A DNA stretch of 64,000 nucleotides from NCBI GenBank assembly GCA_023362775.1, contig JALMGJ010000006.1, positions 56,503,001-56,567,000 on the forward strand. The letters are read 5' to 3'. Under the pieces are notes generated by a model. The model did not search any database and was not told where the DNA came from. It was given only the letters and a program-made list of their open reading frames with translations. The position numbers were made by a program, and so were the translations under genes. Every line of letters starts with the position of its first letter. Position 1 is the stretch's first letter. Below are positions 1 through 64,000 of this stretch, piece by piece. The stretch comes from Charina bottae. Its lineage: Eukaryota > Chordata > Lepidosauria > Squamata > Charinaidae.

Positions 1-235
1 ACCGTGTGCCGCAATTTTTACTAAGTAGGGTAAAAATTTAAGAATGTATAACTGGATTGATAATGAGGTTATGGTGATTTTGTTTTCTTTTAATGATTTG
101 AATTAAGATATATTGGGATTGTTCTAAGACCTGTTTAATTTGTAAGATTTATTAGAGATTTATAAGATATAATAATAATTGTTTGATTTTTAGGTTTAAC
201 AGAGTTAAGATTATTGTAGTATTATTGATTATAAA

Positions 236-318
236 AGCAGACAATTTTTATTTATTTATTATTACATTTATATCCCGCCCATCTCCCCCACAAGGAGGGA
301 CCCTGGGCAGTTTATATG
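236..318 (-). mobile_element. L2-type LINE 3' tail fragment
   Basis: A tttatttatttatt run is followed by tatcccgcccatctcccccac and ggaccctgggcagttta. This is the reverse complement of the tail seen at the 3' end of the L2 element at 52761-52805. It interrupts the L1-like sequence, since the copy at 25200-26120 lacks it. Confidence 0.6.
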
Positions 319-420
319 TATTCATAATTTGATTTTTATTATAGTGGGCAGAAATATAGAGAAATAGTTATAGGAAGGAAATAACTAAATGGATGTTGTC
401 TTGTGGGGGAGGGAAGTTGA

Positions 421-424
421 TATA

Positions 425-491
<67 letters not shown>

Positions 492-600
492 ACACACATA
501 CATACATACACATACATACATACACACACATACATACGCACGCACGCACGCACGCACACATACATACATACACACACACACACAAACACACACATACATT
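421..600. repeat. (TA)n-(CA)n-(CATA)n compound microsatellite
   Basis: About 22 bp of TA, then TACA/CA runs interrupted by CATA and CGCA units up to about 597. It sits at the same point in the L1-like 3' UTR as the (TATCTA)n at 26041-26092, so the tract was probably seeded by the element. All long reading frames through it are low-complexity artefacts. Confidence 0.95.
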
Positions 601-640
601 TTCTTTATATAAGGGGAAGGAGCAATTGCATTTTTGTTGT

Positions 641-2032
641 TCAGTCGTTTAGTCGTGTCCGACTCTTCGTGACCTCATGGACCGTAGCACGCCAGGCCTT
701 CCTGTCCTCCACTGTCTCTCGGAGTTTACTCAAATTCATGTTCATTACATTGGTGATGCTATCTAACCATCTCATCCTCTGCTGTCCCCTTCTCCTTTTG
801 CCTTCAGTCTTTCCCAGCATCAGGGTCTTTTCCAGTGAGTCCTCTCTTCGCATTAGGTGGCCAAAGTATTTGAGCTTCAGCTTCAGCATCTGTCCTTCCA
901 ATGAGCAGTCAGGGTTGATTTCCTTTAGGATTGACTGGTTTGACCTCCTTGCAGTCCAAGGGACTCTCAAGAGTCTTCTCCAGCACCACAGTTCGAAAGC
1001 ATCAATTCTTCGGCGCTCAGCCTTCCTTATGGTCCAACTCTCACAGCCATACATTACTACTGGAAAAACCATAGCTTTAACTATACGGACCTTTGTCGGC
1101 AAGGTGATGTCTCTGCTTTTTAATATGCTGTCTAGGTTTGCCATAGCTTTCCTCCCAAGGAGCAAGCGTCTTTTAATTTCATGGCTGCAGTCACCGTCTG
1201 CGGTGATCTTGGAGCCCAAGAAAATAAAATCTGTCACTGCTTCCATTTCTTCCCCTTCTATTTGCCAGGAAGTGATGGGACAAGATGCCATGATCTGGGT
1301 TTTTTTAATGTTGAGTTTCAAGCCAGCTCCTGCACTCTCCTCTTTCACCCTCATCAAGAGGCTCTTTAGTTCCTCTTCACTTTCTGCCATTAGGGTGGTA
1401 TCGTCTGCATATCTGAGGTTGTTGATATTTCTCCCGGCAATCTTAACTCCGGCTTGTGATTCATCCAGCCCGGCATTTCTCATGATGTACTCTGCATATA
1501 AGTTAAATAAGCAGGGTGATAATATACAGCCTTGTCGTACTCCTTTCCCAATTTTGAACCAGTCGGTTGTTCCATGTCCGGTTCTAACTGTTGCTTCTTG
1601 ACCCACATACAGGTTTCTCAGGAGACAAGTAAGGTGGTCCGGTACTCCCATCTCTTTAAGACTTTGCCACAGTTTGTTGTGATCCAAACAATCAAAGGCT
1701 TTAGCGTAGTCAATGAAGCAGAAGTAGATGTTTTTCTGGAACTCTCTTGCTTTTTCCATGATCCAGTGAATGTTGGCAATCTGATCTCTAGTTCCTCTGC
1801 CTCTTCGAAACCCAGCTTGCACTTCTGGTAGTTCTCGGTTCACATACTGCTGAAGCCTAGCTTGTAGGATTTTGAGCATAACGTTGCTAGCATGTGAAAT
1901 GAGCGCAATTGTACGGTAGTTTGAACATTCTTTGGCATTGCCTTTCTTTGGAATTGGAACGTAAACTGACCTTTTCCAATCCTGTGGCCACTGTTGAGTT
2001 TTCCAAATTTGTTGGCATATTGAGTGCAGCAC
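641..2032 (-). pseudogene. BovB reverse transcriptase, C-terminal 463 codons open
   Basis: The longest open part of the BovB polyprotein on the minus strand. It carries RT landmarks in order: VPIPKKG with the NYR motif, the FRRGRGTRDQI block, YAKAFD, GVRQGCILSP, the catalytic YADD in LRYADDTTLMAES, and LGSKITADG. The RTE C-terminal tail (YGCESWT, LLRVPWTARRSN, YFGHLMRR) follows, and the frame ends in the TRLND peptide typical of BovB. The endonuclease part lies upstream in other frames at 2241-2735 and 2977-3477. Frame changes between these blocks mean there is no full-length ORF. The plus-strand frame at 393-1601 is its shadow. Confidence 0.93.
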
Positions 2033-2240
2033 TTTAACAGCATCATCTTTTAGGATTTTAAATAGCTCAGCTGGGATACTGTCTTCTCCACTAGCTTTGT
2101 TGTTAGTAATGCTTCCTAAGGCCTACTTGACTTCACTCTCTAGGATGTCCGGCTCAAGGTCAGTGACCACACCATCGTATTTATCAGGGATATTAAGATC
2201 TTTCTTGTATAGTTCTTCTGTGTATTCTTGCCACCTCTTC

Positions 2241-2735
2241 TTAATCTCTTCTGCTTCTGTTAGGTTCCTGCCTTTTTTTGTCCTTTATCATGCCCATCTT
2301 TGCACAAAACGTTCCCTTGATATCTCCGATTTTCTTGAAGAGATCTCTAGTCTTCCCCATTCTATTGTTTTCCTCAATTTCTTTGCATTGTTCATTTAAG
2401 AAGGCCTTCTTATCTCTCCTTGCTATTCTCTGGAATTCTGCATTCAGTTGTTTATATCTTTCCCTTTCTCCCTTGCCTTTTGCTTCCCTTCTTTCCTCAG
2501 CTATTTGTAAAGCCTCATCAGTCAGCCACTTTGCTTTCTTGCGTTTCTTTTTCTTTGGGATGGTTTTAGTTGCTGCCTCCTGTACAATGTTACGAACCTC
2601 CATCCATAGTTCTTCAGGCACTCTGTCTACCAGATCTAATCCTTTAAATCTATTCCTCACCTCCACTGTATATTCATAAGGGATATGATTTAGGTCATAC
2701 CTGATTGGTCTAGTGGTTTTCTCTACGTTCTTCAA
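2241..2735 (-). pseudogene. BovB polyprotein, linker between endonuclease and RT
   Basis: A 164-codon open stretch rich in Lys, Arg and Glu. It includes the KKKKRKKAKWLTDEAL and AEERREAKGKGERERY segments that sit between endonuclease and RT in BovB ORF2. It is separated from the RT block by a stop or frame change between 2032 and 2241, and from the endonuclease block by another near 2740-2976. It is a decayed piece of one original ORF, not a separate gene. Confidence 0.85.
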
Positions 2736-2976
2736 TTTAAGCCTAAATTTTGCGATAAGAAGATCATGATCTGAGCCACAGTCAGCTCCAGGTCTTGTTT
2801 TTGCTGATTGTATAGAGCTTCTCCATCTTTGGCTGCAAAGTATATAATCAATCTGATTTCGGTATTGACCATCTGGTGATGTCCATGTGTAGAGTCGTCT
2901 CTTGTGTTGTTGGAAAAGAGTGTTTGCTATGACCAGCGTGTTCTCTTGACAAAACTCTATTAACCTTTGCCCTGCT

Positions 2977-3477
2977 TCATTTTGTACTCCGAGGCCGCTT
3001 GCCTGTTATTCCGGTTATTTTTTGACTTCCTACTTTAGCATTCCAGTCCCCTATGATGAAAAGGACATCTTTTTTTGGTGTTAGTTCTAGAAGGTGTTGT
3101 AGGTCTTCATAGAACCGGTCAACTTCAGCTTCTTCGGCATCAGTGGTTGGGGCATAGACTTGGATCACTGTGATGTTGAATGGTTTGCCTTGGATTCGAA
3201 CTGAAAGCATTCTGTCGTTTTTGAGGTTGTACCCCAGTACTGCCTTTCCCACTCTTTTATTGACTATGAGAGCTACTCCATTTCTTATAAGGGATTCTTG
3301 CCCACAGTAGTATATATAATGGTCTCCTGAATTAAATTCGCCCATTCCTGTCCATTTTAGTTCACTGATTCCCAAGATGTCGATGTTCAATCTTGTCATC
3401 TCATGTTTGACCACATCCAGCTTACCTTGATTCATAGATCTTACATTCCAGGTTCCTATGTCTGTAGCTTGAATCAT
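2977..3477 (-). pseudogene. BovB AP-like endonuclease domain, N-terminal part
   Basis: Minus-strand frame with the APE-type endonuclease start IGTWNVRSMNQGKLD, the GISELKWTGMGEF block carrying the catalytic Glu, VQVYAPTTDAEEAEVD, and the GDWNAKVG motif. The first five or six residues (MIQATD) come from the Penelope-like element that splits the BovB at 3460/3461; true BovB coding resumes at IGTWN. The N-terminal piece (MPRKPMDSIKRL... to CCKEQYCIGTW) is found at 9704-9941 on the same strand. It is disrupted downstream by a frame change near 2976. Confidence 0.9.
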
Positions 3478-3643
3478 GTCAACTGGATTTCTATTTTCTT
3501 AGTGGAAACGTTTCACTCCTTATCCAAGGAGCTTCTTCAGTCTGAGCAAAGTTGGTAAGGGAATCCTAAATATGTTTCTAGGTAGCTGTGTGACCTTACA
3601 CCTGGGGTCATGGTTATATTGAGATGTTATTTTAAGTCCTTTT

Positions 3644-3930
3644 ATTATCTAAAGGAGGATCGTTAAGATCACCATGCTGCTGTTGAGCTTGTGAAATGGT
3701 CTTAATCTTCCTAGGCACAGAAGACAGAGCCGGGAGAAAGATGGGAGAAAGATTGTGCCTGAGGCCCCCACCTCTATTCAAGGAAGGATTTTCCAAGTTG
3801 GCATAAATGGATTCCTTGACCCCTCTCTCAAACCACCTATCTTCTCTGTCTAAAATGTGAACATTAATGTCCTCAAATGAGTGTCCTTTTTCCTTTAAAT
3901 GAAGATAAACTGCTGACTCTGGTCCTGTGG
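3644..3930 (-). pseudogene. PLE polyprotein C-terminus (around the endonuclease end)
   Basis: Reading the minus strand gives a frame containing HSFEDINVHILDREDRWFER, then a VKESIYANLE-like segment, then PSLNRGGGLRHNLSP. It continues through VPRKIKTISQAQ and ends at a TAA near 3644. The ILDRE-x-RWFERG-x-KE and LNRGGGLRH strings are ones I know from the C-terminal region of vertebrate Penelope-like polyproteins, next to the GIY-YIG endonuclease. The RT and most of the endonuclease are missing, so the copy is internally deleted and cannot encode an active protein. The downstream sequence up to 3461 is 3' UTR with a hammerhead-like fold. Confidence 0.7.
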
Positions 3931-4019
3931 TGTTACTTCTCCTGTATGTCTATGAAGGTTCTCAGTCATCCAGGTGGAATTGTCTGTAGCTCGAATCATG
4001 TCAACTGGATTTCTATTTT

Positions 4020-4068
4020 CTCAGTGGAAACGTTTCGCTCCTTATCCAAAGAGCTTCTTCAGTCTGAG
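4020..4068 (-). ncRNA. Hammerhead-ribozyme-like motif in the PLE pLTR
   Basis: The minus strand gives a stem CUCAG/CUGAG (4064-4068 with 4020-4024), then CUGAAGA, then a hairpin GCUCUUU-GGAU-AAGGAGC, then GAAAC. CUGANGA ... GAAA is the hammerhead core, and Penelope-like pLTRs are known to carry such ribozymes. There is one extra A before stem II and the stem III/cleavage side is not clean, so activity is uncertain. Sister copies lie at about 3498-3547 (GAAAC kept), 9167-9216 and 9581-9630 (core GAAAC changed to AAAAC). Confidence 0.45.
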
Positions 4069-4384
4069 CAAAGTTGGTAAGGGAATCCTAAATATGTTTC
4101 TAGGTAGCTGTGTGACCTTACACCTGGGGTCATGGTTATATTGATATGTATTTTAAGTCCTTTTATTATCTAAAGGAGGATCGTTAAGATCACCATGCTG
4201 CTGTTGAGCTTGTGAAATGGTCTTAATCTTCCTAGGCACAGAACTCCCGGCTCTGTCTTCTGTGCCTAGGAAGATTAAGACCATTTCACAAGCTCAACAT
4301 GTCTACTTTCTCAGGCTGTCCTGAAGAATGGTCACTCTCCATTTCTGCTCAGCCACAAATAAAACCAGCTACCTCTGTCTATTG

Positions 4385-4680
4385 CAGGGTTTTCCAAACT
4401 GTGCGTCGTGACACAGTACTGTGTCGCCTGGGGGCCCCAAGTGTGTCACACAACAACCCAGAAGCGCTGATGGTGCACTGCTGCCGTGTGCGGCAGCGCT
4501 GGGCCATCAGCGCTTCCAGGTTGTCGTGCGACACACCAGGATGACGACGACGACGACGCCACAACACAAAAACTTGAAAGCGTCACGGCAGCGGCAACCC
4601 GGAAGCGCCACCGCCGGTGCTTCCGGGTTTTGGCGCCAGCCGTTGGTGTGTCGCCAACGGCAAAAGTTTGGAAAGCCCTG
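4385..4680 (+). mobile_element. Small hAT element (296 bp), family A, left-arm copy
   Basis: It starts cagggttttccaaact and ends agtttggaaagccctg, giving imperfect terminal inverted repeats. It is flanked by gtctattg (4377-4384) and ctctattg (4681-4688), an 8-bp target duplication with one mismatch, as expected for hAT transposons. The interior is GC-rich with inverted motifs and no transposase. The same family with longer interiors is at 55615-56206 and 59680-60325. Confidence 0.85.
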
Positions 4681-4688
4681 CTCTATTG

Positions 4689-5961
4689 TGAGAAATATAT
4701 GACTTTCTGTCTTTCAGCTCATATGAAACTTTGCATGATATCTGGGATTGAATCTGAACACATGAGGATCTCAGATTACTTTCTACATTGATAAAAAAAA
4801 ATCCCACCTCAGGGTTTTAAAACAAGAACCTGCCACAACTGTCATGTTCTCTTTTGCAAAGGGACACATTTTTTTTACTTGTGGTTTTCCATACTGTCCA
4901 TCTAAGACTGTCAGGAAGCAGTTATACCGACAGCAGAATAATGATGAGGAGCTGAGGGAAGCAGGAAAGACATCCCACAATACCAGCAAGGCATTCTCCA
5001 CTGTCTGTCTTTTCCTTAAGACATTTAGTTAACTTCATTAACTAAATTACAGACTTTAAGATTTTTTTTGTTTTTTTGCACACAAATATGGGGATCTTTC
5101 ACCCCACAGCCTGAATGAAGCCGATAGAGATTCCCCATCTGCCTCATTTTCTTCTTGACTGGAATATGTTCAGCTGGTTGTCATCTCTCTCAGCCTAGAA
5201 ATGCAATGGGAAACACTTCTGTCTCTATTTTGTAATGAAGTGTAATGTATTGCAAAAATGATTTATTCCATGGTAAATAGCACAGCATGCAGAATGTCTC
5301 AGACAGGTTCAGCATCATGCAAAAGAACCAAATCTAGTGTCTAAAAAGAAGGGATTCAATCTGTACAGCATTAATTTTAAAAAGGATCAAGTAGCATTTA
5401 ATGGGAAAGACTAAGGGCCAAGTAGTGTAGATGAATCCCGTCAACTTGGGTATCCTTCATATTTGTAGACTTATCTCCTAGATTTTTCATCAGTGGCCAT
5501 GCCTGCTGGAGAATTGTACACAGGTTAGCAAAGGGTGGAAAAGACAATGTGGGCTGTCAACAAATAAACTGGCCTGGCTTAAGACACCTTCATTTTGTCC
5601 ATAAAGTAAGGAAGTACAATTTTTGTGGGTATGCAAAGGCTATACTTTGTCTTTGGCTGGTATACCAGGGCTATACATCAGAAAATGGGTAGGAGCAGAA
5701 CAACATAACTGGCGAGGCTAGATAATTTTAAAATTAAGCTATGTTACATTATTTAAATACAGGTGATCTGATTACTCTCTGTATATTTAATATTCCTCTT
5801 TTGACACATTACAATTTGGTAGCAAGTTTTGAAAGAGTTCTGAGGGCTGCATCCAAGCCTTTGGGGGCCACCACTGCAAAAGTATGTGTAAATATTGGTC
5901 TCATATGGATGGCTAAAAAAAGTATGACCAAAAACAATATGCATCATGCCTATAGATATAC
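4689..5961. other. Intronic sequence, no feature recognised (left arm)
   Basis: No coding exon, RNA gene or classifiable repeat seen. Short reading frames here have no recognisable content. It is mirrored at 12836-14108. Confidence 0.6.
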
Positions 5962-6211
5962 AGCCAGTTTGGTCTAGTGGTGAAGGCAACGGGCTAGAAA
6001 CCAGGAGTCTGTGAGTTCTAGTCCCGCCTTAGGCATGGAAGCCGGCTGGGTGACCTTGGGCCAGTCACTCTCCCTCAGCCCAACTCACCTCACAGGGTGG
6101 TTGTTGTGGGGAAAATAGGAGGAGGAAGGAGTATTAGGTATGTTCGCCGCCTTGAGTTATTTATAAAAATAATAAAGGTGGGATAGAAAAATAAATAAAT
6201 AGTAATGAAGG
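5962..6211 (+). mobile_element. MIR/CORE-type tRNA SINE, left-arm copy
   Basis: A tRNA-derived head (ggtctagtggtgaaggc, A-box like; gagttctagtcccgcc, B-box like) is followed by the core gctgggtgaccttgggccagtcac and ctcagcccaacctcac-like sequence. It has an L2-type tail, gccgccttgagttatttataa, ending in aaataaataaat. Mirror copy at 12586-12835. Confidence 0.8.
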
Positions 6212-7150
6212 AGGGTTATTAAAATAAGTCCAAATAAGGTAAATATCCAAGTGCCTGCCTGACCCAGAAAAACATTTTGTTAATAGGTTACAACCTGAAC
6301 ATGCATGTCTGGATTCAGCACAGTCATTCTAGATGCAAATATGCCTCCCAAGTCCATGCAAGCAAAACCAGAAAGGTAGGGACAGAAGTCAAGACAAAGC
6401 AATTCTAGTGGAATATTTATTATAGGTGGACCATCTGTATATTGTCTATACAGGATATATGTCTGCAAACATACCAGCAAAGCAGTCAACAACAGAGTAC
6501 ATTCTGATTGGAGAGGCACATTTGATGTTCCTTGCAGTTGGTATAACTGAGATGAAGAATACAGTTTTGATCATTTATTACTAAAAACAGCCACATTGAT
6601 AGGTGTCCCTTATCTTGGACCCTTTGCTCCATTGCAGGGTTTAGAAACAGAAGGCCTACTGTAAATGCTGAGCCTGGCCTTCCATGGTGTTTCTTCTTGG
6701 AATACCAGACCTAGAATTCGTCCTGAAATATCAGGCCTGGGTTTCCTCTTTTGAGTCCTAGCTGGGCCTAGGAAACCTAATTAACAGAAGTTACATCTTG
6801 ATCTTCTCTTTGGTGGGTGCTGATGATTGTGTAGGCCAGCCTTTCTGAACCTGGTGTCATCTAGATAAGTTGAGCTTCAATTTTCAGAGTTTCCAGCCAT
6901 CATAGTTGGCCATGCTGGCTGGGAGGAGTTGTAATCTGATGTTGATCCAGCTGTATGAAAGCTTGTCTGTCGTTGACCTAGTTGCAGGAGATATGGATAA
7001 AAGCAAGTTAATTTATATGTTTGGCAATTATTAAATAAATAATTGAGAATTATAATAAAATGAAGGATAGCCATTTCAGCTATTTAAATGTACTGTGTAA
7101 GATTTCAGATATGAAGAACAGACTTTGCATGGCTGGTATTAGAGGCACAC
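6212..7150. other. Intronic sequence, no feature recognised (left arm)
   Basis: Nothing classifiable seen on either strand. Mirrored at 11647-12585. Confidence 0.55.
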
Positions 7151-7348
7151 TTAGTTTTTTTTTATAAGAATGTTATTGAGTTTAAAGCAAAGATAAAAAC
7201 TACAAAAAAGCAAAAAAAACTACAAAAAAGGAGTAAAAAAGTGAGAAACACAAGAAAAAAAGAAATTTTGAAGATTGCATAGAAAGGTGACTTCTGACTT
7301 TCAACAGGAAGAATATACAGCAATTTCCATAATCAATCCCTTACTATA
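7151..7348 (-). mobile_element. L1-like LINE 3' end, left-arm copy
   Basis: The reverse complement reads tagtaagggattgattatgg ... and ends in ttcttataaaaaaaa. It matches 26166-26365 of the second copy. It continues across the Tc1 at 8776-8837, so the transposon sits in a TA of this 3' UTR. Confidence 0.6.
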
Positions 7349-7662
7349 CAGTGGGGCAAAAAAGTATTTAGTCAGCCACCAATTGTGCAAGTTCTCCCAC
7401 TTAAAAAGATGAGAGAGGCCTGTAATTGACATCATAGGTAGACCTCAACTATGAGAGACAAAATGAGAAAACAAATCCAGACAATCACATTGTCTGATTC
7501 GGAAAGAATTTATTTGCAAATTATGGTGGAAAATAAGTATTTGGTCACCTACAAACAAGCAAGATTTCTGGCTCTCACAGACCTGTAACTTCTTCTTTAA
7601 GAGGCTCCTCTGTCCTCCACTCATTACCTGTAGTAATGGCACCTGTTTGAACTTGTTATCAG

Positions 7663-7670
7663 TATAAAAG
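7663..7670 (+). promoter_or_regulatory. TATA box of the Tc1 transposase gene
   Basis: TATAAAAG lies 44 bp upstream of the transposase ATG at 7714, inside the transposon leader, so the element carries its own candidate Pol II promoter. Mirror copy at 11127-11134. Confidence 0.5.
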
Positions 7671-7713
7671 ACACCTGTCCACAACCTCAAACAGTCACAC
7701 TCCAAACTCCACT

Positions 7714-8736
7714 ATGGTGAAGACCAAAGAGCTGTCAAAGGACACCAGAAACAAAATTGTAGACCTACACCAGGCTGGGAAGACTGAATCTGCAATAGGC
7801 AAGCAGCTTGGTGTGAAGAAATCAACTGTGGGAGCAATAATTAGAAAATGGAAGACATACAAGACCACTGATAATCTCCCTCGATCTGGGGCTCCACGCA
7901 AGATCTCACCCCGTGGGGTCAAAATGATCACACGAACGGTAAGCAGAAATCCCAGAACCACACGGGGGGACCTAGTGAATGACCTGCAGAGAGCTGGGAC
8001 CAACGTAACAAAGGCTACCATCAGTAACACACTACGCCGCCAGGGACTCAGATCCTGCAGTGCCAGACGTGTCCCCCTGCTTAAGCCAGTACATGTCCGG
8101 GCCCGTCTGAAGTTTGCTAGAGAGCATTTGGATGATCCAGAAGAGGATTGGGAGAATGTCATATGGTCAGATGAAACCAAAGTAGAACTGTTTGGTAGAA
8201 ACACAACTCGTCGTGTTTGGAGGAGAGAGAATGCTGAGTTGCATCCAAAGAACACCATACCTACTGTGAAGCATGGGGGTGACAACATCATGCTTTGGGG
8301 CTGTTTCTCTGCAAAGGGACCAGGACGACTGTTCCGTGTACAGGAAAGAATGAATGGGGCCATGTATCGTGAGATTTTGAGTGCAAACCTCCTTCCATCA
8401 GCAAGGGCATTGAAGATGAAACGTGGCTGGGTCTTTCAGCATGACAATGATCCCAAACACACCGCCCGGGCAACGAAGGAGTGGCTTCGTAAGAAGCATT
8501 TCAAGGTCCTGGAGTGGCCTAGCCAGTCTCCAGATCTCAACCCCATAGAAAACCTTTGGAGGGAGTTGAAAGTCCGTGTTGCCCAGCGACAGCCCCAAAA
8601 CATCACTGCTCTAGAGGAGATCTGCATGGAGGAATGGGCCAACATACCAGCAACAGTGTGTGCCAACCTTGTGAAGACTTACAGAAAATGTTTGACCTCT
8701 GTCATTGCCAACAAAGGATATATAACAAAGTATTGA
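7714..8736 (+). CDS. Tc1 transposase (DD34E), intact
   Basis: An uninterrupted 340-residue transposase, the usual length for Tc1. It should bind the element ends and carry out cut-and-paste transposition into TA. The N-terminal half (about residues 8-110) holds two helix-turn-helix DNA-binding segments joined by a GRPR-like linker (SGAPRK, 58-63). The catalytic core has D153 ([11 protein letters not shown]), D244 (FQHDNDPKH) and E279 (NPIENLW), exactly a DD34E spacing. The start was chosen at MVKTKELS because it is 44 bp after the TATA box and matches Tc1 starts. No stops or frameshifts. An identical copy in opposite orientation is at 10061-11083. Intactness implies recent activity or arrival. 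Confidence 0.96.
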
Positions 8737-8777
8737 GATGATTGGTGGCTGACTAAATACTTTTTTGCCCCACTGTA

Positions 8778-8837
8778 TATCAAACCAAGATCACATTATT
8801 TCTATAAATCTTTCCATTAACACATATACTAATCACT
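8778..8837 (-). mobile_element. L1-like LINE 3' UTR segment between Tc1 and BovB, left-arm copy
   Basis: Reverse complement of 9960-10019. It links the BovB target duplication (8838-8848) to the Tc1, and matches the ttttataatgtgccaatgga region of the copy near 26130-26160. Confidence 0.5.
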
Positions 8838-8848
8838 AATGCAATTGC

Positions 8849-9093
8849 ATTAGCCTTGCCAAGAAAACCCATGGACAGTATCAAAAGGCTAAAAGATATG
8901 ACGCCGGAAGATGAGCCCCTCAGGTCGAAAGGTGTCCAAAATGCTACTGGGGAAGAGCGGAGGACAATTCCGAGTAGCTCCAGAAAGAGTGAAACGGCTG
9001 GGCCAAAGCCGAAAGGACGCTCAGTTGTGGATGTGTCTGGAAGTGGAAGGAAAGTCCGATGCTGTAAAGAACAATATTGCATAGGAACCTGGA
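8849..9093 (+). pseudogene. BovB LINE 5' end, left-arm copy
   Basis: Contains the BovB N-terminal coding start MPRKPMDSIKRLKDMTPEDE and continues to CCKEQYCIGTW. There it is cut by the Penelope-like element after ataggaacctgg. It is the inverted copy of 9704-9948 and is detached from the main BovB body, which lies on the other strand at 633-3460. Confidence 0.9.
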
Positions 9094-9391
9094 TGTCTAT
9101 GAAGGTTCTCAGTCATCCAGGTGGAATTGTCTGTAGCTTGAATCATGTCAACTGGATTTCTATTTTCTCAGTGGAAACGTTTTGCTCCTTATCCAAGGAG
9201 CTTCTTCAGTCTGAGCAAAGTTGGTAAGGGAATCCTAAATATGTTTCTAGGTAGCTGTGTGACCTTACACCTGGGGTCATGGTTATATTGAGATGTTATT
9301 TTAAGTCCTTTTATTATCTAAAGGAGGATCGTTAAGATCACCATGCTGCTGTTGAGCTTGTGAAATGGTCTTAATCTTCCTAGGCACAGAA
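9093..9391 (-). mobile_element. PLE terminal unit (left-arm copy)
   Basis: A near match to 3946-4243. I see about four substitutions and one single-base indel: tcgaatc/ttgaatc, ttcgctcc/tttgctcc, ccaaaga/ccaagga, gatatgta/gagatgtta. It is an exact mirror of 9406-9703. The hammerhead-like core is damaged here (AAAAC instead of GAAAC). Confidence 0.8.
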
Positions 9392-9405
9392 CTCCCGGCT
9401 CTGTC
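9392..9405. other. Palindrome centre: 14-nt spacer ctcccggctctgtc
   Basis: Lies between cacagaa and ttctgtg. The same spacer in the same setting occurs at 4244-4257, where it joins the PLE pLTR to its natural inverted extension. The palindrome axis therefore coincides with a pre-existing fold-back point of the retroelement. Confidence 0.95.
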
Positions 9406-9703
9406 TTCTGTGCCTAGGAAGATTAAGACCATTTCACAAGCTCAACAGCAGCATGGTGATCTTAACGATCCTCCTTTAGATAATAAAAGGACTTAAAATA
9501 ACATCTCAATATAACCATGACCCCAGGTGTAAGGTCACACAGCTACCTAGAAACATATTTAGGATTCCCTTACCAACTTTGCTCAGACTGAAGAAGCTCC
9601 TTGGATAAGGAGCAAAACGTTTCCACTGAGAAAATAGAAATCCAGTTGACATGATTCAAGCTACAGACAATTCCACCTGGATGACTGAGAACCTTCATAG
9701 ACA
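9406..9703 (+). mobile_element. PLE inverted 5' extension
   Basis: Plus-strand-sense PLE terminal unit running from the end of the coding remnant (ttctgtgcctagg...) through the 3' UTR and hammerhead-like region to gaaccttcatagaca. It abuts BovB with the 14-bp target duplication at 9704-9717. In the ancestral order it followed the spacer at 4244-4257. Confidence 0.8.
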
Positions 9704-9948
9704 TCCAGGTTCCTATGCAATATTGTTCTTTACAGCATCGGACTTTCCTTCCACTTCCAGACACATCCACAACTGAGCGTCCTTTCGGCTTTGGCCCAGC
9801 CGTTTCACTCTTTCTGGAGCTACTCGGAATTGTCCTCCGCTCTTCCCCAGTAGCATTTTGGACACCTTTCGACCTGAGGGGCTCATCTTCCGGCGTCATA
9901 TCTTTTAGCCTTTTGATACTGTCCATGGGTTTTCTTGGCAAGGCTAAT
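9704..9948 (-). pseudogene. BovB LINE 5' end (ancestral position)
   Basis: Same N-terminal BovB coding start as in the left arm, here on the same strand as the BovB body at 633-3460. It completes that element: the coding text CCKEQYCIGTW at this end joins WNVRSMNQGK at 3440-3460 once the Penelope insertion is ignored. The downstream L1-like junction carries the BovB target duplication at 9949-9959. Confidence 0.92.
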
Positions 9949-9959
9949 GCAATTGCATT

Positions 9960-10021
9960 AGTGATTAGTATATGTGTTAATGGAAAGATTTATAGAAATA
10001 ATGTGATCTTGGTTTGATATA
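9960..10021 (+). mobile_element. L1-like LINE 3' UTR segment between BovB and Tc1
   Basis: Continues the L1-like sequence of 1-621 after the BovB insertion and runs into the TA used by Tc1. Compare ttttggtttaatatag near 26150 with cttggtttgata here. Confidence 0.55.
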
Positions 10022-10060
10022 CAGTGGGGCAAAAAAGTATTTAGTCAGCCACCAATCATC

Positions 10061-11083
10061 TCAATACTTTGTTATATATCCTTTGTTGGCAATGACAGAG
10101 GTCAAACATTTTCTGTAAGTCTTCACAAGGTTGGCACACACTGTTGCTGGTATGTTGGCCCATTCCTCCATGCAGATCTCCTCTAGAGCAGTGATGTTTT
10201 GGGGCTGTCGCTGGGCAACACGGACTTTCAACTCCCTCCAAAGGTTTTCTATGGGGTTGAGATCTGGAGACTGGCTAGGCCACTCCAGGACCTTGAAATG
10301 CTTCTTACGAAGCCACTCCTTCGTTGCCCGGGCGGTGTGTTTGGGATCATTGTCATGCTGAAAGACCCAGCCACGTTTCATCTTCAATGCCCTTGCTGAT
10401 GGAAGGAGGTTTGCACTCAAAATCTCACGATACATGGCCCCATTCATTCTTTCCTGTACACGGAACAGTCGTCCTGGTCCCTTTGCAGAGAAACAGCCCC
10501 AAAGCATGATGTTGTCACCCCCATGCTTCACAGTAGGTATGGTGTTCTTTGGATGCAACTCAGCATTCTCTCTCCTCCAAACACGACGAGTTGTGTTTCT
10601 ACCAAACAGTTCTACTTTGGTTTCATCTGACCATATGACATTCTCCCAATCCTCTTCTGGATCATCCAAATGCTCTCTAGCAAACTTCAGACGGGCCCGG
10701 ACATGTACTGGCTTAAGCAGGGGGACACGTCTGGCACTGCAGGATCTGAGTCCCTGGCGGCGTAGTGTGTTACTGATGGTAGCCTTTGTTACGTTGGTCC
10801 CAGCTCTCTGCAGGTCATTCACTAGGTCCCCCCGTGTGGTTCTGGGATTTCTGCTTACCGTTCGTGTGATCATTTTGACCCCACGGGGTGAGATCTTGCG
10901 TGGAGCCCCAGATCGAGGGAGATTATCAGTGGTCTTGTATGTCTTCCATTTTCTAATTATTGCTCCCACAGTTGATTTCTTCACACCAAGCTGCTTGCCT
11001 ATTGCAGATTCAGTCTTCCCAGCCTGGTGTAGGTCTACAATTTTGTTTCTGGTGTCCTTTGACAGCTCTTTGGTCTTCACCAT
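10061..11083 (-). CDS. Tc1 transposase (DD34E), intact, second copy
   Basis: Identical in all 340 residues to the gene at 7714-8736, with D153, D244 and E279 in place, and transcribed towards the palindrome centre. The two genes are convergent, with their stop codons about 1.3 kb apart. Any read-through transcripts from the two would be complementary. Confidence 0.96.
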
Positions 11084-11126
11084 AGTGGAGTTTGGAGTGT
11101 GACTGTTTGAGGTTGTGGACAGGTGT

Positions 11127-11134
11127 CTTTTATA
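11127..11134 (-). promoter_or_regulatory. TATA box of the Tc1 transposase, second copy
   Basis: TATAAAAG on the minus strand, 44 bp from the ATG at 11083, as in the left-arm copy. Confidence 0.5.
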
Positions 11135-11448
11135 CTGATAACAAGTTCAAACAGGTGCCATTACTACAGGTAATGAGTGGAGGACAGAGGAGCCTCTTAA
11201 AGAAGAAGTTACAGGTCTGTGAGAGCCAGAAATCTTGCTTGTTTGTAGGTGACCAAATACTTATTTTCCACCATAATTTGCAAATAAATTCTTTCCGAAT
11301 CAGACAATGTGATTGTCTGGATTTGTTTTCTCATTTTGTCTCTCATAGTTGAGGTCTACCTATGATGTCAATTACAGGCCTCTCTCATCTTTTTAAGTGG
11401 GAGAACTTGCACAATTGGTGGCTGACTAAATACTTTTTTGCCCCACTG

Positions 11449-11646
11449 TATAGTAAGGGATTGATTATGGAAATTGCTGTATATTCTTCCTGTTGAAAGT
11501 CAGAAGTCACCTTTCTATGCAATCTTCAAAATTTCTTTTTTTCTTGTGTTTCTCACTTTTTTACTCCTTTTTTGTAGTTTTTTTTGCTTTTTTGTAGTTT
11601 TTATCTTTGCTTTAAACTCAATAACATTCTTATAAAAAAAAACTAA
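11449..11646 (+). mobile_element. L1-like LINE 3' end (ancestral copy)
   Basis: tagtaagggattgattatgg at the start, then an A/T-rich stretch ending in ttcttataaaaaaaa. It matches the end of the second copy at 26166-26365. This is the 3' terminus of the element that begins at the left edge of the window. Confidence 0.6.
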
Positions 11647-12585
11647 GTGTGCCTCTAATACCAGCCATGCAAAGTCTGTTCTTCATATCTGAAATCTTAC
11701 ACAGTACATTTAAATAGCTGAAATGGCTATCCTTCATTTTATTATAATTCTCAATTATTTATTTAATAATTGCCAAACATATAAATTAACTTGCTTTTAT
11801 CCATATCTCCTGCAACTAGGTCAACGACAGACAAGCTTTCATACAGCTGGATCAACATCAGATTACAACTCCTCCCAGCCAGCATGGCCAACTATGATGG
11901 CTGGAAACTCTGAAAATTGAAGCTCAACTTATCTAGATGACACCAGGTTCAGAAAGGCTGGCCTACACAATCATCAGCACCCACCAAAGAGAAGATCAAG
12001 ATGTAACTTCTGTTAATTAGGTTTCCTAGGCCCAGCTAGGACTCAAAAGAGGAAACCCAGGCCTGATATTTCAGGACGAATTCTAGGTCTGGTATTCCAA
12101 GAAGAAACACCATGGAAGGCCAGGCTCAGCATTTACAGTAGGCCTTCTGTTTCTAAACCCTGCAATGGAGCAAAGGGTCCAAGATAAGGGACACCTATCA
12201 ATGTGGCTGTTTTTAGTAATAAATGATCAAAACTGTATTCTTCATCTCAGTTATACCAACTGCAAGGAACATCAAATGTGCCTCTCCAATCAGAATGTAC
12301 TCTGTTGTTGACTGCTTTGCTGGTATGTTTGCAGACATATATCCTGTATAGACAATATACAGATGGTCCACCTATAATAAATATTCCACTAGAATTGCTT
12401 TGTCTTGACTTCTGTCCCTACCTTTCTGGTTTTGCTTGCATGGACTTGGGAGGCATATTTGCATCTAGAATGACTGTGCTGAATCCAGACATGCATGTTC
12501 AGGTTGTAACCTATTAACAAAATGTTTTTCTGGGTCAGGCAGGCACTTGGATATTTACCTTATTTGGACTTATTTTAATAACCCT
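11647..12585. other. Intronic sequence, no feature recognised (right arm)
   Basis: Mirror of 6212-7150. Nothing classifiable seen. Confidence 0.55.
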
Positions 12586-12835
12586 CCTTCATTACTATTT
12601 ATTTATTTTTCTATCCCACCTTTATTATTTTTATAAATAACTCAAGGCGGCGAACATACCTAATACTCCTTCCTCCTCCTATTTTCCCCACAACAACCAC
12701 CCTGTGAGGTGAGTTGGGCTGAGGGAGAGTGACTGGCCCAAGGTCACCCAGCCGGCTTCCATGCCTAAGGCGGGACTAGAACTCACAGACTCCTGGTTTC
12801 TAGCCCGTTGCCTTCACCACTAGACCAAACTGGCT
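12586..12835 (-). mobile_element. MIR/CORE-type tRNA SINE, right-arm copy
   Basis: Exact mirror of 5962-6211. The core gtgactggcccaaggtcaccc is read here in antisense, with the attta-rich tail at the left. Confidence 0.8.
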
Positions 12836-14108
12836 GTATATCTATAGGCATGATGCATATTGTTTTTGGTCATACTTTTTTTAGCCATCCATATGAGACC
12901 AATATTTACACATACTTTTGCAGTGGTGGCCCCCAAAGGCTTGGATGCAGCCCTCAGAACTCTTTCAAAACTTGCTACCAAATTGTAATGTGTCAAAAGA
13001 GGAATATTAAATATACAGAGAGTAATCAGATCACCTGTATTTAAATAATGTAACATAGCTTAATTTTAAAATTATCTAGCCTCGCCAGTTATGTTGTTCT
13101 GCTCCTACCCATTTTCTGATGTATAGCCCTGGTATACCAGCCAAAGACAAAGTATAGCCTTTGCATACCCACAAAAATTGTACTTCCTTACTTTATGGAC
13201 AAAATGAAGGTGTCTTAAGCCAGGCCAGTTTATTTGTTGACAGCCCACATTGTCTTTTCCACCCTTTGCTAACCTGTGTACAATTCTCCAGCAGGCATGG
13301 CCACTGATGAAAAATCTAGGAGATAAGTCTACAAATATGAAGGATACCCAAGTTGACGGGATTCATCTACACTACTTGGCCCTTAGTCTTTCCCATTAAA
13401 TGCTACTTGATCCTTTTTAAAATTAATGCTGTACAGATTGAATCCCTTCTTTTTAGACACTAGATTTGGTTCTTTTGCATGATGCTGAACCTGTCTGAGA
13501 CATTCTGCATGCTGTGCTATTTACCATGGAATAAATCATTTTTGCAATACATTACACTTCATTACAAAATAGAGACAGAAGTGTTTCCCATTGCATTTCT
13601 AGGCTGAGAGAGATGACAACCAGCTGAACATATTCCAGTCAAGAAGAAAATGAGGCAGATGGGGAATCTCTATCGGCTTCATTCAGGCTGTGGGGTGAAA
13701 GATCCCCATATTTGTGTGCAAAAAAACAAAAAAAATCTTAAAGTCTGTAATTTAGTTAATGAAGTTAACTAAATGTCTTAAGGAAAAGACAGACAGTGGA
13801 GAATGCCTTGCTGGTATTGTGGGATGTCTTTCCTGCTTCCCTCAGCTCCTCATCATTATTCTGCTGTCGGTATAACTGCTTCCTGACAGTCTTAGATGGA
13901 CAGTATGGAAAACCACAAGTAAAAAAAATGTGTCCCTTTGCAAAAGAGAACATGACAGTTGTGGCAGGTTCTTGTTTTAAAACCCTGAGGTGGGATTTTT
14001 TTTTATCAATGTAGAAAGTAATCTGAGATCCTCATGTGTTCAGATTCAATCCCAGATATCATGCAAAGTTTCATATGAGCTGAAAGACAGAAAGTCATAT
14101 ATTTCTCA
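12836..14108. other. Intronic sequence, no feature recognised (right arm)
   Basis: Mirror of 4689-5961. Nothing classifiable seen. Confidence 0.55.
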
Positions 14109-14116
14109 CAATAGAG

Positions 14117-14412
14117 CAGGGCTTTCCAAACTTTTGCCGTTGGCGACACACCAACGGCTGGCGCCAAAACCCGGAAGCACCGGCGGTGGTGCTTCCGGGT
14201 TGCCGCTGCCGTGACGCTTTCAAGTTTTTGTGTTGTGGCGTCGTCGTCGTCGTCATCCTGGTGTGTCGCACGACAACCTGGAAGCGCTGATGGCCCAGCG
14301 CTGCCGCACACGGCAGCAGTGCACCATCAGCGCTTCTGGGTTGTTGTGTGACACACTTGGGGCCCCCAGGCGACACAGTACTGTGTCACGACGCACAGTT
14401 TGGAAAACCCTG
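14117..14412 (-). mobile_element. Small hAT element (296 bp), family A, right-arm copy
   Basis: Mirror of 4385-4680 with the same flanking 8-bp duplication. It contains the one mismatch I found between the arms: T at 14190, where the left arm has G at 4607. Confidence 0.85.
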
Positions 14413-14499
14413 CAATAGACAGAGGTAGCTGGTTTTATTTGTGGCTGAGCAGAAATGGAGAGTGACCATTCTTCAGGACAGCCTGAGAAAGTAGACATG

Positions 14500-17008
14500 C
14501 TTGATGTACAGCTCATGTTATTAGCCTACATTAGCCTAGGCAACAGTGATTCTGATAGTGGTGAACATGTTCACCCTTCCTCCAACACTCTGTATAAAAT
14601 GAAATAATGCTTGTTTACCTCACTATGCATTTGTTTATCATATAGCTACACCTGACTTATTATAAGGCACCATCACAAACTCAGGGCAAGAACAAAAAGC
14701 ATGTAACTTACTACTTCCTGAACAGAAGAATACTACCTAATGACTGTTAAGTATTTTTCCATTAAATGAATACATATCATGACATAACTTTCCATTCTAA
14801 TTACAGGGACTTCTGGAGGTCCAGATTACTCATTTCCAGCATGGTTGAGTAAAAACATTTAAAATAACCCAGGCTCACAACTTAATGTACTTTAACAAGG
14901 GAACAGTTGGAGAGTGGATAACCAAACTTTCTTTTAAGTCCTACAAATCTCCCTGGATACCATGGAAACTAGGCTATCCTGGGTATTTCTATAAACTGCT
15001 GCCTAGGAAAGAAAACACATACTTTGCAATGAGCCATCTGTCAAGGGAAATCTAGATGAGATAAGCAGATGTAAAATGCAGCTCTCTATCTATAAACAGA
15101 TAAAAGAAAAAAAATGGAAATGAGAAAATAGTATGTAAAAAACTCATGAGGGATTCCACAATACGAAGGGTTAAGGTTAGGGTTAGGGTTAGTGGGACTG
15201 GGCAAACCATTTAGAAGGACAGGCTGCTCAAAAGATTGCTTGAGCAACTCTGTTGAGGCTTTGAGAGATAAGGTTGCGTGAAGGCAGGTCTGGACAGACC
15301 ACCCGCTTTGTGAAGCACCCCTTACAGTCTTAGAATTGAAGGAGGTTTAACAAGCATGAAATAATAATGCTAGTGACTCAGTCACGTCAGTTTTTAGAAG
15401 AACCTTTTGAACAATATATTAATCTGCACCCACTTTTTACAAGTATGTGGCTCCATGATCTATATATCAATTTTAGGAGTAAGGAAGAGATGTGAATGAA
15501 GCTTCAAATGAAATAGGGATTCTGTTCTGTGGCACATCATTCCCATGAGTGCACTATTAATATATGTGCTATTCGAGGTACCTGAGATATTAGTTCTTAT
15601 TTATAAGCCATTGGGGTGTAAAAGGAGTCTGCCATAGGCTTGTACGAAGAAGATTTGTACGATCTTCCAAAATGGACTTTGCTACGACATACCCGGCGGC
15701 ACTGAATAAAGTTTGCTGCCATCCATTATTCTCTGGTAAAAATTAGTACCAAAGAATATATATATTTCAGAAAGCAACATACAAAAATGCAAATGTTTGA
15801 GTGTAGAGACAGAGAAACAGCTTACATGTGGGAAATTTATATTAAGAAAAGTTTTCTGAGGGAGGTTTACAATAAAACTGTGTATCAGCAAATGTAAATA
15901 CATAGATTCTACATATTAGGGAAGGCTGTAAATAAAAACATGGATTGTTTTATGGCTCCTAAAAAATAACCTTTAAAAACTCAGCCCTACTAAGGCAGAT
16001 AGTAAAAAAAAACAATTTTATACCGATCTACACACTCCTAATAGCTTAATGCCTAAAGTGATGGATTTCTTACTGAATGCACTGATCTGAAGATTACTAA
16101 TGGAGGAGATTTAAGAAATATTACAACTGAAATGGTATCAGCTTTAGAGCCTCTCCCCCAATAGATTGGGGGGGGGGGCCTTCAAGTCAGTGTTGACATT
16201 TATCTGGCCATATTCACCATCAGCAGGGTATCCCATTTCTTACTGCAGCTTTTATATAATGCCTAGCAGCTGACAACGCTTTCCATAAATTGTAAATGCA
16301 GAATGCAGATTAAAGCAACAAGCTTTTTCTCATTCCAAGAAACAGTGGCTTTCTTGTTGCTTTTCAAGGGAAGGAGAATGATTCGATCGAAAATAATTTG
16401 AAAGCATAAAAGGAAATGTATCTAATGTTAAAAAATTCAAGCACACGAAAGTGAAAGGAAATATATGAATTTTCAAAGCTCCAGAAGAAAAAATAGGTCA
16501 AGCTTTTGAAGGTCTTTGAAGTTGCTAAACTTGGCTGGAACCAAATAAAGCCCTTACATTTATTGCAGGAGTTTTCTGCTGTGTTCTATATCCATTTTAA
16601 AATAAAATCTAGATCCAAGATAATCCTGGATTTGGTATGAAGTGAATTCCAAAAGCGATCCCCAATAGAGTTGAAAATATATGGATTTGCCAGAGTTCAG
16701 ATTCAAGAGGAAAACTAGGCTTTGCCAACACTCATTAAAAGATCATATGATTTTTATATATACATGATTTGCCATAAAGAAGAAAAATCTAAAAGAATAA
16801 TGCTGTTAGTATTCTACAAGCATATACAGTATTGGGCCAATGATTTGAAAATCATCCAAAGCAAAAAAACAAAACAAAAAACAGAACAGCCCAAATAACT
16901 ACAATCTCAAGATAGGAGCTCAGAGCCATTAACAAAAGTAATCCTACTGGCCAGTGCAGGAAGTTTTAACACTGTACTTCTAAAGACTCCAAAAACCTTC
17001 TAGATTTG
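14500..17008. other. TMEM117 intron sequence, mostly unannotated
   Basis: No exon or named repeat recognised apart from the short telomere-like tract at 15168-15192 and a G-run near 16168. Confidence 0.6.
15168..15192 (+). repeat. Short interstitial telomere-like repeat
   Basis: gggttaaggttagggttagggttag: about four TTAGGG-type units, one with an extra A. It is too short to be telomeric. Such tracts often mark repaired double-strand breaks. Confidence 0.75.
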
Positions 17009-17016
17009 TCCAAGGA

Positions 17017-17232
17017 TAGGCTGACCATATTTCCTTGGGGGGAAAATGGGACCTTAACCTACCCACAGCTCGCTGGATAAAGTGGGTGCACGCGCAGGGG
17101 TGGGGGTGCACTTCCCCGCGGGAACTTTAAAAAACGGGACAAAATGGATATTTTTCTTAAAACGACAGGACCGTCGGGAATTGTTTAAATAACGAGACTG
17201 TCCCGTTCAAAACGGGACGTATGGTCAGCCTA
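17017..17232. mobile_element. hAT MITE (216 bp) with perfect 8-bp TSD
   Basis: Terminal inverted repeats taggctgaccata ... tatggtcagccta, with exact target duplications tccaagga at 17009-17016 and 17233-17240. The interior contains aacgggac motifs on both sides and no ORF. Confidence 0.9.
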
Positions 17233-17240
17233 TCCAAGGA

Positions 17241-20200
17241 GGGCAAGTTTGGTCTAGGATTGTAATAAAGATTGATTTGATCCTTTCTGTTTATTTCTGT
17301 TTGATATCAGTGGGAGTGAAATGAACTACACCAATATGAAAGGAACAGGTCACCCCATATTCTAGGTATGTGTGAAGAACATGAGATGTATGTGAACCAC
17401 AGATATTCACAACCTCTCCTGGCATAGACATAGAATGGTACCCCATCTACTGAAATACCTAATTAGTCAGGGAGAGGTTAGATCTGCTCCTCTCTGGGCT
17501 TTTATCCTCTGGCTACAATATTAGATTCTCCCAAATTCTAGGCCAAGAGATTAGAGTTTATATTCTAGTCCATGCATGACATGAATTGAAACTGTAACTT
17601 AGGCAAAAGATAGATGACTCCCCACCAACTTTTTAGAGACCTTTGTTGGATAGTATTGTTAACAGTTGTCCAATATATTCCTTCCTGTTTTTCTTTTAAA
17701 CTGCAGAACCCTGCTCATATTTCCTTGCCAAATGGCTTTCTCTGAGAGCACACTGCATTGCCATGTAATTAATTTTACACCAAATGGCTTAAAAAATAGT
17801 CACAGATACTTAATTTAAAAGAAATATAATTTTCAAAGAACTTTAAACAGGTCATCAGCCAAATCTTTGGAATTCTTTTTTTACATCTAAGTTCTGGATT
17901 TGAATGAGGTACTCATAATATATGGAAGCAACATGGGCAACTTTAAAAGTTCCAAAGATGGAGTTCAAAACCTAGGACTGATTTAAGAACAGATGGCCAC
18001 GCACAGCCTACCCAAGGGGAGTTTCTCATGCTGGCTTGATACTCTTTATGATTCTCCTAAAATGGCACTGAACTGAGATAAAGCAGGCTCTTGCAACTCT
18101 AGTGATGTGACATGCATTCAAATGGACTCATTTGTCTAGTAACTGTAATAAATAGGACTTATTAATTCTGAGCTGGAAAGGGAGAAAAAAAGATTTCACA
18201 ATCCTTATTCATGTGCTCATTCTCCAATTAAATTATGCCCTTCACAAAAATATCTCCATCACTTTAAAGGGTCTGGGAGAGAAGAAAATGCAGTGTAAAT
18301 GCAATGGCCAACCTAGACAGTCTGCTTTTAAAAAGAGCTAGAATGAAAAAAAAATCAAGCCATTTCAAGTTGCACACTCATTTATCTCATTATGGAAGAT
18401 TTTTCTCCATATCCATATAGCCAATTATCTCTAGAGCCCCTACTTTTACTTTTAGACTGCTCTTTTTGCCAGAAATGTTATCCTTGCTTTTTGATCAATG
18501 ATACATTTTTAAAATGCTATACTGTAGCTTTTATTATCCACTTATTGTTCTCCTGTCTTCATATTCTTCTATACATGATGGAGGTACAGATCACTCCATT
18601 ATTTACGCAACGTATAAGGGAAGAGAGGAATCAGGTTAACTCCATATAGACACGCTTGTGCCTCCTGGTAACAGACAGTGGACCTCTCTTGCATTGTGAA
18701 GTATGTGTGTATCTCTGTGCAAATCTACCCTACAGGAAAGAGAATTCTGATTTTTCCTGGATTTCCTTTGTGTGAAGGGATACTATGCATAGCAGACTGA
18801 TTCTAACTGAGATCAAAGATGTTCTTGTGGGAAATGTGGAATTATTTTTTTCACTGTTCTTCCTACAATACATGAAAGATGTTCAAATGAACACTTCTTA
18901 CCTTCTTCTAGATTGAAATGTAAAGATCTACATTTGAAAAAGAAATCACATTGTTTCAATTTTGGCTTAATTTTACTTCCCCACACCACCACATTCATGG
19001 GTGGGTGGATGTGTACGTTTTCACTGAAATATATTGGAGATTCTTCCCTTCCTGGTAACTGTACTTTGGAGTTAGCCATTAAATTGGTTTTAAAATTCCA
19101 GTATACAGATTATTTTCCTCTAGGATCATACCTGCCAAGTGGAAGACTGTTGGATATAAGATCTCTTTCCATTTTATAAGCACTTTTAAAAATATATCAT
19201 CTTCTAAGCCTTATATTGCTTTCAGTGGAGATTTTTTCAAAATTTTTCAGTTTATAATTTTAACAGTTTCTATCCAAATGGCAAAAACAGATAAAGTGAA
19301 GGTTGCATCTTCTAAGTTTCCCATTGCTTTATGATGTCTGTTTAATAGTTTTCAATTGCATTTGTTAATTCTGACATTTCCCTTTCTACTCAATGTTTTC
19401 AGATTGTAGTATTCAATTTTAATTTACCAAAGCAATGCAATGAAGTACTACCAGTCAATTAGAGGAATCCTTTTAATGAATAACAAATTATAAACCTGGA
19501 AGGGAGGGATTTTCATTCATTTCTCCTATTCCTTTCTATAATATGGACCTAGACCTGTCAAATTCTAGACAAAAATCTCTTCTTAAAGAAAGTTCTCATT
19601 GATACACTTAGGAACATAATTCCGCTTCTCTATTCAACATTGATAGTCCCAAGGCTGGTTAGGTTTCCCTATGAATGCTATTTACATAACAAAAACAAGC
19701 ACATTAATTGCATCTGTACAATTCTGTACCGCAGCATGCTATTTTTAATGCACACTCAAACCTAATGGAAATTCAGATTGCTCTTAACATTTAGTCGCAT
19801 GGTTAAGAGGTAATTCTATTTTTCATTCTTCTGGAAACCATCTGCTGTTCCGTGCTTATTCTAGTTAAAAAGTGGTGGAGAGTTGTAGCCAGACTTTCTG
19901 AGAACATGGCAAACGGAGGATTAGGAGGAAATGAGAGCTCAAGTTATATGGAAGCTGAATTAATCTGCAAGGATATAACCTGTGATTCACATCTTTAAGG
20001 TCTTCTGGATGAATTTTGATAGAAGGGCAGATTGTGTAGGACAAGTGAGACTGGACTGTACCATTTCAAATTTCAGGTGGAGAATCACATGAATGAAGCA
20101 TCTCTCCTTGATACATCAACCTTTCTCCTAAAAACCTCATTGCTCTTTTAAGAAACCATATGCATGAGAAATTTTTAAGCCATACAACTTTCAGTATATA

Positions 20201-20328
20201 TTGATTTTATGTTCTTCCCAGAAAAAGTATTTTTACCTTCTCTCCTGATTGTGGAAAACCAATCAAATGTAGCACTTTGGAATCCTCCAACTTTATTTTG
20301 AACAGGTTATTCAAAGAATGTTACACAC
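17241..20328. other. TMEM117 intron sequence, unannotated
   Basis: I looked on the minus strand for the next TMEM117 exon (expected to start with the second base of a Gly codon, then Lys-Trp-Phe-Asn) and did not see it. No other exon or named repeat recognised. Confidence 0.6.
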
Positions 20329-20458
20329 CTGTTATATGTATGTGATATTCCTCCTTTAAAATAGTTTTAAAATAAGGCAGTCTGAACTGAAAATGTGCAG
20401 CAGGCAAGCCTGGAAGATTCACATCAACATCACCCATAAAATGTGGAAATTCCCAGTC
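20329..20458 (-). CDS. TMEM117: TMEM117 internal coding exon (130 bp)
   Basis: Minus-strand exon with an AG acceptor at 20460-20459 (tcttggcag/GAC) and a GT donor at 20328-20327 (ATAACAG/gtgtgt). It encodes 43 codons plus one base: DWEFPHFMGDVDVNLPGL, then AAHFQFRLPYFKTILKEEY, ending in IHIT and the first base of a Gly codon. The DWEFPHFMGD string is the TMEM117 segment that follows its DLLI(V/I)MQ membrane helix. It starts in phase 0, matching the exon at 50948-51107, and ends in phase 1. TMEM117 is a multi-pass membrane protein linked in the literature to endoplasmic-reticulum-stress signalling. This exon lies in a loop between membrane segments. The frame is open, so the gene appears functional here. 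Confidence 0.92.
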
Positions 20459-21016
20459 CTGCCAAGAAAGAAAAACAAAAAAAAATATTATCTTCTAACC
20501 ATTTTATTTAAAATATATCTTCTTCCACCTTTAGATATACTCAGTTTATAGATTACAGTATGTTCTTACTGTGGGGTCAGTCAATTTACAGATGTTTCTT
20601 ACTGTGGGGTGATTTCTTCAACTTCTGTGCCTAGATCCCTATGGAACATTATTGTTAAGATTTCTGTTTGGAACCCTGCAGTTGCTCTCACCCCAAATGG
20701 AGAATAGATGACCACTATCTGCCTGGAAAGACTGTCACCTACAAGAATGTTAACCATAACAACTCAAAATTATCATATTGATCCACAAGAAAGATAACTC
20801 TGACTTTAAGATAATCTCAGTTTTCCCCAAAAGAAAAAGCAGATGGGGGAAAAAGTACAAAGACAGGCAAAAGTGCTGGGGGAAATGCAGCTTTTCTACC
20901 TCATCAACCAATGTTGCTAACCAAATGAAAACCAGTTCCATAGATTCCCCTTCTCCATAAATGTGTTTGCATGTGAGACAGTTGTATACTGAATAAATGC
21001 ATGTATATCTCCCAGA

Positions 21017-21236
21017 TATTGCCAACCTAGCAATTCAAAAGGATGCAAATGCAAGTAGATAAATAGGTTTCACTTCAGCGGGAAGGTAACAGTGTTCCAT
21101 GCACGTCATGCCGGCCACATGACCGCAGAAGTGTCTTCGGACAACGCTGGCTCTTCGGCTAACAAACGGAGATGAGCACTGGCCCCTGGAGTCGGACACG
21201 ACTGCACAAATGTGCGGGGGGAACCTTTACCTTTAC
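21017..21236 (+). mobile_element. Sauria-type tRNA SINE, 5'-truncated
   Basis: Contains gccaacctagcaatt, gcaagtagataaatag, the cggacaacgctggctcttcgg block and the BovB-like end gtcggacacgactgcacaaatgtgcggggggaacctttacctttac. The tRNA head is missing. Exact 13-bp target duplication tatatctcccaga at 21004-21016 and 21237-21249. Confidence 0.92.
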
Positions 21237-21252
21237 TATATCTCCCAGAAGC

Positions 21253-21255
21253 AAA

Positions 21256-21338
<83 letters not shown>
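21253..21338. repeat. (AAAG)n microsatellite
   Basis: About 21 near-perfect GAAA units directly after the SINE target duplication. Confidence 0.98.
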
Positions 21339-21340
21339 CA

Positions 21341-21422
21341 CAGGATCAGGATCAGGATCAGGATCAGGATCAGGATCAGGATCAGGATCAGGATCAGGAT
21401 CAGGATCAGGATCAGGATCAGG
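21341..21422. repeat. (CAGGAT)n hexanucleotide array
   Basis: Almost 14 perfect copies of a 6-bp unit, immediately after the (AAAG)n tract. The GSGSG/DQDQ reading frames are artefacts of the repeat. Confidence 0.97.
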
Positions 21423-21859
21423 AAGAAAGAGGAAAATAATTTAATTAATAACTATTAAATAAAGTTAATTGCCTATAAGGTATTTCATCTATAACATGGG
21501 TCTTGATTACCCATATACATATACAAACTATTCTCTTTTTCACAGAAGCCTTGTTTAGGTATGAGAAAAAGGATTAAATTCTCTAGGTAATCAGCTCATT
21601 CCCCAGCAAGCAAGGACTACCATTCACTAGCGCCAAGTGCATTACCACTAGCAAAGCACCTGTACTCAAAGCTTTAATACATTTACAATGAATGGCTGCA
21701 GTCCATCTCTACAAGCATCTACATGCACAGCCACTTCATTTGTGGTCCCAGTAAAAGCGTGTTTGGTGTGGAAAGGATGCAGCTGCTTTAATGCTCCAAG
21801 AATGTTTCATTCACACTAACATACTTTGTGAAGTACTTCTGAATGCTTTCCATGGGCCG
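21423..21859. other. Intronic sequence, no feature recognised
   Basis: Nothing classifiable between two microsatellite blocks. Confidence 0.5.
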
Positions 21860-22012
21860 CTTCTTCTTCTTCTTCTTCTTCTTCTTCTTCTTCTTCTTCT
21901 TCTTCTTCTTCTTCTTCTTCTTCTTCTTCCTCCTCCTCCTCCTCCTCCTCCTCCTCCTCCTCCTCCTCCTCCTCCTCCTCCTCCTCCTCCTCCTCCTCCT
22001 CCTCCTCCTCCT
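21860..22012. repeat. (TTC)n followed by (TCC)n tract at the 3' end of an RTE LINE
   Basis: About 70 bp of perfect TTC, then about 83 bp of perfect TCC. On the minus strand this polypurine tract directly follows the AATAAA-containing end of the RTE fragment at 22013-22858. Confidence 0.97.
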
Positions 22013-22858
22013 ATCAAAGTTTATTGATTAGCCCTTAGGCCATATCAAAATACAAGATTGTACAATAAATGTTATTAAAACTAAATAAAATTAATATAAA
22101 AGACAAATTGAATAAGAAGGAAATAAAAATACTGTAGTTAAATATACATTTAAGTAAAAATACACATCAAATTTCTGTGTCACCCCTACAGTTTACCCCG
22201 ATCAACCCCACATATTTAGATCTCAAGCTTATTGATTTGCTTAAATACAGTGCTGTGTTATATGTTATTTTTGGGTCTTAGCCAATCTCTTCTTCTTCTT
22301 CTTCCTAGCGTTTTCCCACTATTTTCACGGGGTCTGCTTTTCAGATCCTGAAATACCACTTTGCCCGATCATCTGCATCCTCAGGGCATAGCCCATCAAT
22401 TTGCATGTCCTTATTGATGGTGTCCTGCCATCTCTGTTTTGATCACCCATGTGGCCATCGGCCATCGATTTTAAGATGGTAAGCTATTTTGGTGACAGTG
22501 GAAGGTGCCGCACCAACGAAGCCGGCTTTCTCTCATCTTCTCTGTAATTAATGACACATCTAGCTGTTGTCGAATGGCATCATTTGTGATGTGGTCAAGT
22601 AGAGAGATGCCCGATATCCAATGGAGCATATGCATTTCCATAACATGGAGACGGGTCTCTACACTCTTTGTTGCTGCCCAACACTCAGTGCCATACAATG
22701 CTACAGGACGGACAATCGTCTTATAGATCTTAGATTTGAGACGGATTGGCATTTGTTTGTCACAAAGCACACCAGTGAGTTCTCACCAATGCAGCCAGGC
22801 CGCATTCACCCTTGCTCGCACGTCACCGCTGATGCCACTGTCGCCTAATCCATGGGCC
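22013..22858 (-). mobile_element. RTE-type LINE 3' fragment
   Basis: The minus-strand coding remnant 22770-22471 reads LKSKIYKTIVRPVALYGTEC, then the WxxTK...MEM.ML.W block, ending KMRESRLRWCG, which is the C-terminal part of RTE polyproteins. Upstream to about 22858 a DVRARVNAAW segment precedes it after a stop. Downstream, further decayed coding carries a PEDADDRAKW segment. The 3' UTR appears to run to the (TCC)n/(TTC)n tract. Broken frames, so dead. Confidence 0.75.
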
Positions 22859-23369
22859 TAATCTTCAGGCTAATTTTTAAAGATAGCTATTTGTGCCCCC
22901 ACTAATTCTTTTACTTTTAACCATGTCTTCTATTTTTCTTAGCAATAATAAAAAGACCCTTAATTCATAAATAATTGTTTGGGGGGGGGAGAGGAAACTC
23001 TCTTTCTATTGGGTACATATGATTGATTCTGGGGACATTATCTATCTAACTTTGCTTTTTTCTTCTCCTAATGACAGGGATTAAACCTGAAACCTTATGC
23101 ACATAATTTCTGCAGTCTGCCACTGAGATATTATCTCTTCCATTCACATCAAAAAATGAGTACTTCCACAAAGCTTTCTGGAGGTTGCTGATGGCTAGTA
23201 GAGGAAACTAGAAATGGAAACGTTCTACCATGGATGTTCAAGCGTTATTCAATTCATCCTCTGAGTTCTCTCATCTTGTCTGAAAATCTGAGGCAGAATT
23301 GGCAGTCAAGCACCATCACACATATTGAGGATCTGATCAACAGGATCACCCAAAGAAAATATAAGAGGT
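22859..23369. other. Intronic sequence, no feature recognised
   Basis: A short G-run near 22981; otherwise nothing classifiable. Confidence 0.5.
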
Positions 23370-23385
23370 CCTGATTCAGTTCTTA

Positions 23386-23720
23386 AGGTAAAGGTAAAGG
23401 TTCCCCCCGCATATTTGTGCAGTCGTGTCCGACTCTAGGGGCCGGTGCTCATCTCCGTTTGTTAGCCAAAGAGCCAGCGTTGTCCAAAGACGCTTCCACG
23501 ATCATGTGGCTGGCATGACGCACGCGGAACGCTGTTACCTTCCCACCAAAGTGGTACCTATTCATCTACTTGCATTTGCATGCTTTCGAATTGCTAGGTT
23601 GGCAAGAGCTGGGGCTAGTGCGGGAGCTCACTCTGCACGCAGGGCTAGGGATTCGAACCTTTGAACTTGCGATCTTCCGATCCACAAGCCTGGCGTCTTA
23701 CCCGCTGAGCCACCACGCCC
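23386..23720 (-). mobile_element. Sauria-type tRNA SINE, full length
   Basis: The reverse complement starts ggggcgtggtggctcagcgg (A box), has ggttcgaatcc-like B-box sequence, and ends in the BovB-like gtcggacacgactgcacaaat ... acctttaccttta. Target duplication cctgattcagttctta at 23370-23385 and 23721-23736 (15-16 bp). Confidence 0.95.
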
Positions 23721-23736
23721 CCTGATTCAGTTCTTA

Positions 23737-24639
23737 CTGGATAATTAATTTATTTTAAATTAATGCAGTACCTCCTGCAGCCAGCCAAACAGAAGTACTG
23801 TATTCTTATTTAACCAGTGACCCTGGAATATCTTTGAGTATATCTTAGATTATTAACATCCAAACTTTTAGCAGCAACTGATGGTACAGAATTACCATGG
23901 TCAGATTTCATAAGTTGATATATATATATAGAGAGAGGCCCCCTGTTGAGCTTCATTACAAACTATAATCAGAAATTGATTCTTTTCATTTCTAGGAACA
24001 GTCCTTGCTACCATAATTAAACTGTCAGTTGATAGATAAATAATTCAGCAGGTAAGCACCTGGCTACAGAATAGATGCAAAAGTAAAATTGCTGCAGAAG
24101 ACAAAAGAGGTCTTTTGTTAACATAGAAAGATTGTTCTAAAATCACTGCTCTGTGCATTGGATTAGACTCCTTCTATTCATATTCTAAAATACTGTCTTT
24201 CATGAAGGCAGTATTTTAATATTACAAAGAGATCCAGATTGTATTTTATATTCTAGGGAGTTCCAATGAAATCCCAATAAAACTACTAGACCATATTAAG
24301 CAATCTGTCTGTTCCAGAAGGATTACAAAATCTGTGAAGAACCATTTATGCTATACAGTCTGATGGATGGTATTGAAATGTCTTTGTTCCTGGATATGCA
24401 GGTGATAGGTGTGAATACCCATCATTCGTTACATTAGCTGTAGCCTTTCCCAGAAGACTAGTGTTTGGCTAAATATGTTGATTTTGTATGGTTGAGTGGG
24501 GATTGTCCTTAGGTGATGTAAGAGATTGTGGGGCGATTGGGAATCAAGAGACATTGGCATCTTATGTCATAAATAGCAACTTGTTCTGCCACCCACAGAG
24601 TTCTTGTGAGTTGGTAGCCATGGTCTAGATCCAAGACAT
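23737..24639. other. Intronic sequence, no feature recognised
   Basis: AT-rich with a short TA run at 23920. No exon or named repeat seen. Confidence 0.5.
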
Positions 24640-25286
24640 GAAACTAGATTTCCGGTGGGGACATGGCGGACTGAACAGCTGTGCCCGTGGGCTCAGCGGG
24701 CAGAACTGACAACACAGCAGTTTTTTTGGGCTCAGGCAGGTTTTTCCTGAAGCCCAGGAGTGTTTTTCCGGAAAAAGGAAAACACCTGGAATCACCCCAT
24801 CTGTCCTCTGGATGGCTGCTTGCACCCAGAAGATTGCAAACAGCGTTCGCGCTCGACTGGTAAGAGCTAGCCGGGAGGCTGGGACATCACCATTTCCAAG
24901 CCGTGCTGTAGTCTTAAAGGGACACTAAGACCGGCCACCCCATTTCTAAATTACCCAATTTATATTTCTTTTAAGTACGCGTACCCTAAGAGAGCCTTTC
25001 TACAGCAAGGAGAAGTGGGTTCTCTTGGTGCTTATCATTATTTTTGGGATCAATTTTTAAAAAAAATCTTTTTAAGTTTTGGACTTTGTTTTCCATCCAA
25101 ATATTAAGGGGGATTGAGCGTAAATTGGAAATTGAAGTTGGAGTTTTTGAGGGGAGCAGTTGGGCTGTTCGGGTTTTTTTTAGGAAAAAGCTCTGTGCAC
25201 ATTGTGGGGAATATGTAAATGCTCTGGTTTATTTTGAAGTGGGATAAGGGTTTAAGAATATTTATCTGGATTGCTTTTAGGGTTTG

Positions 25287-25788
25287 TGTCAGGATGCCAT
25301 TGCCATCCTGCCAGAGATAGATGGGGTTTGTAGTTATGAGATAGATGGGGTTTGTAGTTATTAGGTAGATGGGGTTTGTAGTTAGTAGGTAGATGGGGTT
25401 TGTAGTTAGTAGGTAGATGGGGTTTGTAGTTAGTAGGTAGAAGGGCAGTAATTAGTTAGCATGCTTGCAGGACATTAGAAGAAGCGTTAGAGATAAGCAG
25501 GGAATGCAAGGAGTGGGGGGTGGAGAGACAGGAGCCAGACTCCAAGGCCGTTCAGCTGGGATCATCAAAGGACTGAGAGTTTAGAGTTATGAGAACTGAG
25601 TCGGTAGGGGAGGGGTTGGTGAGGAGTGAGTGGGAACTGGCATGTTTAAAGTTGTGATTGCGTGCACTTTTGCTCAATCTGTTCTTTACATTGATTCTAT
25701 TCACTTGTATTAATAAAAGAACTTTTGCATATCCTACCATGGCTTGTGCTAAGAGTTTCTAAATTAATATCAAGAGTGGATTGTCACA
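25287..25788 (+). mobile_element. Solo LTR (502 bp) of an endogenous retroelement
   Basis: Starts TGTCAGG and ends GTCACA, with exact 5-bp target duplications gtttg at 25282-25286 and 25789-25793. The U3-like part holds five 24-bp tandem repeats. TTAATAAAAG near 25710 is a candidate polyadenylation signal. No internal coding sequence or second LTR, as after LTR-LTR recombination. The class (retrovirus-like or Gypsy-like) cannot be told from the LTR alone. Orientation is taken from the AATAAA. Confidence 0.8.
25315..25442 (+). repeat. 24-bp tandem repeat inside the LTR
   Basis: Five units of a(g/t)atagatggggtttgtagtta-type sequence with a 24-bp period, followed by a decayed sixth. The first two units differ from the last three. 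Its place in U3 suggests enhancer repeats. Confidence 0.92.
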
Positions 25789-26040
25789 GTTTGGCTGATT
25801 TCATTTATCTTTAATGATTTGGATTAAGATTATTAAGGTATAATAAAAATAATAATAAATGTCTGGTTTTGGGTTTAATATGATTATTAAAATTGTTGTA
25901 TTATCAAGTACAATGGCAGAAAAATTATATGTTTTTTAGTTTGATCTTTATTATAGTAGACAGGAATGTATAGAATAGTAGTAGGAAGGAAAAAATTAAA
26001 TAAATGTTATCTTTGGGGGGGAAGTTGATTAGGAGGTTTA

Positions 26041-26053
26041 TATATCTATATCT

Positions 26054-26084
<31 letters not shown>

Positions 26085-26092
26085 TATATTAA
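26041..26092. repeat. (TATCTA)n/(TA)n microsatellite
   Basis: Sits inside the L1-like 3' UTR at the same relative place as the TA/CA tract at 421-600. Confidence 0.95.
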
Positions 26093-26365
26093 TATAAGGG
26101 GATGGAGCAACTGTATTTAGTGATTTTTATAATGTGCCAATGGAATAAATTTTGGTTTAATATAGAGTAAGGGATTGATTATGGAAAATTGTTGTATGTC
26201 CTTGCTGTTAACAGTCGGAAGTCACCTCTTTTTGTAATTTTGAAAAATTTTCTCTTGTGTTTCTACACTTTTTTTGTTTTTTGTTTTTTCTTTGTTTTTT
26301 TCCTTTGTTTGTTTTTCTGTAGCTTTTATCTTTGCTTGAAACTTAATAAAATTCTTATAAAAAAA

Positions 26366-28072
26366 CCCAATGATCCTGCTTTAACTCAGGTGCTTTCAAC
26401 AGTGCCATCAAGACATTGGATTGTTTCCAGATTTTTTTTAAACAAACAGGGTGATTCCTTCTCCCTTTCTATTAATTCTGTTCATGTTAAGCTGCATTCT
26501 AGTCATGAGAATCTTCCCACCAAGTCAGCTAGTCTACCACTTGCCAATGTAGGAAATCACAGGATATCTCCTCAGCACTGATAACCAAGGAGGTAAAAAT
26601 AACATCGACATAGGGTGAGAGACAGGGAGTTCATATGGTCATCTGTTACTCCTGGAGGCCTCACAATCTGTCAAAAAACACAAATTATTTGGGAAACGAT
26701 GCGCCAACTTCACTGTAACATAAATGAAACAGAACCTATGAATTATGAATTATTAATATGAATTATCCTGAACCTATGCCAAATTACTTGGAAATTATTT
26801 CCACCAACTCAGTGAGGCATATACTTAGTAGGCTTATACATAGGTCTTTCCTTTATATGGTATCAGAACTGTCAACACTGACTGGCAATTGTACTCTGGA
26901 GTTTCATGCCGAAATTTCTCCTGACCTACTTGGAGATCAGGGGACTAACTTTGAGACTTTATGCAGGCAAAGCATGTGCTCTACAAATTAGTGTGAAAAC
27001 CTGGACACAAGGCACAATTGCAGTTGTTTCCCCTATCTTAAATATGTATATTAATCCCTTCCCAGTATTTTTCAAACTTTCCCTCCCTTCACCTGCTCTC
27101 CATAAAATAATAGAGAATAAAAAATAAAAAAAAGAATTTTTTATAGATAGCATGCTTACGTGCAGTCTCCCAAAATTTTAAAAATGAAACTTTTTTTGTG
27201 AAAAAAACAAGGAGTGAAAAAGGCTGAATCCAATGCATTCTATCATAAACTGGGATAATAATAACCATTTTATCAATTCACAGTGGCAATACAAACATGA
27301 AATTCATGTAAGGAGATCATACCTCTTCTTGTGGCACTCTTAAAAACCCTTCTTGGACATTTATTTCCATGCGTTGAGTGTGGAATTGCACATTCTATAC
27401 TTCATCATCCTTCAGAGAATAGAAATTTTTGAATGGGGATTCTATGTATATTCAGTTACTTAAGCAAATGCATTTAGAATCTCCTCTGCAATTGGGAACT
27501 CTGTTGAGTTGGGGCAATCCAAGACATTTTTCTGCCTGATGCAAAGAACAAGAAAGCATTCCCATTCTTTCCAGAAGATTCCTAGACTGGTTATTAAATT
27601 GTCTCCTTGACTTTATCTACAAGACTGAGCACCCTACTAGTTGAGGACCTTCTCTTCCACAGCAAAATAGAAATGGCTTAAGGACCATACAGCCATCCCT
27701 CAGACACCTGCCCCCTAAGATAATTGATTCATTCTGCCTCATGATACGGTCAGCCTTAGTGCAGAGCTTCACATTGCAGAGAGGAGTCTAAAAAGGTCTA
27801 GCCAATTTTCTCTTTACAGTTTTCTCAATCATGTTGAACGGTCAGGGATCAATATGTGTAAGGAAAGGAAGAATACTTAGCCTCTTCTTCCCAGGGCTGA
27901 GAAATCTGTAATTCCTGAATTACGTTTTGAACCATCCTAATTCTGAGTCAGTTCTAAACCAATTCAAACAACACAGGGAAAAAACACAATTTCCCATTTA
28001 ATGTGGTTGGATGGAACCAGATATCGAGGAAAATCCTAATATGGAGAAAATTTGCTCAGGGGATGTGTACAT
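26366..28072. other. Intronic sequence, no feature recognised
   Basis: No exon or named repeat seen on either strand. Confidence 0.55.

Positions 28073-28103
<31 letters not shown>
28073..28103. repeat. (GT)n microsatellite
   Basis: About 15 GT units just before a SINE. Confidence 0.97.
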
Positions 28104-28106
<3 letters not shown>

Positions 28107-28109
28107 AAA

Positions 28110-28402
28110 GGGGCGTGGTGGCTCAGCGGAGTTCGGAGGTTCAAATCCCTAGCCCCGCATGACGGAGTGAGGAGTGACGGAGGAGTGACCGAGTGAGCTC
28201 CCGCACTAGCTCCAGCTCTTGCCAACCTAGCAATTCGAAAGCATGCAAATGCAAGTAGATGAATAGGTACCACTTCGGTGGGTAGGTAACAGCGTTCCGT
28301 GCGTGTCATGCGGCCACGTGACCGTGGAAGTGTCTTCGGACAACGCTGGCTCTTCGGCTAACAAACGGCTCCTAGAGTCGGACATGACTGCTTACCTTTA
28401 CC
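28110..28402 (+). mobile_element. Sauria-type tRNA SINE, full length with small deletions
   Basis: Begins ggggcgtggtggctcagcgg and has ggttcaaatccc (B box), the cggacaacgctggctcttcgg block, and the end gtcggacatgactgcttacctttacct. Short deletions lie in the head and near the end. It abuts the next element through a tatatatata stretch. Confidence 0.9.
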
Positions 28403-28420
28403 TATATATATAGTTATAGT

Positions 28421-28490
28421 AGCGGCTGGATGGCGTAGTAGTTAGAGCGCCGCCTTTGGAGCGGGAGACCAGGGTTCAAATCGCGGCTGT
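28421..28490 (+). ncRNA. tRNA-like Pol III head
   Basis: tggcgtagtagttagagcg (28431-28449) resembles an A box and ggttcaaatc (28473-28482) a B box, about 24 bp apart as in a tRNA. It directly precedes the R2/R4-type LINE and is either a SINE head or the LINE's own 5' end. No functional tRNA fold is claimed. Confidence 0.5.
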
Positions 28491-28587
28491 ACCTACCTTA
28501 CCAGTAGGGGTCCTTGGGCAAAAATCCCTCTAACGCTTCAACTGCCTACCTCAAAAAAATATGAGAGTGACACGAACTAAGTGAGTC

Positions 28588-29040
28588 ATGCCGGCTCGGA
28601 CGTCGCCCAGATTAACAAGGTCCACGTCAGATGTTGGGGAACCAGGGCAATCTGACAATAAGTGGGCTACACGAACAAGCCATACATGGATGAGACAAGA
28701 GAACCTGGAATTGATGGAATGCTACTACAACAGTAGACCTAATGAGAGGGGATATATGAAACGTATGAGGGAACTATGGATGGACAGAAGACCTGCATCC
28801 ACACTAACTGAGAAACAGCTAGTTACCCAATGCTTCAACATAGTGAAGAGGAAGCTGCTCTCACAACTTGAGATAGACCAACTACACATTATATCCCAGA
28901 CTCAAGAAGACTCAAGAACTCAATGGGACTGTGGAAGACAACACTGGAAGTCAACTCAAGACAGCTCGCACAAGTGGCCATCAAGTGTGGCATATACCAA
29001 GGTGATGCACTGTCCCCACTGCTGTTCTGCATGGGCTTGA
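28588..29040 (+). pseudogene. R2/R4-type LINE ORF, N-terminal remnant
   Basis: Starts MPARTSPRLTRSTSDVGEPG and includes HTWMRQENLELMECYYNS and RGYMKRMRELW, the conserved region upstream of the RT in these elements. After about 28910 the sequence jumps to the late RT (LWKTTLEVNSRQLAQVAIK in another frame at 28923), so several hundred codons are missing. The tail of this frame is out-of-frame noise. Confidence 0.7.
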
Positions 29041-29113
29041 ACCCCCTCAGCCAGATTATCACAAGAACTGGATATGGATACAAGTTCAAGAGTGGTAGCA
29101 TCAGCCACCTCTC

Positions 29114-30535
29114 TACATGGATGACATCAAACTGTATGCTAAGAGTGAATAAGACATTGACTCACTGATCCACCTGACACAGATCTACAGTGAGGACATT
29201 GGGATGTCATTCGGACTAGAGAAGTGTGGCCGGATGGTAGTAGAGAGAGGGAAGGTAGTTAAGACTGATGGGGTGGAACTACCAGCAAGTCACATAGCAA
29301 ACATACAGACCAGCTACAAGTACCTTGGTATCCCACAGTCACATGGGAACCACAATGAGGAGGCAAGGAAGACAGCAACATCCAAGTACCACCAAAGGAT
29401 AAGAAAGGTCCTGAAGAGCCAGCTCAATGGGAAGAACAAGATCCATGCCATTGACATGTATGCCCTGCCAGTCATCAGACACCCTGCTGGTATAGTGAGT
29501 TGGCCAAAGGAGGCTGCTGATGTGAACACCCGGAAGCTCCTCACAATGTATGGAGGCTTTCACCCCAAGTCCAATACCCAGAGACTGTACACCAGCTGGA
29601 AAGAGGTCAGGCAGGGTCTGGTGAGTGTCAAAGCCACTGTCCTGGATGAGACCAAGAGCATCCAGGAGTACATCAGTAGTAAGATGTCACCTAAAGATGA
29701 GCTGCTGAGAGAATGCCTGAAGCAGCAGCAGACATAGAAGAAAGATCAAGCAGAGGAAGTGCCATGGCAAGACAAGACCCTGCATGGGATGTACCATCGA
29801 CAGATAGCTGAGGTGGCTGACAATGGAATATCCTACCAGTGGCCGGAAAGGGCTGGACTAAAAGGCAGCACTGAGGCACTGATCATAGCAACACAAGAAC
29901 AGGCACTAAGCACCCGATCCATAGAAGCAGGGGTCTACCACACTAGACAGGACTCAAGGTGCAGACTGTGCAGAGAGGCCTCAGAGACAGTCCAACACAT
30001 AGTGGCAGGGTGTAAGATGCAGGTGGGAACAGCAGACACTGAACGGCACAACCAAGTAGCTGGCATTATGTACAGGAACATCTGCACAGCGTATGGGCTA
30101 GACCCTCCAAAGTCCAGATGGGAGATTCCACAGAAGGTTGTGGAGAATGACAGGGCTAAAATCCTGTGGGACTTCCAGATCCAGACAGATAGGCAGGTAG
30201 TGGCCAATCAACCAGACATTGTGGTAGTAGACAAGGACCAGAAGACAGCAGTGGTGATAGATGTAGCGGTGCCAAGTGACAGCAACATCAGGAAGAAGGA
30301 GTATGAGAAGCTGGAGAAGTACCAGCACCTGAAGGAGGAACTAGAAAGGTTGTGGAAACTGAAGGCCAAAGTGGTCCCAGTGGTGGTAGGAGCACTCGGG
30401 GCTGTGACTCCTAAGCTGGGAGAGTGGCTCCAACAGATCCCAGGAGCAACATCAGAGCTCTCTGTCCAGAAGAGTGCAGTGCTAGGAACAGCTAATTTAC
30501 TGCGCAGAACCCTCAAACTCCCAGGCCTCTGGTAG
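29114..30535 (+). pseudogene. R2/R4-type LINE ORF, RT end, zinc knuckle and endonuclease
   Basis: One frame runs from the RT catalytic YMDD (29114-29125) to the TAG at 30533-30535. It is broken only by TAA at 29150 and TAG at 29735. Motifs: DIGMSFGLEKCGRMV, SYKYLGIP, LTMYGGFHPKS. A CCHC knuckle follows (CRLC at about 29960, then H and C, spacing C-x2-C-x8-H-x4-C). The endonuclease PDIVVVDKDQKTAVVIDVAV and the end RTLKLPGLW complete it. The PD...D arrangement is the restriction-like endonuclease used for site-specific target cutting. The GIYQGDALSP block just upstream is in another frame, so a frameshift lies near 29105. Confidence 0.85.
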
Positions 30536-30600
30536 AGGACCCGAGGTTGAGGAAGACACATACCACCCATAGGGGTGAGAAGGGAATTTTTTATATACTT

Positions 30601-31190
30601 CCTAGAGTTTTCCTGAGGGTAGGGAAAATCCCTGTGCTTTTCATCACTTAAAAGATACCAGTATATAATCAAAATTTGACTATAGCATGCAAAGAAACCT
30701 GGAGAATTGGTTGCCATAGTGGATTACTGTGGTTTGTTCATTGTATTTGGGGGGAGATGCAGCAGAGGATATTTTCTACATATGTAATCCTCCCATTTCC
30801 CACCTTTATTTTCTTACCATGAGGTGATCGGTTAAAGAGGAAACAGCTACAGCTGTCATTGGTACTCCAAGAACTGTTTTTATGGAAGTATCCTAGAAGT
30901 AATCCCAATCTGGGGTTTATATTTAAATAAATACAAATAGGATTGTGCTGTAAAAGGGGCTTTACTGAAATTGAACTTGTTCTTTTGATGTAACCTTTAT
31001 TCCAAATTAAATCACGATGATGAAGAAGATGTTTTATGGCTACTGACTTAAATAAAGTACAGGTAATACAATAAACAGAGTTATAAAAGGGCGGCTCACA
31101 AGTTAAAATAACAACAACAACAACAACAACTGATGATGATGATAACGATAATGATAATGATAATGATAATCCCATCTTGATTTTGTTTGG
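30601..31190. other. Intronic sequence with (AAC)n and (GAT)n tracts
   Basis: acaacaacaacaac at about 31110-31130 and gatgatgataacgataatgat at about 31132-31170. Nothing else classifiable. Confidence 0.6.
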
Positions 31191-31575
31191 TATCAACAGG
31201 TAGTCCTCAAGTTACAACAGCAATTGGAACTGGAATTTCCATTGCTAAGTGATGCGGTCATCACATGACCGCAATGCTTAGTGACAGCAATCCTGGCACT
31301 CCCCACTGCCATTGTTAACTGAATCCCACCAGTTGTTAGCTGAGGCCCCACCCCAATCCAAGCCATTCCTGGCTTGGTCCCTCCCAGCCCCAAGCCTTGG
31401 TTCTTCCAAGGTAAGGGACTGGCTCCCCTTCAACTCCCCCCAACCACCTATTCCTCCCCACCTCTGCCCTTTGGCTGCCCTGCACACTGCCTTGCAGGGT
31501 GGCAAGCAACCCCAGAACCACGCAGCAGTTATGGCCGTGTCACTTATGGCCATGTCACTTAAAGGGGCATGATTA
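31191..31575. repeat. Unclassified interspersed repeat
   Basis: caggtagtcctcaagttacaacagcaatt ... gcggtcatcacatgaccgcaatgcttagtgac near the start, and cagttatggccgtgtcacttatggccatgtcactt near the end. It looks like a dispersed squamate repeat. I cannot assign a family; terminal inverted repeats are not visible. Confidence 0.4.
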
Positions 31576-32560
31576 GAGGTTTCAGGCCTTCCTTTCCTTT
31601 TTGGGGAAATAAATCAAGCTCATCAAACAAAATCAAACTGTATTTAGAAAAGAAGAAAAGACAAAATATAATTCCCCTGAAAATTACAAAATAAAGTGCA
31701 ATGTTCCAGGCAGACCAAAGGATGGTGCTGGTCTGCTACAAATGAGTCAGATGGAAGATGATGCAGTTTAATACACAGGCTCTCTGAAGGTTATAATAAA
31801 AATTACCTCTTTCTGCTCAGCTTGAAAGATGGAATGGAAGATTGCAGTTACACACTCTATTTTCTTATTTGCATAGAGAACTAAGGTTATTAGGCTGGAT
31901 TTAGCAGCATACAGGAAAAAAAACAATGTAACATAAATTCTGGCTAGAACATAATTTTCTATTTCATGAATAGCTTTTATGAAGCAAGGACCCTTTGCTT
32001 CATTTTATTTGGATTTCATTTTTTCGTGGCAATTCCAAATTTATTCTGAAGCTTTGGTGAGATATTAGCCCTGTGCTTTTAAGACTCAGTCCCAGCTTCT
32101 TCCTCAGCTATGTCATCCTGTTCTGCCTCTGCTTTTTAAAGGATTCACATTTTTTACCCCCAAAATAGAAGGGGCATCTGCAGTGTCTCTCTGCGAGTAT
32201 GTGACAAAGAGCTATGATTCCTTGTGGACATGTAGATTCTAGGTCTGCAGCCTTTGTGAAGGAACCTTTATTGGGAATGTCTAAATTCTGCTGGCTGGCA
32301 AGGGATCTCTATTAATAACATTCATTTTAAAGAGATTCAGCAATGAAAATTTACAGTCAAAAATCAGAATCATAGAATGAAATCAATCAGCGGTTTCACT
32401 CACAAACATTCCATGCCAGAAATACAAGAAAAGTTGATTTAGCCTATCCAAGGAAATTATGCCTAGCTGTCAATGTTTGATCAAAGACAGGGGATATGAT
32501 GGATGTTTATGTGAATCTCTATCTCACAACAGCAGCTTACAACTCCACAACCTTGGAATC

Positions 32561-32630
32561 TAATAGAAGCAGAACCAGCAAGGTGGAAGGTACAATAATA
32601 GAAGCAGAACCAGCAAGGTGGAAGGTACAA
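32561..32630. repeat. Perfect 35-bp tandem duplication
   Basis: The 35-bp unit starting taatagaagcagaaccagca is present twice, head to tail, without differences. Confidence 0.95.
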
Positions 32631-33348
32631 GCAAGAGAGCCGCATACTATTTAATTAACACAAACAAGTTTCTATAGCCAAGACAAGCACATGTCTAATT
32701 TCTCCATCACAGCAGCACTCTCAGACATCTGCCATAAGGAGCCCTTTTCAATTGATTGTGCATCATTTACTCAAAGCTTTGTCAGGAGAGCAATAAACCC
32801 ACAGTGGCCTCTCCCCATTAATGTAGGGTCTGCCAGTTTTATTGTTTTTAGTAATAACACAAAGCTTCATAAAGATAGCATGCTGCTATTATTATTATAC
32901 TGAACTTTCCACTCAGGTACTGCATTCCTTATTCACAGGGATCGAGGGAAGTGAAATACGCTGCTATTATGGAAAGCACATGATACTTGCTTTACATACA
33001 AAAACCAGTAGATTTTTTTCCTGCTTTTACTTCCAAGCAAAACATCTCAGGCATAGCCAAAGAAAAAACCCTGCCCCATAAATCAAGCCCTTTAAGCAAT
33101 GAATGAATCATAAAACTAAATACAAGAAAAGTAGTACCCAAAAAATAAAAAGGGGAGGAGCTGTAATATTCCCTCTGACCCCAGTGCAATTGCAAATACA
33201 CATACATACACACATGCACACACAAACATCACCCCCGACCAATATGTCTTTCTTTGTAAACTCCATGTAGAAAATATGAATTTCATCTTAAATATGAATT
33301 TCATTTTAAAAGGCTTTCACTATTAGGAATCACTTGGGTAGATTTATC

Positions 33349-33349
<1 letters not shown>

Positions 33350-33391
<42 letters not shown>
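33350..33391. repeat. (AAGC)n microsatellite
   Basis: About ten perfect AAGC units. Confidence 0.97.
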
Positions 33392-33670
33392 AACACACTC
33401 TACCTGATTTTATTTGTATTAGTACTACCTCGTTTTGACATGCAAAACTATCTGGTTGAAATAGCAGTCTTTCTCACCCATGTTCTTCCATCAAAAAGAA
33501 AAGCACACATTAAGTGCTCCTTGAGCATGTGTATAGGAAAAAATTAAAAAACAAAATTGAAGTTTGGTTATGAGCCCTGAATGAAATAAAATCCTCTGCC
33601 AGTCAGATGAAAACCTGTTTATAGAATCTCCTTGCTTTCAAAAATGGCTGTTATAATTTTAGAAAATGAT

Positions 33671-33671
<1 letters not shown>

Positions 33672-33728
<57 letters not shown>
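33672..33728. repeat. (GT)n(GA)n microsatellite
   Basis: Seven GT then about 22 GA units with one interruption. Confidence 0.95.
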
Positions 33729-36700
33729 TGATGGGCAAACCTTCAGAGGGTTTTGTAATTTCGTTTGGATAAGGAGCTATAGCTTAAATGCATTCCTGAA
33801 ATGCACTCAGGCTTTTGATGGATGCCCTCTTGTGACCCCTCCCTTCTCATCCTCTGATTGCTCATGCAGCCTCTTAATTTTTTAAAAATCTTATGGAATC
33901 TCTCACTGGCAGTCTATGCTGTAATTTCTCTCTTTTTCTTTCTGTTTTTCTTTCTGCCTCCTTCTCTTTTCTTTTTTCTCTGTTCATCCCAAGTCAATCG
34001 CCAGGCATTAGCCGAAGAACAATTCAGACATTTGCAAGATATGGGCAACATTCCAAGATAACATCTGCAGATTGTCCCCCTTACTCCAGATTAGATATCA
34101 TAAAATCTTGTGATATTTCAGCTTTCTCACTGGAATTATCTCACACAAAAGGATGGACATTTCTGTATTTTAACATGGACCAAGAAGAAGCCGAAGATCA
34201 GAGCAATCACGGAACACAGCTGCAAAAAGTAAAATCTTGTTGCCTTCCCCAGTTTAGCCAACATTGTTGGCTACAACTTCCTGAATTCCTAGCCAACATA
34301 ATCACTGGAGGACATCTTTAACCACCTGATTGGGGGAGACTGACTTAGTGGTTAGAAAGTCCAGGGCAATTTATTCAATTTATTCAAACCAAAAGTGCTT
34401 GAATTACATCCATGCTAATTAGATAACTCTGTACTGTTCAGCTGTTTTGACTTTCTCCTCTTTTTCCTATCCTTCCTCTCTACTAAAGAACTGTACTCTT
34501 GTTCTAGTGAATACATCAACACCAACACCACAAATATAAAGAATATCAACAATTTTCTTAATTATCTGTATCTATGGAGTAGATGGAGCACAACTAGTGC
34601 TAGATTTCTGATATTGCTTTAGAAACGTGGCTTAAGAATATCCCCAGCATTCATCTATCACGTCTCCTTTTTGAAGGGAAATACACATTTTAGGCAGCGG
34701 CCTAGTTGTAATAAGCTTGGAATAGGTTTTTACTTATTTATTAGTATTCAGAACTCAATTGTGTTTGCCACCATTCCACATTAGACACCTATGTTTCCAA
34801 CAATGTACAGCTTCCATACTTACTTGGGAAGCAAGTAAGGCACATCCCCATTTTGCTTTTTGCCTGCTTTTTACCTCCTTGACTTTTCCCATTTCAGTCT
34901 TTTTAAGCCCTTTTCTGGTTTAGGTGGAAAGAAAGTAAATAGATGAAAAAGTTTGCAAGAAAGAGTAAGGGTTCCCCAGGGACATAATTATTATTTTACA
35001 GTTGTTCATTGTTTTATAGTTTGGTTGTTTTGCATTTTCTGTGCTATCTTTGCATTATTGCAGCAATGAATATTTAAGACTCATACAGTGTTTGGAGATA
35101 CTTAGTGAGGGACAACACTATACCTCTGATTCTTTTTTGGTCAAGAGTTTCATAGTTTGATCAGTGAGGCAAGTGTCTGGGGATGGGTCACACAATAAAC
35201 CAAGAGCTGTTTTCCAGTACCAAGTGATACTGCTTCTCCCAAAAGATGAATCAGATGAATTAGTATCCACTGGTACTCATAATCCAGCTTGATGAGACCA
35301 TGCATAACAAATACCATCCTTGCTGTGATCAGTAAGAGCTTGATGGTTTTAAAAAATTAATTTGTGGCAATCAAAATACCTGGACGTGCATTAAGAAAGC
35401 ATATGGTAGGGAATAGTTAACCAAGTCAAGCTGCTAGGAAAAGGAAATAAAATTTAAGATGAATGTAAGGATCATGGTAATAGAGATTAAAGACCTTCTC
35501 CCTGATGCCATTAGTGGACTGCTAGGAAGCACTGAATGGAGCAGAGCTTAATGCAGCGAGGCAATAAGCGCACAGAAAGGAATATTATCAACAATAGCAT
35601 TGATGAGCACACTAGAGAGATATAGGCTATTGATCTTAAGCACATAGCCCACCCAAGCATAAAGAATTACACTCTTAGACAAACATAGGTTCAAAGTAAG
35701 TACAAAGCAGTTCTTACTGTTTATTTGGTCCAATTACATGAAGGATTCTTGTTCTTCTTTCTGTCCCTAAACTGAAACTCTTGGCCCTCATTGCTGCCAA
35801 GAGCTGCATGGAGAAAGGGGGAAAAACCTCCTGGCTTGAGGCCTAGCCATGGCCTCTTGATGGAAGGACCAGCAGCCGCATGGTCCTTCTCCTCTGGTGG
35901 AAGGAGTTAGAAGAGAGAGAGAGAGAGAGAAAGAGGAAGTGGGAGGAGCAACAAACAGCTTCCTCCTGAAGCACATAGAGAATCATCCTAGAGTGCTCAT
36001 CTACATGCTAATGAGGCATGCTGATTTGCTGGGACCTCCAACAGTCCCTTATGGTGGACACTCTGGGGAAAGGTTGCTACTTGGGATTCTGTAGTTTGGT
36101 AAAGGTAAACTTTACTAGGGGAGAAGTGAAGAGACAAGTTGGGGTGACCTTTCATATGAAAGAAGAATGATGTGAATGTAGTATAACACTAGCAGCTGAT
36201 GGAATATATAACAGCTAATGTTGCTAGTTAGGGGCTAGGGGACACTTAAGGCTTGGGAGAGCACTGAACGTAAGGTAACAATTTGGTTCAAAAGTGTCCC
36301 TTCAGTCTCTGCAGATGACAGCAATTAGCTAGCTATGAATAATCTCAGATATTAAGCAGGTTGGCCCTAGTTAAGTACTTGGTTGGGGGATTACCTAGGA
36401 ATTCCAGGACTGTTGCTTACACTGAGTAATTGAAAACAAACATTCTGAAAGAAGTCAACGATAAAATACTTTGATTCAAAGCATCCTTACTTACTCTGTC
36501 CATAGCTGGCCATAATGATGCCAGGATGGTGAAATGTGATGTGATGTCAAGAAACAAGCCCTGCCCTTTTGTACTACTGTAGTATGTAAGAAGCACATTT
36601 CATCACTTATCTCCTTGTCCCTCTTAGATGCCTATGCTCCAAGAGGAAATGCTATTTCAATATGAGCTGAGAGTTCACAATGATCTGGTACAGAGAACAT

Positions 36701-38217
36701 CTCAGCTAAATCTTCATGCCTGTTTCATCAGCCATCAAATGGGAAAGGAAGGCAGGAAGCAACTCGTGGTCCATCTGGGTCAGTTTTGCATTGGCAGCAG
36801 CTCTCCTGGCTTTCATCCCTTTTTGATTCCTACCAGGCAAAATCCAGGACTGAACTTGGGAGCTTCTGCATGCAAACTTTTACCTCCATGCTTTTACAGG
36901 ATGAGTTACAGTTACTTACCCATAGTAGTATTGATATCTAGCATGTAATTGCCATATCCTTTAATAAAATATGACTTGAAGTTTGTGTGTCTTTTTATTT
37001 TTGCCTACACATGCATTCACATACATATATTTGCATCAAGCCATATTAAGTTAGGTACCTTACGTAGCAAAAGCTTTACATTTCTGAGAGAGATTGTCTT
37101 TGAACGTCTGAAAAATGACCAATCAATTGTTTCATTGAAGGAGCAATTTGCCAAGTCAGAATAATGAATGAGCACTTCCACTGGGCATTCCTAGTGGAGA
37201 CATTATGCCAACTGATTACTCAACATGTGCAATTTATACAAAGTCAATCACTAAGTCTGCCATATGTTTTACACGATTTGTTATGATATCTGCCCATTTT
37301 TAATCCATCAGCAGAAAAGTCTGAGGTATTACATTTCTGTTTTGTCTGCAGAGTCAGTGTTGTCTGCGGTATTACACTATCTACAATATTGAATAAAACT
37401 TAGAAACTGAAGCTTTCAGAAATACCAATAAAGATTGACATTTAACTTCTTAAAACTTAAAATTTATTCTTCCAAAAATACATTTGGAGACAGGATGGAT
37501 ACTTGATATAAAATATATCATATTCTTAATCATAATAATCATACTCACAGGATTGAAACCAGATGTAATTGTAGCTAGAGTAGGACCATTGAAAATAATT
37601 AAATTTGATCTGACTAATTTATGTCCCATTGATTTCAGTGGACTTACTGTAACGATAACTAAAATTGGGTGCAAAGAAACCAAATAAATTAGTGGATTAT
37701 GTGACATCTTCCTGTTCTGTGTCATAGATACAGAATACATATAGCCACAAAATCCATTATTATTGTTATCCATATTCTTACAATTATATATCATTAGTCA
37801 CATTTATTATATAGAAACATTTGCTTTGTTTTCTTAAGCTATGGCTCTCAGCAATAGAACCCTGGTGTTCTCTAGTGTATTTAGAGTTTAATTTTGATAA
37901 AGACATTAGGATTAGCAAACTGGTTGTGACTGCATCTGGAGCACTTTGAGTTGGAAAGGGTTGCACCAGGAGGTGGTATTTTTCAGAGGACAAAAGCATT
38001 AGTAAATTCTTGATTTAAAGGACTAATGGGGGAAAGAGGTTCCATTAAAACAGAATGTCCATTAAAAACAAAAGGGTTTTTATATATGCCTATTTTCTAT
38101 ATTTTATGCATTTTAAGCATGAATATATTATACTGATGTAAAATAGCAAATGGGATTTTATGCATGCACTGATGTATATAGCATATGGACACGTAGGAAA
38201 TTAATCAAAACAGGTAT

Positions 38218-38262
38218 TTGTTTGTTTGTTTGTAAAATTTATATCACCGCCCATCTCCCTCT
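38218..38262 (-). mobile_element. L2-type LINE tail scrap
   Basis: tttgtttgtttgtttgtaaaatttatatcaccgcccatctcc resembles the antisense L2 tails at 236-318 and 52761-52805. Confidence 0.45.
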
Positions 38263-38838
38263 GCTGGTATGCCCAAAATTTCTGCAATAAAAATTGAAAA
38301 TTCATCTTTGGAATTAAACCAGAAGTTTTCAAGCTGAAAACAAATTCTGAATCTATGTGAGGATTTAAAGCAACAACTAATCTTTGTGTAAGTTACATGT
38401 AGGATTGTCACATGACACATTTCATCCACTGTATCTGAAGTCTGCTAAGCTGAAATGAATATGAGTCTTGACTGATGCCATTGTGAACATTTGACTGAAC
38501 AGTCTGCTCCAGAATGATTAGACAAAATAAAAATTAAGGAAATAGTCGGAAAGAAATAGTGCCATAGATGCAACATTTAGAATTCTTAAGCTGCTATACA
38601 TAAATGAAGGTGATCATGGGTCTTTTTCTTTTTGCACAGGGCAGTCCTCCATTGAATATATCTTAGTTCTCCATCTGAAGAACGTCTAGTTAATATCCTA
38701 TTTCAAGATCATCAAAAGAAGAGAGAGGGAAAGCAAAAACCTTGAAGTGGTTTGCAATGTGTCTATTGGAGAAAGATGCATTGCAGTCTGTGTATTATTG
38801 CTGCCAAGTCTAATAGACTGTGGCAGGTTAAAAATTAG

Positions 38839-38905
38839 ATAATCAATCAATCAATCAATCAATCAGTCAGTCAATCAATCAATCAATCAATCAGTCAATC
38901 AATAA
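38839..38905. repeat. (AATC)n microsatellite
   Basis: About 16 AATC units with AGTC variants. Confidence 0.95.
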
Positions 38906-41900
38906 AAGGCAAGATGTATGGCTAGGTTGCTTCAACACATTAAACCCTAAACCCAGGGTAACAAAATAGAAATCACTTCGTTCATGTAACACACTCTGCC
39001 AAGGAAACCATAGGTCACAACATGATGGCCTAATTCACATGACATACTATGACAATGTGAATAGACTAGTAGACATATTGAAATGCAAACTACTGAACTC
39101 CATTATAGCCTAGCTAAATTTATGTCTGTAAGTTACATACCAATGCCATCCACTGTGAATGTTCTTGCATTTCTATTTGTTAATACTTTTTAGAAAAATA
39201 GACTGAGTATACTAGTACTCAACTTAACTGGGTTTGGATAAATCAGCATGTGCCTAATTGAAACTCAAACAATTGGGCAACTGAAAAATCACAGACATTT
39301 TTTAAGCTAGTCTTCTTTATCTGGTAGCTTTGCCTAACACTGGAGAAGCATTGCTAGAGCTAGTATTTTCACATTTTATCCCATTATTTTCCTCACCCAT
39401 TATTTCACACAGTTGGAGACTCTGCAGATGGTAAAGATCAGCATTCTCCCTGCAGAGACAGAGAAGCAGGATCAAATGTATAGATAGATGGGGAATCCCA
39501 GAAGCCAGATTCAAGCACAATTGTTTCAATGTCCTCCTCCTAATGTAAAAGTGGCCTGGGTCATACTTGCTGAAAAAGGCAGGAAAGACTTTATTGCTAC
39601 TCCCACTAAAGGTAATGACAAAACCCTTCGTGCTTACAGCAACCCTAATCAACTATCAGAAAGGACTCTAATTTTGTGGGAGTGATGCATTATCTATTCC
39701 TTGCACGTCCCCTTTTTACTTAATTAAACCTGAATAGAGAGTGGCTCAGTCTTTAGCTGTAATTATATATTGTTTTCATTATATATTTCTTGATACTTTG
39801 ATTCTGTCAGCAGCTGAGGCCAAAAAAATCACAATGATGTAACAAGGAAGAATGTGCTCCAAAACCACATGCATGCACCTGTACCATCGCTTTAGCTTAA
39901 TTTTATATCCGTAATTGGGGAAAAAAATTACTACTTAAGTAAACAATAACAAAAGCGAAATTTCAGGATTCATTTGCTTGATATGTTACATTTATACCAA
40001 AAAAAATGGAAAAGCAAGCTACTTCTGTCTTTCGCTCTCTTTTCATTCCCACTTTAATGCAGAAGGGTGGGCAGTGTGGTCTAGCTTAGGTTGCAGACAT
40101 CTTTTTCTGTCATTCAGAGGCCCCTTGGACTATGACTGTTGAAACAGCAGGCAGCACAGTTTCCCACATGAGGTGGGAAACACATGAAAACTATGTAAAC
40201 CCTACACCCAGTTCCATTCTAATGTCTGATGTGACCCATGTATGGTCCTTAGCCCCACCTCATCCCAAATTTTCAGTGTAGCCCATAGCTACCTAAAATT
40301 TGCCCAACCCTTTCAAAATAATTTCAAGGTAGTTTTGTTTGGGTATTATGCAAATTTCTCACCTAACTATGCCTTCCAGGGAGAATGGATACTGGAGCAA
40401 TTTTGCATTAGTCTGAATATAAGTATGGAGTGAAATAACTATTTTTCTCTTTGTCAATTTCCATCCATTTAATATAGTGCCTATGGCTCTATTACATAAA
40501 GGCTGATAGGAACACTTGTTTAGATAAGATTAATTCATTGCTTCATGAGTCCATCAGCTTTGTATGACAGAATTCTCTAAGCATATAGTGACAGCCAAAG
40601 TAGAAAATTTTAAACATGCTTTGATCCTGACCTATGGGATGTCAGAAGCCTTGATTCCATACTTGTTCACTCTGTCTTGTTGTTAAACAATCTAAAGTTT
40701 TATTTTAAAACCTTTTCAAATGACATTTTTTAAAAAGACAATGTTAACATCATCAGAGCATAACCCTAATGTAACACAATGGAAGAGTTAAACATTCTCT
40801 GTAAGGAAGAAAACAATAACAGCAAACTGCTATGTAAATGAGGGTAGGGGGTGGGGATAATTTCCCCATCTCTGTATGGAGTGAAGGAACAAAATTACTC
40901 ATTAATGACCATAATAAAGTACCATTATAACAGATGCTAATATACTTCATATACTCATTATGGCAAGACACCTAGTGATTAAGCCTGCATATCGCTTTTG
41001 TGATGCAAAACCAGCAGCAGCCTCAAGGTACGATGAAGGTACTCAAAGGCAATAAAAATAAGTGTGCCTTTTAACCAATGTACTCTCCAATACGCATCAA
41101 ACTTTCCGAGGAAGCAGAAACAACTGCCACTTCATTGGCTATGCAAAAAATAAGCAATCAGAAGCACCCCTTTACTTATATTTTATCCTGCTGTTTCTTT
41201 GTACAATACCATAAAGCTAATAGCGAACGAACTATGCTACTGCTAATATGCCTTGGAATGCATGGGGAGGATTATGCTCAGCTGGATTGGCAAGATTGCC
41301 AGCCTACCCCCTGGGACAGCGCTGGAGGGACATTTAGAGTCGAAGTGCACATACAGTTATTTTAATATAATGTTTAAAAAATGGGAATAGAATGAACCAC
41401 TGATATGGCAGTCCTGAAGAGGAATGTAACAGTGGTGACTTAGCTAGACAAAGAGATCCTAAAGCTTACGATTCTTTTTTCCAGCCAATTATTTCAGGTA
41501 CCATACCAAGCCAATCCGCTTTGGAAAGACGTTTGTTATTCAAGCCTTCAAGAACTATATCATGGCACACTGCAAGTGGGAAATTTCATACTTGTATGTT
41601 CCTGTGCGTGTAAACGTTGGGTGGGAAAACCAGGATGTCAGAGAGATAGGCAGTTCAGTATATATTATGGTCAGGCTTATCCCTCGACTGCCTTGCACTT
41701 GGCGAAAGCTTTTCATCCATTTGGCTTGGCTAGGCTCAGCTGGTAAAGAATCTTTATTGTGTATCAGGAATGAAGCCACTTCAAACAGTTGATTTCCTTC
41801 TGACAGTTAAGGCTGCTGATCACCTTCTGTATCCTCTTTCAACTTGGTGCCTTTTCCTCCCATCTTTTTTGCTGGCTTAACATAAACCCCATTTTGTGCC

Positions 41901-42954
41901 CCTCATGGGCTTTGCCAGGTGGCAATTGGTTACTTATATTTTCAGCGTTCCTATCCTGGGACCCTTTTGCTCCCAATGTTTTTCCCATAGTTTACATGAC
42001 ATACTACTTTTCTATAGGCAGAACAATTGGAAGTAAGAGGCACATCAAATTCTATAAATACCAGATATCTCCATTCTGAAAGAATGCATAAAATGAACCT
42101 TCAATATACAGTATACAATATCTCTTTTCTGAAAGGATATGTTTCCAGAAATATTCTAATATATACTTTTCTAAATATATAATTGTCCTTAGGTACCATT
42201 TGGGAAATAGAAAAACATGTGATCCTGATTGTTGTGGGATTCCTGCATATATAAACATGGTAAAAGGATGAAAAAGCTGCTGAACGACCTTATTTCAGTT
42301 TGTTCAGCAAGTTATCTTAATCATTTCAGCTCTGTATCATTATAGAGATGAAGTAAAGAATAATATCCTTAAGAATCTCATTAAAACAACAAAGAAGGAG
42401 CTTATCATTAAAAAGTTCAAGTTCCTGGGTTTTGCTAGCTTAACTTTCTGATGGGCACTTTTGGATGGACCAAAGAGCATGTTCAAACTGATGCAGATAG
42501 TATTTCAAATAACTTGTCCCAAAATGTTTATAATTTTAAGGATAAATATCAATATTTAAAACTGCATTAAAAAAACAACAGAGCACTAACATAATTGGTA
42601 CAAAACAGATCTGAATACTTAACAGCCACAATCATTCTTTTCTACATGAAGTTTTCAGGTCATTTTTAAGGACAACCCATACAGAACATATCAAAATGAT
42701 CTAATTAAGAACATATTCTGTGGAATTAAGGACAGACAGAAGTATAACATAGTAAAAACCAGCCTTTTCCAATCATAAAGATCTATTCGATTGTAAGTTC
42801 AATAATTCTCAGTACTGTCTGAGAATTACATGGTTTCTGGTTGAGTCTGGTAGATTGGCTGATCTGATTTGGAATGATTGGTTGATCTAAGAATAAGAAT
42901 GATCAATATGAGGAGAAAAGGGTAAAAAGATAAAGATACCACTTAGATGATCTG

Positions 42955-43029
42955 AACTCCTGCTGACTTCATGACATGTAGTTTTCTTGGCAGCAGTATA
43001 GAAGTGGTTTGCCATTGTCTTTTTCCAGA

Positions 43030-43104
<75 letters not shown>

Positions 43105-43200
43105 TTCCTCCTCCTCGTCCTCCTCCTTTTTACTTCCCAGTCTGGTCTACTGCCCTGGGATTTTTGAGCCTGCGTAGCTTTTTTAGGATCAGCCACCGTT
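42955..43200 (+). mobile_element. SINE- or LINE-tail-like fragment interrupted by microsatellite
   Basis: tagttttcttggcagcagtatagaagtggtttgccattgtcttt resembles the tggcaa-gtggtttgccatt block found in BovB- and tRNA-related repeats. It is followed by (ATT)n and (TCC)n and then cagtctggtctactgccctgggat. Family uncertain. Confidence 0.4.
43030..43127. repeat. (ATT)n and (TCC)n microsatellites
   Basis: About 70 bp of ATT with one interruption, then a short TCC-rich run. Confidence 0.95.
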
Positions 43201-43260
43201 GGACTTAACATGGCAATATTCTTTAAAATATTTAAAATATTCTTTAAATATTCTTTAAAA

Positions 43261-43590
43261 GGGGCATGGTGGCTCAGCGGGTAAGACGCCTGGCTTGTCA
43301 ATTGGAAGATTGCAAGTTCGGATGTTCGAATACCTAGCCCTATGTGCGGAGTGAGCTCCCGCACTAGCTCCAGCACTTGCCAACCTAGCAATTTGAAAGC
43401 ATGCAAATGCAAGTAGATGAATAGGTACCACTATGGTGGGTAGGTAACAGCGTTCTGCGTGCATCATGCCAGCCACATGACTGCAGAAGTGTCTTTGGAC
43501 AACACTGGCTCTTCGGCTAACAAACGGAGATGAGCACCGACCCCTAGAGTTGGACACGACTGCACAAATGTGCGGGGGGAACCTTTACCT
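43261..43590 (+). mobile_element. Sauria-type tRNA SINE, full length
   Basis: ggggcatggtggctcagcgg head, ggatgttcgaatacc B box, and the gtcttt/cggacaac block. It ends in gttggacacgactgcacaaatgtgcggggggaacctttacct. Exact target duplication tattctttaaaa at 43249-43260 and 43591-43602. Confidence 0.95.
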
Positions 43591-43602
43591 TATTCTTTAA
43601 AA

Positions 43603-46600
43603 AGCAACATTAAGGAATATATAGATCCTTACTACAACAATCTGCAGTACACATGAGTATAACTAGAATCTGAACATTAATGCCAAGAGCAAACATTCTG
43701 ACAACAATTGCAATTAAAGGAAATATGTAACTATCAAGGCATTGCCACGTATCCTTTGTAGAACAATGAAGAAAATCAGGGAAAGATTGTAACAGATGGA
43801 TATTCTCTGCTGGGACTAATCACAGCACTAAAATAGCTATTTCTGCTATTTCCTGAGAAAATGAGAAGAGAAAGTCATTTGTAAAATATTTCCAAGTTCT
43901 ACAGATTTAACTTTTTATTGTTTTGCACATGATGTTTAAATTTCAGAGTATTCCAGCATATTTGGTCACCTATAAGTGCAGGAACAAAGGTACGTACCTA
44001 TACAAGGTTCCTGCTAGTAACCAGTGACTAGGTACCAAAAGACAGCCTTACAGGGTCACTTGCCCTTATCCTCCCTAGAAGGCAATGGTTACGTCTAGCT
44101 CTGATGCCCTTTAATGAACACCCGTCTAATGGAGGAGCTGAAGGGCTCCTTTAAGCCCTTCAGCTCTTCTCCTTTAGGCAGCAATCCTCATTTACTGCTT
44201 CAGCTCCGTCATCCCATCCAGCATCATTGACAATTTTAAAGAGAGACCTGCATAATCTCATCTTAAAAACTGAGGAAGGACAGACAACACTGCTAATTAC
44301 CCTATATAGGCCAAGCAAGTCCTTGGGCTACAAAGCTTTGGGTGTAGGTCCCAACAGTCTTAATTGCTGTTGAATTGCAATTTTTATGTGAAAAAAATGT
44401 ATTGAAAATATAGGAAGCAACCATGTGAAGTATATGAATTAATTCAATTAAAATGTTGTTAAATCCAATTTTTGTCGTTACCAGCCCCTTCTTTGTCCTG
44501 CCCTGTTGACACTTGTCACTCAAAGGCCAAGAGCAGCCTTTGCTTAAAAAAGGTTATATACCCCCAAAGTAGATCTTATATGTCACTTGCAATAAAAGGT
44601 TGCAGCGTTTTTCATCTCTAACAGATTGGCTTTTGTCTCAGGATTCAGTTGGCCAGTTGCAACCTTTTTATGTGGAAGTAGTAAGGGTTTCAGAAAGATG
44701 AGATACTCCCTCCTGCATCCTGGCTTTCTGAAATTACAGGGTCATGTTTCGAACTGCAGCTGATTCCTAGGGAAATACATGGATTGTAAACAGAACCAAG
44801 CTCTTAATGAAGTGGTATGAATAAATCCACCAGGTTAATTTTTCTGACTCCAATATCCTTTTCTGGGTTTCTTTTTTAAACTGAGATTTGATTGAAAAGC
44901 AAAAAGTGCTATTTCTATTTTCCGTTTCAGGTCTGGAAATATTTCAGTCCCAATGCACAAGCATAGTGTGCTTTTTGGATGCAACTTATGCGGTAATGGA
45001 TGATTTCTCCAGAAGATAACTGTTATACTTTAGACTGATCTGCGATTACAGGAAGGTCAGAGTGCCTGATTAATGGACATGACATACAGAAAGTGTTGAG
45101 CATTAGGAACCAATTATATAGAGATTATAAATCCTTGTATTTCTCTCAATAGAGAACTGAACATAGTCTTAATTTGCATTCAGAATTATCTACTTTTTTG
45201 TTTGTTTTTCGTTTCACATCAATGTTGGTCCTGATTATAGAAGCTGGGCACTACATAACCTTTTTCTCGTAGCACCATGCTCACTTGGACTATCAGTACA
45301 TATCCTCTATTCCAATAGACTATCACTGAAAAACCTGGCAGAAAGATATTACTTAATCAGAATGGCAGTCAATTCCTGATTTGAAGGAAACAGATGTATT
45401 GCAGCTATTTTAATCTTTTCAGTAACTTGAAGTATGAACTTGTAGCGTATATAACTCGGCTACTAGAAAGAAAGTTGCAGGTCACCTCTTCTAGTTGTTG
45501 GTCTTTGAGTGGTGAATGAAGAAGGGTAAAGTGCACATAACGTTGATGGTTGCCACTAATCACTGAAAGCCTTGAAAAGAAGGTCAAGGTGCAGATAAAA
45601 ATGGGTTGATAATTTATCACCTGTAAAAGGCAAACCTAATCGATATGAGGTCAACAATTAACCTTGAATTTTAGAAGCCAGCTAATTAAATCCAGGTGGG
45701 AAAAGTCAGATCAGCTTGATGAGGTGGGTCAGATAGTATTTCAAAATAGGTCATCATATACTGTATGTATGTCAAGATAGGTCAAAGTGGTGAGCCATGC
45801 ATATGAACGTTGTCTAAAGGGTAAAAGTGAAAGCAAAGAATGGAACAACAAGATAGCCTTGTGTGGAACAGCGTATATAGAGATGTCTAAAACAACTTGC
45901 CAATTTAAAGATCTTGCAGTGCTCTAGGCCTGGTGAGAGCTCTGGCAGGCAACTGGCTTTTGTTGTCAATTGCTACTATAGATCAGATGAGATCAGATGT
46001 CAGTAGTATGTATATTCAATTAAATTTCTTTGTTATGTGAAAAACCTGACCAATATTGGAACTCAGGAGGCAGGTATCCTGGCCCCAGCCATGAAGTCAG
46101 AGAAGGATGAACTGGCAATACCAACTGAAGTGTTGGATCAGTCTCCTGAAGCAAAATGTTAATATATTCTTCTCATTTGATCATTTACCTTTCCATCTCT
46201 TATTTTATAGCAATAACCTTTAGAAGGGACTGAGTAATCCTCCCTCTTTTACCTTTCTGTAACTTATCCAGATTGATGATCTAGCAGTGCTGTTCTCAAG
46301 TGCATTCTCATCATTTTGATCCAAAACGTCTTCAATTATCATCATAAAATGCATTAGTCCACTCTAGTAAGCAATACATTAAAATATAAGCATGCTGAAC
46401 ACCAGGCTTAATTAAACATTAAATTCTACTAATTTAAAATTGGTAAAATTGTTATAGCGGATTCATGTAATTTTTTCCCTTCAAGGTGAAGAATGAGTTT
46501 TGCACACTATGTTGTTATTTTCCTGTTGCTAAATTTAGATGCATGTAAGGTAGAGACACAGCCTTCCCTAGCTATATACATTGCAGATACTTTGAACTTC

Positions 46601-47053
46601 AGTTTGTGTATTCTACAATGATTGGGGGATTATGGAAATTGAATTCTAATGTATCTAGAAGACACCGGTTGGGGAAGTCTGCAATAACACAATAAGTTAA
46701 TATGAAGGAAATCACAGAAGAATTCTTCAGGGTGTTAACTTAACACTATGCAATGTTCACATAGAAAATAAGATTTCCAACATCCCTAAATAATTTACAT
46801 TTATTTCAGAAACAGGCTGGCCTCGTTTAGTTAGAAGAGTCTTACTGCACTATTTCTTTGAACCTCTAATTTAGTACCCACCTGTGTCAACCTGATTTTA
46901 CTGGAATAGCAATTTACTGATGCCCAAACCACCTTGTAAATAAGATGAGTCATCTCAGTCATGCATCCTGGATAAATATCTAAATGAATAACAACTGTGC
47001 TGTACAAACATCACTCAAAAATGCAATTAAACTTAAGACTTACTCTGTGCAAT

Positions 47054-47107
<54 letters not shown>

Positions 47108-48071
47108 AGCGCACCAAAGCCAAGGATTTTCAAATGAAGTTTCCCTCTCAGCTCAATACCTTCAAGGTCATACTGTGGTGACTTCATTTTTCATAGTCAA
47201 AAGAATGATTTAGTAATAATAGTGATAGCGGACAATAGCATTTTATGCCTTCAGTATAATGATATTCAATGTTGCATAGGATAATATATGGGTATTCTTG
47301 TTCATGTTTCTCATTGCAGCTACACAAAGTAGATTCTCAGAAGGTACCTTGTATCTCATGAAATTATATTGCGGAGTAGGGAAGGGGAATAAAAGCAACA
47401 TAAGAATTCAAAAGTGATGCTCATGCTTTTGGAGTTTTTTTTCATTCAACCAAAATTCATAAAAACGTGGTTATGCAACACTTCTGTTTTCTATACCCAA
47501 TAGTTCCACCATGGCATCCATAGTGGAGCTGCAGTGAAACTGGAGGAAGAGATTAATAAAAAAATGGAATAGACAGAAAATTTTACTCCCTAAAACAATC
47601 TGAGCAGCTGCCCTCACTCATCAGCCTTCAATCTGGACCACACCATGCAATAACTGAGAATCTGACATATTACAGGAAGAAACTTGTTATGTCTTGTATA
47701 TGTGCTATGATAAAACAGAAATAAAAGCAGAAGAAATGGCCAAGAGCACATTTTTTTCAACAAATTTCCTGACAGTTGTTCAATAAATCTTAGAGTTGAT
47801 GAGAAAGAATAACCATGTGGCTATTTCATATTCAGCTGTACTGACAAGGGAGTACAAAGCCAGAGCAAGGATACTGAACATTTCAGAGACCAATCAATAT
47901 TTTTGGAATCCTCAGCTGTGTTTCTTATGCAACTGCAAAATGATTTCAAAAGAATCACCACAGGAATATAAGAAACTTATGACACCAGCAATACATCCTA
48001 TTTACGTAAAATATAATTAGTCTTGATATTGCCAACATTATCCAGTATGCAGCCCAGAATATAAAGTTTAT
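43603..48071. other. TMEM117 intron sequence, mostly unannotated
   Basis: No exon or named repeat recognised apart from the (GA)n at 47058-47103. Confidence 0.55.
47058..47103. repeat. (GA)n microsatellite
   Basis: About 22 GA units, then gcgcgagcgc. Confidence 0.97.
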
Positions 48072-48128
48072 ATAGCGCTTCTCAGCCTTTTGGATAAGAT
48101 CAACTATCGTTTGTATATTCTTTCCTTT
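48072..48128 (+). pseudogene. U2 snRNA 5' fragment (pseudogene)
   Basis: atagcgcttctcagccttttggataagatcaa closely follows the start of U2 snRNA (atcgcttctcggccttttggctaagatcaa), then decays by about 48128. The Sm site and 3' stem-loops are missing, so this is a truncated retrotransposed or template-switched copy, not a gene. Confidence 0.7.
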
Positions 48129-48170
48129 TTTTTCCTATGCCACATAAAATCTGGGGCTGTTTTAGGAAAA

Positions 48171-48345
48171 GGGGCGTGGTAGCTCAGCGGGTTAAACCGC
48201 TGAAGCTGTAAGACTGCCGATCAGGTTGGCAGTTCAAATCCCCGCATGACGAGGTGAGCTCTCGCCACTTGCCCCAGCTCCTGTCAACCCAACAGTTCGA
48301 AAGCAAATGCAAGTAGATAAATGGGTACCACCTTAAGTGGGAGAA
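48171..48345 (+). mobile_element. Sauria-type tRNA SINE, 5' part only
   Basis: ggggcgtggtagctcagcgggttaaaccgctga head, ggcagttcaaatcccc B box, and gttcgaaagcaaatgcaagtagataaatgggtacc. It then departs from the SINE at about 48340 into a different GC-rich segment. Confidence 0.85.
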
Positions 48346-48604
48346 TTTGCTGGCGTCCTGTCGGGGGTCGCCCACCGGAACGAAGAAGATCCAGTGAATG
48401 GCAGTGGAGACGATGGCGGCGGTGGAGACGACGGATCCCGAACAGCAACATCCAGGACGTCAGCAGCCGACTCTGAAGCAAGGTATTCTGGGACATGTAG
48501 TCCAATACCCACGGAAAGAGTCGGTTCCCTTACCCCTTCCCTTAGTGCGCAGTAAATAAATGTATAATATATATGAAATGTATAAATATATATGAAATAT
48601 GTAT
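48346..48604. other. GC-rich segment between SINE head and L2 tail
   Basis: Contains gcggcggtggagacgacgg and ends in AT-rich tatatgaaat repeats. It may be the body of a composite SINE whose head is at 48171 and tail at 48605; not classified. Confidence 0.35.
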
Positions 48605-48658
48605 GTAAGCCGCCTAGAGTCCTCCATTAGGGAGGGGATAGGCGGGGTATAAATACGG

Positions 48659-48697
<39 letters not shown>

Positions 48698-48699
48698 AT
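48605..48699 (+). mobile_element. L2-type LINE/SINE tail with (AAAT)n
   Basis: gtaagccgcctagagtcctcc ... ggcggggtataaatacggta followed by ten AAAT units. This is the sense form of the tail at 52761-52805. Confidence 0.7.
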
Positions 48700-50947
48700 C
48701 CAATTGCTAGCAACATTCAAGCACCCAGACACTCCATATTGTTTCTGCCTCCCTGGGAAATGGTCTTTCTTTAATGATCATTCAGATGCTTTTTTAATTG
48801 TACTTTTTTTGTCCCCTCTGAGATAGTATCTGGCTAGCTTTCAGAGGGCTTGAATTTTGTTTACAGTAGATGAACAGATGGGCCGGATGAGCAGGAAAAC
48901 AAACTGCTACAGGGGACTGCATCAGTTCCAAGACCCACATATACTCTTTGCTGATGGGTAGACCAATCATCATTTGGTCAGCTTGGTCAGCAAGTGTTTC
49001 AGTATTCCCTGTACTACTGGAGTGGATGGAACACGGCATTATGAATGTTGGAACAGCATAAGAAGACATAAGCATCCAAATGCTAATCCAGTTACATTTT
49101 ATACCACATTAGCAGGTCTTAGATAATACTGAGATGACTCATCATCTAAAATATTTATCATTACTATATCTCCTGCCTTTTGGATACACTGGACTTTAAC
49201 TTCCATAATCCAAGGTCAGAAAGTTGTTGAGAATTAAATTATAGAAGAAGTCCAACATATACATGAAGAAACCAGGTTGGGAAGGCTGGTGTACTCAAAC
49301 TGAAAGGACTCTACAGGTCTTTAAGAAAGGACATCCTTAAAATCCTTAAGAAAGGATTTTATTAAGGATTTTAAGGACATCTTTAAAATTCTTCAGAAAG
49401 GATTTTCATATATATTGAATACTAGGGGCTGACCCTCATGCAGCTTCAGATAGTGCTGATCAATGCTGTTCTCATGCTACATATCCTTACTATCACCTGT
49501 GAACCACCCTGATAGTGTCCTTATTTTCTGGCTGCCACTGATTGTCTCAGGTTGGCCTGGGCTCTCTTCTTTTCCCTGAGCTGACTAATGTTCAGAGTAT
49601 ATATCATCACTCCAGCTAATGCTCCACCATATGGTAAGGAATCAAACCACAAATGATTTGGGAAGAGGCAGAGCTATAAGCCTATTGGAAATTATGTCAG
49701 TACTGCTCCAAGAAACCAGGATTTCTGGGGAAATGGCAAGATCTTGAAGTTGTAATTATGCAAGAGTTCCTATGACTGTTGCAAACCACCTGCCCCCCAC
49801 TTTTGAAGTTAATTGGCTCAATTTGCAAGCACAATCTCCTACATCAATGTTGTAATATTTCTGTCAAGGTCATTCATTTGTGCAATGAAGGGTACAATGC
49901 TGACACAATTCAACACTGATACTTTCTTTGAATTTGAACAGAAGATGTTTAGGTTTTGATGTAATCTGATTGTTCAAACAAAAGGGACTTTAAAATTGAT
50001 GGATCAAGCCCATACTTTGTAAATATGGCTTAAGACTGCAAAGCAAGACTATATTAATAATAATATAGAAATAAGTCAACGACAGACTGAGTATTGTGAT
50101 GTTTATTCATATGCAAAATGGTAGAAGAACATTTGGTGTTTCTCTGAAAATATCACTGTTAACACCTTCATGCCATTCAACGGCTATTAAAAGAGTACTA
50201 TGAAAATAAACCAAATTGGTAAACGCAGCCAGAAACAAAAAATTAGAACTATTCAAACTAAATAAACCCTTATTTTGCCAGAACACCTTTTTATTTATTT
50301 TTTACAAAAGAAAAAATATTCAAATTGTAGAAAAGAGCTATCATGAAGGCATCTTTGTCATCATCACAAGTGTGTGCAGGATTGTGTGCTCCTATTTTAG
50401 CAATAAGACCCCCAAAAAAGCAAAATTTAGATGGTCTTTAAGAATCTATCTCCTTGGAAACAGTAGTTGGTAGAAAGAAATTGGTTATAATAAGTGGAGG
50501 AGTTATTGGTGCAAAGAGAATGAGTCTGTCTACCAAAACAGGTTGTTAATTTTTTGTGTGGTACATGTGAAACAACCTTGCTTTGCTAAAATATTTATTT
50601 CAAACTCACAAGGGAGGTTTTTCAAGCAAAAATCTTCCCATTTAATTATCCTCTTTCTCCATGCCGTGCCATTTGAGTAGAAAGATGCCTCTATTTGTAA
50701 AAACAAGTGCTTATATGAAAAAATAGAGTTAAGAAAACCAGATGGGTTTTTTCCTTTTTTAAATGATCCTTTAGTCGTTAAACAGTTCCCTGAGAATACT
50801 GATCTTAATGTATGTGTATTAACAGAGATTGCAAAAGAAATGTTTATTTACCTTCCAAAAGTCTGAACAGTATACATGGGAAGTGAGAAATTAGCAAGAA
50901 TTCTAGCCACTTCGGCACTCTCTGGAAGAAATACTGGAGTAACATAC
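48700..50947. other. TMEM117 intron sequence, unannotated
   Basis: No exon or named repeat seen. A local hairpin of ccttaaaatcctta/taaggattttaagg lies at about 49337-49376. Confidence 0.55.
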
Positions 50948-51107
50948 CTGCATGATGATAAGAAGGTCAAAAACTAAGATGAAGGAAGCCAGGAAGGCTC
51001 TCGAAACCTCATCACTTGGCAGAAATCCACGATTCAACTTGTCCCAGCTTATCCAGTCTGTTGTGATGACCAGCACAACCACTGAGGTCAAAGTAAATAA
51101 AACAGTC
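50948..51107 (-). CDS. TMEM117: TMEM117 internal coding exon (160 bp)
   Basis: Minus-strand exon with acceptor ttctcttttcag/G (AG at 51109-51108) and donor CAG/gtatgt (GT at 50947-50946). One leading base completes a codon from the previous exon. The 53 codons that follow encode TVLFTLTSVVVLVITTDWIS, WDKLNRGFLPSDEVSRAFLA and SFILVFDLLIIMQ, which I recognise as TMEM117. Two hydrophobic membrane segments (about residues 2-16 and 38-52) flank a short polar loop. The next exon, DWEFPHFMGD, is at 20329-20458 and the phases match. The previous exon (ending in an FW-type membrane segment) was not found up to 64000, so the upstream intron is at least 12.9 kb. Confidence 0.93.
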
Positions 51108-52688
51108 CTGAAAAGAGAAATCCAAAAAGGTCATTAGATCGTACAAGAGAAGAAAGAAAATTACACAATTACTTTAGAGTGATCTTCAAAACAATTTGAA
51201 AATATCATCTTCTCTGTTATACTTAAAGTATTACTGCAGTGATATTCTCCTACATCAATCTTCTTTAACTAGGTTTGTTCTAAATATGCTGGGCTACAAC
51301 TCGCAAGTCCCCAAACTACCATTGCTGAAATTTGCTGCTGCTGCTGCAAATAAATTCCAATGAGCTGTCAAAGAGCTGAGCAATGAGAGGAAGTTTACAG
51401 TAGTGACTAGAAGAATACTGTAGGGATGACCCCCCCCCCCCCCGGCCTGTCCAACACTACTGGATGCATGCGAGAAACACAACTGTACCGGAGGAAGATT
51501 GCATGTGGATTTATTCTTCATGCATAAATGTATGACTCTGGGGTGTATATCTAAGAATGGGATAGTGATTATAAATCTTTGCATGAATTGGAAAGTGATG
51601 CTGGTATGTATGAGAATGAGTCTACTACCTTCATGCATTCAGAGAAGGCTCATTCTTAAGTATGGTCATGATGGCAGCCTTTAAAATTTCACAGATTTGA
51701 TAGATTTTTCCTATGTTTTTGGCTGTCAACATTCAAAATGATGAGAGGTCACTTTGCCTGCTTGCGAAAAATAAGCATGTGGATGGATCAATGTGTGTGT
51801 GTGTTCATTGATATGATTTACGAATGACTTGAAGTGCGTGTGTGTATGCCCCATTCTACTCAGTTTCTGACTTTTGGCTTTGTTCTTACCCACATTTAGT
51901 ATGTCAACTCTCCTCCCAACAGGTTCACTGGCAGAATGTGGAAATAGTGTCATGGCCCTTTGGAACCTCAATCAGCTACGAATCTTAAATAGCTGATATA
52001 AAAGCTTAAATTATAGTTATATTACTTTTCCCACAATATTAGTGAACTGTAAACATATTCATTAAAAGGCACCTACTTACAGTAAGACATATATTAACAA
52101 ATGAAACCCACAATTATTTGGGAAGGCAATTCTTATTGTTTTGCCACACAACCGTTAAATTGCTTGCTTTAGGCTCTCCTTGCACATTAGCCATGAATCT
52201 CTCTTCCAAATATGCTTTAGAAATATTTCAGACAGTGGAAAGGAAAACAATAATTCTGGATGTCAATGCACATGTGTTATTACAGGGAAGATCAATGCGT
52301 AGGCAGATGCGTAAACAGCAAGTAAGCAAGTCAATATTTGCTCTGGTTTCCCATTGGAGTTCTCATATTGTTCCAAGGCATTTTTTTTATCCTCATTTCC
52401 TTCTTTCTTTCTAGAGTGAGGGTAGAAAGTCAAAGTACTGAAAATGTTCTTTTGTATTTGCAGTGATGACCAATACTCAATAGGCTTAAACATCAATGTA
52501 TCTAAGAATCCATGTAAGTTGTTAGATGCTGACAAAGCAGAAATATGTATATCTAAAGAATACTTTTCTAATGTTTTCAAGCACCAAAAAGGAAGAAAAG
52601 AATCACCAGATGAAACAATATTCAATGTACTGCCATGTCATAAGTCAGGGTCCCAATTACAGCTGGTTTTATGAGTAGGTTCTACCGA
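51108..52688. other. TMEM117 intron sequence, unannotated
   Basis: A C-run at 51429-51443 and nothing else classifiable. Confidence 0.55.
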
Positions 52689-52691
52689 ATG

Positions 52692-52760
52692 CATTTATTT
52701 ATTCATTCATTCATTCATTTATTCATTCATTCATTCATTCATTCATTCATTCATTCATTC
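52692..52760. repeat. (ATTC)n microsatellite, tail of the L2 element
   Basis: About 17 ATTC/ATTT units directly at the 3' end of the minus-strand L2, corresponding to its (GAAT)n tail. Confidence 0.95.
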
Positions 52761-52915
52761 AATTTATCCCCACCCATCTCCCCGAATAGGGGACTCTGGG
52801 CGGTTTACGAAATAGCAAAAGTTAAAATCTATATATAAAATTATCATAAAACAATAAATAAAGAGAATAAGTAAAATCCAAAAGATGGTTAAAATCCACT
52901 ATTGGGATCAAGGCA

Positions 52916-54098
52916 CTATGGGGCCACCCCCCCCCCCCAGGAGGCAGTACCACCTCCGTCGTCCCAGGCAAGGCAGCAGAGCCAGGTCTTAAGAGACTTC
53001 CGGAAGGTCAGGAGTGAGGGGGCCAGCCTCACCTCCGGGGGCAAGATATTCCATAATGCGGGTGCTATCACAGAGAAGGCACGCCTCCTGGACCCCGCTA
53101 GATGAAATTCTCTTGTTGAAGGGGTCAGAAGCATGCCCTCTCTGCATGAACGGGTGGGGCAGGTCAATGTTATCGGGATGAGACGGTCCCTCAGATACCC
53201 TGGCCCCATGCCATGTAGGGCTTTAAAGGTGATAACCAACACCTTGAATTGGACCCGGAAGCATACCGGCATGTGAGGTGTCACATGTGCTGATCTTATA
53301 GCATCCATAACTGCCCGCACTGCTGCATTCTGGACCAGCTGAAGCTTCCGGATACTCTTCTAGGGTAGCCCCATGTACAGCGCATTACAATAATCTATAT
53401 GAGAGATGACAAGGGCATGAGTGACTGTTCGGAGGGCATCCCGATCCAGGAAAGGGCGTAGCTGGCACACAACTCGAAGCTGTGCAAAGGCCCTCATGGC
53501 CACGACTACCACCTGCTCTTTGAGCAGGAGTCATGAGTCCAGGAGGACCCCCAGATTCCGCACTGGATCTGAGTGGGGTAGTGCTACCCCATCCAGAACC
53601 AAAGATGATAACTTCCCGGATACAGGGGGGCCATCAATCCACAGCCACTCTGTCTTACCAGGGTTCAGCTGAAGCCTGTTGTTCCCCATCCAGACTCCCA
53701 CAGCCTCCAGGCACTGAGATAAGGCATCGACCACATCACTTACTTCACCTGGGATGGAGATATATAACTGAGTATCATCAGCATATTGGTGATACCTCAT
53801 CCCGTGGTGACGGATGATCTCACCCAGCGGCTTCATGTAGACGTTGAACAGAAGATGAGAGAGAACCGACCCCTGCGGCACCCCACAAATCAGGGGTCGC
53901 GGGTCGGCTCTCTCCTCCCCTATCACCACCGACTGGGAACAGCCCCGGAGGAAGGAGGTGAACCAATGTAAAACCACGCCGCCCACCCCCAACTCCCTGA
54001 GCCGCCCCAAAAGGATACCGTGGTCGACGGTATCAAAAGCCGCTGAGAGATCTAAGAGAGCCAGGATGGACGCACTCCCTCCGTCCCGCTCCCGCCAG
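52916..54098 (-). pseudogene. L2 LINE reverse transcriptase and C-terminus
   Basis: One frame on the minus strand from 54094 to 52916 with two in-frame stops (near 53533 and 53361). RT landmarks: ALLDLSAAFDTVDHGIL, WFTSFLRG, GVPQGSVLSHLLFNVYM, the catalytic YADD in HQYADDTQLYIS, and NRLQLNPGKTEWLW. The downstream L2 C-terminal block follows: LVISHIDYCNALYMGLP, KLQLVQNAAVRAV, TFKALHGMGPGYLRDRL, RRRAFSVIAPALWNILPP and FRKSLKTWL. The stops make it inactive, but there is little other decay, so the insertion is not ancient. Confidence 0.92.
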
Positions 54099-55606
54099 AG
54101 ATTTACAACCCTTTTTCAGATTTTCACTTGTTTGTGAGCAGCTGAACACATGGGGACACTGGGAGCAGGACTGTTTATGGGCCCATATCAGAGAGCATGA
54201 GGACTGCAGCTTGCATGCATGTGTATCCTCCCTTGTTTTTAGTAAAAGCTTATATAGTGCTAAAAGTTCTGATCATCCAGGATCACTACATTGCAGCATT
54301 CAGGATCACTACATCATACAAAAAGAGGCTGTCTTGGGTAACCTTGCTGGAAATTCATCAGTGCAAAATCAACCACACTATGTTCAGCTATTCTAAAAAT
54401 CTGCAGAATCCCCATGTTGTTACTGTTACAGGTTTTTAAATTTAAATAGTAAAACAAATGAAACTATAAATAGGTAGGTGCTACAATACAAAATAGAGTT
54501 AACCTTTTAACTGAGTTCATAATAACACCACCAAGACAAGCATTTAATATATAGCAATCATTTTGTTTTTTCTAGGACTAGATTTAATTCTCTTCTGCTG
54601 GCCTACTGCTTAAAATGCTACTTGAAAGGCATCTCCCATGAGAATTATTTTTGTTCATGTTGGGAAGCTGCTGTTGACTTTCAATTTATATATTATTATT
54701 CTGTGATTGCTATGGGAATATGAAATATTGATTTATAATTCTCTTATTAATCATAGATCCTGGAAGAATGTCTGATTGGTATTTGACACTTCTATTTAAA
54801 AACAGTAATGTGAATGTGATTGAGTCTCTCAGAATTTTTGGTAGCAGCCATAATATTGTGCAGGATGGTTATCTTTGCTGATGAATGACACAAAACTTAT
54901 TTTTTTAAAATTGAATATCATATTTTGTATTTTATCTCCCCTTACGGTGCTTTAGTTTTGTACTGCTAATATTTGTATGTCTATATTATAAGGGGTTAGG
55001 TTGTAACATCTGTGTTTGATAAACTGCTCAGATTTTGGTTGCTAGCTTGGATTTATGACCACAATAAAGGAAGAAAGAAAATCTGTACTGTTGCTGTTTA
55101 ATGTCAGGAGGAATTTCTCTGTGCACTGCTCAGTTTAGATATTATATTCACATATCTTGGGGAAGGATGTTTAAAATGCTATTTTGAAGCAAGGGATAAA
55201 GTGATTTATCACTTGTAAAATTAAGCAGTGGATATGCTGGGGGAAAGGGGGAATTAGCTACACACAAATAATTAAACAGGACGTGGTTAGGATAGTGCTA
55301 ACTTGTGCTTGTGAAGAGAGCCCTGTGGTCATAAACTGCTCAGTATCTGTCTGTTCTTATTTATTTTCCCTTACAATCTTGTTTCTTCCTTATGTTCCTC
55401 TGAGCAGGGCCTTTTTCGGTTCCTTATTCCAGGATTGCAGTCTCCCAAGTTCTGGCCCTGCAAGTCTGCAGTCAGCTGCCTCATTCCCTTTATCTCCATA
55501 GATCTGATGGTATTTAAGAGAGATTTAAAGACCTTCGTGCTTGATTCATAGGTTGGACCTGGTTATCCCAATGAAGTGCTGCAGCTAACCTATAAAGCCC
55601 TACATC
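54099..55606. other. TMEM117 intron sequence, unannotated
   Basis: No exon or named repeat recognised. Confidence 0.55.
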
Positions 55607-55614
55607 ACTTAGCA

Positions 55615-56206
55615 CATAGCTTTCCAAAGTGTGTGTCGCGACACAGCATTGTGTTGCAAGGAATTTCAGGTGTGTCGCGCAACGACCCGGAAGCGCTGCT
55701 GCAGCAGCAAGACTTTTTGCCTCCCTGCTGCTCAGTGCAGCGTTTTTTCGCCAAACTGAGGGCATTTTCCAGTTCCCTGGAGCCTGCCCTTTCGAAGGGG
55801 CACCCCGGTAGGGCGCAGGGTGGACTCCCCCCCCCCTTTTGCTCCTCACGTTTTTTTTGGCCCCTACCAGGGTAGCTCGGGCACGCCTACGCCTCCCCAC
55901 CGCACAGCTGGTCGGCGCGAATATTTTTTACCCCGGGGCGTCCCCCCCACTGTCACTTTTTGCAGTGATCCGAGGCTTTTTTGCCTCGCGACAGTAGCAC
56001 TCTGCCAAGAAAAGCTGTGGTTTTCTGGGAACCCTGAAAATACCCTCGGTTCTGCGCACCTGCCAGGGGGCGGGGATGGGAGGTGGGGTTTGCAGGCGGG
56101 AGCCGATCCCATGGGCCGGGGGGCGGGGACTCCTGTTATTACTGTGTTGCGAAATGATGCATGTCTAAAAGGTGTGTCACCAACATGAAAAGTTTGGAAA
56201 GCTCTG
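55615..56206. mobile_element. hAT element family A, 592 bp, perfect TSD
   Basis: Starts catagctttccaaagtg and ends agtttggaaagctctg, with exact target duplications acttagca at 55607-55614 and 56207-56214. The interior is GC-rich with CpG-rich blocks and long spurious ORFs on both strands. It shares ends and the gtgtcgcgcaacgacccggaagcgctg block with 4385-4680, and much more with 59680-60325 (in opposite orientation). No transposase, so non-autonomous. Confidence 0.9.
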
Positions 56207-56214
56207 ACTTAGCA

Positions 56215-57310
56215 CCTAGTTATCTGCAGGACTGCATTCTCCCATTGGAACTGACCCAGCCGGTTCAATCTACCTAGGAGAAACTAGAAGCAGTGCCCCA
56301 CTTTAGCATGGCTCTTTGGTGGTGGTGGTGGTGGTGGTGGTGGTGGTCTTTCGTATGGCTTCCCAGTGAACATCTGGTTGTCTTCCAGCCTGACTGCCTT
56401 CCAGAATACTAAAAAAAGGCCTTTCTTGAAGGTGTTTGTCCTTGATTCTGTGTCAGTTTGGTTACAGTTTGGTTTGGCTAATTTTATTTTAGTCTGTATT
56501 TTCATTAGTTTGTGTACTTTTATATTTATTGGTTGTTGTATATGGTTTCTTGTGTAGTTTATCTTAGTGATTTAGGGGTCAATAAATGTGTTAAATAAAT
56601 AAATAAATCTCGACAGTTCCTAAGACAATACTCATTTTATTTTTAATAATGGGTATATAGACGCTTGGTCATGTCCAAGGTGTTGTTTTAAATATGTATG
56701 GTTGTTGTGTTTGGTTTGTCTTAGCATTAATATTTGCTGGTTTGGCTGTTCAGTTGTGAACTGATTTCATTGCACCTGAATGAGTTGAACTGTGAGTTGA
56801 ACGGATGACAACCAGTTATGTTCTGTTGTTCTGTTTTTGTGTCTGTCTTTTAACAGGTCTTCCTAGGCTCCCCCCTGGGAATTGCCTCACCCCAGTTTAA
56901 ATTCTATGTCAGTTGAGCTAATCCATGCACCTGGTGAAGTGAGCTATAGCTCACAAAAGCTCATGCCTTTTAATCAGATTTGTTAGTCTGAAAAGCTGCT
57001 ACCAGATTCCTTTTGTTGTTTGGGAAGTAAGGAATGGAAGCACCTCTCTTTTCCATTTAGATGGGCGAGTATAAGAGTGGAACTGGATTTAGACTTTCCA
57101 ATTTGAAGGAGAGGTGAGATTACATAATTGGGCAGTAGGTAACTGACAATGTGCATAACAACTGAAAGTTCTATTTGTCCAATCACATAATCTGCTATGG
57201 TGGAGGGGCATGGCTTTCATCATCTCAAAGATCACAGCAAGATTTGCATGACATATCAAGAGTCAGGACTTTTAAGTGATGAAATGGGAATCTTAGGCAT
57301 GTGCTTAAGG
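56215..57310. other. Intronic sequence with (GGT)n and a scrap of a dispersed repeat
   Basis: (GGT)n at 56317-56347. At about 56930-57020, gaagtgagctatagctcacaaaagctcatgcctt ... tttgttagtctgaaaagctgctaccag resembles a repeat end dispersed in amniotes; family not assigned. Confidence 0.45.
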
Positions 57311-57436
57311 CAGGGTTTCTCAACCTTGGCAACTTTAAGATGTGTGGACTTCAATTCCCAGAATTCCCCAGCCAGCATTACTGGCTGGGGAATTCTGGGA
57401 GTTGAAGTCCACTCATCTTAAACTTCAACTCTGTCC
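57311..57436. mobile_element. Palindromic hAT-type MITE, right end decayed
   Basis: cagggtttctcaaccttggcaac at the left; internally cttcaattcccagaattccccagcc is mirrored by ggctggggaattctgggagttgaag. The right terminus is eroded, so no target duplication can be read. Same family as 63232-63359. Confidence 0.75.
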
Positions 57437-58440
57437 CCTAAAACAGCCATGCCTCCCCCAATGCAAAAAAAAAAAACATTCACATTCTTGGCCCCACTCA
57501 CCCAGGAGGTGGCCTCTGGGTCACAACAGAGATTCTAGTAGGTTATTACATAACCCTGGACAGCACCTTTTGCATCTTTATGGTCAGTGAATTTAAATAC
57601 AATTTCATGTAACAAAAGTGCAATTAAAATGATTCTTTTGAGTGGAGGATTTAGATTGCTTCATTTATTGAAAGAAGTTGAGTCACTTTTAATTTTTTTC
57701 CCTTCCTTAATATATGAGCATCCCACAGCTGAAACAGCTTTAGAAGGCAAACAAACATGTCCTTCAAGCCCATCCCCATCAATTAATCAAAGCTGCTTCA
57801 CCAGCCAATTAAAACATTAAAGTTTGCAATAATAAAATTGATATACTACAGCCTAGTGCTTCCTTGGGAAAAATATTATGCATTAATATTGAGCACCATT
57901 TTATGTAGTCATGATTTATCATTTCCATTATTTCATACCACACTGTATGCATTTAAAATGCACTGTGGAGTGAGAGGGGGCAGCCTCAATGGCAGCTCTG
58001 AAACCACATTTCCTGCCACTTCCAGGAAACATGTTTCAACAACTGTGTTGCCTTTTCTTTTTCAAGGAACTGAATAAATGTCTAATGACTGATGAACAGG
58101 TGAGGCTCCAGAGAGCGGAGGGGGAAGGAGACTGAAGGTAAATATGAGGGAAAGTCTGCTTGGATTAATACTGAGTTCGGAGCCAGGCACGTGGTTGGGC
58201 AGTATCTGCTGGCTAGGACCGTAGGTATTCAGTCCCAGGACAATAGGGTTCTAATTCTAGGGAAGAGAACTAGAAGAATGGCCTAATTTTAGTTATGTAT
58301 TTACACATGTATACCCTGCTCTTCATTCCAGAGGAGCTTGCATATCAATAAAAACAAGACAGGCTTAAGTCCTTCATGGCACAAAAGAAAAAGGGCACAG
58401 CAGTTGCAAGCTGCTTACTATAATTCAGTTATTACACACA

Positions 58441-58492
<52 letters not shown>

Positions 58493-59671
58493 ATAGAAGT
58501 TTTGTAAAACTATGCTGAAACTGGTCTGTGGATACGAGGAGCTCCTGAGTGAGAACTGGAAGGTCTTCAGACTCACCCTGGACAAAGAGGTTGGTGCAGT
58601 GAAACTTTACAGTGGCAGAGCAAGGTTGTCTTTTGGGTAACAGGGCAAGAAGACTTTTTGGTGGCTATTGCTTGATCTTGGCCAGGACTGAGCTGAGTGG
58701 CCATCTGGATCTGGTGGCAAGCTGGTGCTGGAGCTGTGGCAGCCAATCATCTGCTCAGCAGCGCAAACTGTTGGGTTGGTAGTGCTGCTGCTCAGCTGTT
58801 AAAGATTTGGTGGCTTTACAGTGGTAGTGGTGATGGAGCTGACTGCATTCCTCTTTCAGGCAATGAATTTTGGCTGGCCTGGCTTCCTCTCCTCCTTTTG
58901 AATGGCAGCAGTTGCAGTAAAGCAATCCTGGAATGCCCACCATTAGTGTTCCAGAGGATGAGGGCAACCAGGAGATGGAGCTGACTGCTGGTGGGAGTGG
59001 GAGCCGGTCAAATTCTTATTTGGAAGGCCAGTCTGTGGCTGTTGCACAGCCACCATGCTTATAGTGGCCATCTTACCTCACACATACCGCAGTGGGTTTC
59101 AGAGGGACTGGAGTAGGTGTTGTTTGCCCCATCTTTCCACAAGCTCCAGAATTTGTTGTCTGTTGTTCCAAAGAACACATTGTATTTATGTGGGTCTGTG
59201 TTGAAAGTGAGCCTAGGACTATGCTGACAGGCTAGTACTGGCTGGGGTGTAAATGTTTACCCCTCTCCGGGTGATAAGATAGGCAAGCCAAGTGCAAGTA
59301 ACTCCCTGGTTTTCTGAGTTGGCATGGTTTGTAAATGTAGTTTAACTTTTAACTATCCCAGTGAGAATGGGATAGAATGAATAGAGGTTCATGTAGTTGT
59401 GGTGTAAGGGAGTAAGGAGAGATGTAGACGAACTATACAAGACTAGGGACACAAAATCTATGACACAATCTTCCTGAAGAATTTGTGAGATAGCTGGTGG
59501 GATGGTTGTAGTATCAGGATGTGAGTTGGGGCCCTTTATTTTGGGGTCATGGAATGCTGGTTTGACTCAGAAAAGGGGGACAAGAATTCTAACCTGTTAC
59601 AGAAAAGATTTCTGAGTCCTGGGAAAATAGACAGAGTGAGCAAGAAACTCAAAACAACTCTGCCTTGATTG
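57437..59671. other. TMEM117 intron sequence, mostly unannotated
   Basis: No exon or named repeat seen apart from the (CA)n(GA)n at 58433-58489. Confidence 0.5.
58433..58489. repeat. (CA)n(GA)n microsatellite
   Basis: About 13 CA then 15 GA units. Confidence 0.97.
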
Positions 59672-59679
59672 TATTAGGT

Positions 59680-60325
59680 CAGAGCTTTCCAAACTTTTCA
59701 AGTTGGTGATACACCTTTTAGACATGCATCATTTCGCAACATAGTAATAAGGCTCCCCGCCCCCTGGCACACGCAATTGGCTCCCGGGTGGAAACCCCAC
59801 CCCCCGGCCCACGCAATTGGCTCCTGGGTGGAAACCCCGCCCCCCCAGCCCACACGATTGGCTTGCCCTGCCCTGCCTCACGGCTGCCCTGCCCTGCCTT
59901 GCCTCTGCCAAGAAAAGCTGCGGTCGCAAGGCAAAAAAGCCTTGGATCACCGCAAAAAGTGACAGTGGGGGGGGCGCCCCGGGGTGGAAAATATCCGCGC
60001 CCATCAGCTGTGCGGCGGGGAGGCGGAGGCGCGCTGGAGCTACCCCAGTAGGGGCCGAAAAAACCACGGGGAGCAAAAGTGGGGGGGAGTCTGCCCTGCG
60101 CCCCGCTGTGGGCTCCTTCGAAAGGGCAGGCTCCGGGGACCCGGAAAGTGCCTTCGGTTCTGCGAAAAAACGCTGCACCAAGTGGCAGGGAGGAGTAAAG
60201 CCTGAGGAAGCCTCCCTGCCGCTCGGTGCATCACCCCAATCAGCACTTCCGGGTCGTCACGCGACACACCTGGACATTCCCAGTGACACACTGGTGGGTC
60301 ACAACACACACTTTGGAAAGCTATG
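59680..60325. mobile_element. hAT element family A, 646 bp, perfect TSD
   Basis: Starts cagagctttccaaactttt and ends cactttggaaagctatg, with exact target duplications tattaggt at 59672-59679 and 60326-60333. The interior has a triplicated gcaattggctcc(c/t)gggtggaaaccccgcc-type unit at 59774-59860 and is otherwise the reverse orientation of 55615-56206. Spurious ORFs of up to 191 codons arise from its GC content. Confidence 0.9.
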
Positions 60326-60333
60326 TATTAGGT

Positions 60334-63223
60334 ATAAGTTGAAGTCGAGAACAGCTCTGATGGGCTTTCAATATTCTTTTACAATACACTAATCTCATTA
60401 AAGTATATTCCAAGACTTCTGTTTCCTGACCTTACCTTCCTTGAAAGGTGACATGGAGGAAGGTGGACACATGGGGGAGATGGTGTATTGAAGTGGGGGA
60501 TTAGGCAGTAACATTACCATGGTGTTGCCAGGGAGAGATATGGTGGGAGATGTTAGTGGGCTGCTGTTGGGGAAAGTGGTCTTGGTGTTCGTATTCCTTG
60601 TGCTCAACCCCAATGTCCAGTCATCAGACTGTCAGTCTCCCAGGCTTTTGGCTGTTGCTACTGAATGTCAGGTGGGCCTATAATAAGCCCCACCCCCAAC
60701 TGTGATCCTAGTGGATGAGAGGAACAATCTCATGCACATTACAATCTGGATGAGCAAAGTGAAAATGTGGCTCTAGGGATCAGATAGAACTGCTATTACC
60801 ATACTATCTTCTCTGCTACATCAGAGCCCCCTGACCTGAAGTGCTTGAGGCCATTGCTGATTTGGTGGTGGAATTTCCCAGACTGATGTTATTGGGAAAC
60901 CTTAATTTGCCTTCTCTGGGCACAGGTTCAGGGGTAGATTGTGAGTTCATGTCCATCATGGCAACCATAGAGCTAACCCAGGTTATTATCAGCCTGATTC
61001 AAATTAGACGTGATTTTTTTCTCAGGGCAGTAGAGATCTGGTCTGGAGTTGGGGATGTTACCATCAGACCTTGGAGAAAAGACCAGTTTAATCAGTCTAC
61101 TCAAGATGGCTGATCTGGGTTTCAAAGGGAACTTATGGCCATTCCTGAGCCTGTGATACATGGATGGCCATGGATCTGATCCTCCCTATAAATACTGTCT
61201 CTGCCCATGGATCCCAATTTTCAGAGGAACTCTGGGAGGCAGAGTGGCAGAAGAAATGCCTAGACTGCTGCTGGAGGAACATGAAGAGTGAATCCAATTG
61301 AGCATGGGTAAGCCTTTCTTAAGGATTACCCTGTAGTGCCAAGAGTGGCAAGATATAAATATTTTCTGCAGACAGCCATCCAGAAGCCCTGTTCAGGATG
61401 ACCCTATCCCTCCTGGGGAAGGAATGGCCAGAGGAATATCTGCAAGGCCACTGTGAAGACTACTCTAGCCATCTGTTGGATAAAGTCATTTCAATCTGTT
61501 CTGAATTGGATTTGAACTGTGAAAACCCTGGAGGAAATGGATTATTTCTTTGTGGAATCCAAATGCATTGGTAAAAATACAGTTTATGCTTGGAGCAGCT
61601 GCTTTGCTTTCCAGCATGCTAGCTTCCCATTCATTTTTAAAATTAAAATAATATAAAAAGATAGACAAAGCAAAAAAAAAAAAGTAGCTCAGAAGTGCTC
61701 CAACATTATATTCTGGATCCAATCTGAAGGGATCATAACTACTACAATGCAGTGTCCCTCAAAGTCCTACCTAGCTGGTTATCCAGAAGAGGAGCATGAT
61801 ATTCAAACCTGCTAAGATTTAAAAGTGTTCACTTCTCTATCTAGTTCCTAATGTAGGTCCTCCCCAAAGCAACCAAAGCAGTTACAGTCCCATATTCTAG
61901 CAGAAAGCCCAACTAGAATAAGTCCAATTATCACTGTTTTCTTGATGCAATTTTGATGCAAAGTCAGACTGGAAAAAGGCAAAACCTCTTTTCTCAGGAG
62001 AATGTAAGGTAGCCCTGCTTTCCCTCGTCTGCATCCTGAGATTTACCTATGGCTTATTTGTCTGTCATGGACACTAATATGCATGAATTAATTATATTTA
62101 CTTATCAGAGTGAAATTCTCCTTGGCCCTTAATAATGTTTTATTTAATGTGTAAGGTCTTTGTAGTTATTAAATTATGCTCCTGCTTTAAATACGGTAGG
62201 CTTTGACGTTAAAAAAACACACACCTAAATTGGAGAAGGAAGGAGGCATAACAGAAAAACACTTCTATCATGAGGGGTTATTAAGCACTCAGTTATATGT
62301 TCCTTCGGATTAAAATTATAAGTAACTAAGAAGGAACACTATGAGGGATGAGTGTGTTTGTGTGTATTGTGCTGTGCTGTTAGTCAATATTTAAGATGCC
62401 AAAGATGAATCAATTCCATTTTATTAATATTAATATTAATATTAATATAAAATTATACTTACATTAATTCAGCAGGGTAACATTTTAACTATGCATAAAA
62501 CACTGGTAAGTGCATATAGTAATAAATAAATCAGGTTACAAAAAATCACTACATAGTGAAATGTTAAATTCTGGAGAATATCATATTTTATATACAGTAC
62601 ATCCAAGGATCTTGAAATTTCCATTGGCCACACTATTAATATACTAAACTGAAACGCGTTATCTATTACAAACATAAGTTCCTTGAAATTAAACTCATCA
62701 GCCTTACGCTTTAAGTCACAAATACTTCAGTTCCCTATTTAATACACAAAGGAACAGCTTAGGAAATTTCATATTCATAGTTTTGCTTGTGAAAAACATT
62801 TCCAATCATTGCCTATCAGAAGCTTCACATAAATTACTGCCTTTAGAGAACTTGCTCCTCCTCCTAAACTCTCAAAACAAAGCTTAATTATAAAACCCAA
62901 AAGAAAGTCGTTTTTTGGGGAAAAAACTTTCAAAAATGAAGAGTTGCTATTCAGATTTTAATTTAGTAAGCTAGCTGAATGGGACTTGAAAGTACAAAAC
63001 AGACCACTACTAAAGAAAGGTGTGGCAAATACTCAGAATGGTGAGGTTCTTTTAACCTATTCTGAAAAGGTTCCTTGCTTAGAGAGAAGGTGTTTCCTTC
63101 TAACATGTACAGAATAAGAGGATGTGAAGCTGTCCCTTTTGCAGACCATTAATAGATGGACACAAAGGGGCTGACCTTTAATTTTCACAGCCTTTTGGTT
63201 TCATAGTGGGTCTCCCCGGATTC
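60334..63223. other. TMEM117 intron sequence, unannotated
   Basis: No exon or named repeat recognised. Confidence 0.55.
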
Positions 63224-63231
63224 GCCTAGAA

Positions 63232-63359
63232 CAGTGTTTCTCAAACTTGGCAACTTTAGGATGTGTGGACTTCAACTCCCAGAATTCTGACTGGGAGCAT
63301 GGCTGGCTGAAGAATTCTGAGACTTCTCATCCTAAAGTTGCCAAGTTTGAGAAACACTG
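63232..63359. mobile_element. Palindromic hAT-type MITE (128 bp)
   Basis: cagtgtttctcaaacttggcaactttaggatg is mirrored by catcctaaagttgccaagtttgagaaacactg. Target duplication gcctagaa (63224-63231) and ccctagaa (63360-63367), 7 of 8 bases. No coding capacity. Confidence 0.88.
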
Positions 63360-63367
63360 CCCTAGAA

Positions 63368-64000
63368 GCATGAATATCACCAAGCAAGCTTTCTCATGTT
63401 TAATTATTATTGGTGGTGCTAGTACATCTGTTTCCTTGACTCAGACAGCGATGTAGAGCAGCCTTGGCAGGCTAAAATTTGAATTTACCTAACTTAGGTT
63501 ACATCCTTCCAGGACAAACTCTTTGAATGGATTCCTAACTCCCAGAAAGTGCTGGATATAAGTGAGAGGGCACAGGTAATTAAAATCTTTTATCAAGTCA
63601 AGAGTTATGCATATGAGGTAATCTTGGTGACTATAGCTTGTCCCCTGGATCTGAACAGCAACATGTCTACTGAAATTCTATTTGAATACTTTTAATCTCC
63701 TTTGCATGGAGTCATTACTGCATATATGATCTTCTTCCTGTCTGGTTGGTATCATCTGATGCACTATTTGAATCATAAGCTGAGGAACTTTTAATTTTAA
63801 TCTTGATCAGAAAGAACTTTCAGTATTTCCTGATCTTCAGAAACTTACTGATAGGTGTTGATGTGGGACCTAGACAACAATTTTACTGTCTCTTCTCAGT
63901 GAGTAACAATAACTAGAAATGTCTTGTTTGGATTATTTTCTGAATGTTCTACAGCCCAGTCAGGCAAAATAGAAAATCAAATCACTTATCTATATCTAAA
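63368..64000. other. TMEM117 intron sequence, unannotated
   Basis: Nothing classifiable seen up to the window edge. Confidence 0.5.

Follow-up and report, generated by a model that had tools for sequence, protein, structure and literature searches.

A near-perfect palindrome of about 10.2 kb lies in the 64,000-nucleotide stretch of the Charina bottae genome that was analyzed here (the window, to which all positions refer), and we consider it probable, at roughly 60%, that it arose by a fold-back at the head-to-head repeats of a likely Penelope-like element (PLE) within a BovB-type LINE, followed by 5 kb of reverse copying and a switch back into the element. The centre of the palindrome and its left junction both consist of ends of this element, and it is the arrangement of these ends, together with the two halves of the interrupted LINE, that carries the argument.

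Geometry of the palindrome and content of the window

The initial annotation had described two 5,094-bp arms around a 14-nt spacer, CTCCCGGCTCTGTC, and this is borne out by direct alignment of the left arm with the reverse complement of the right arm (Table 1), which runs gap-free over 5,094 columns with one mismatch, exactly where it had been reported: G at 4607 versus T at 14190 (A on the paired strand), in a CpG site. The arms are 99.98% alike, and their outer ends are sharp, with pairing lost immediately on both sides (3 of the next 30 positions pair). For comparison, the region 14500-64000 holds exact inverted repeats of up to 64 bp only, one- and two-letter seeds being excluded. The palindrome had also been placed in an intron, but while the palindrome is present, the intron is not confirmed, with no exon identified among the 10 ORFs that were taken through Pfam; six of these matched, in every case to a family of transposable elements (for two ORFs only below the curated cut-offs), and four were unmatched. 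A tRNA search found none, and Rfam gave 0 matches over the whole window at gathering thresholds. The left flank at 3460-4299 repeats the palindrome centre, a feature that had been overlooked.

Table 1. Features of the palindrome and its left flank
Feature	Position	Strand	Remarks
BovB-type LINE remainder (endonuclease, reverse transcriptase), frameshifted	630-3459	-	3' limit approximate; Pfam RVT_1 2.3e-38, Exo_endo_phos 9.7e-12
Target-site duplication copy 1, ATAGGAACCTGG	3448-3459	-	start of BovB remainder
Direct 3' pLTR, without tail	3460-3736	-	first 14 nt at 3736-3723
5'-truncated coding sequence, read as C-terminal end of PLE protein	3737-3945	-	open frame 3635-3949
Direct 5' pLTR including tail of ~35 nt (3946-3980)	3946-4243	-	5/299 columns differ from arm pLTR
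14-nt spacer (4244-4257) and 42-bp inverted-pLTR stub (4258-4299)	4244-4299	.	ends at left junction
Left arm	4298-9391	.	inverted copy of right arm, probably the newer; 5,093/5,094 columns identical
Tc1-like DNA transposon, passenger	7345-8779	+	39-bp perfect terminal inverted repeats; open 340-aa transposase 7714-8733; mirror 10018-11452
Spacer CTCCCGGCTCTGTC, 14 nt	9392-9405	+	loop of head-to-head pLTR junction
Right arm	9406-14499	.	probably native; collinear with left flank through BovB, contiguous with 14500 onward
Inverted pLTR with tail (tail ~9670-9704)	9406-9704	+	probably native; left-arm mirror 9093-9391
5' part of same LINE, native orientation	9705-9938	-	mirror 8859-9092 (+)
Target-site duplication copy 2, ATAGGAACCTGG	9705-9716	-	end of native BovB 5' part; left-arm mirror 9081-9092 (+)

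A likely Penelope-like element at the centre and the left junction

The terminal repeats that meet at the palindrome centre are read by us as pseudo-LTRs (pLTRs) of a PLE. The head-to-head pLTRs are identical at 294 of 299 columns (98.3%), one of the five differences being an indel, and are separated by the 14-nt spacer, while two direct pLTRs flank the coding segment. The spacer 14-mer recurs at 4244-4257 (+) and, inverted, at 3723-3736, the 5' start of the 3' pLTR. The segment 4202-4299 folds into a perfect 42-bp stem with a 14-nt loop, and an exact 151-bp direct repeat (4149-4299 and 9297-9447) encloses 4244-4299. The stem at 4258-4299 was also considered as the “tail” of a PLE, which is ruled out, as the tail of the literature matches the ~35-nt extension at 9093-9127 and 9670-9704 that the 3' pLTR does not carry.

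If 4258-9405 (5,148 bp) is deleted in silico, a 1,097-bp insert remains between two 12-bp target duplications, which begins with the tailed inverted pLTR and continues with a direct pLTR, the truncated end of the ORF and the second direct pLTR. PLE insertions have been described with an inverted, tailed pLTR, direct pLTRs and a target-site duplication in two reports (PMC3846280; PMC11167929), and the deletion thus restores a published PLE layout, which fits a PLE insertion. In a rotifer PLE, the inverted pLTR overlaps the direct one by 15 bp (PMC3846280).

The insert is likely to be a PLE, the name being derived from this layout and from the GIY-YIG domain of some relatives. The best homologue of the coding fragment among the matches listed is 84% identical over 86% of the query, and PF01541 (GIY-YIG) is carried by 6 of the 120 listed homologues; the C-terminal fragment itself has no Pfam match, and no reverse transcriptase part is present. 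Two of the three pLTR copies contain a visible CTGAAGA...GAAAC core of the kind found in hammerhead ribozymes. Rfam at E <= 5 on 3400-4400 returned 15 matches, of which none reached its gathering score, 13 fell on the perfect hairpin and none was to a hammerhead family. In viral contigs, relatives of the coding fragment gave 30 pattern matches, none confirmed, and the two pLTR patterns that were searched there had no match.

The split LINE and the probably native arm

The left flank and the right arm hold the 3' and the 5' part of one LINE, which we take to be BovB, and both parts have ATAGGAACCTGG in common (12 bp, or up to 14 if one ambiguous base per side is counted) and join in frame. Joined at one copy of this 12-mer, the halves give a single open frame whose best match, in Varanus komodoensis, is 80% identical over 99%, and a 26-residue stretch across the join is ungapped in 119 of the 120 listed homologues, these being the best matches to the joined query, among which spanning ones are favoured. 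The BovB 5' part within the left arm and the BovB remainder of the left flank point in opposite directions, and the left arm is therefore not collinear with the locus. In our interpretation, the native arm is the right one, 14499/14500 is not a breakpoint, and the left arm was added as an inverted copy with its joint at 4297/4298; the only new joints would then be the palindrome centre and 4297/4298.

Three other constellations were considered and rejected. A native left arm with a 6-bp target duplication (ATGTCT) is at odds with the LINE test, which points the other way. A transposon with 5-kb terminal inverted repeats does not fit either, as the outer ends are without target duplication and the right edge is a continuous locus by the LINE test. 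The Tc1-like element, finally, is not the cause, since it is contained within the arms at a distance of 613 bp from the spacer and none of the joints involves it.

At the left junction, a three-way comparison of the observed junction, the pLTR continuation and the 14499/14500 region reveals a 2-bp microhomology (CA, 4298-4299) between the inverted pLTR and the outer arm end, which is weak and near chance expectation.

Proposed mechanism

How could the palindrome have formed? The PLE would first have inserted into the LINE, leaving an inverted pLTR, the 14-nt spacer and a direct pLTR, i.e. a 299-column inverted repeat that is 98.3% alike. At a later time, a strand made from 64000 toward 9392 would have run through the inverted pLTR and across the spacer, and would then have paired with itself at its 3' end, inside the first 95 bp of the stem. 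Self-templated extension over ~5.1 kb would then have produced the left arm, until the template was left near 4298 and the inverted pLTR was re-entered via the 2-bp microhomology, whereupon 42 bp of pLTR and the spacer would have been copied again, followed by the direct pLTR. Overall, such a process would be a microhomology-mediated break-induced replication (MMBIR) that is seeded by the retroelement's own inverted repeats. The arm pLTR copies the inverted pLTR and not the direct one; of the positions that tell the two apart, the closest to the spacer is 96 columns away. In yeast, fold-back of inverted repeats that are separated by a 12-bp spacer directs the repair of breaks into break-induced replication (PMC6103520), and human inverted duplications have been described as compatible with a fold-back model (PMC3907307).

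The facing pLTRs are more diverged (5/299) than the arms (1/5,094; Fisher p = 2.9e-6), which suggests that the PLE is older than the palindrome, unless its RNA templates differed. Among the seven variable pLTR columns, the direct 5' pLTR stands alone at four, the 3' pLTR at two and the arm pLTR at one, so that much of the apparent age signal lies in a single copy and could reflect a different RNA template. The change private to the arm pLTR (column 209) affects a CpG site and is carried by both arms, as would be expected if this pLTR had decayed before the duplication.

Alternative explanations

The palindrome might have been made during the PLE insertion itself. A cDNA primed on the LINE sense strand would have turned back on itself at the 5' end of the pLTR RNA and continued copying for 5 kb into the chromosome, to be joined to the second cDNA thereafter. 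Inverted PLE structures with palindromic junctions have indeed led to the proposal of self-priming (PMC3846280), and for a lizard PLE protein, cleavage and extension of both strands have been shown with the purified protein (PMC11167929). The centre and the left junction would stem from one event, and the pLTR differences would be explicable by different RNA templates. However, the 42-bp inverted stub with the spacer (4244-4299) would require a separate second head-to-head event, the arms are less diverged than the facing pLTRs, and no support was found for 5-kb chromosomal copying by a retroelement enzyme, and we regard such an origin as rather unlikely. The same doubt applies to the broader idea that the self-priming cDNA of PLEs does not stop after the pLTR but continues for kilobases into the target chromosome, copying it in reverse; the palindrome would then be the element's usual inverted repeat on an enlarged scale, and the insertion of PLEs would constantly give rise to large inverted duplications.

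The initial annotation had offered a young duplication, gene conversion and an artefact as explanations. The young inverted duplication fits the anatomy best; the retroelement nature of the centre and of the left junction had escaped notice. An artefact of library or assembly, be it an in vitro fold-back with template switch (e.g. in whole-genome amplification) or a chimeric read in the contig, is improbable in our estimation. The 99.98% identity of the arms would be in line with it, and strand-switching in vitro also generates similar fold-backs with short microhomology. Yet the two flanks differ here, whereas a simple fold-back read would be bordered by identical ones, an overlap misjoin would require long shared sequence at 4297/4298, where 2 bp are found, and the sole difference between the arms sits in a CpG. 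A misjoin of two loci is unlikely because each flank reads as one half of a single BovB-type LINE, with the target duplication of 12 bp, which means that no foreign locus has been joined. The least probable explanation, to which we give little credence, is an old palindrome in which gene conversion between the arms has prevented their divergence, as happens on sex chromosomes. An old duplication that was converted in the arms only would account for one difference in 5,094 columns there against 5 in 299 between the facing pLTRs, but conversion is superfluous if the duplication is young, and the arm ends are sharp, without a decaying edge.

Significance and comparison with known systems

PLEs can leave head-to-head pLTRs about a dozen bases apart (PMC3846280), and an arrangement of this kind drives fold-back and break-induced replication in yeast (PMC6103520). 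No case of a palindrome or inverted duplication linked to Penelope was found in the literature searched, which was covered mostly by titles and abstract starts and included few subscription journals, and nothing on point appeared for lizard palindromes by title and abstract start. Every joint of the 10-kb palindrome is readable to the base, and the model makes a precise prediction for the ancestral allele, with a length reduced by 5,148 bp. The locus thereby makes it testable whether palindromes and inverted duplications arise preferentially at PLEs in the genomes of vertebrates.

Ampliconic palindromes of sex chromosomes have long, nearly identical inverted arms and a short spacer, as has the present locus. 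Unlike in these palindromes, the centre and the left edge are here retroelement ends, and Pfam for the Tc1 transposase and reading by eye for the other arm translations revealed no gene family.

With canonical PLEs such as Pen2a_Av (PMC3846280) and Poseidon of Anolis carolinensis (PAc, PMC11167929), the locus has in common the tailed inverted pLTR head-to-head with a direct pLTR, the second direct pLTR, the target-site duplication and two 3' end points about one tail apart. The tail measures 31 bp in Pen2a_Av, 30-40 bp is stated for PLEs, and ~35 are found at the present locus. The differences are the 5,148 bp between the head-to-head junction and its second copy, mostly other transposon and non-coding DNA, and the reduction of the coding sequence to its C-terminal end.

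DUP-TRP/INV-DUP rearrangements and origin-dependent inverted-repeat amplification likewise involve inverted repeats that guide a strand switch and a second switch that restores the direction, but these give inverted triplications, whereas our locus has two copies of the main tract, one of them inverted. The fold-back inverted duplications and MMBIR events of humans and yeast have in common with our case the short spacer, the pre-existing inverted repeats at the centre and the microhomology at the distal joint. In contrast to them, the present inverted duplication is interstitial, 5 kb in extent and without terminal deletion, and its seed repeats are two inverted pLTRs of one retroelement.

Architecture of the palindrome

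The locus is best read as an inverted duplication seeded by a Penelope-like element (PLE), which would place it in a known class of rearrangements. The initial annotation had described a near-perfect palindrome, and this is borne out: when 4298-9391 is aligned to reverse-complemented 9406-14499, a single one of the 5,094 gap-free columns differs (4607 G versus 14190 T). The left arm has a CpG at this site where the right arm has a CpA, most simply read as a CpG that changed in the right arm once the duplication had formed. Pairing ends abruptly, with only 3 of 30 positions beyond the arms still pairing, and the longest exact inverted repeat in the comparison tract 14500-64000 is 64 bp, a maximum that leaves out one- or two-letter seeds. 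One change between arms of this length suggests recent formation, unless conversion acts; a substitution rate of ~1e-9 changes per site per year would imply an age on the order of 0.1 million years.

Features of the palindrome and its left flank (pLTR, pseudo-LTR, the terminal repeat of a PLE)
Feature	Position	Strand	Description
12-mer, start of left-flank LINE	3448-3459	minus	ATAGGAACCTGG
Direct 3' pLTR	3460-3736
Direct 5' pLTR	3946-4243
Left arm	4298-9391
Palindrome spacer	9392-9405		CTCCCGGCTCTGTC
Right arm	9406-14499
Inverted pLTR	9406-9704		mirrored in left arm at 9093-9391
12-mer, end of LINE 5' part in right arm	9705-9716	minus	ATAGGAACCTGG
Tc1-like transposon, one per arm	7345-8779 and 10018-11452		39-bp perfect inverted ends, open 340-aa transposase

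The centre of the palindrome recurs in the left flank. With positions 1-16000 as BLAST query against the whole window, 3941-4299 matches 9088-9447 at 98.3%, 3459-3722 matches 9128-9391 at 98.9%, and 3681-3736 matches 4299-4244 in inverted orientation at 100%. The exact direct repeat between flank and centre amounts to 151 bp (4149-4299 = 9297-9447), and the 98 bp at 4202-4299 fold into a perfect 42-bp stem with a 14-nt loop, both identical to those of the palindrome core. The inverted pLTR reaches ~35 nt beyond the 3' pLTR end, as 9093-9127 has no counterpart at 3460. Both direct pLTRs keep a CTGAAGA...GAAAC motif resembling a hammerhead ribozyme core, where the inverted pLTR has CAAAAC (copies 3460-3722, 3946-4243 and 9093-9391); an Rfam search did not call this core.

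A probable Penelope-like element inserted into a LINE

The left flank is a minus-strand LINE (Pfam RVT_1 2.3e-38, Exo_endo_phos 9.7e-12), which we take to be BovB/RTE, and the right arm holds the 5' part of such a LINE in the same orientation, ending at the 12-mer with which the left-flank LINE starts. Joining the halves at one copy of the 12-mer gives a single open frame. Among the 7,999 candidates with most shared words, the only ones scored, the best match to the resulting 228-aa stretch is from Varanus komodoensis (80% identity over 99%); Podarcis, Candoia and bovids are among the further named matches. Of the 120 matches listed, 119 cross the join ungapped over a 26-residue stretch and the other has no alignment of the required reach, the ranking against the joined query favouring spanning matches. 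At the level of these alignments, the matches show the LINE halves to be contiguous in relatives. From this and the in-frame rejoining we infer a probably squamate origin of the window, a single locus for both flanks, and a right arm that is probably in native orientation, unlike the left arm.

For the translation of an open frame between the left-flank pLTRs, 147 candidates were scored, of which 144 match at E <= 1e-3, the best at 84% identity over 86% of the query. Among the 120 matches listed, three have an organism name (one Xenopus, two Takifugu), each of these three being annotated as hypothetical or uncharacterized, and six contain the GIY-YIG domain PF01541; a Pfam search of the 105-aa fragment gave no match. 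We read the fragment as the C-terminal end of a PLE, based on its relatives, which we assume to be PLE proteins, on the GIY-YIG matches, and above all on the layout. In the published description, two direct pLTRs bound the ORF and an adjacent inverted pLTR overlaps the direct one by 15 bp, with a 9-bp TSD and, optionally, a 31-bp tail (PMC3846280); this layout matches the element structure found here. For a lizard PLE protein, it is reported that both strands are cleaved and extended, and that reverse transcription begins at two internal sites, the tail being the sequence between them (PMC11167929).

Without 4258-9405 (5,148 bp), two copies of ATAGGAACCTGG enclose 1,097 bp of insert, which reads from an inverted pLTR and its tail through the 14-nt spacer to a direct pLTR, also tailed, then to the truncated C-terminus and the second direct pLTR. 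Since this deletion restores a PLE insertion, the palindrome is, on this reconstruction, one extra tract within an otherwise ordinary insertion. Under this model, the right edge at 14499/14500 is no breakpoint, and only the centre and the left junction at 4297/4298 are new joints. At the latter, the sequence tracks the inverted pLTR as far as the dinucleotide CA, which is also where its match to the outer arm starts, giving 2 bp of microhomology.

Other repeats in the arms and window

The Tc1-like transposon plays no role in any joint. Among 120 listed matches its transposase is 98% identical to one relative and up to ~94% to catfish ones, and it is possibly recently active or horizontally transferred. 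A ~200-bp repeat (7157-7348 versus 26163-26365, 78% identity by BLAST, inverted) ends in its arm copy at the Tc1 edge. At 4386-4690 lies a sequence, which we take to be hAT-like, with an end of the CAGGG..TTCCAAACT type; motifs like those in its translation are also present near 55.5-60.4 kb. More LINE remains lie at 28585-30535 and 53531-54115 (zf-RVT under the Pfam cut-off, and RVT_1 at 8.3e-25), and long perfect simple repeats cluster at 21255-22012: (AAAG)21, (CAGGAT)14, (CTT)23 and (TCC)28.

Order of events and alternatives

We favour a two-step history, in which a PLE inserts and leaves an inverted pLTR facing a direct one, and a strand later folds back at these inverted repeats and finally switches back. 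The two arm copies of the pLTR show no difference from one another; compared with the direct 5' pLTR, 5 of 299 columns differ. The difference closest to the spacer is 96 columns away, and the strand would therefore turn within the stem's first 95 bp. By re-entering the inverted pLTR, the strand would deposit a 42-bp stub of it together with the spacer, as is seen at 4244-4299. This order is also supported by the greater divergence of the facing pLTRs (5/299, one indel) compared with the arms (1/5,094; Fisher p = 2.9e-6), and by the arm pLTR's own change at a CpG (column 209), which both arms carry. Against it counts the spread of the seven variable columns over the three pLTR copies: four are private to the direct 5' copy, two to the 3' copy and one to the arm copy, so that different RNA templates could be the source of part or all of the pLTR divergence. 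The 2-bp microhomology proves little for the two-step history. The 2-bp joint speaks against an overlap misjoin in the assembly, and the LINE evidence against a join of two separate loci. A fold-back with return switch in vitro would look identical to the two-step history, and we consider such an artefact improbable.

Comparison with known rearrangements

The locus is of interest because each joint is readable and the model gives an exact prediction of the ancestral allele. A literature search covering titles, the starts of abstracts and some passages found no description of this kind of seed for an inverted duplication, and PLEs are not concerned in the available passages of the three reports on related events. 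In yeast, inverted repeats with a 12-bp spacer beside a break are reported to fold back and to shift repair to break-induced replication (PMC6103520), two hobo insertions with duplications in flies are said to fit MMBIR (PMC11226609), and the spacer in human inverted duplications is flanked by short inverted sequences, which is explained by fold-back (PMC3907307).
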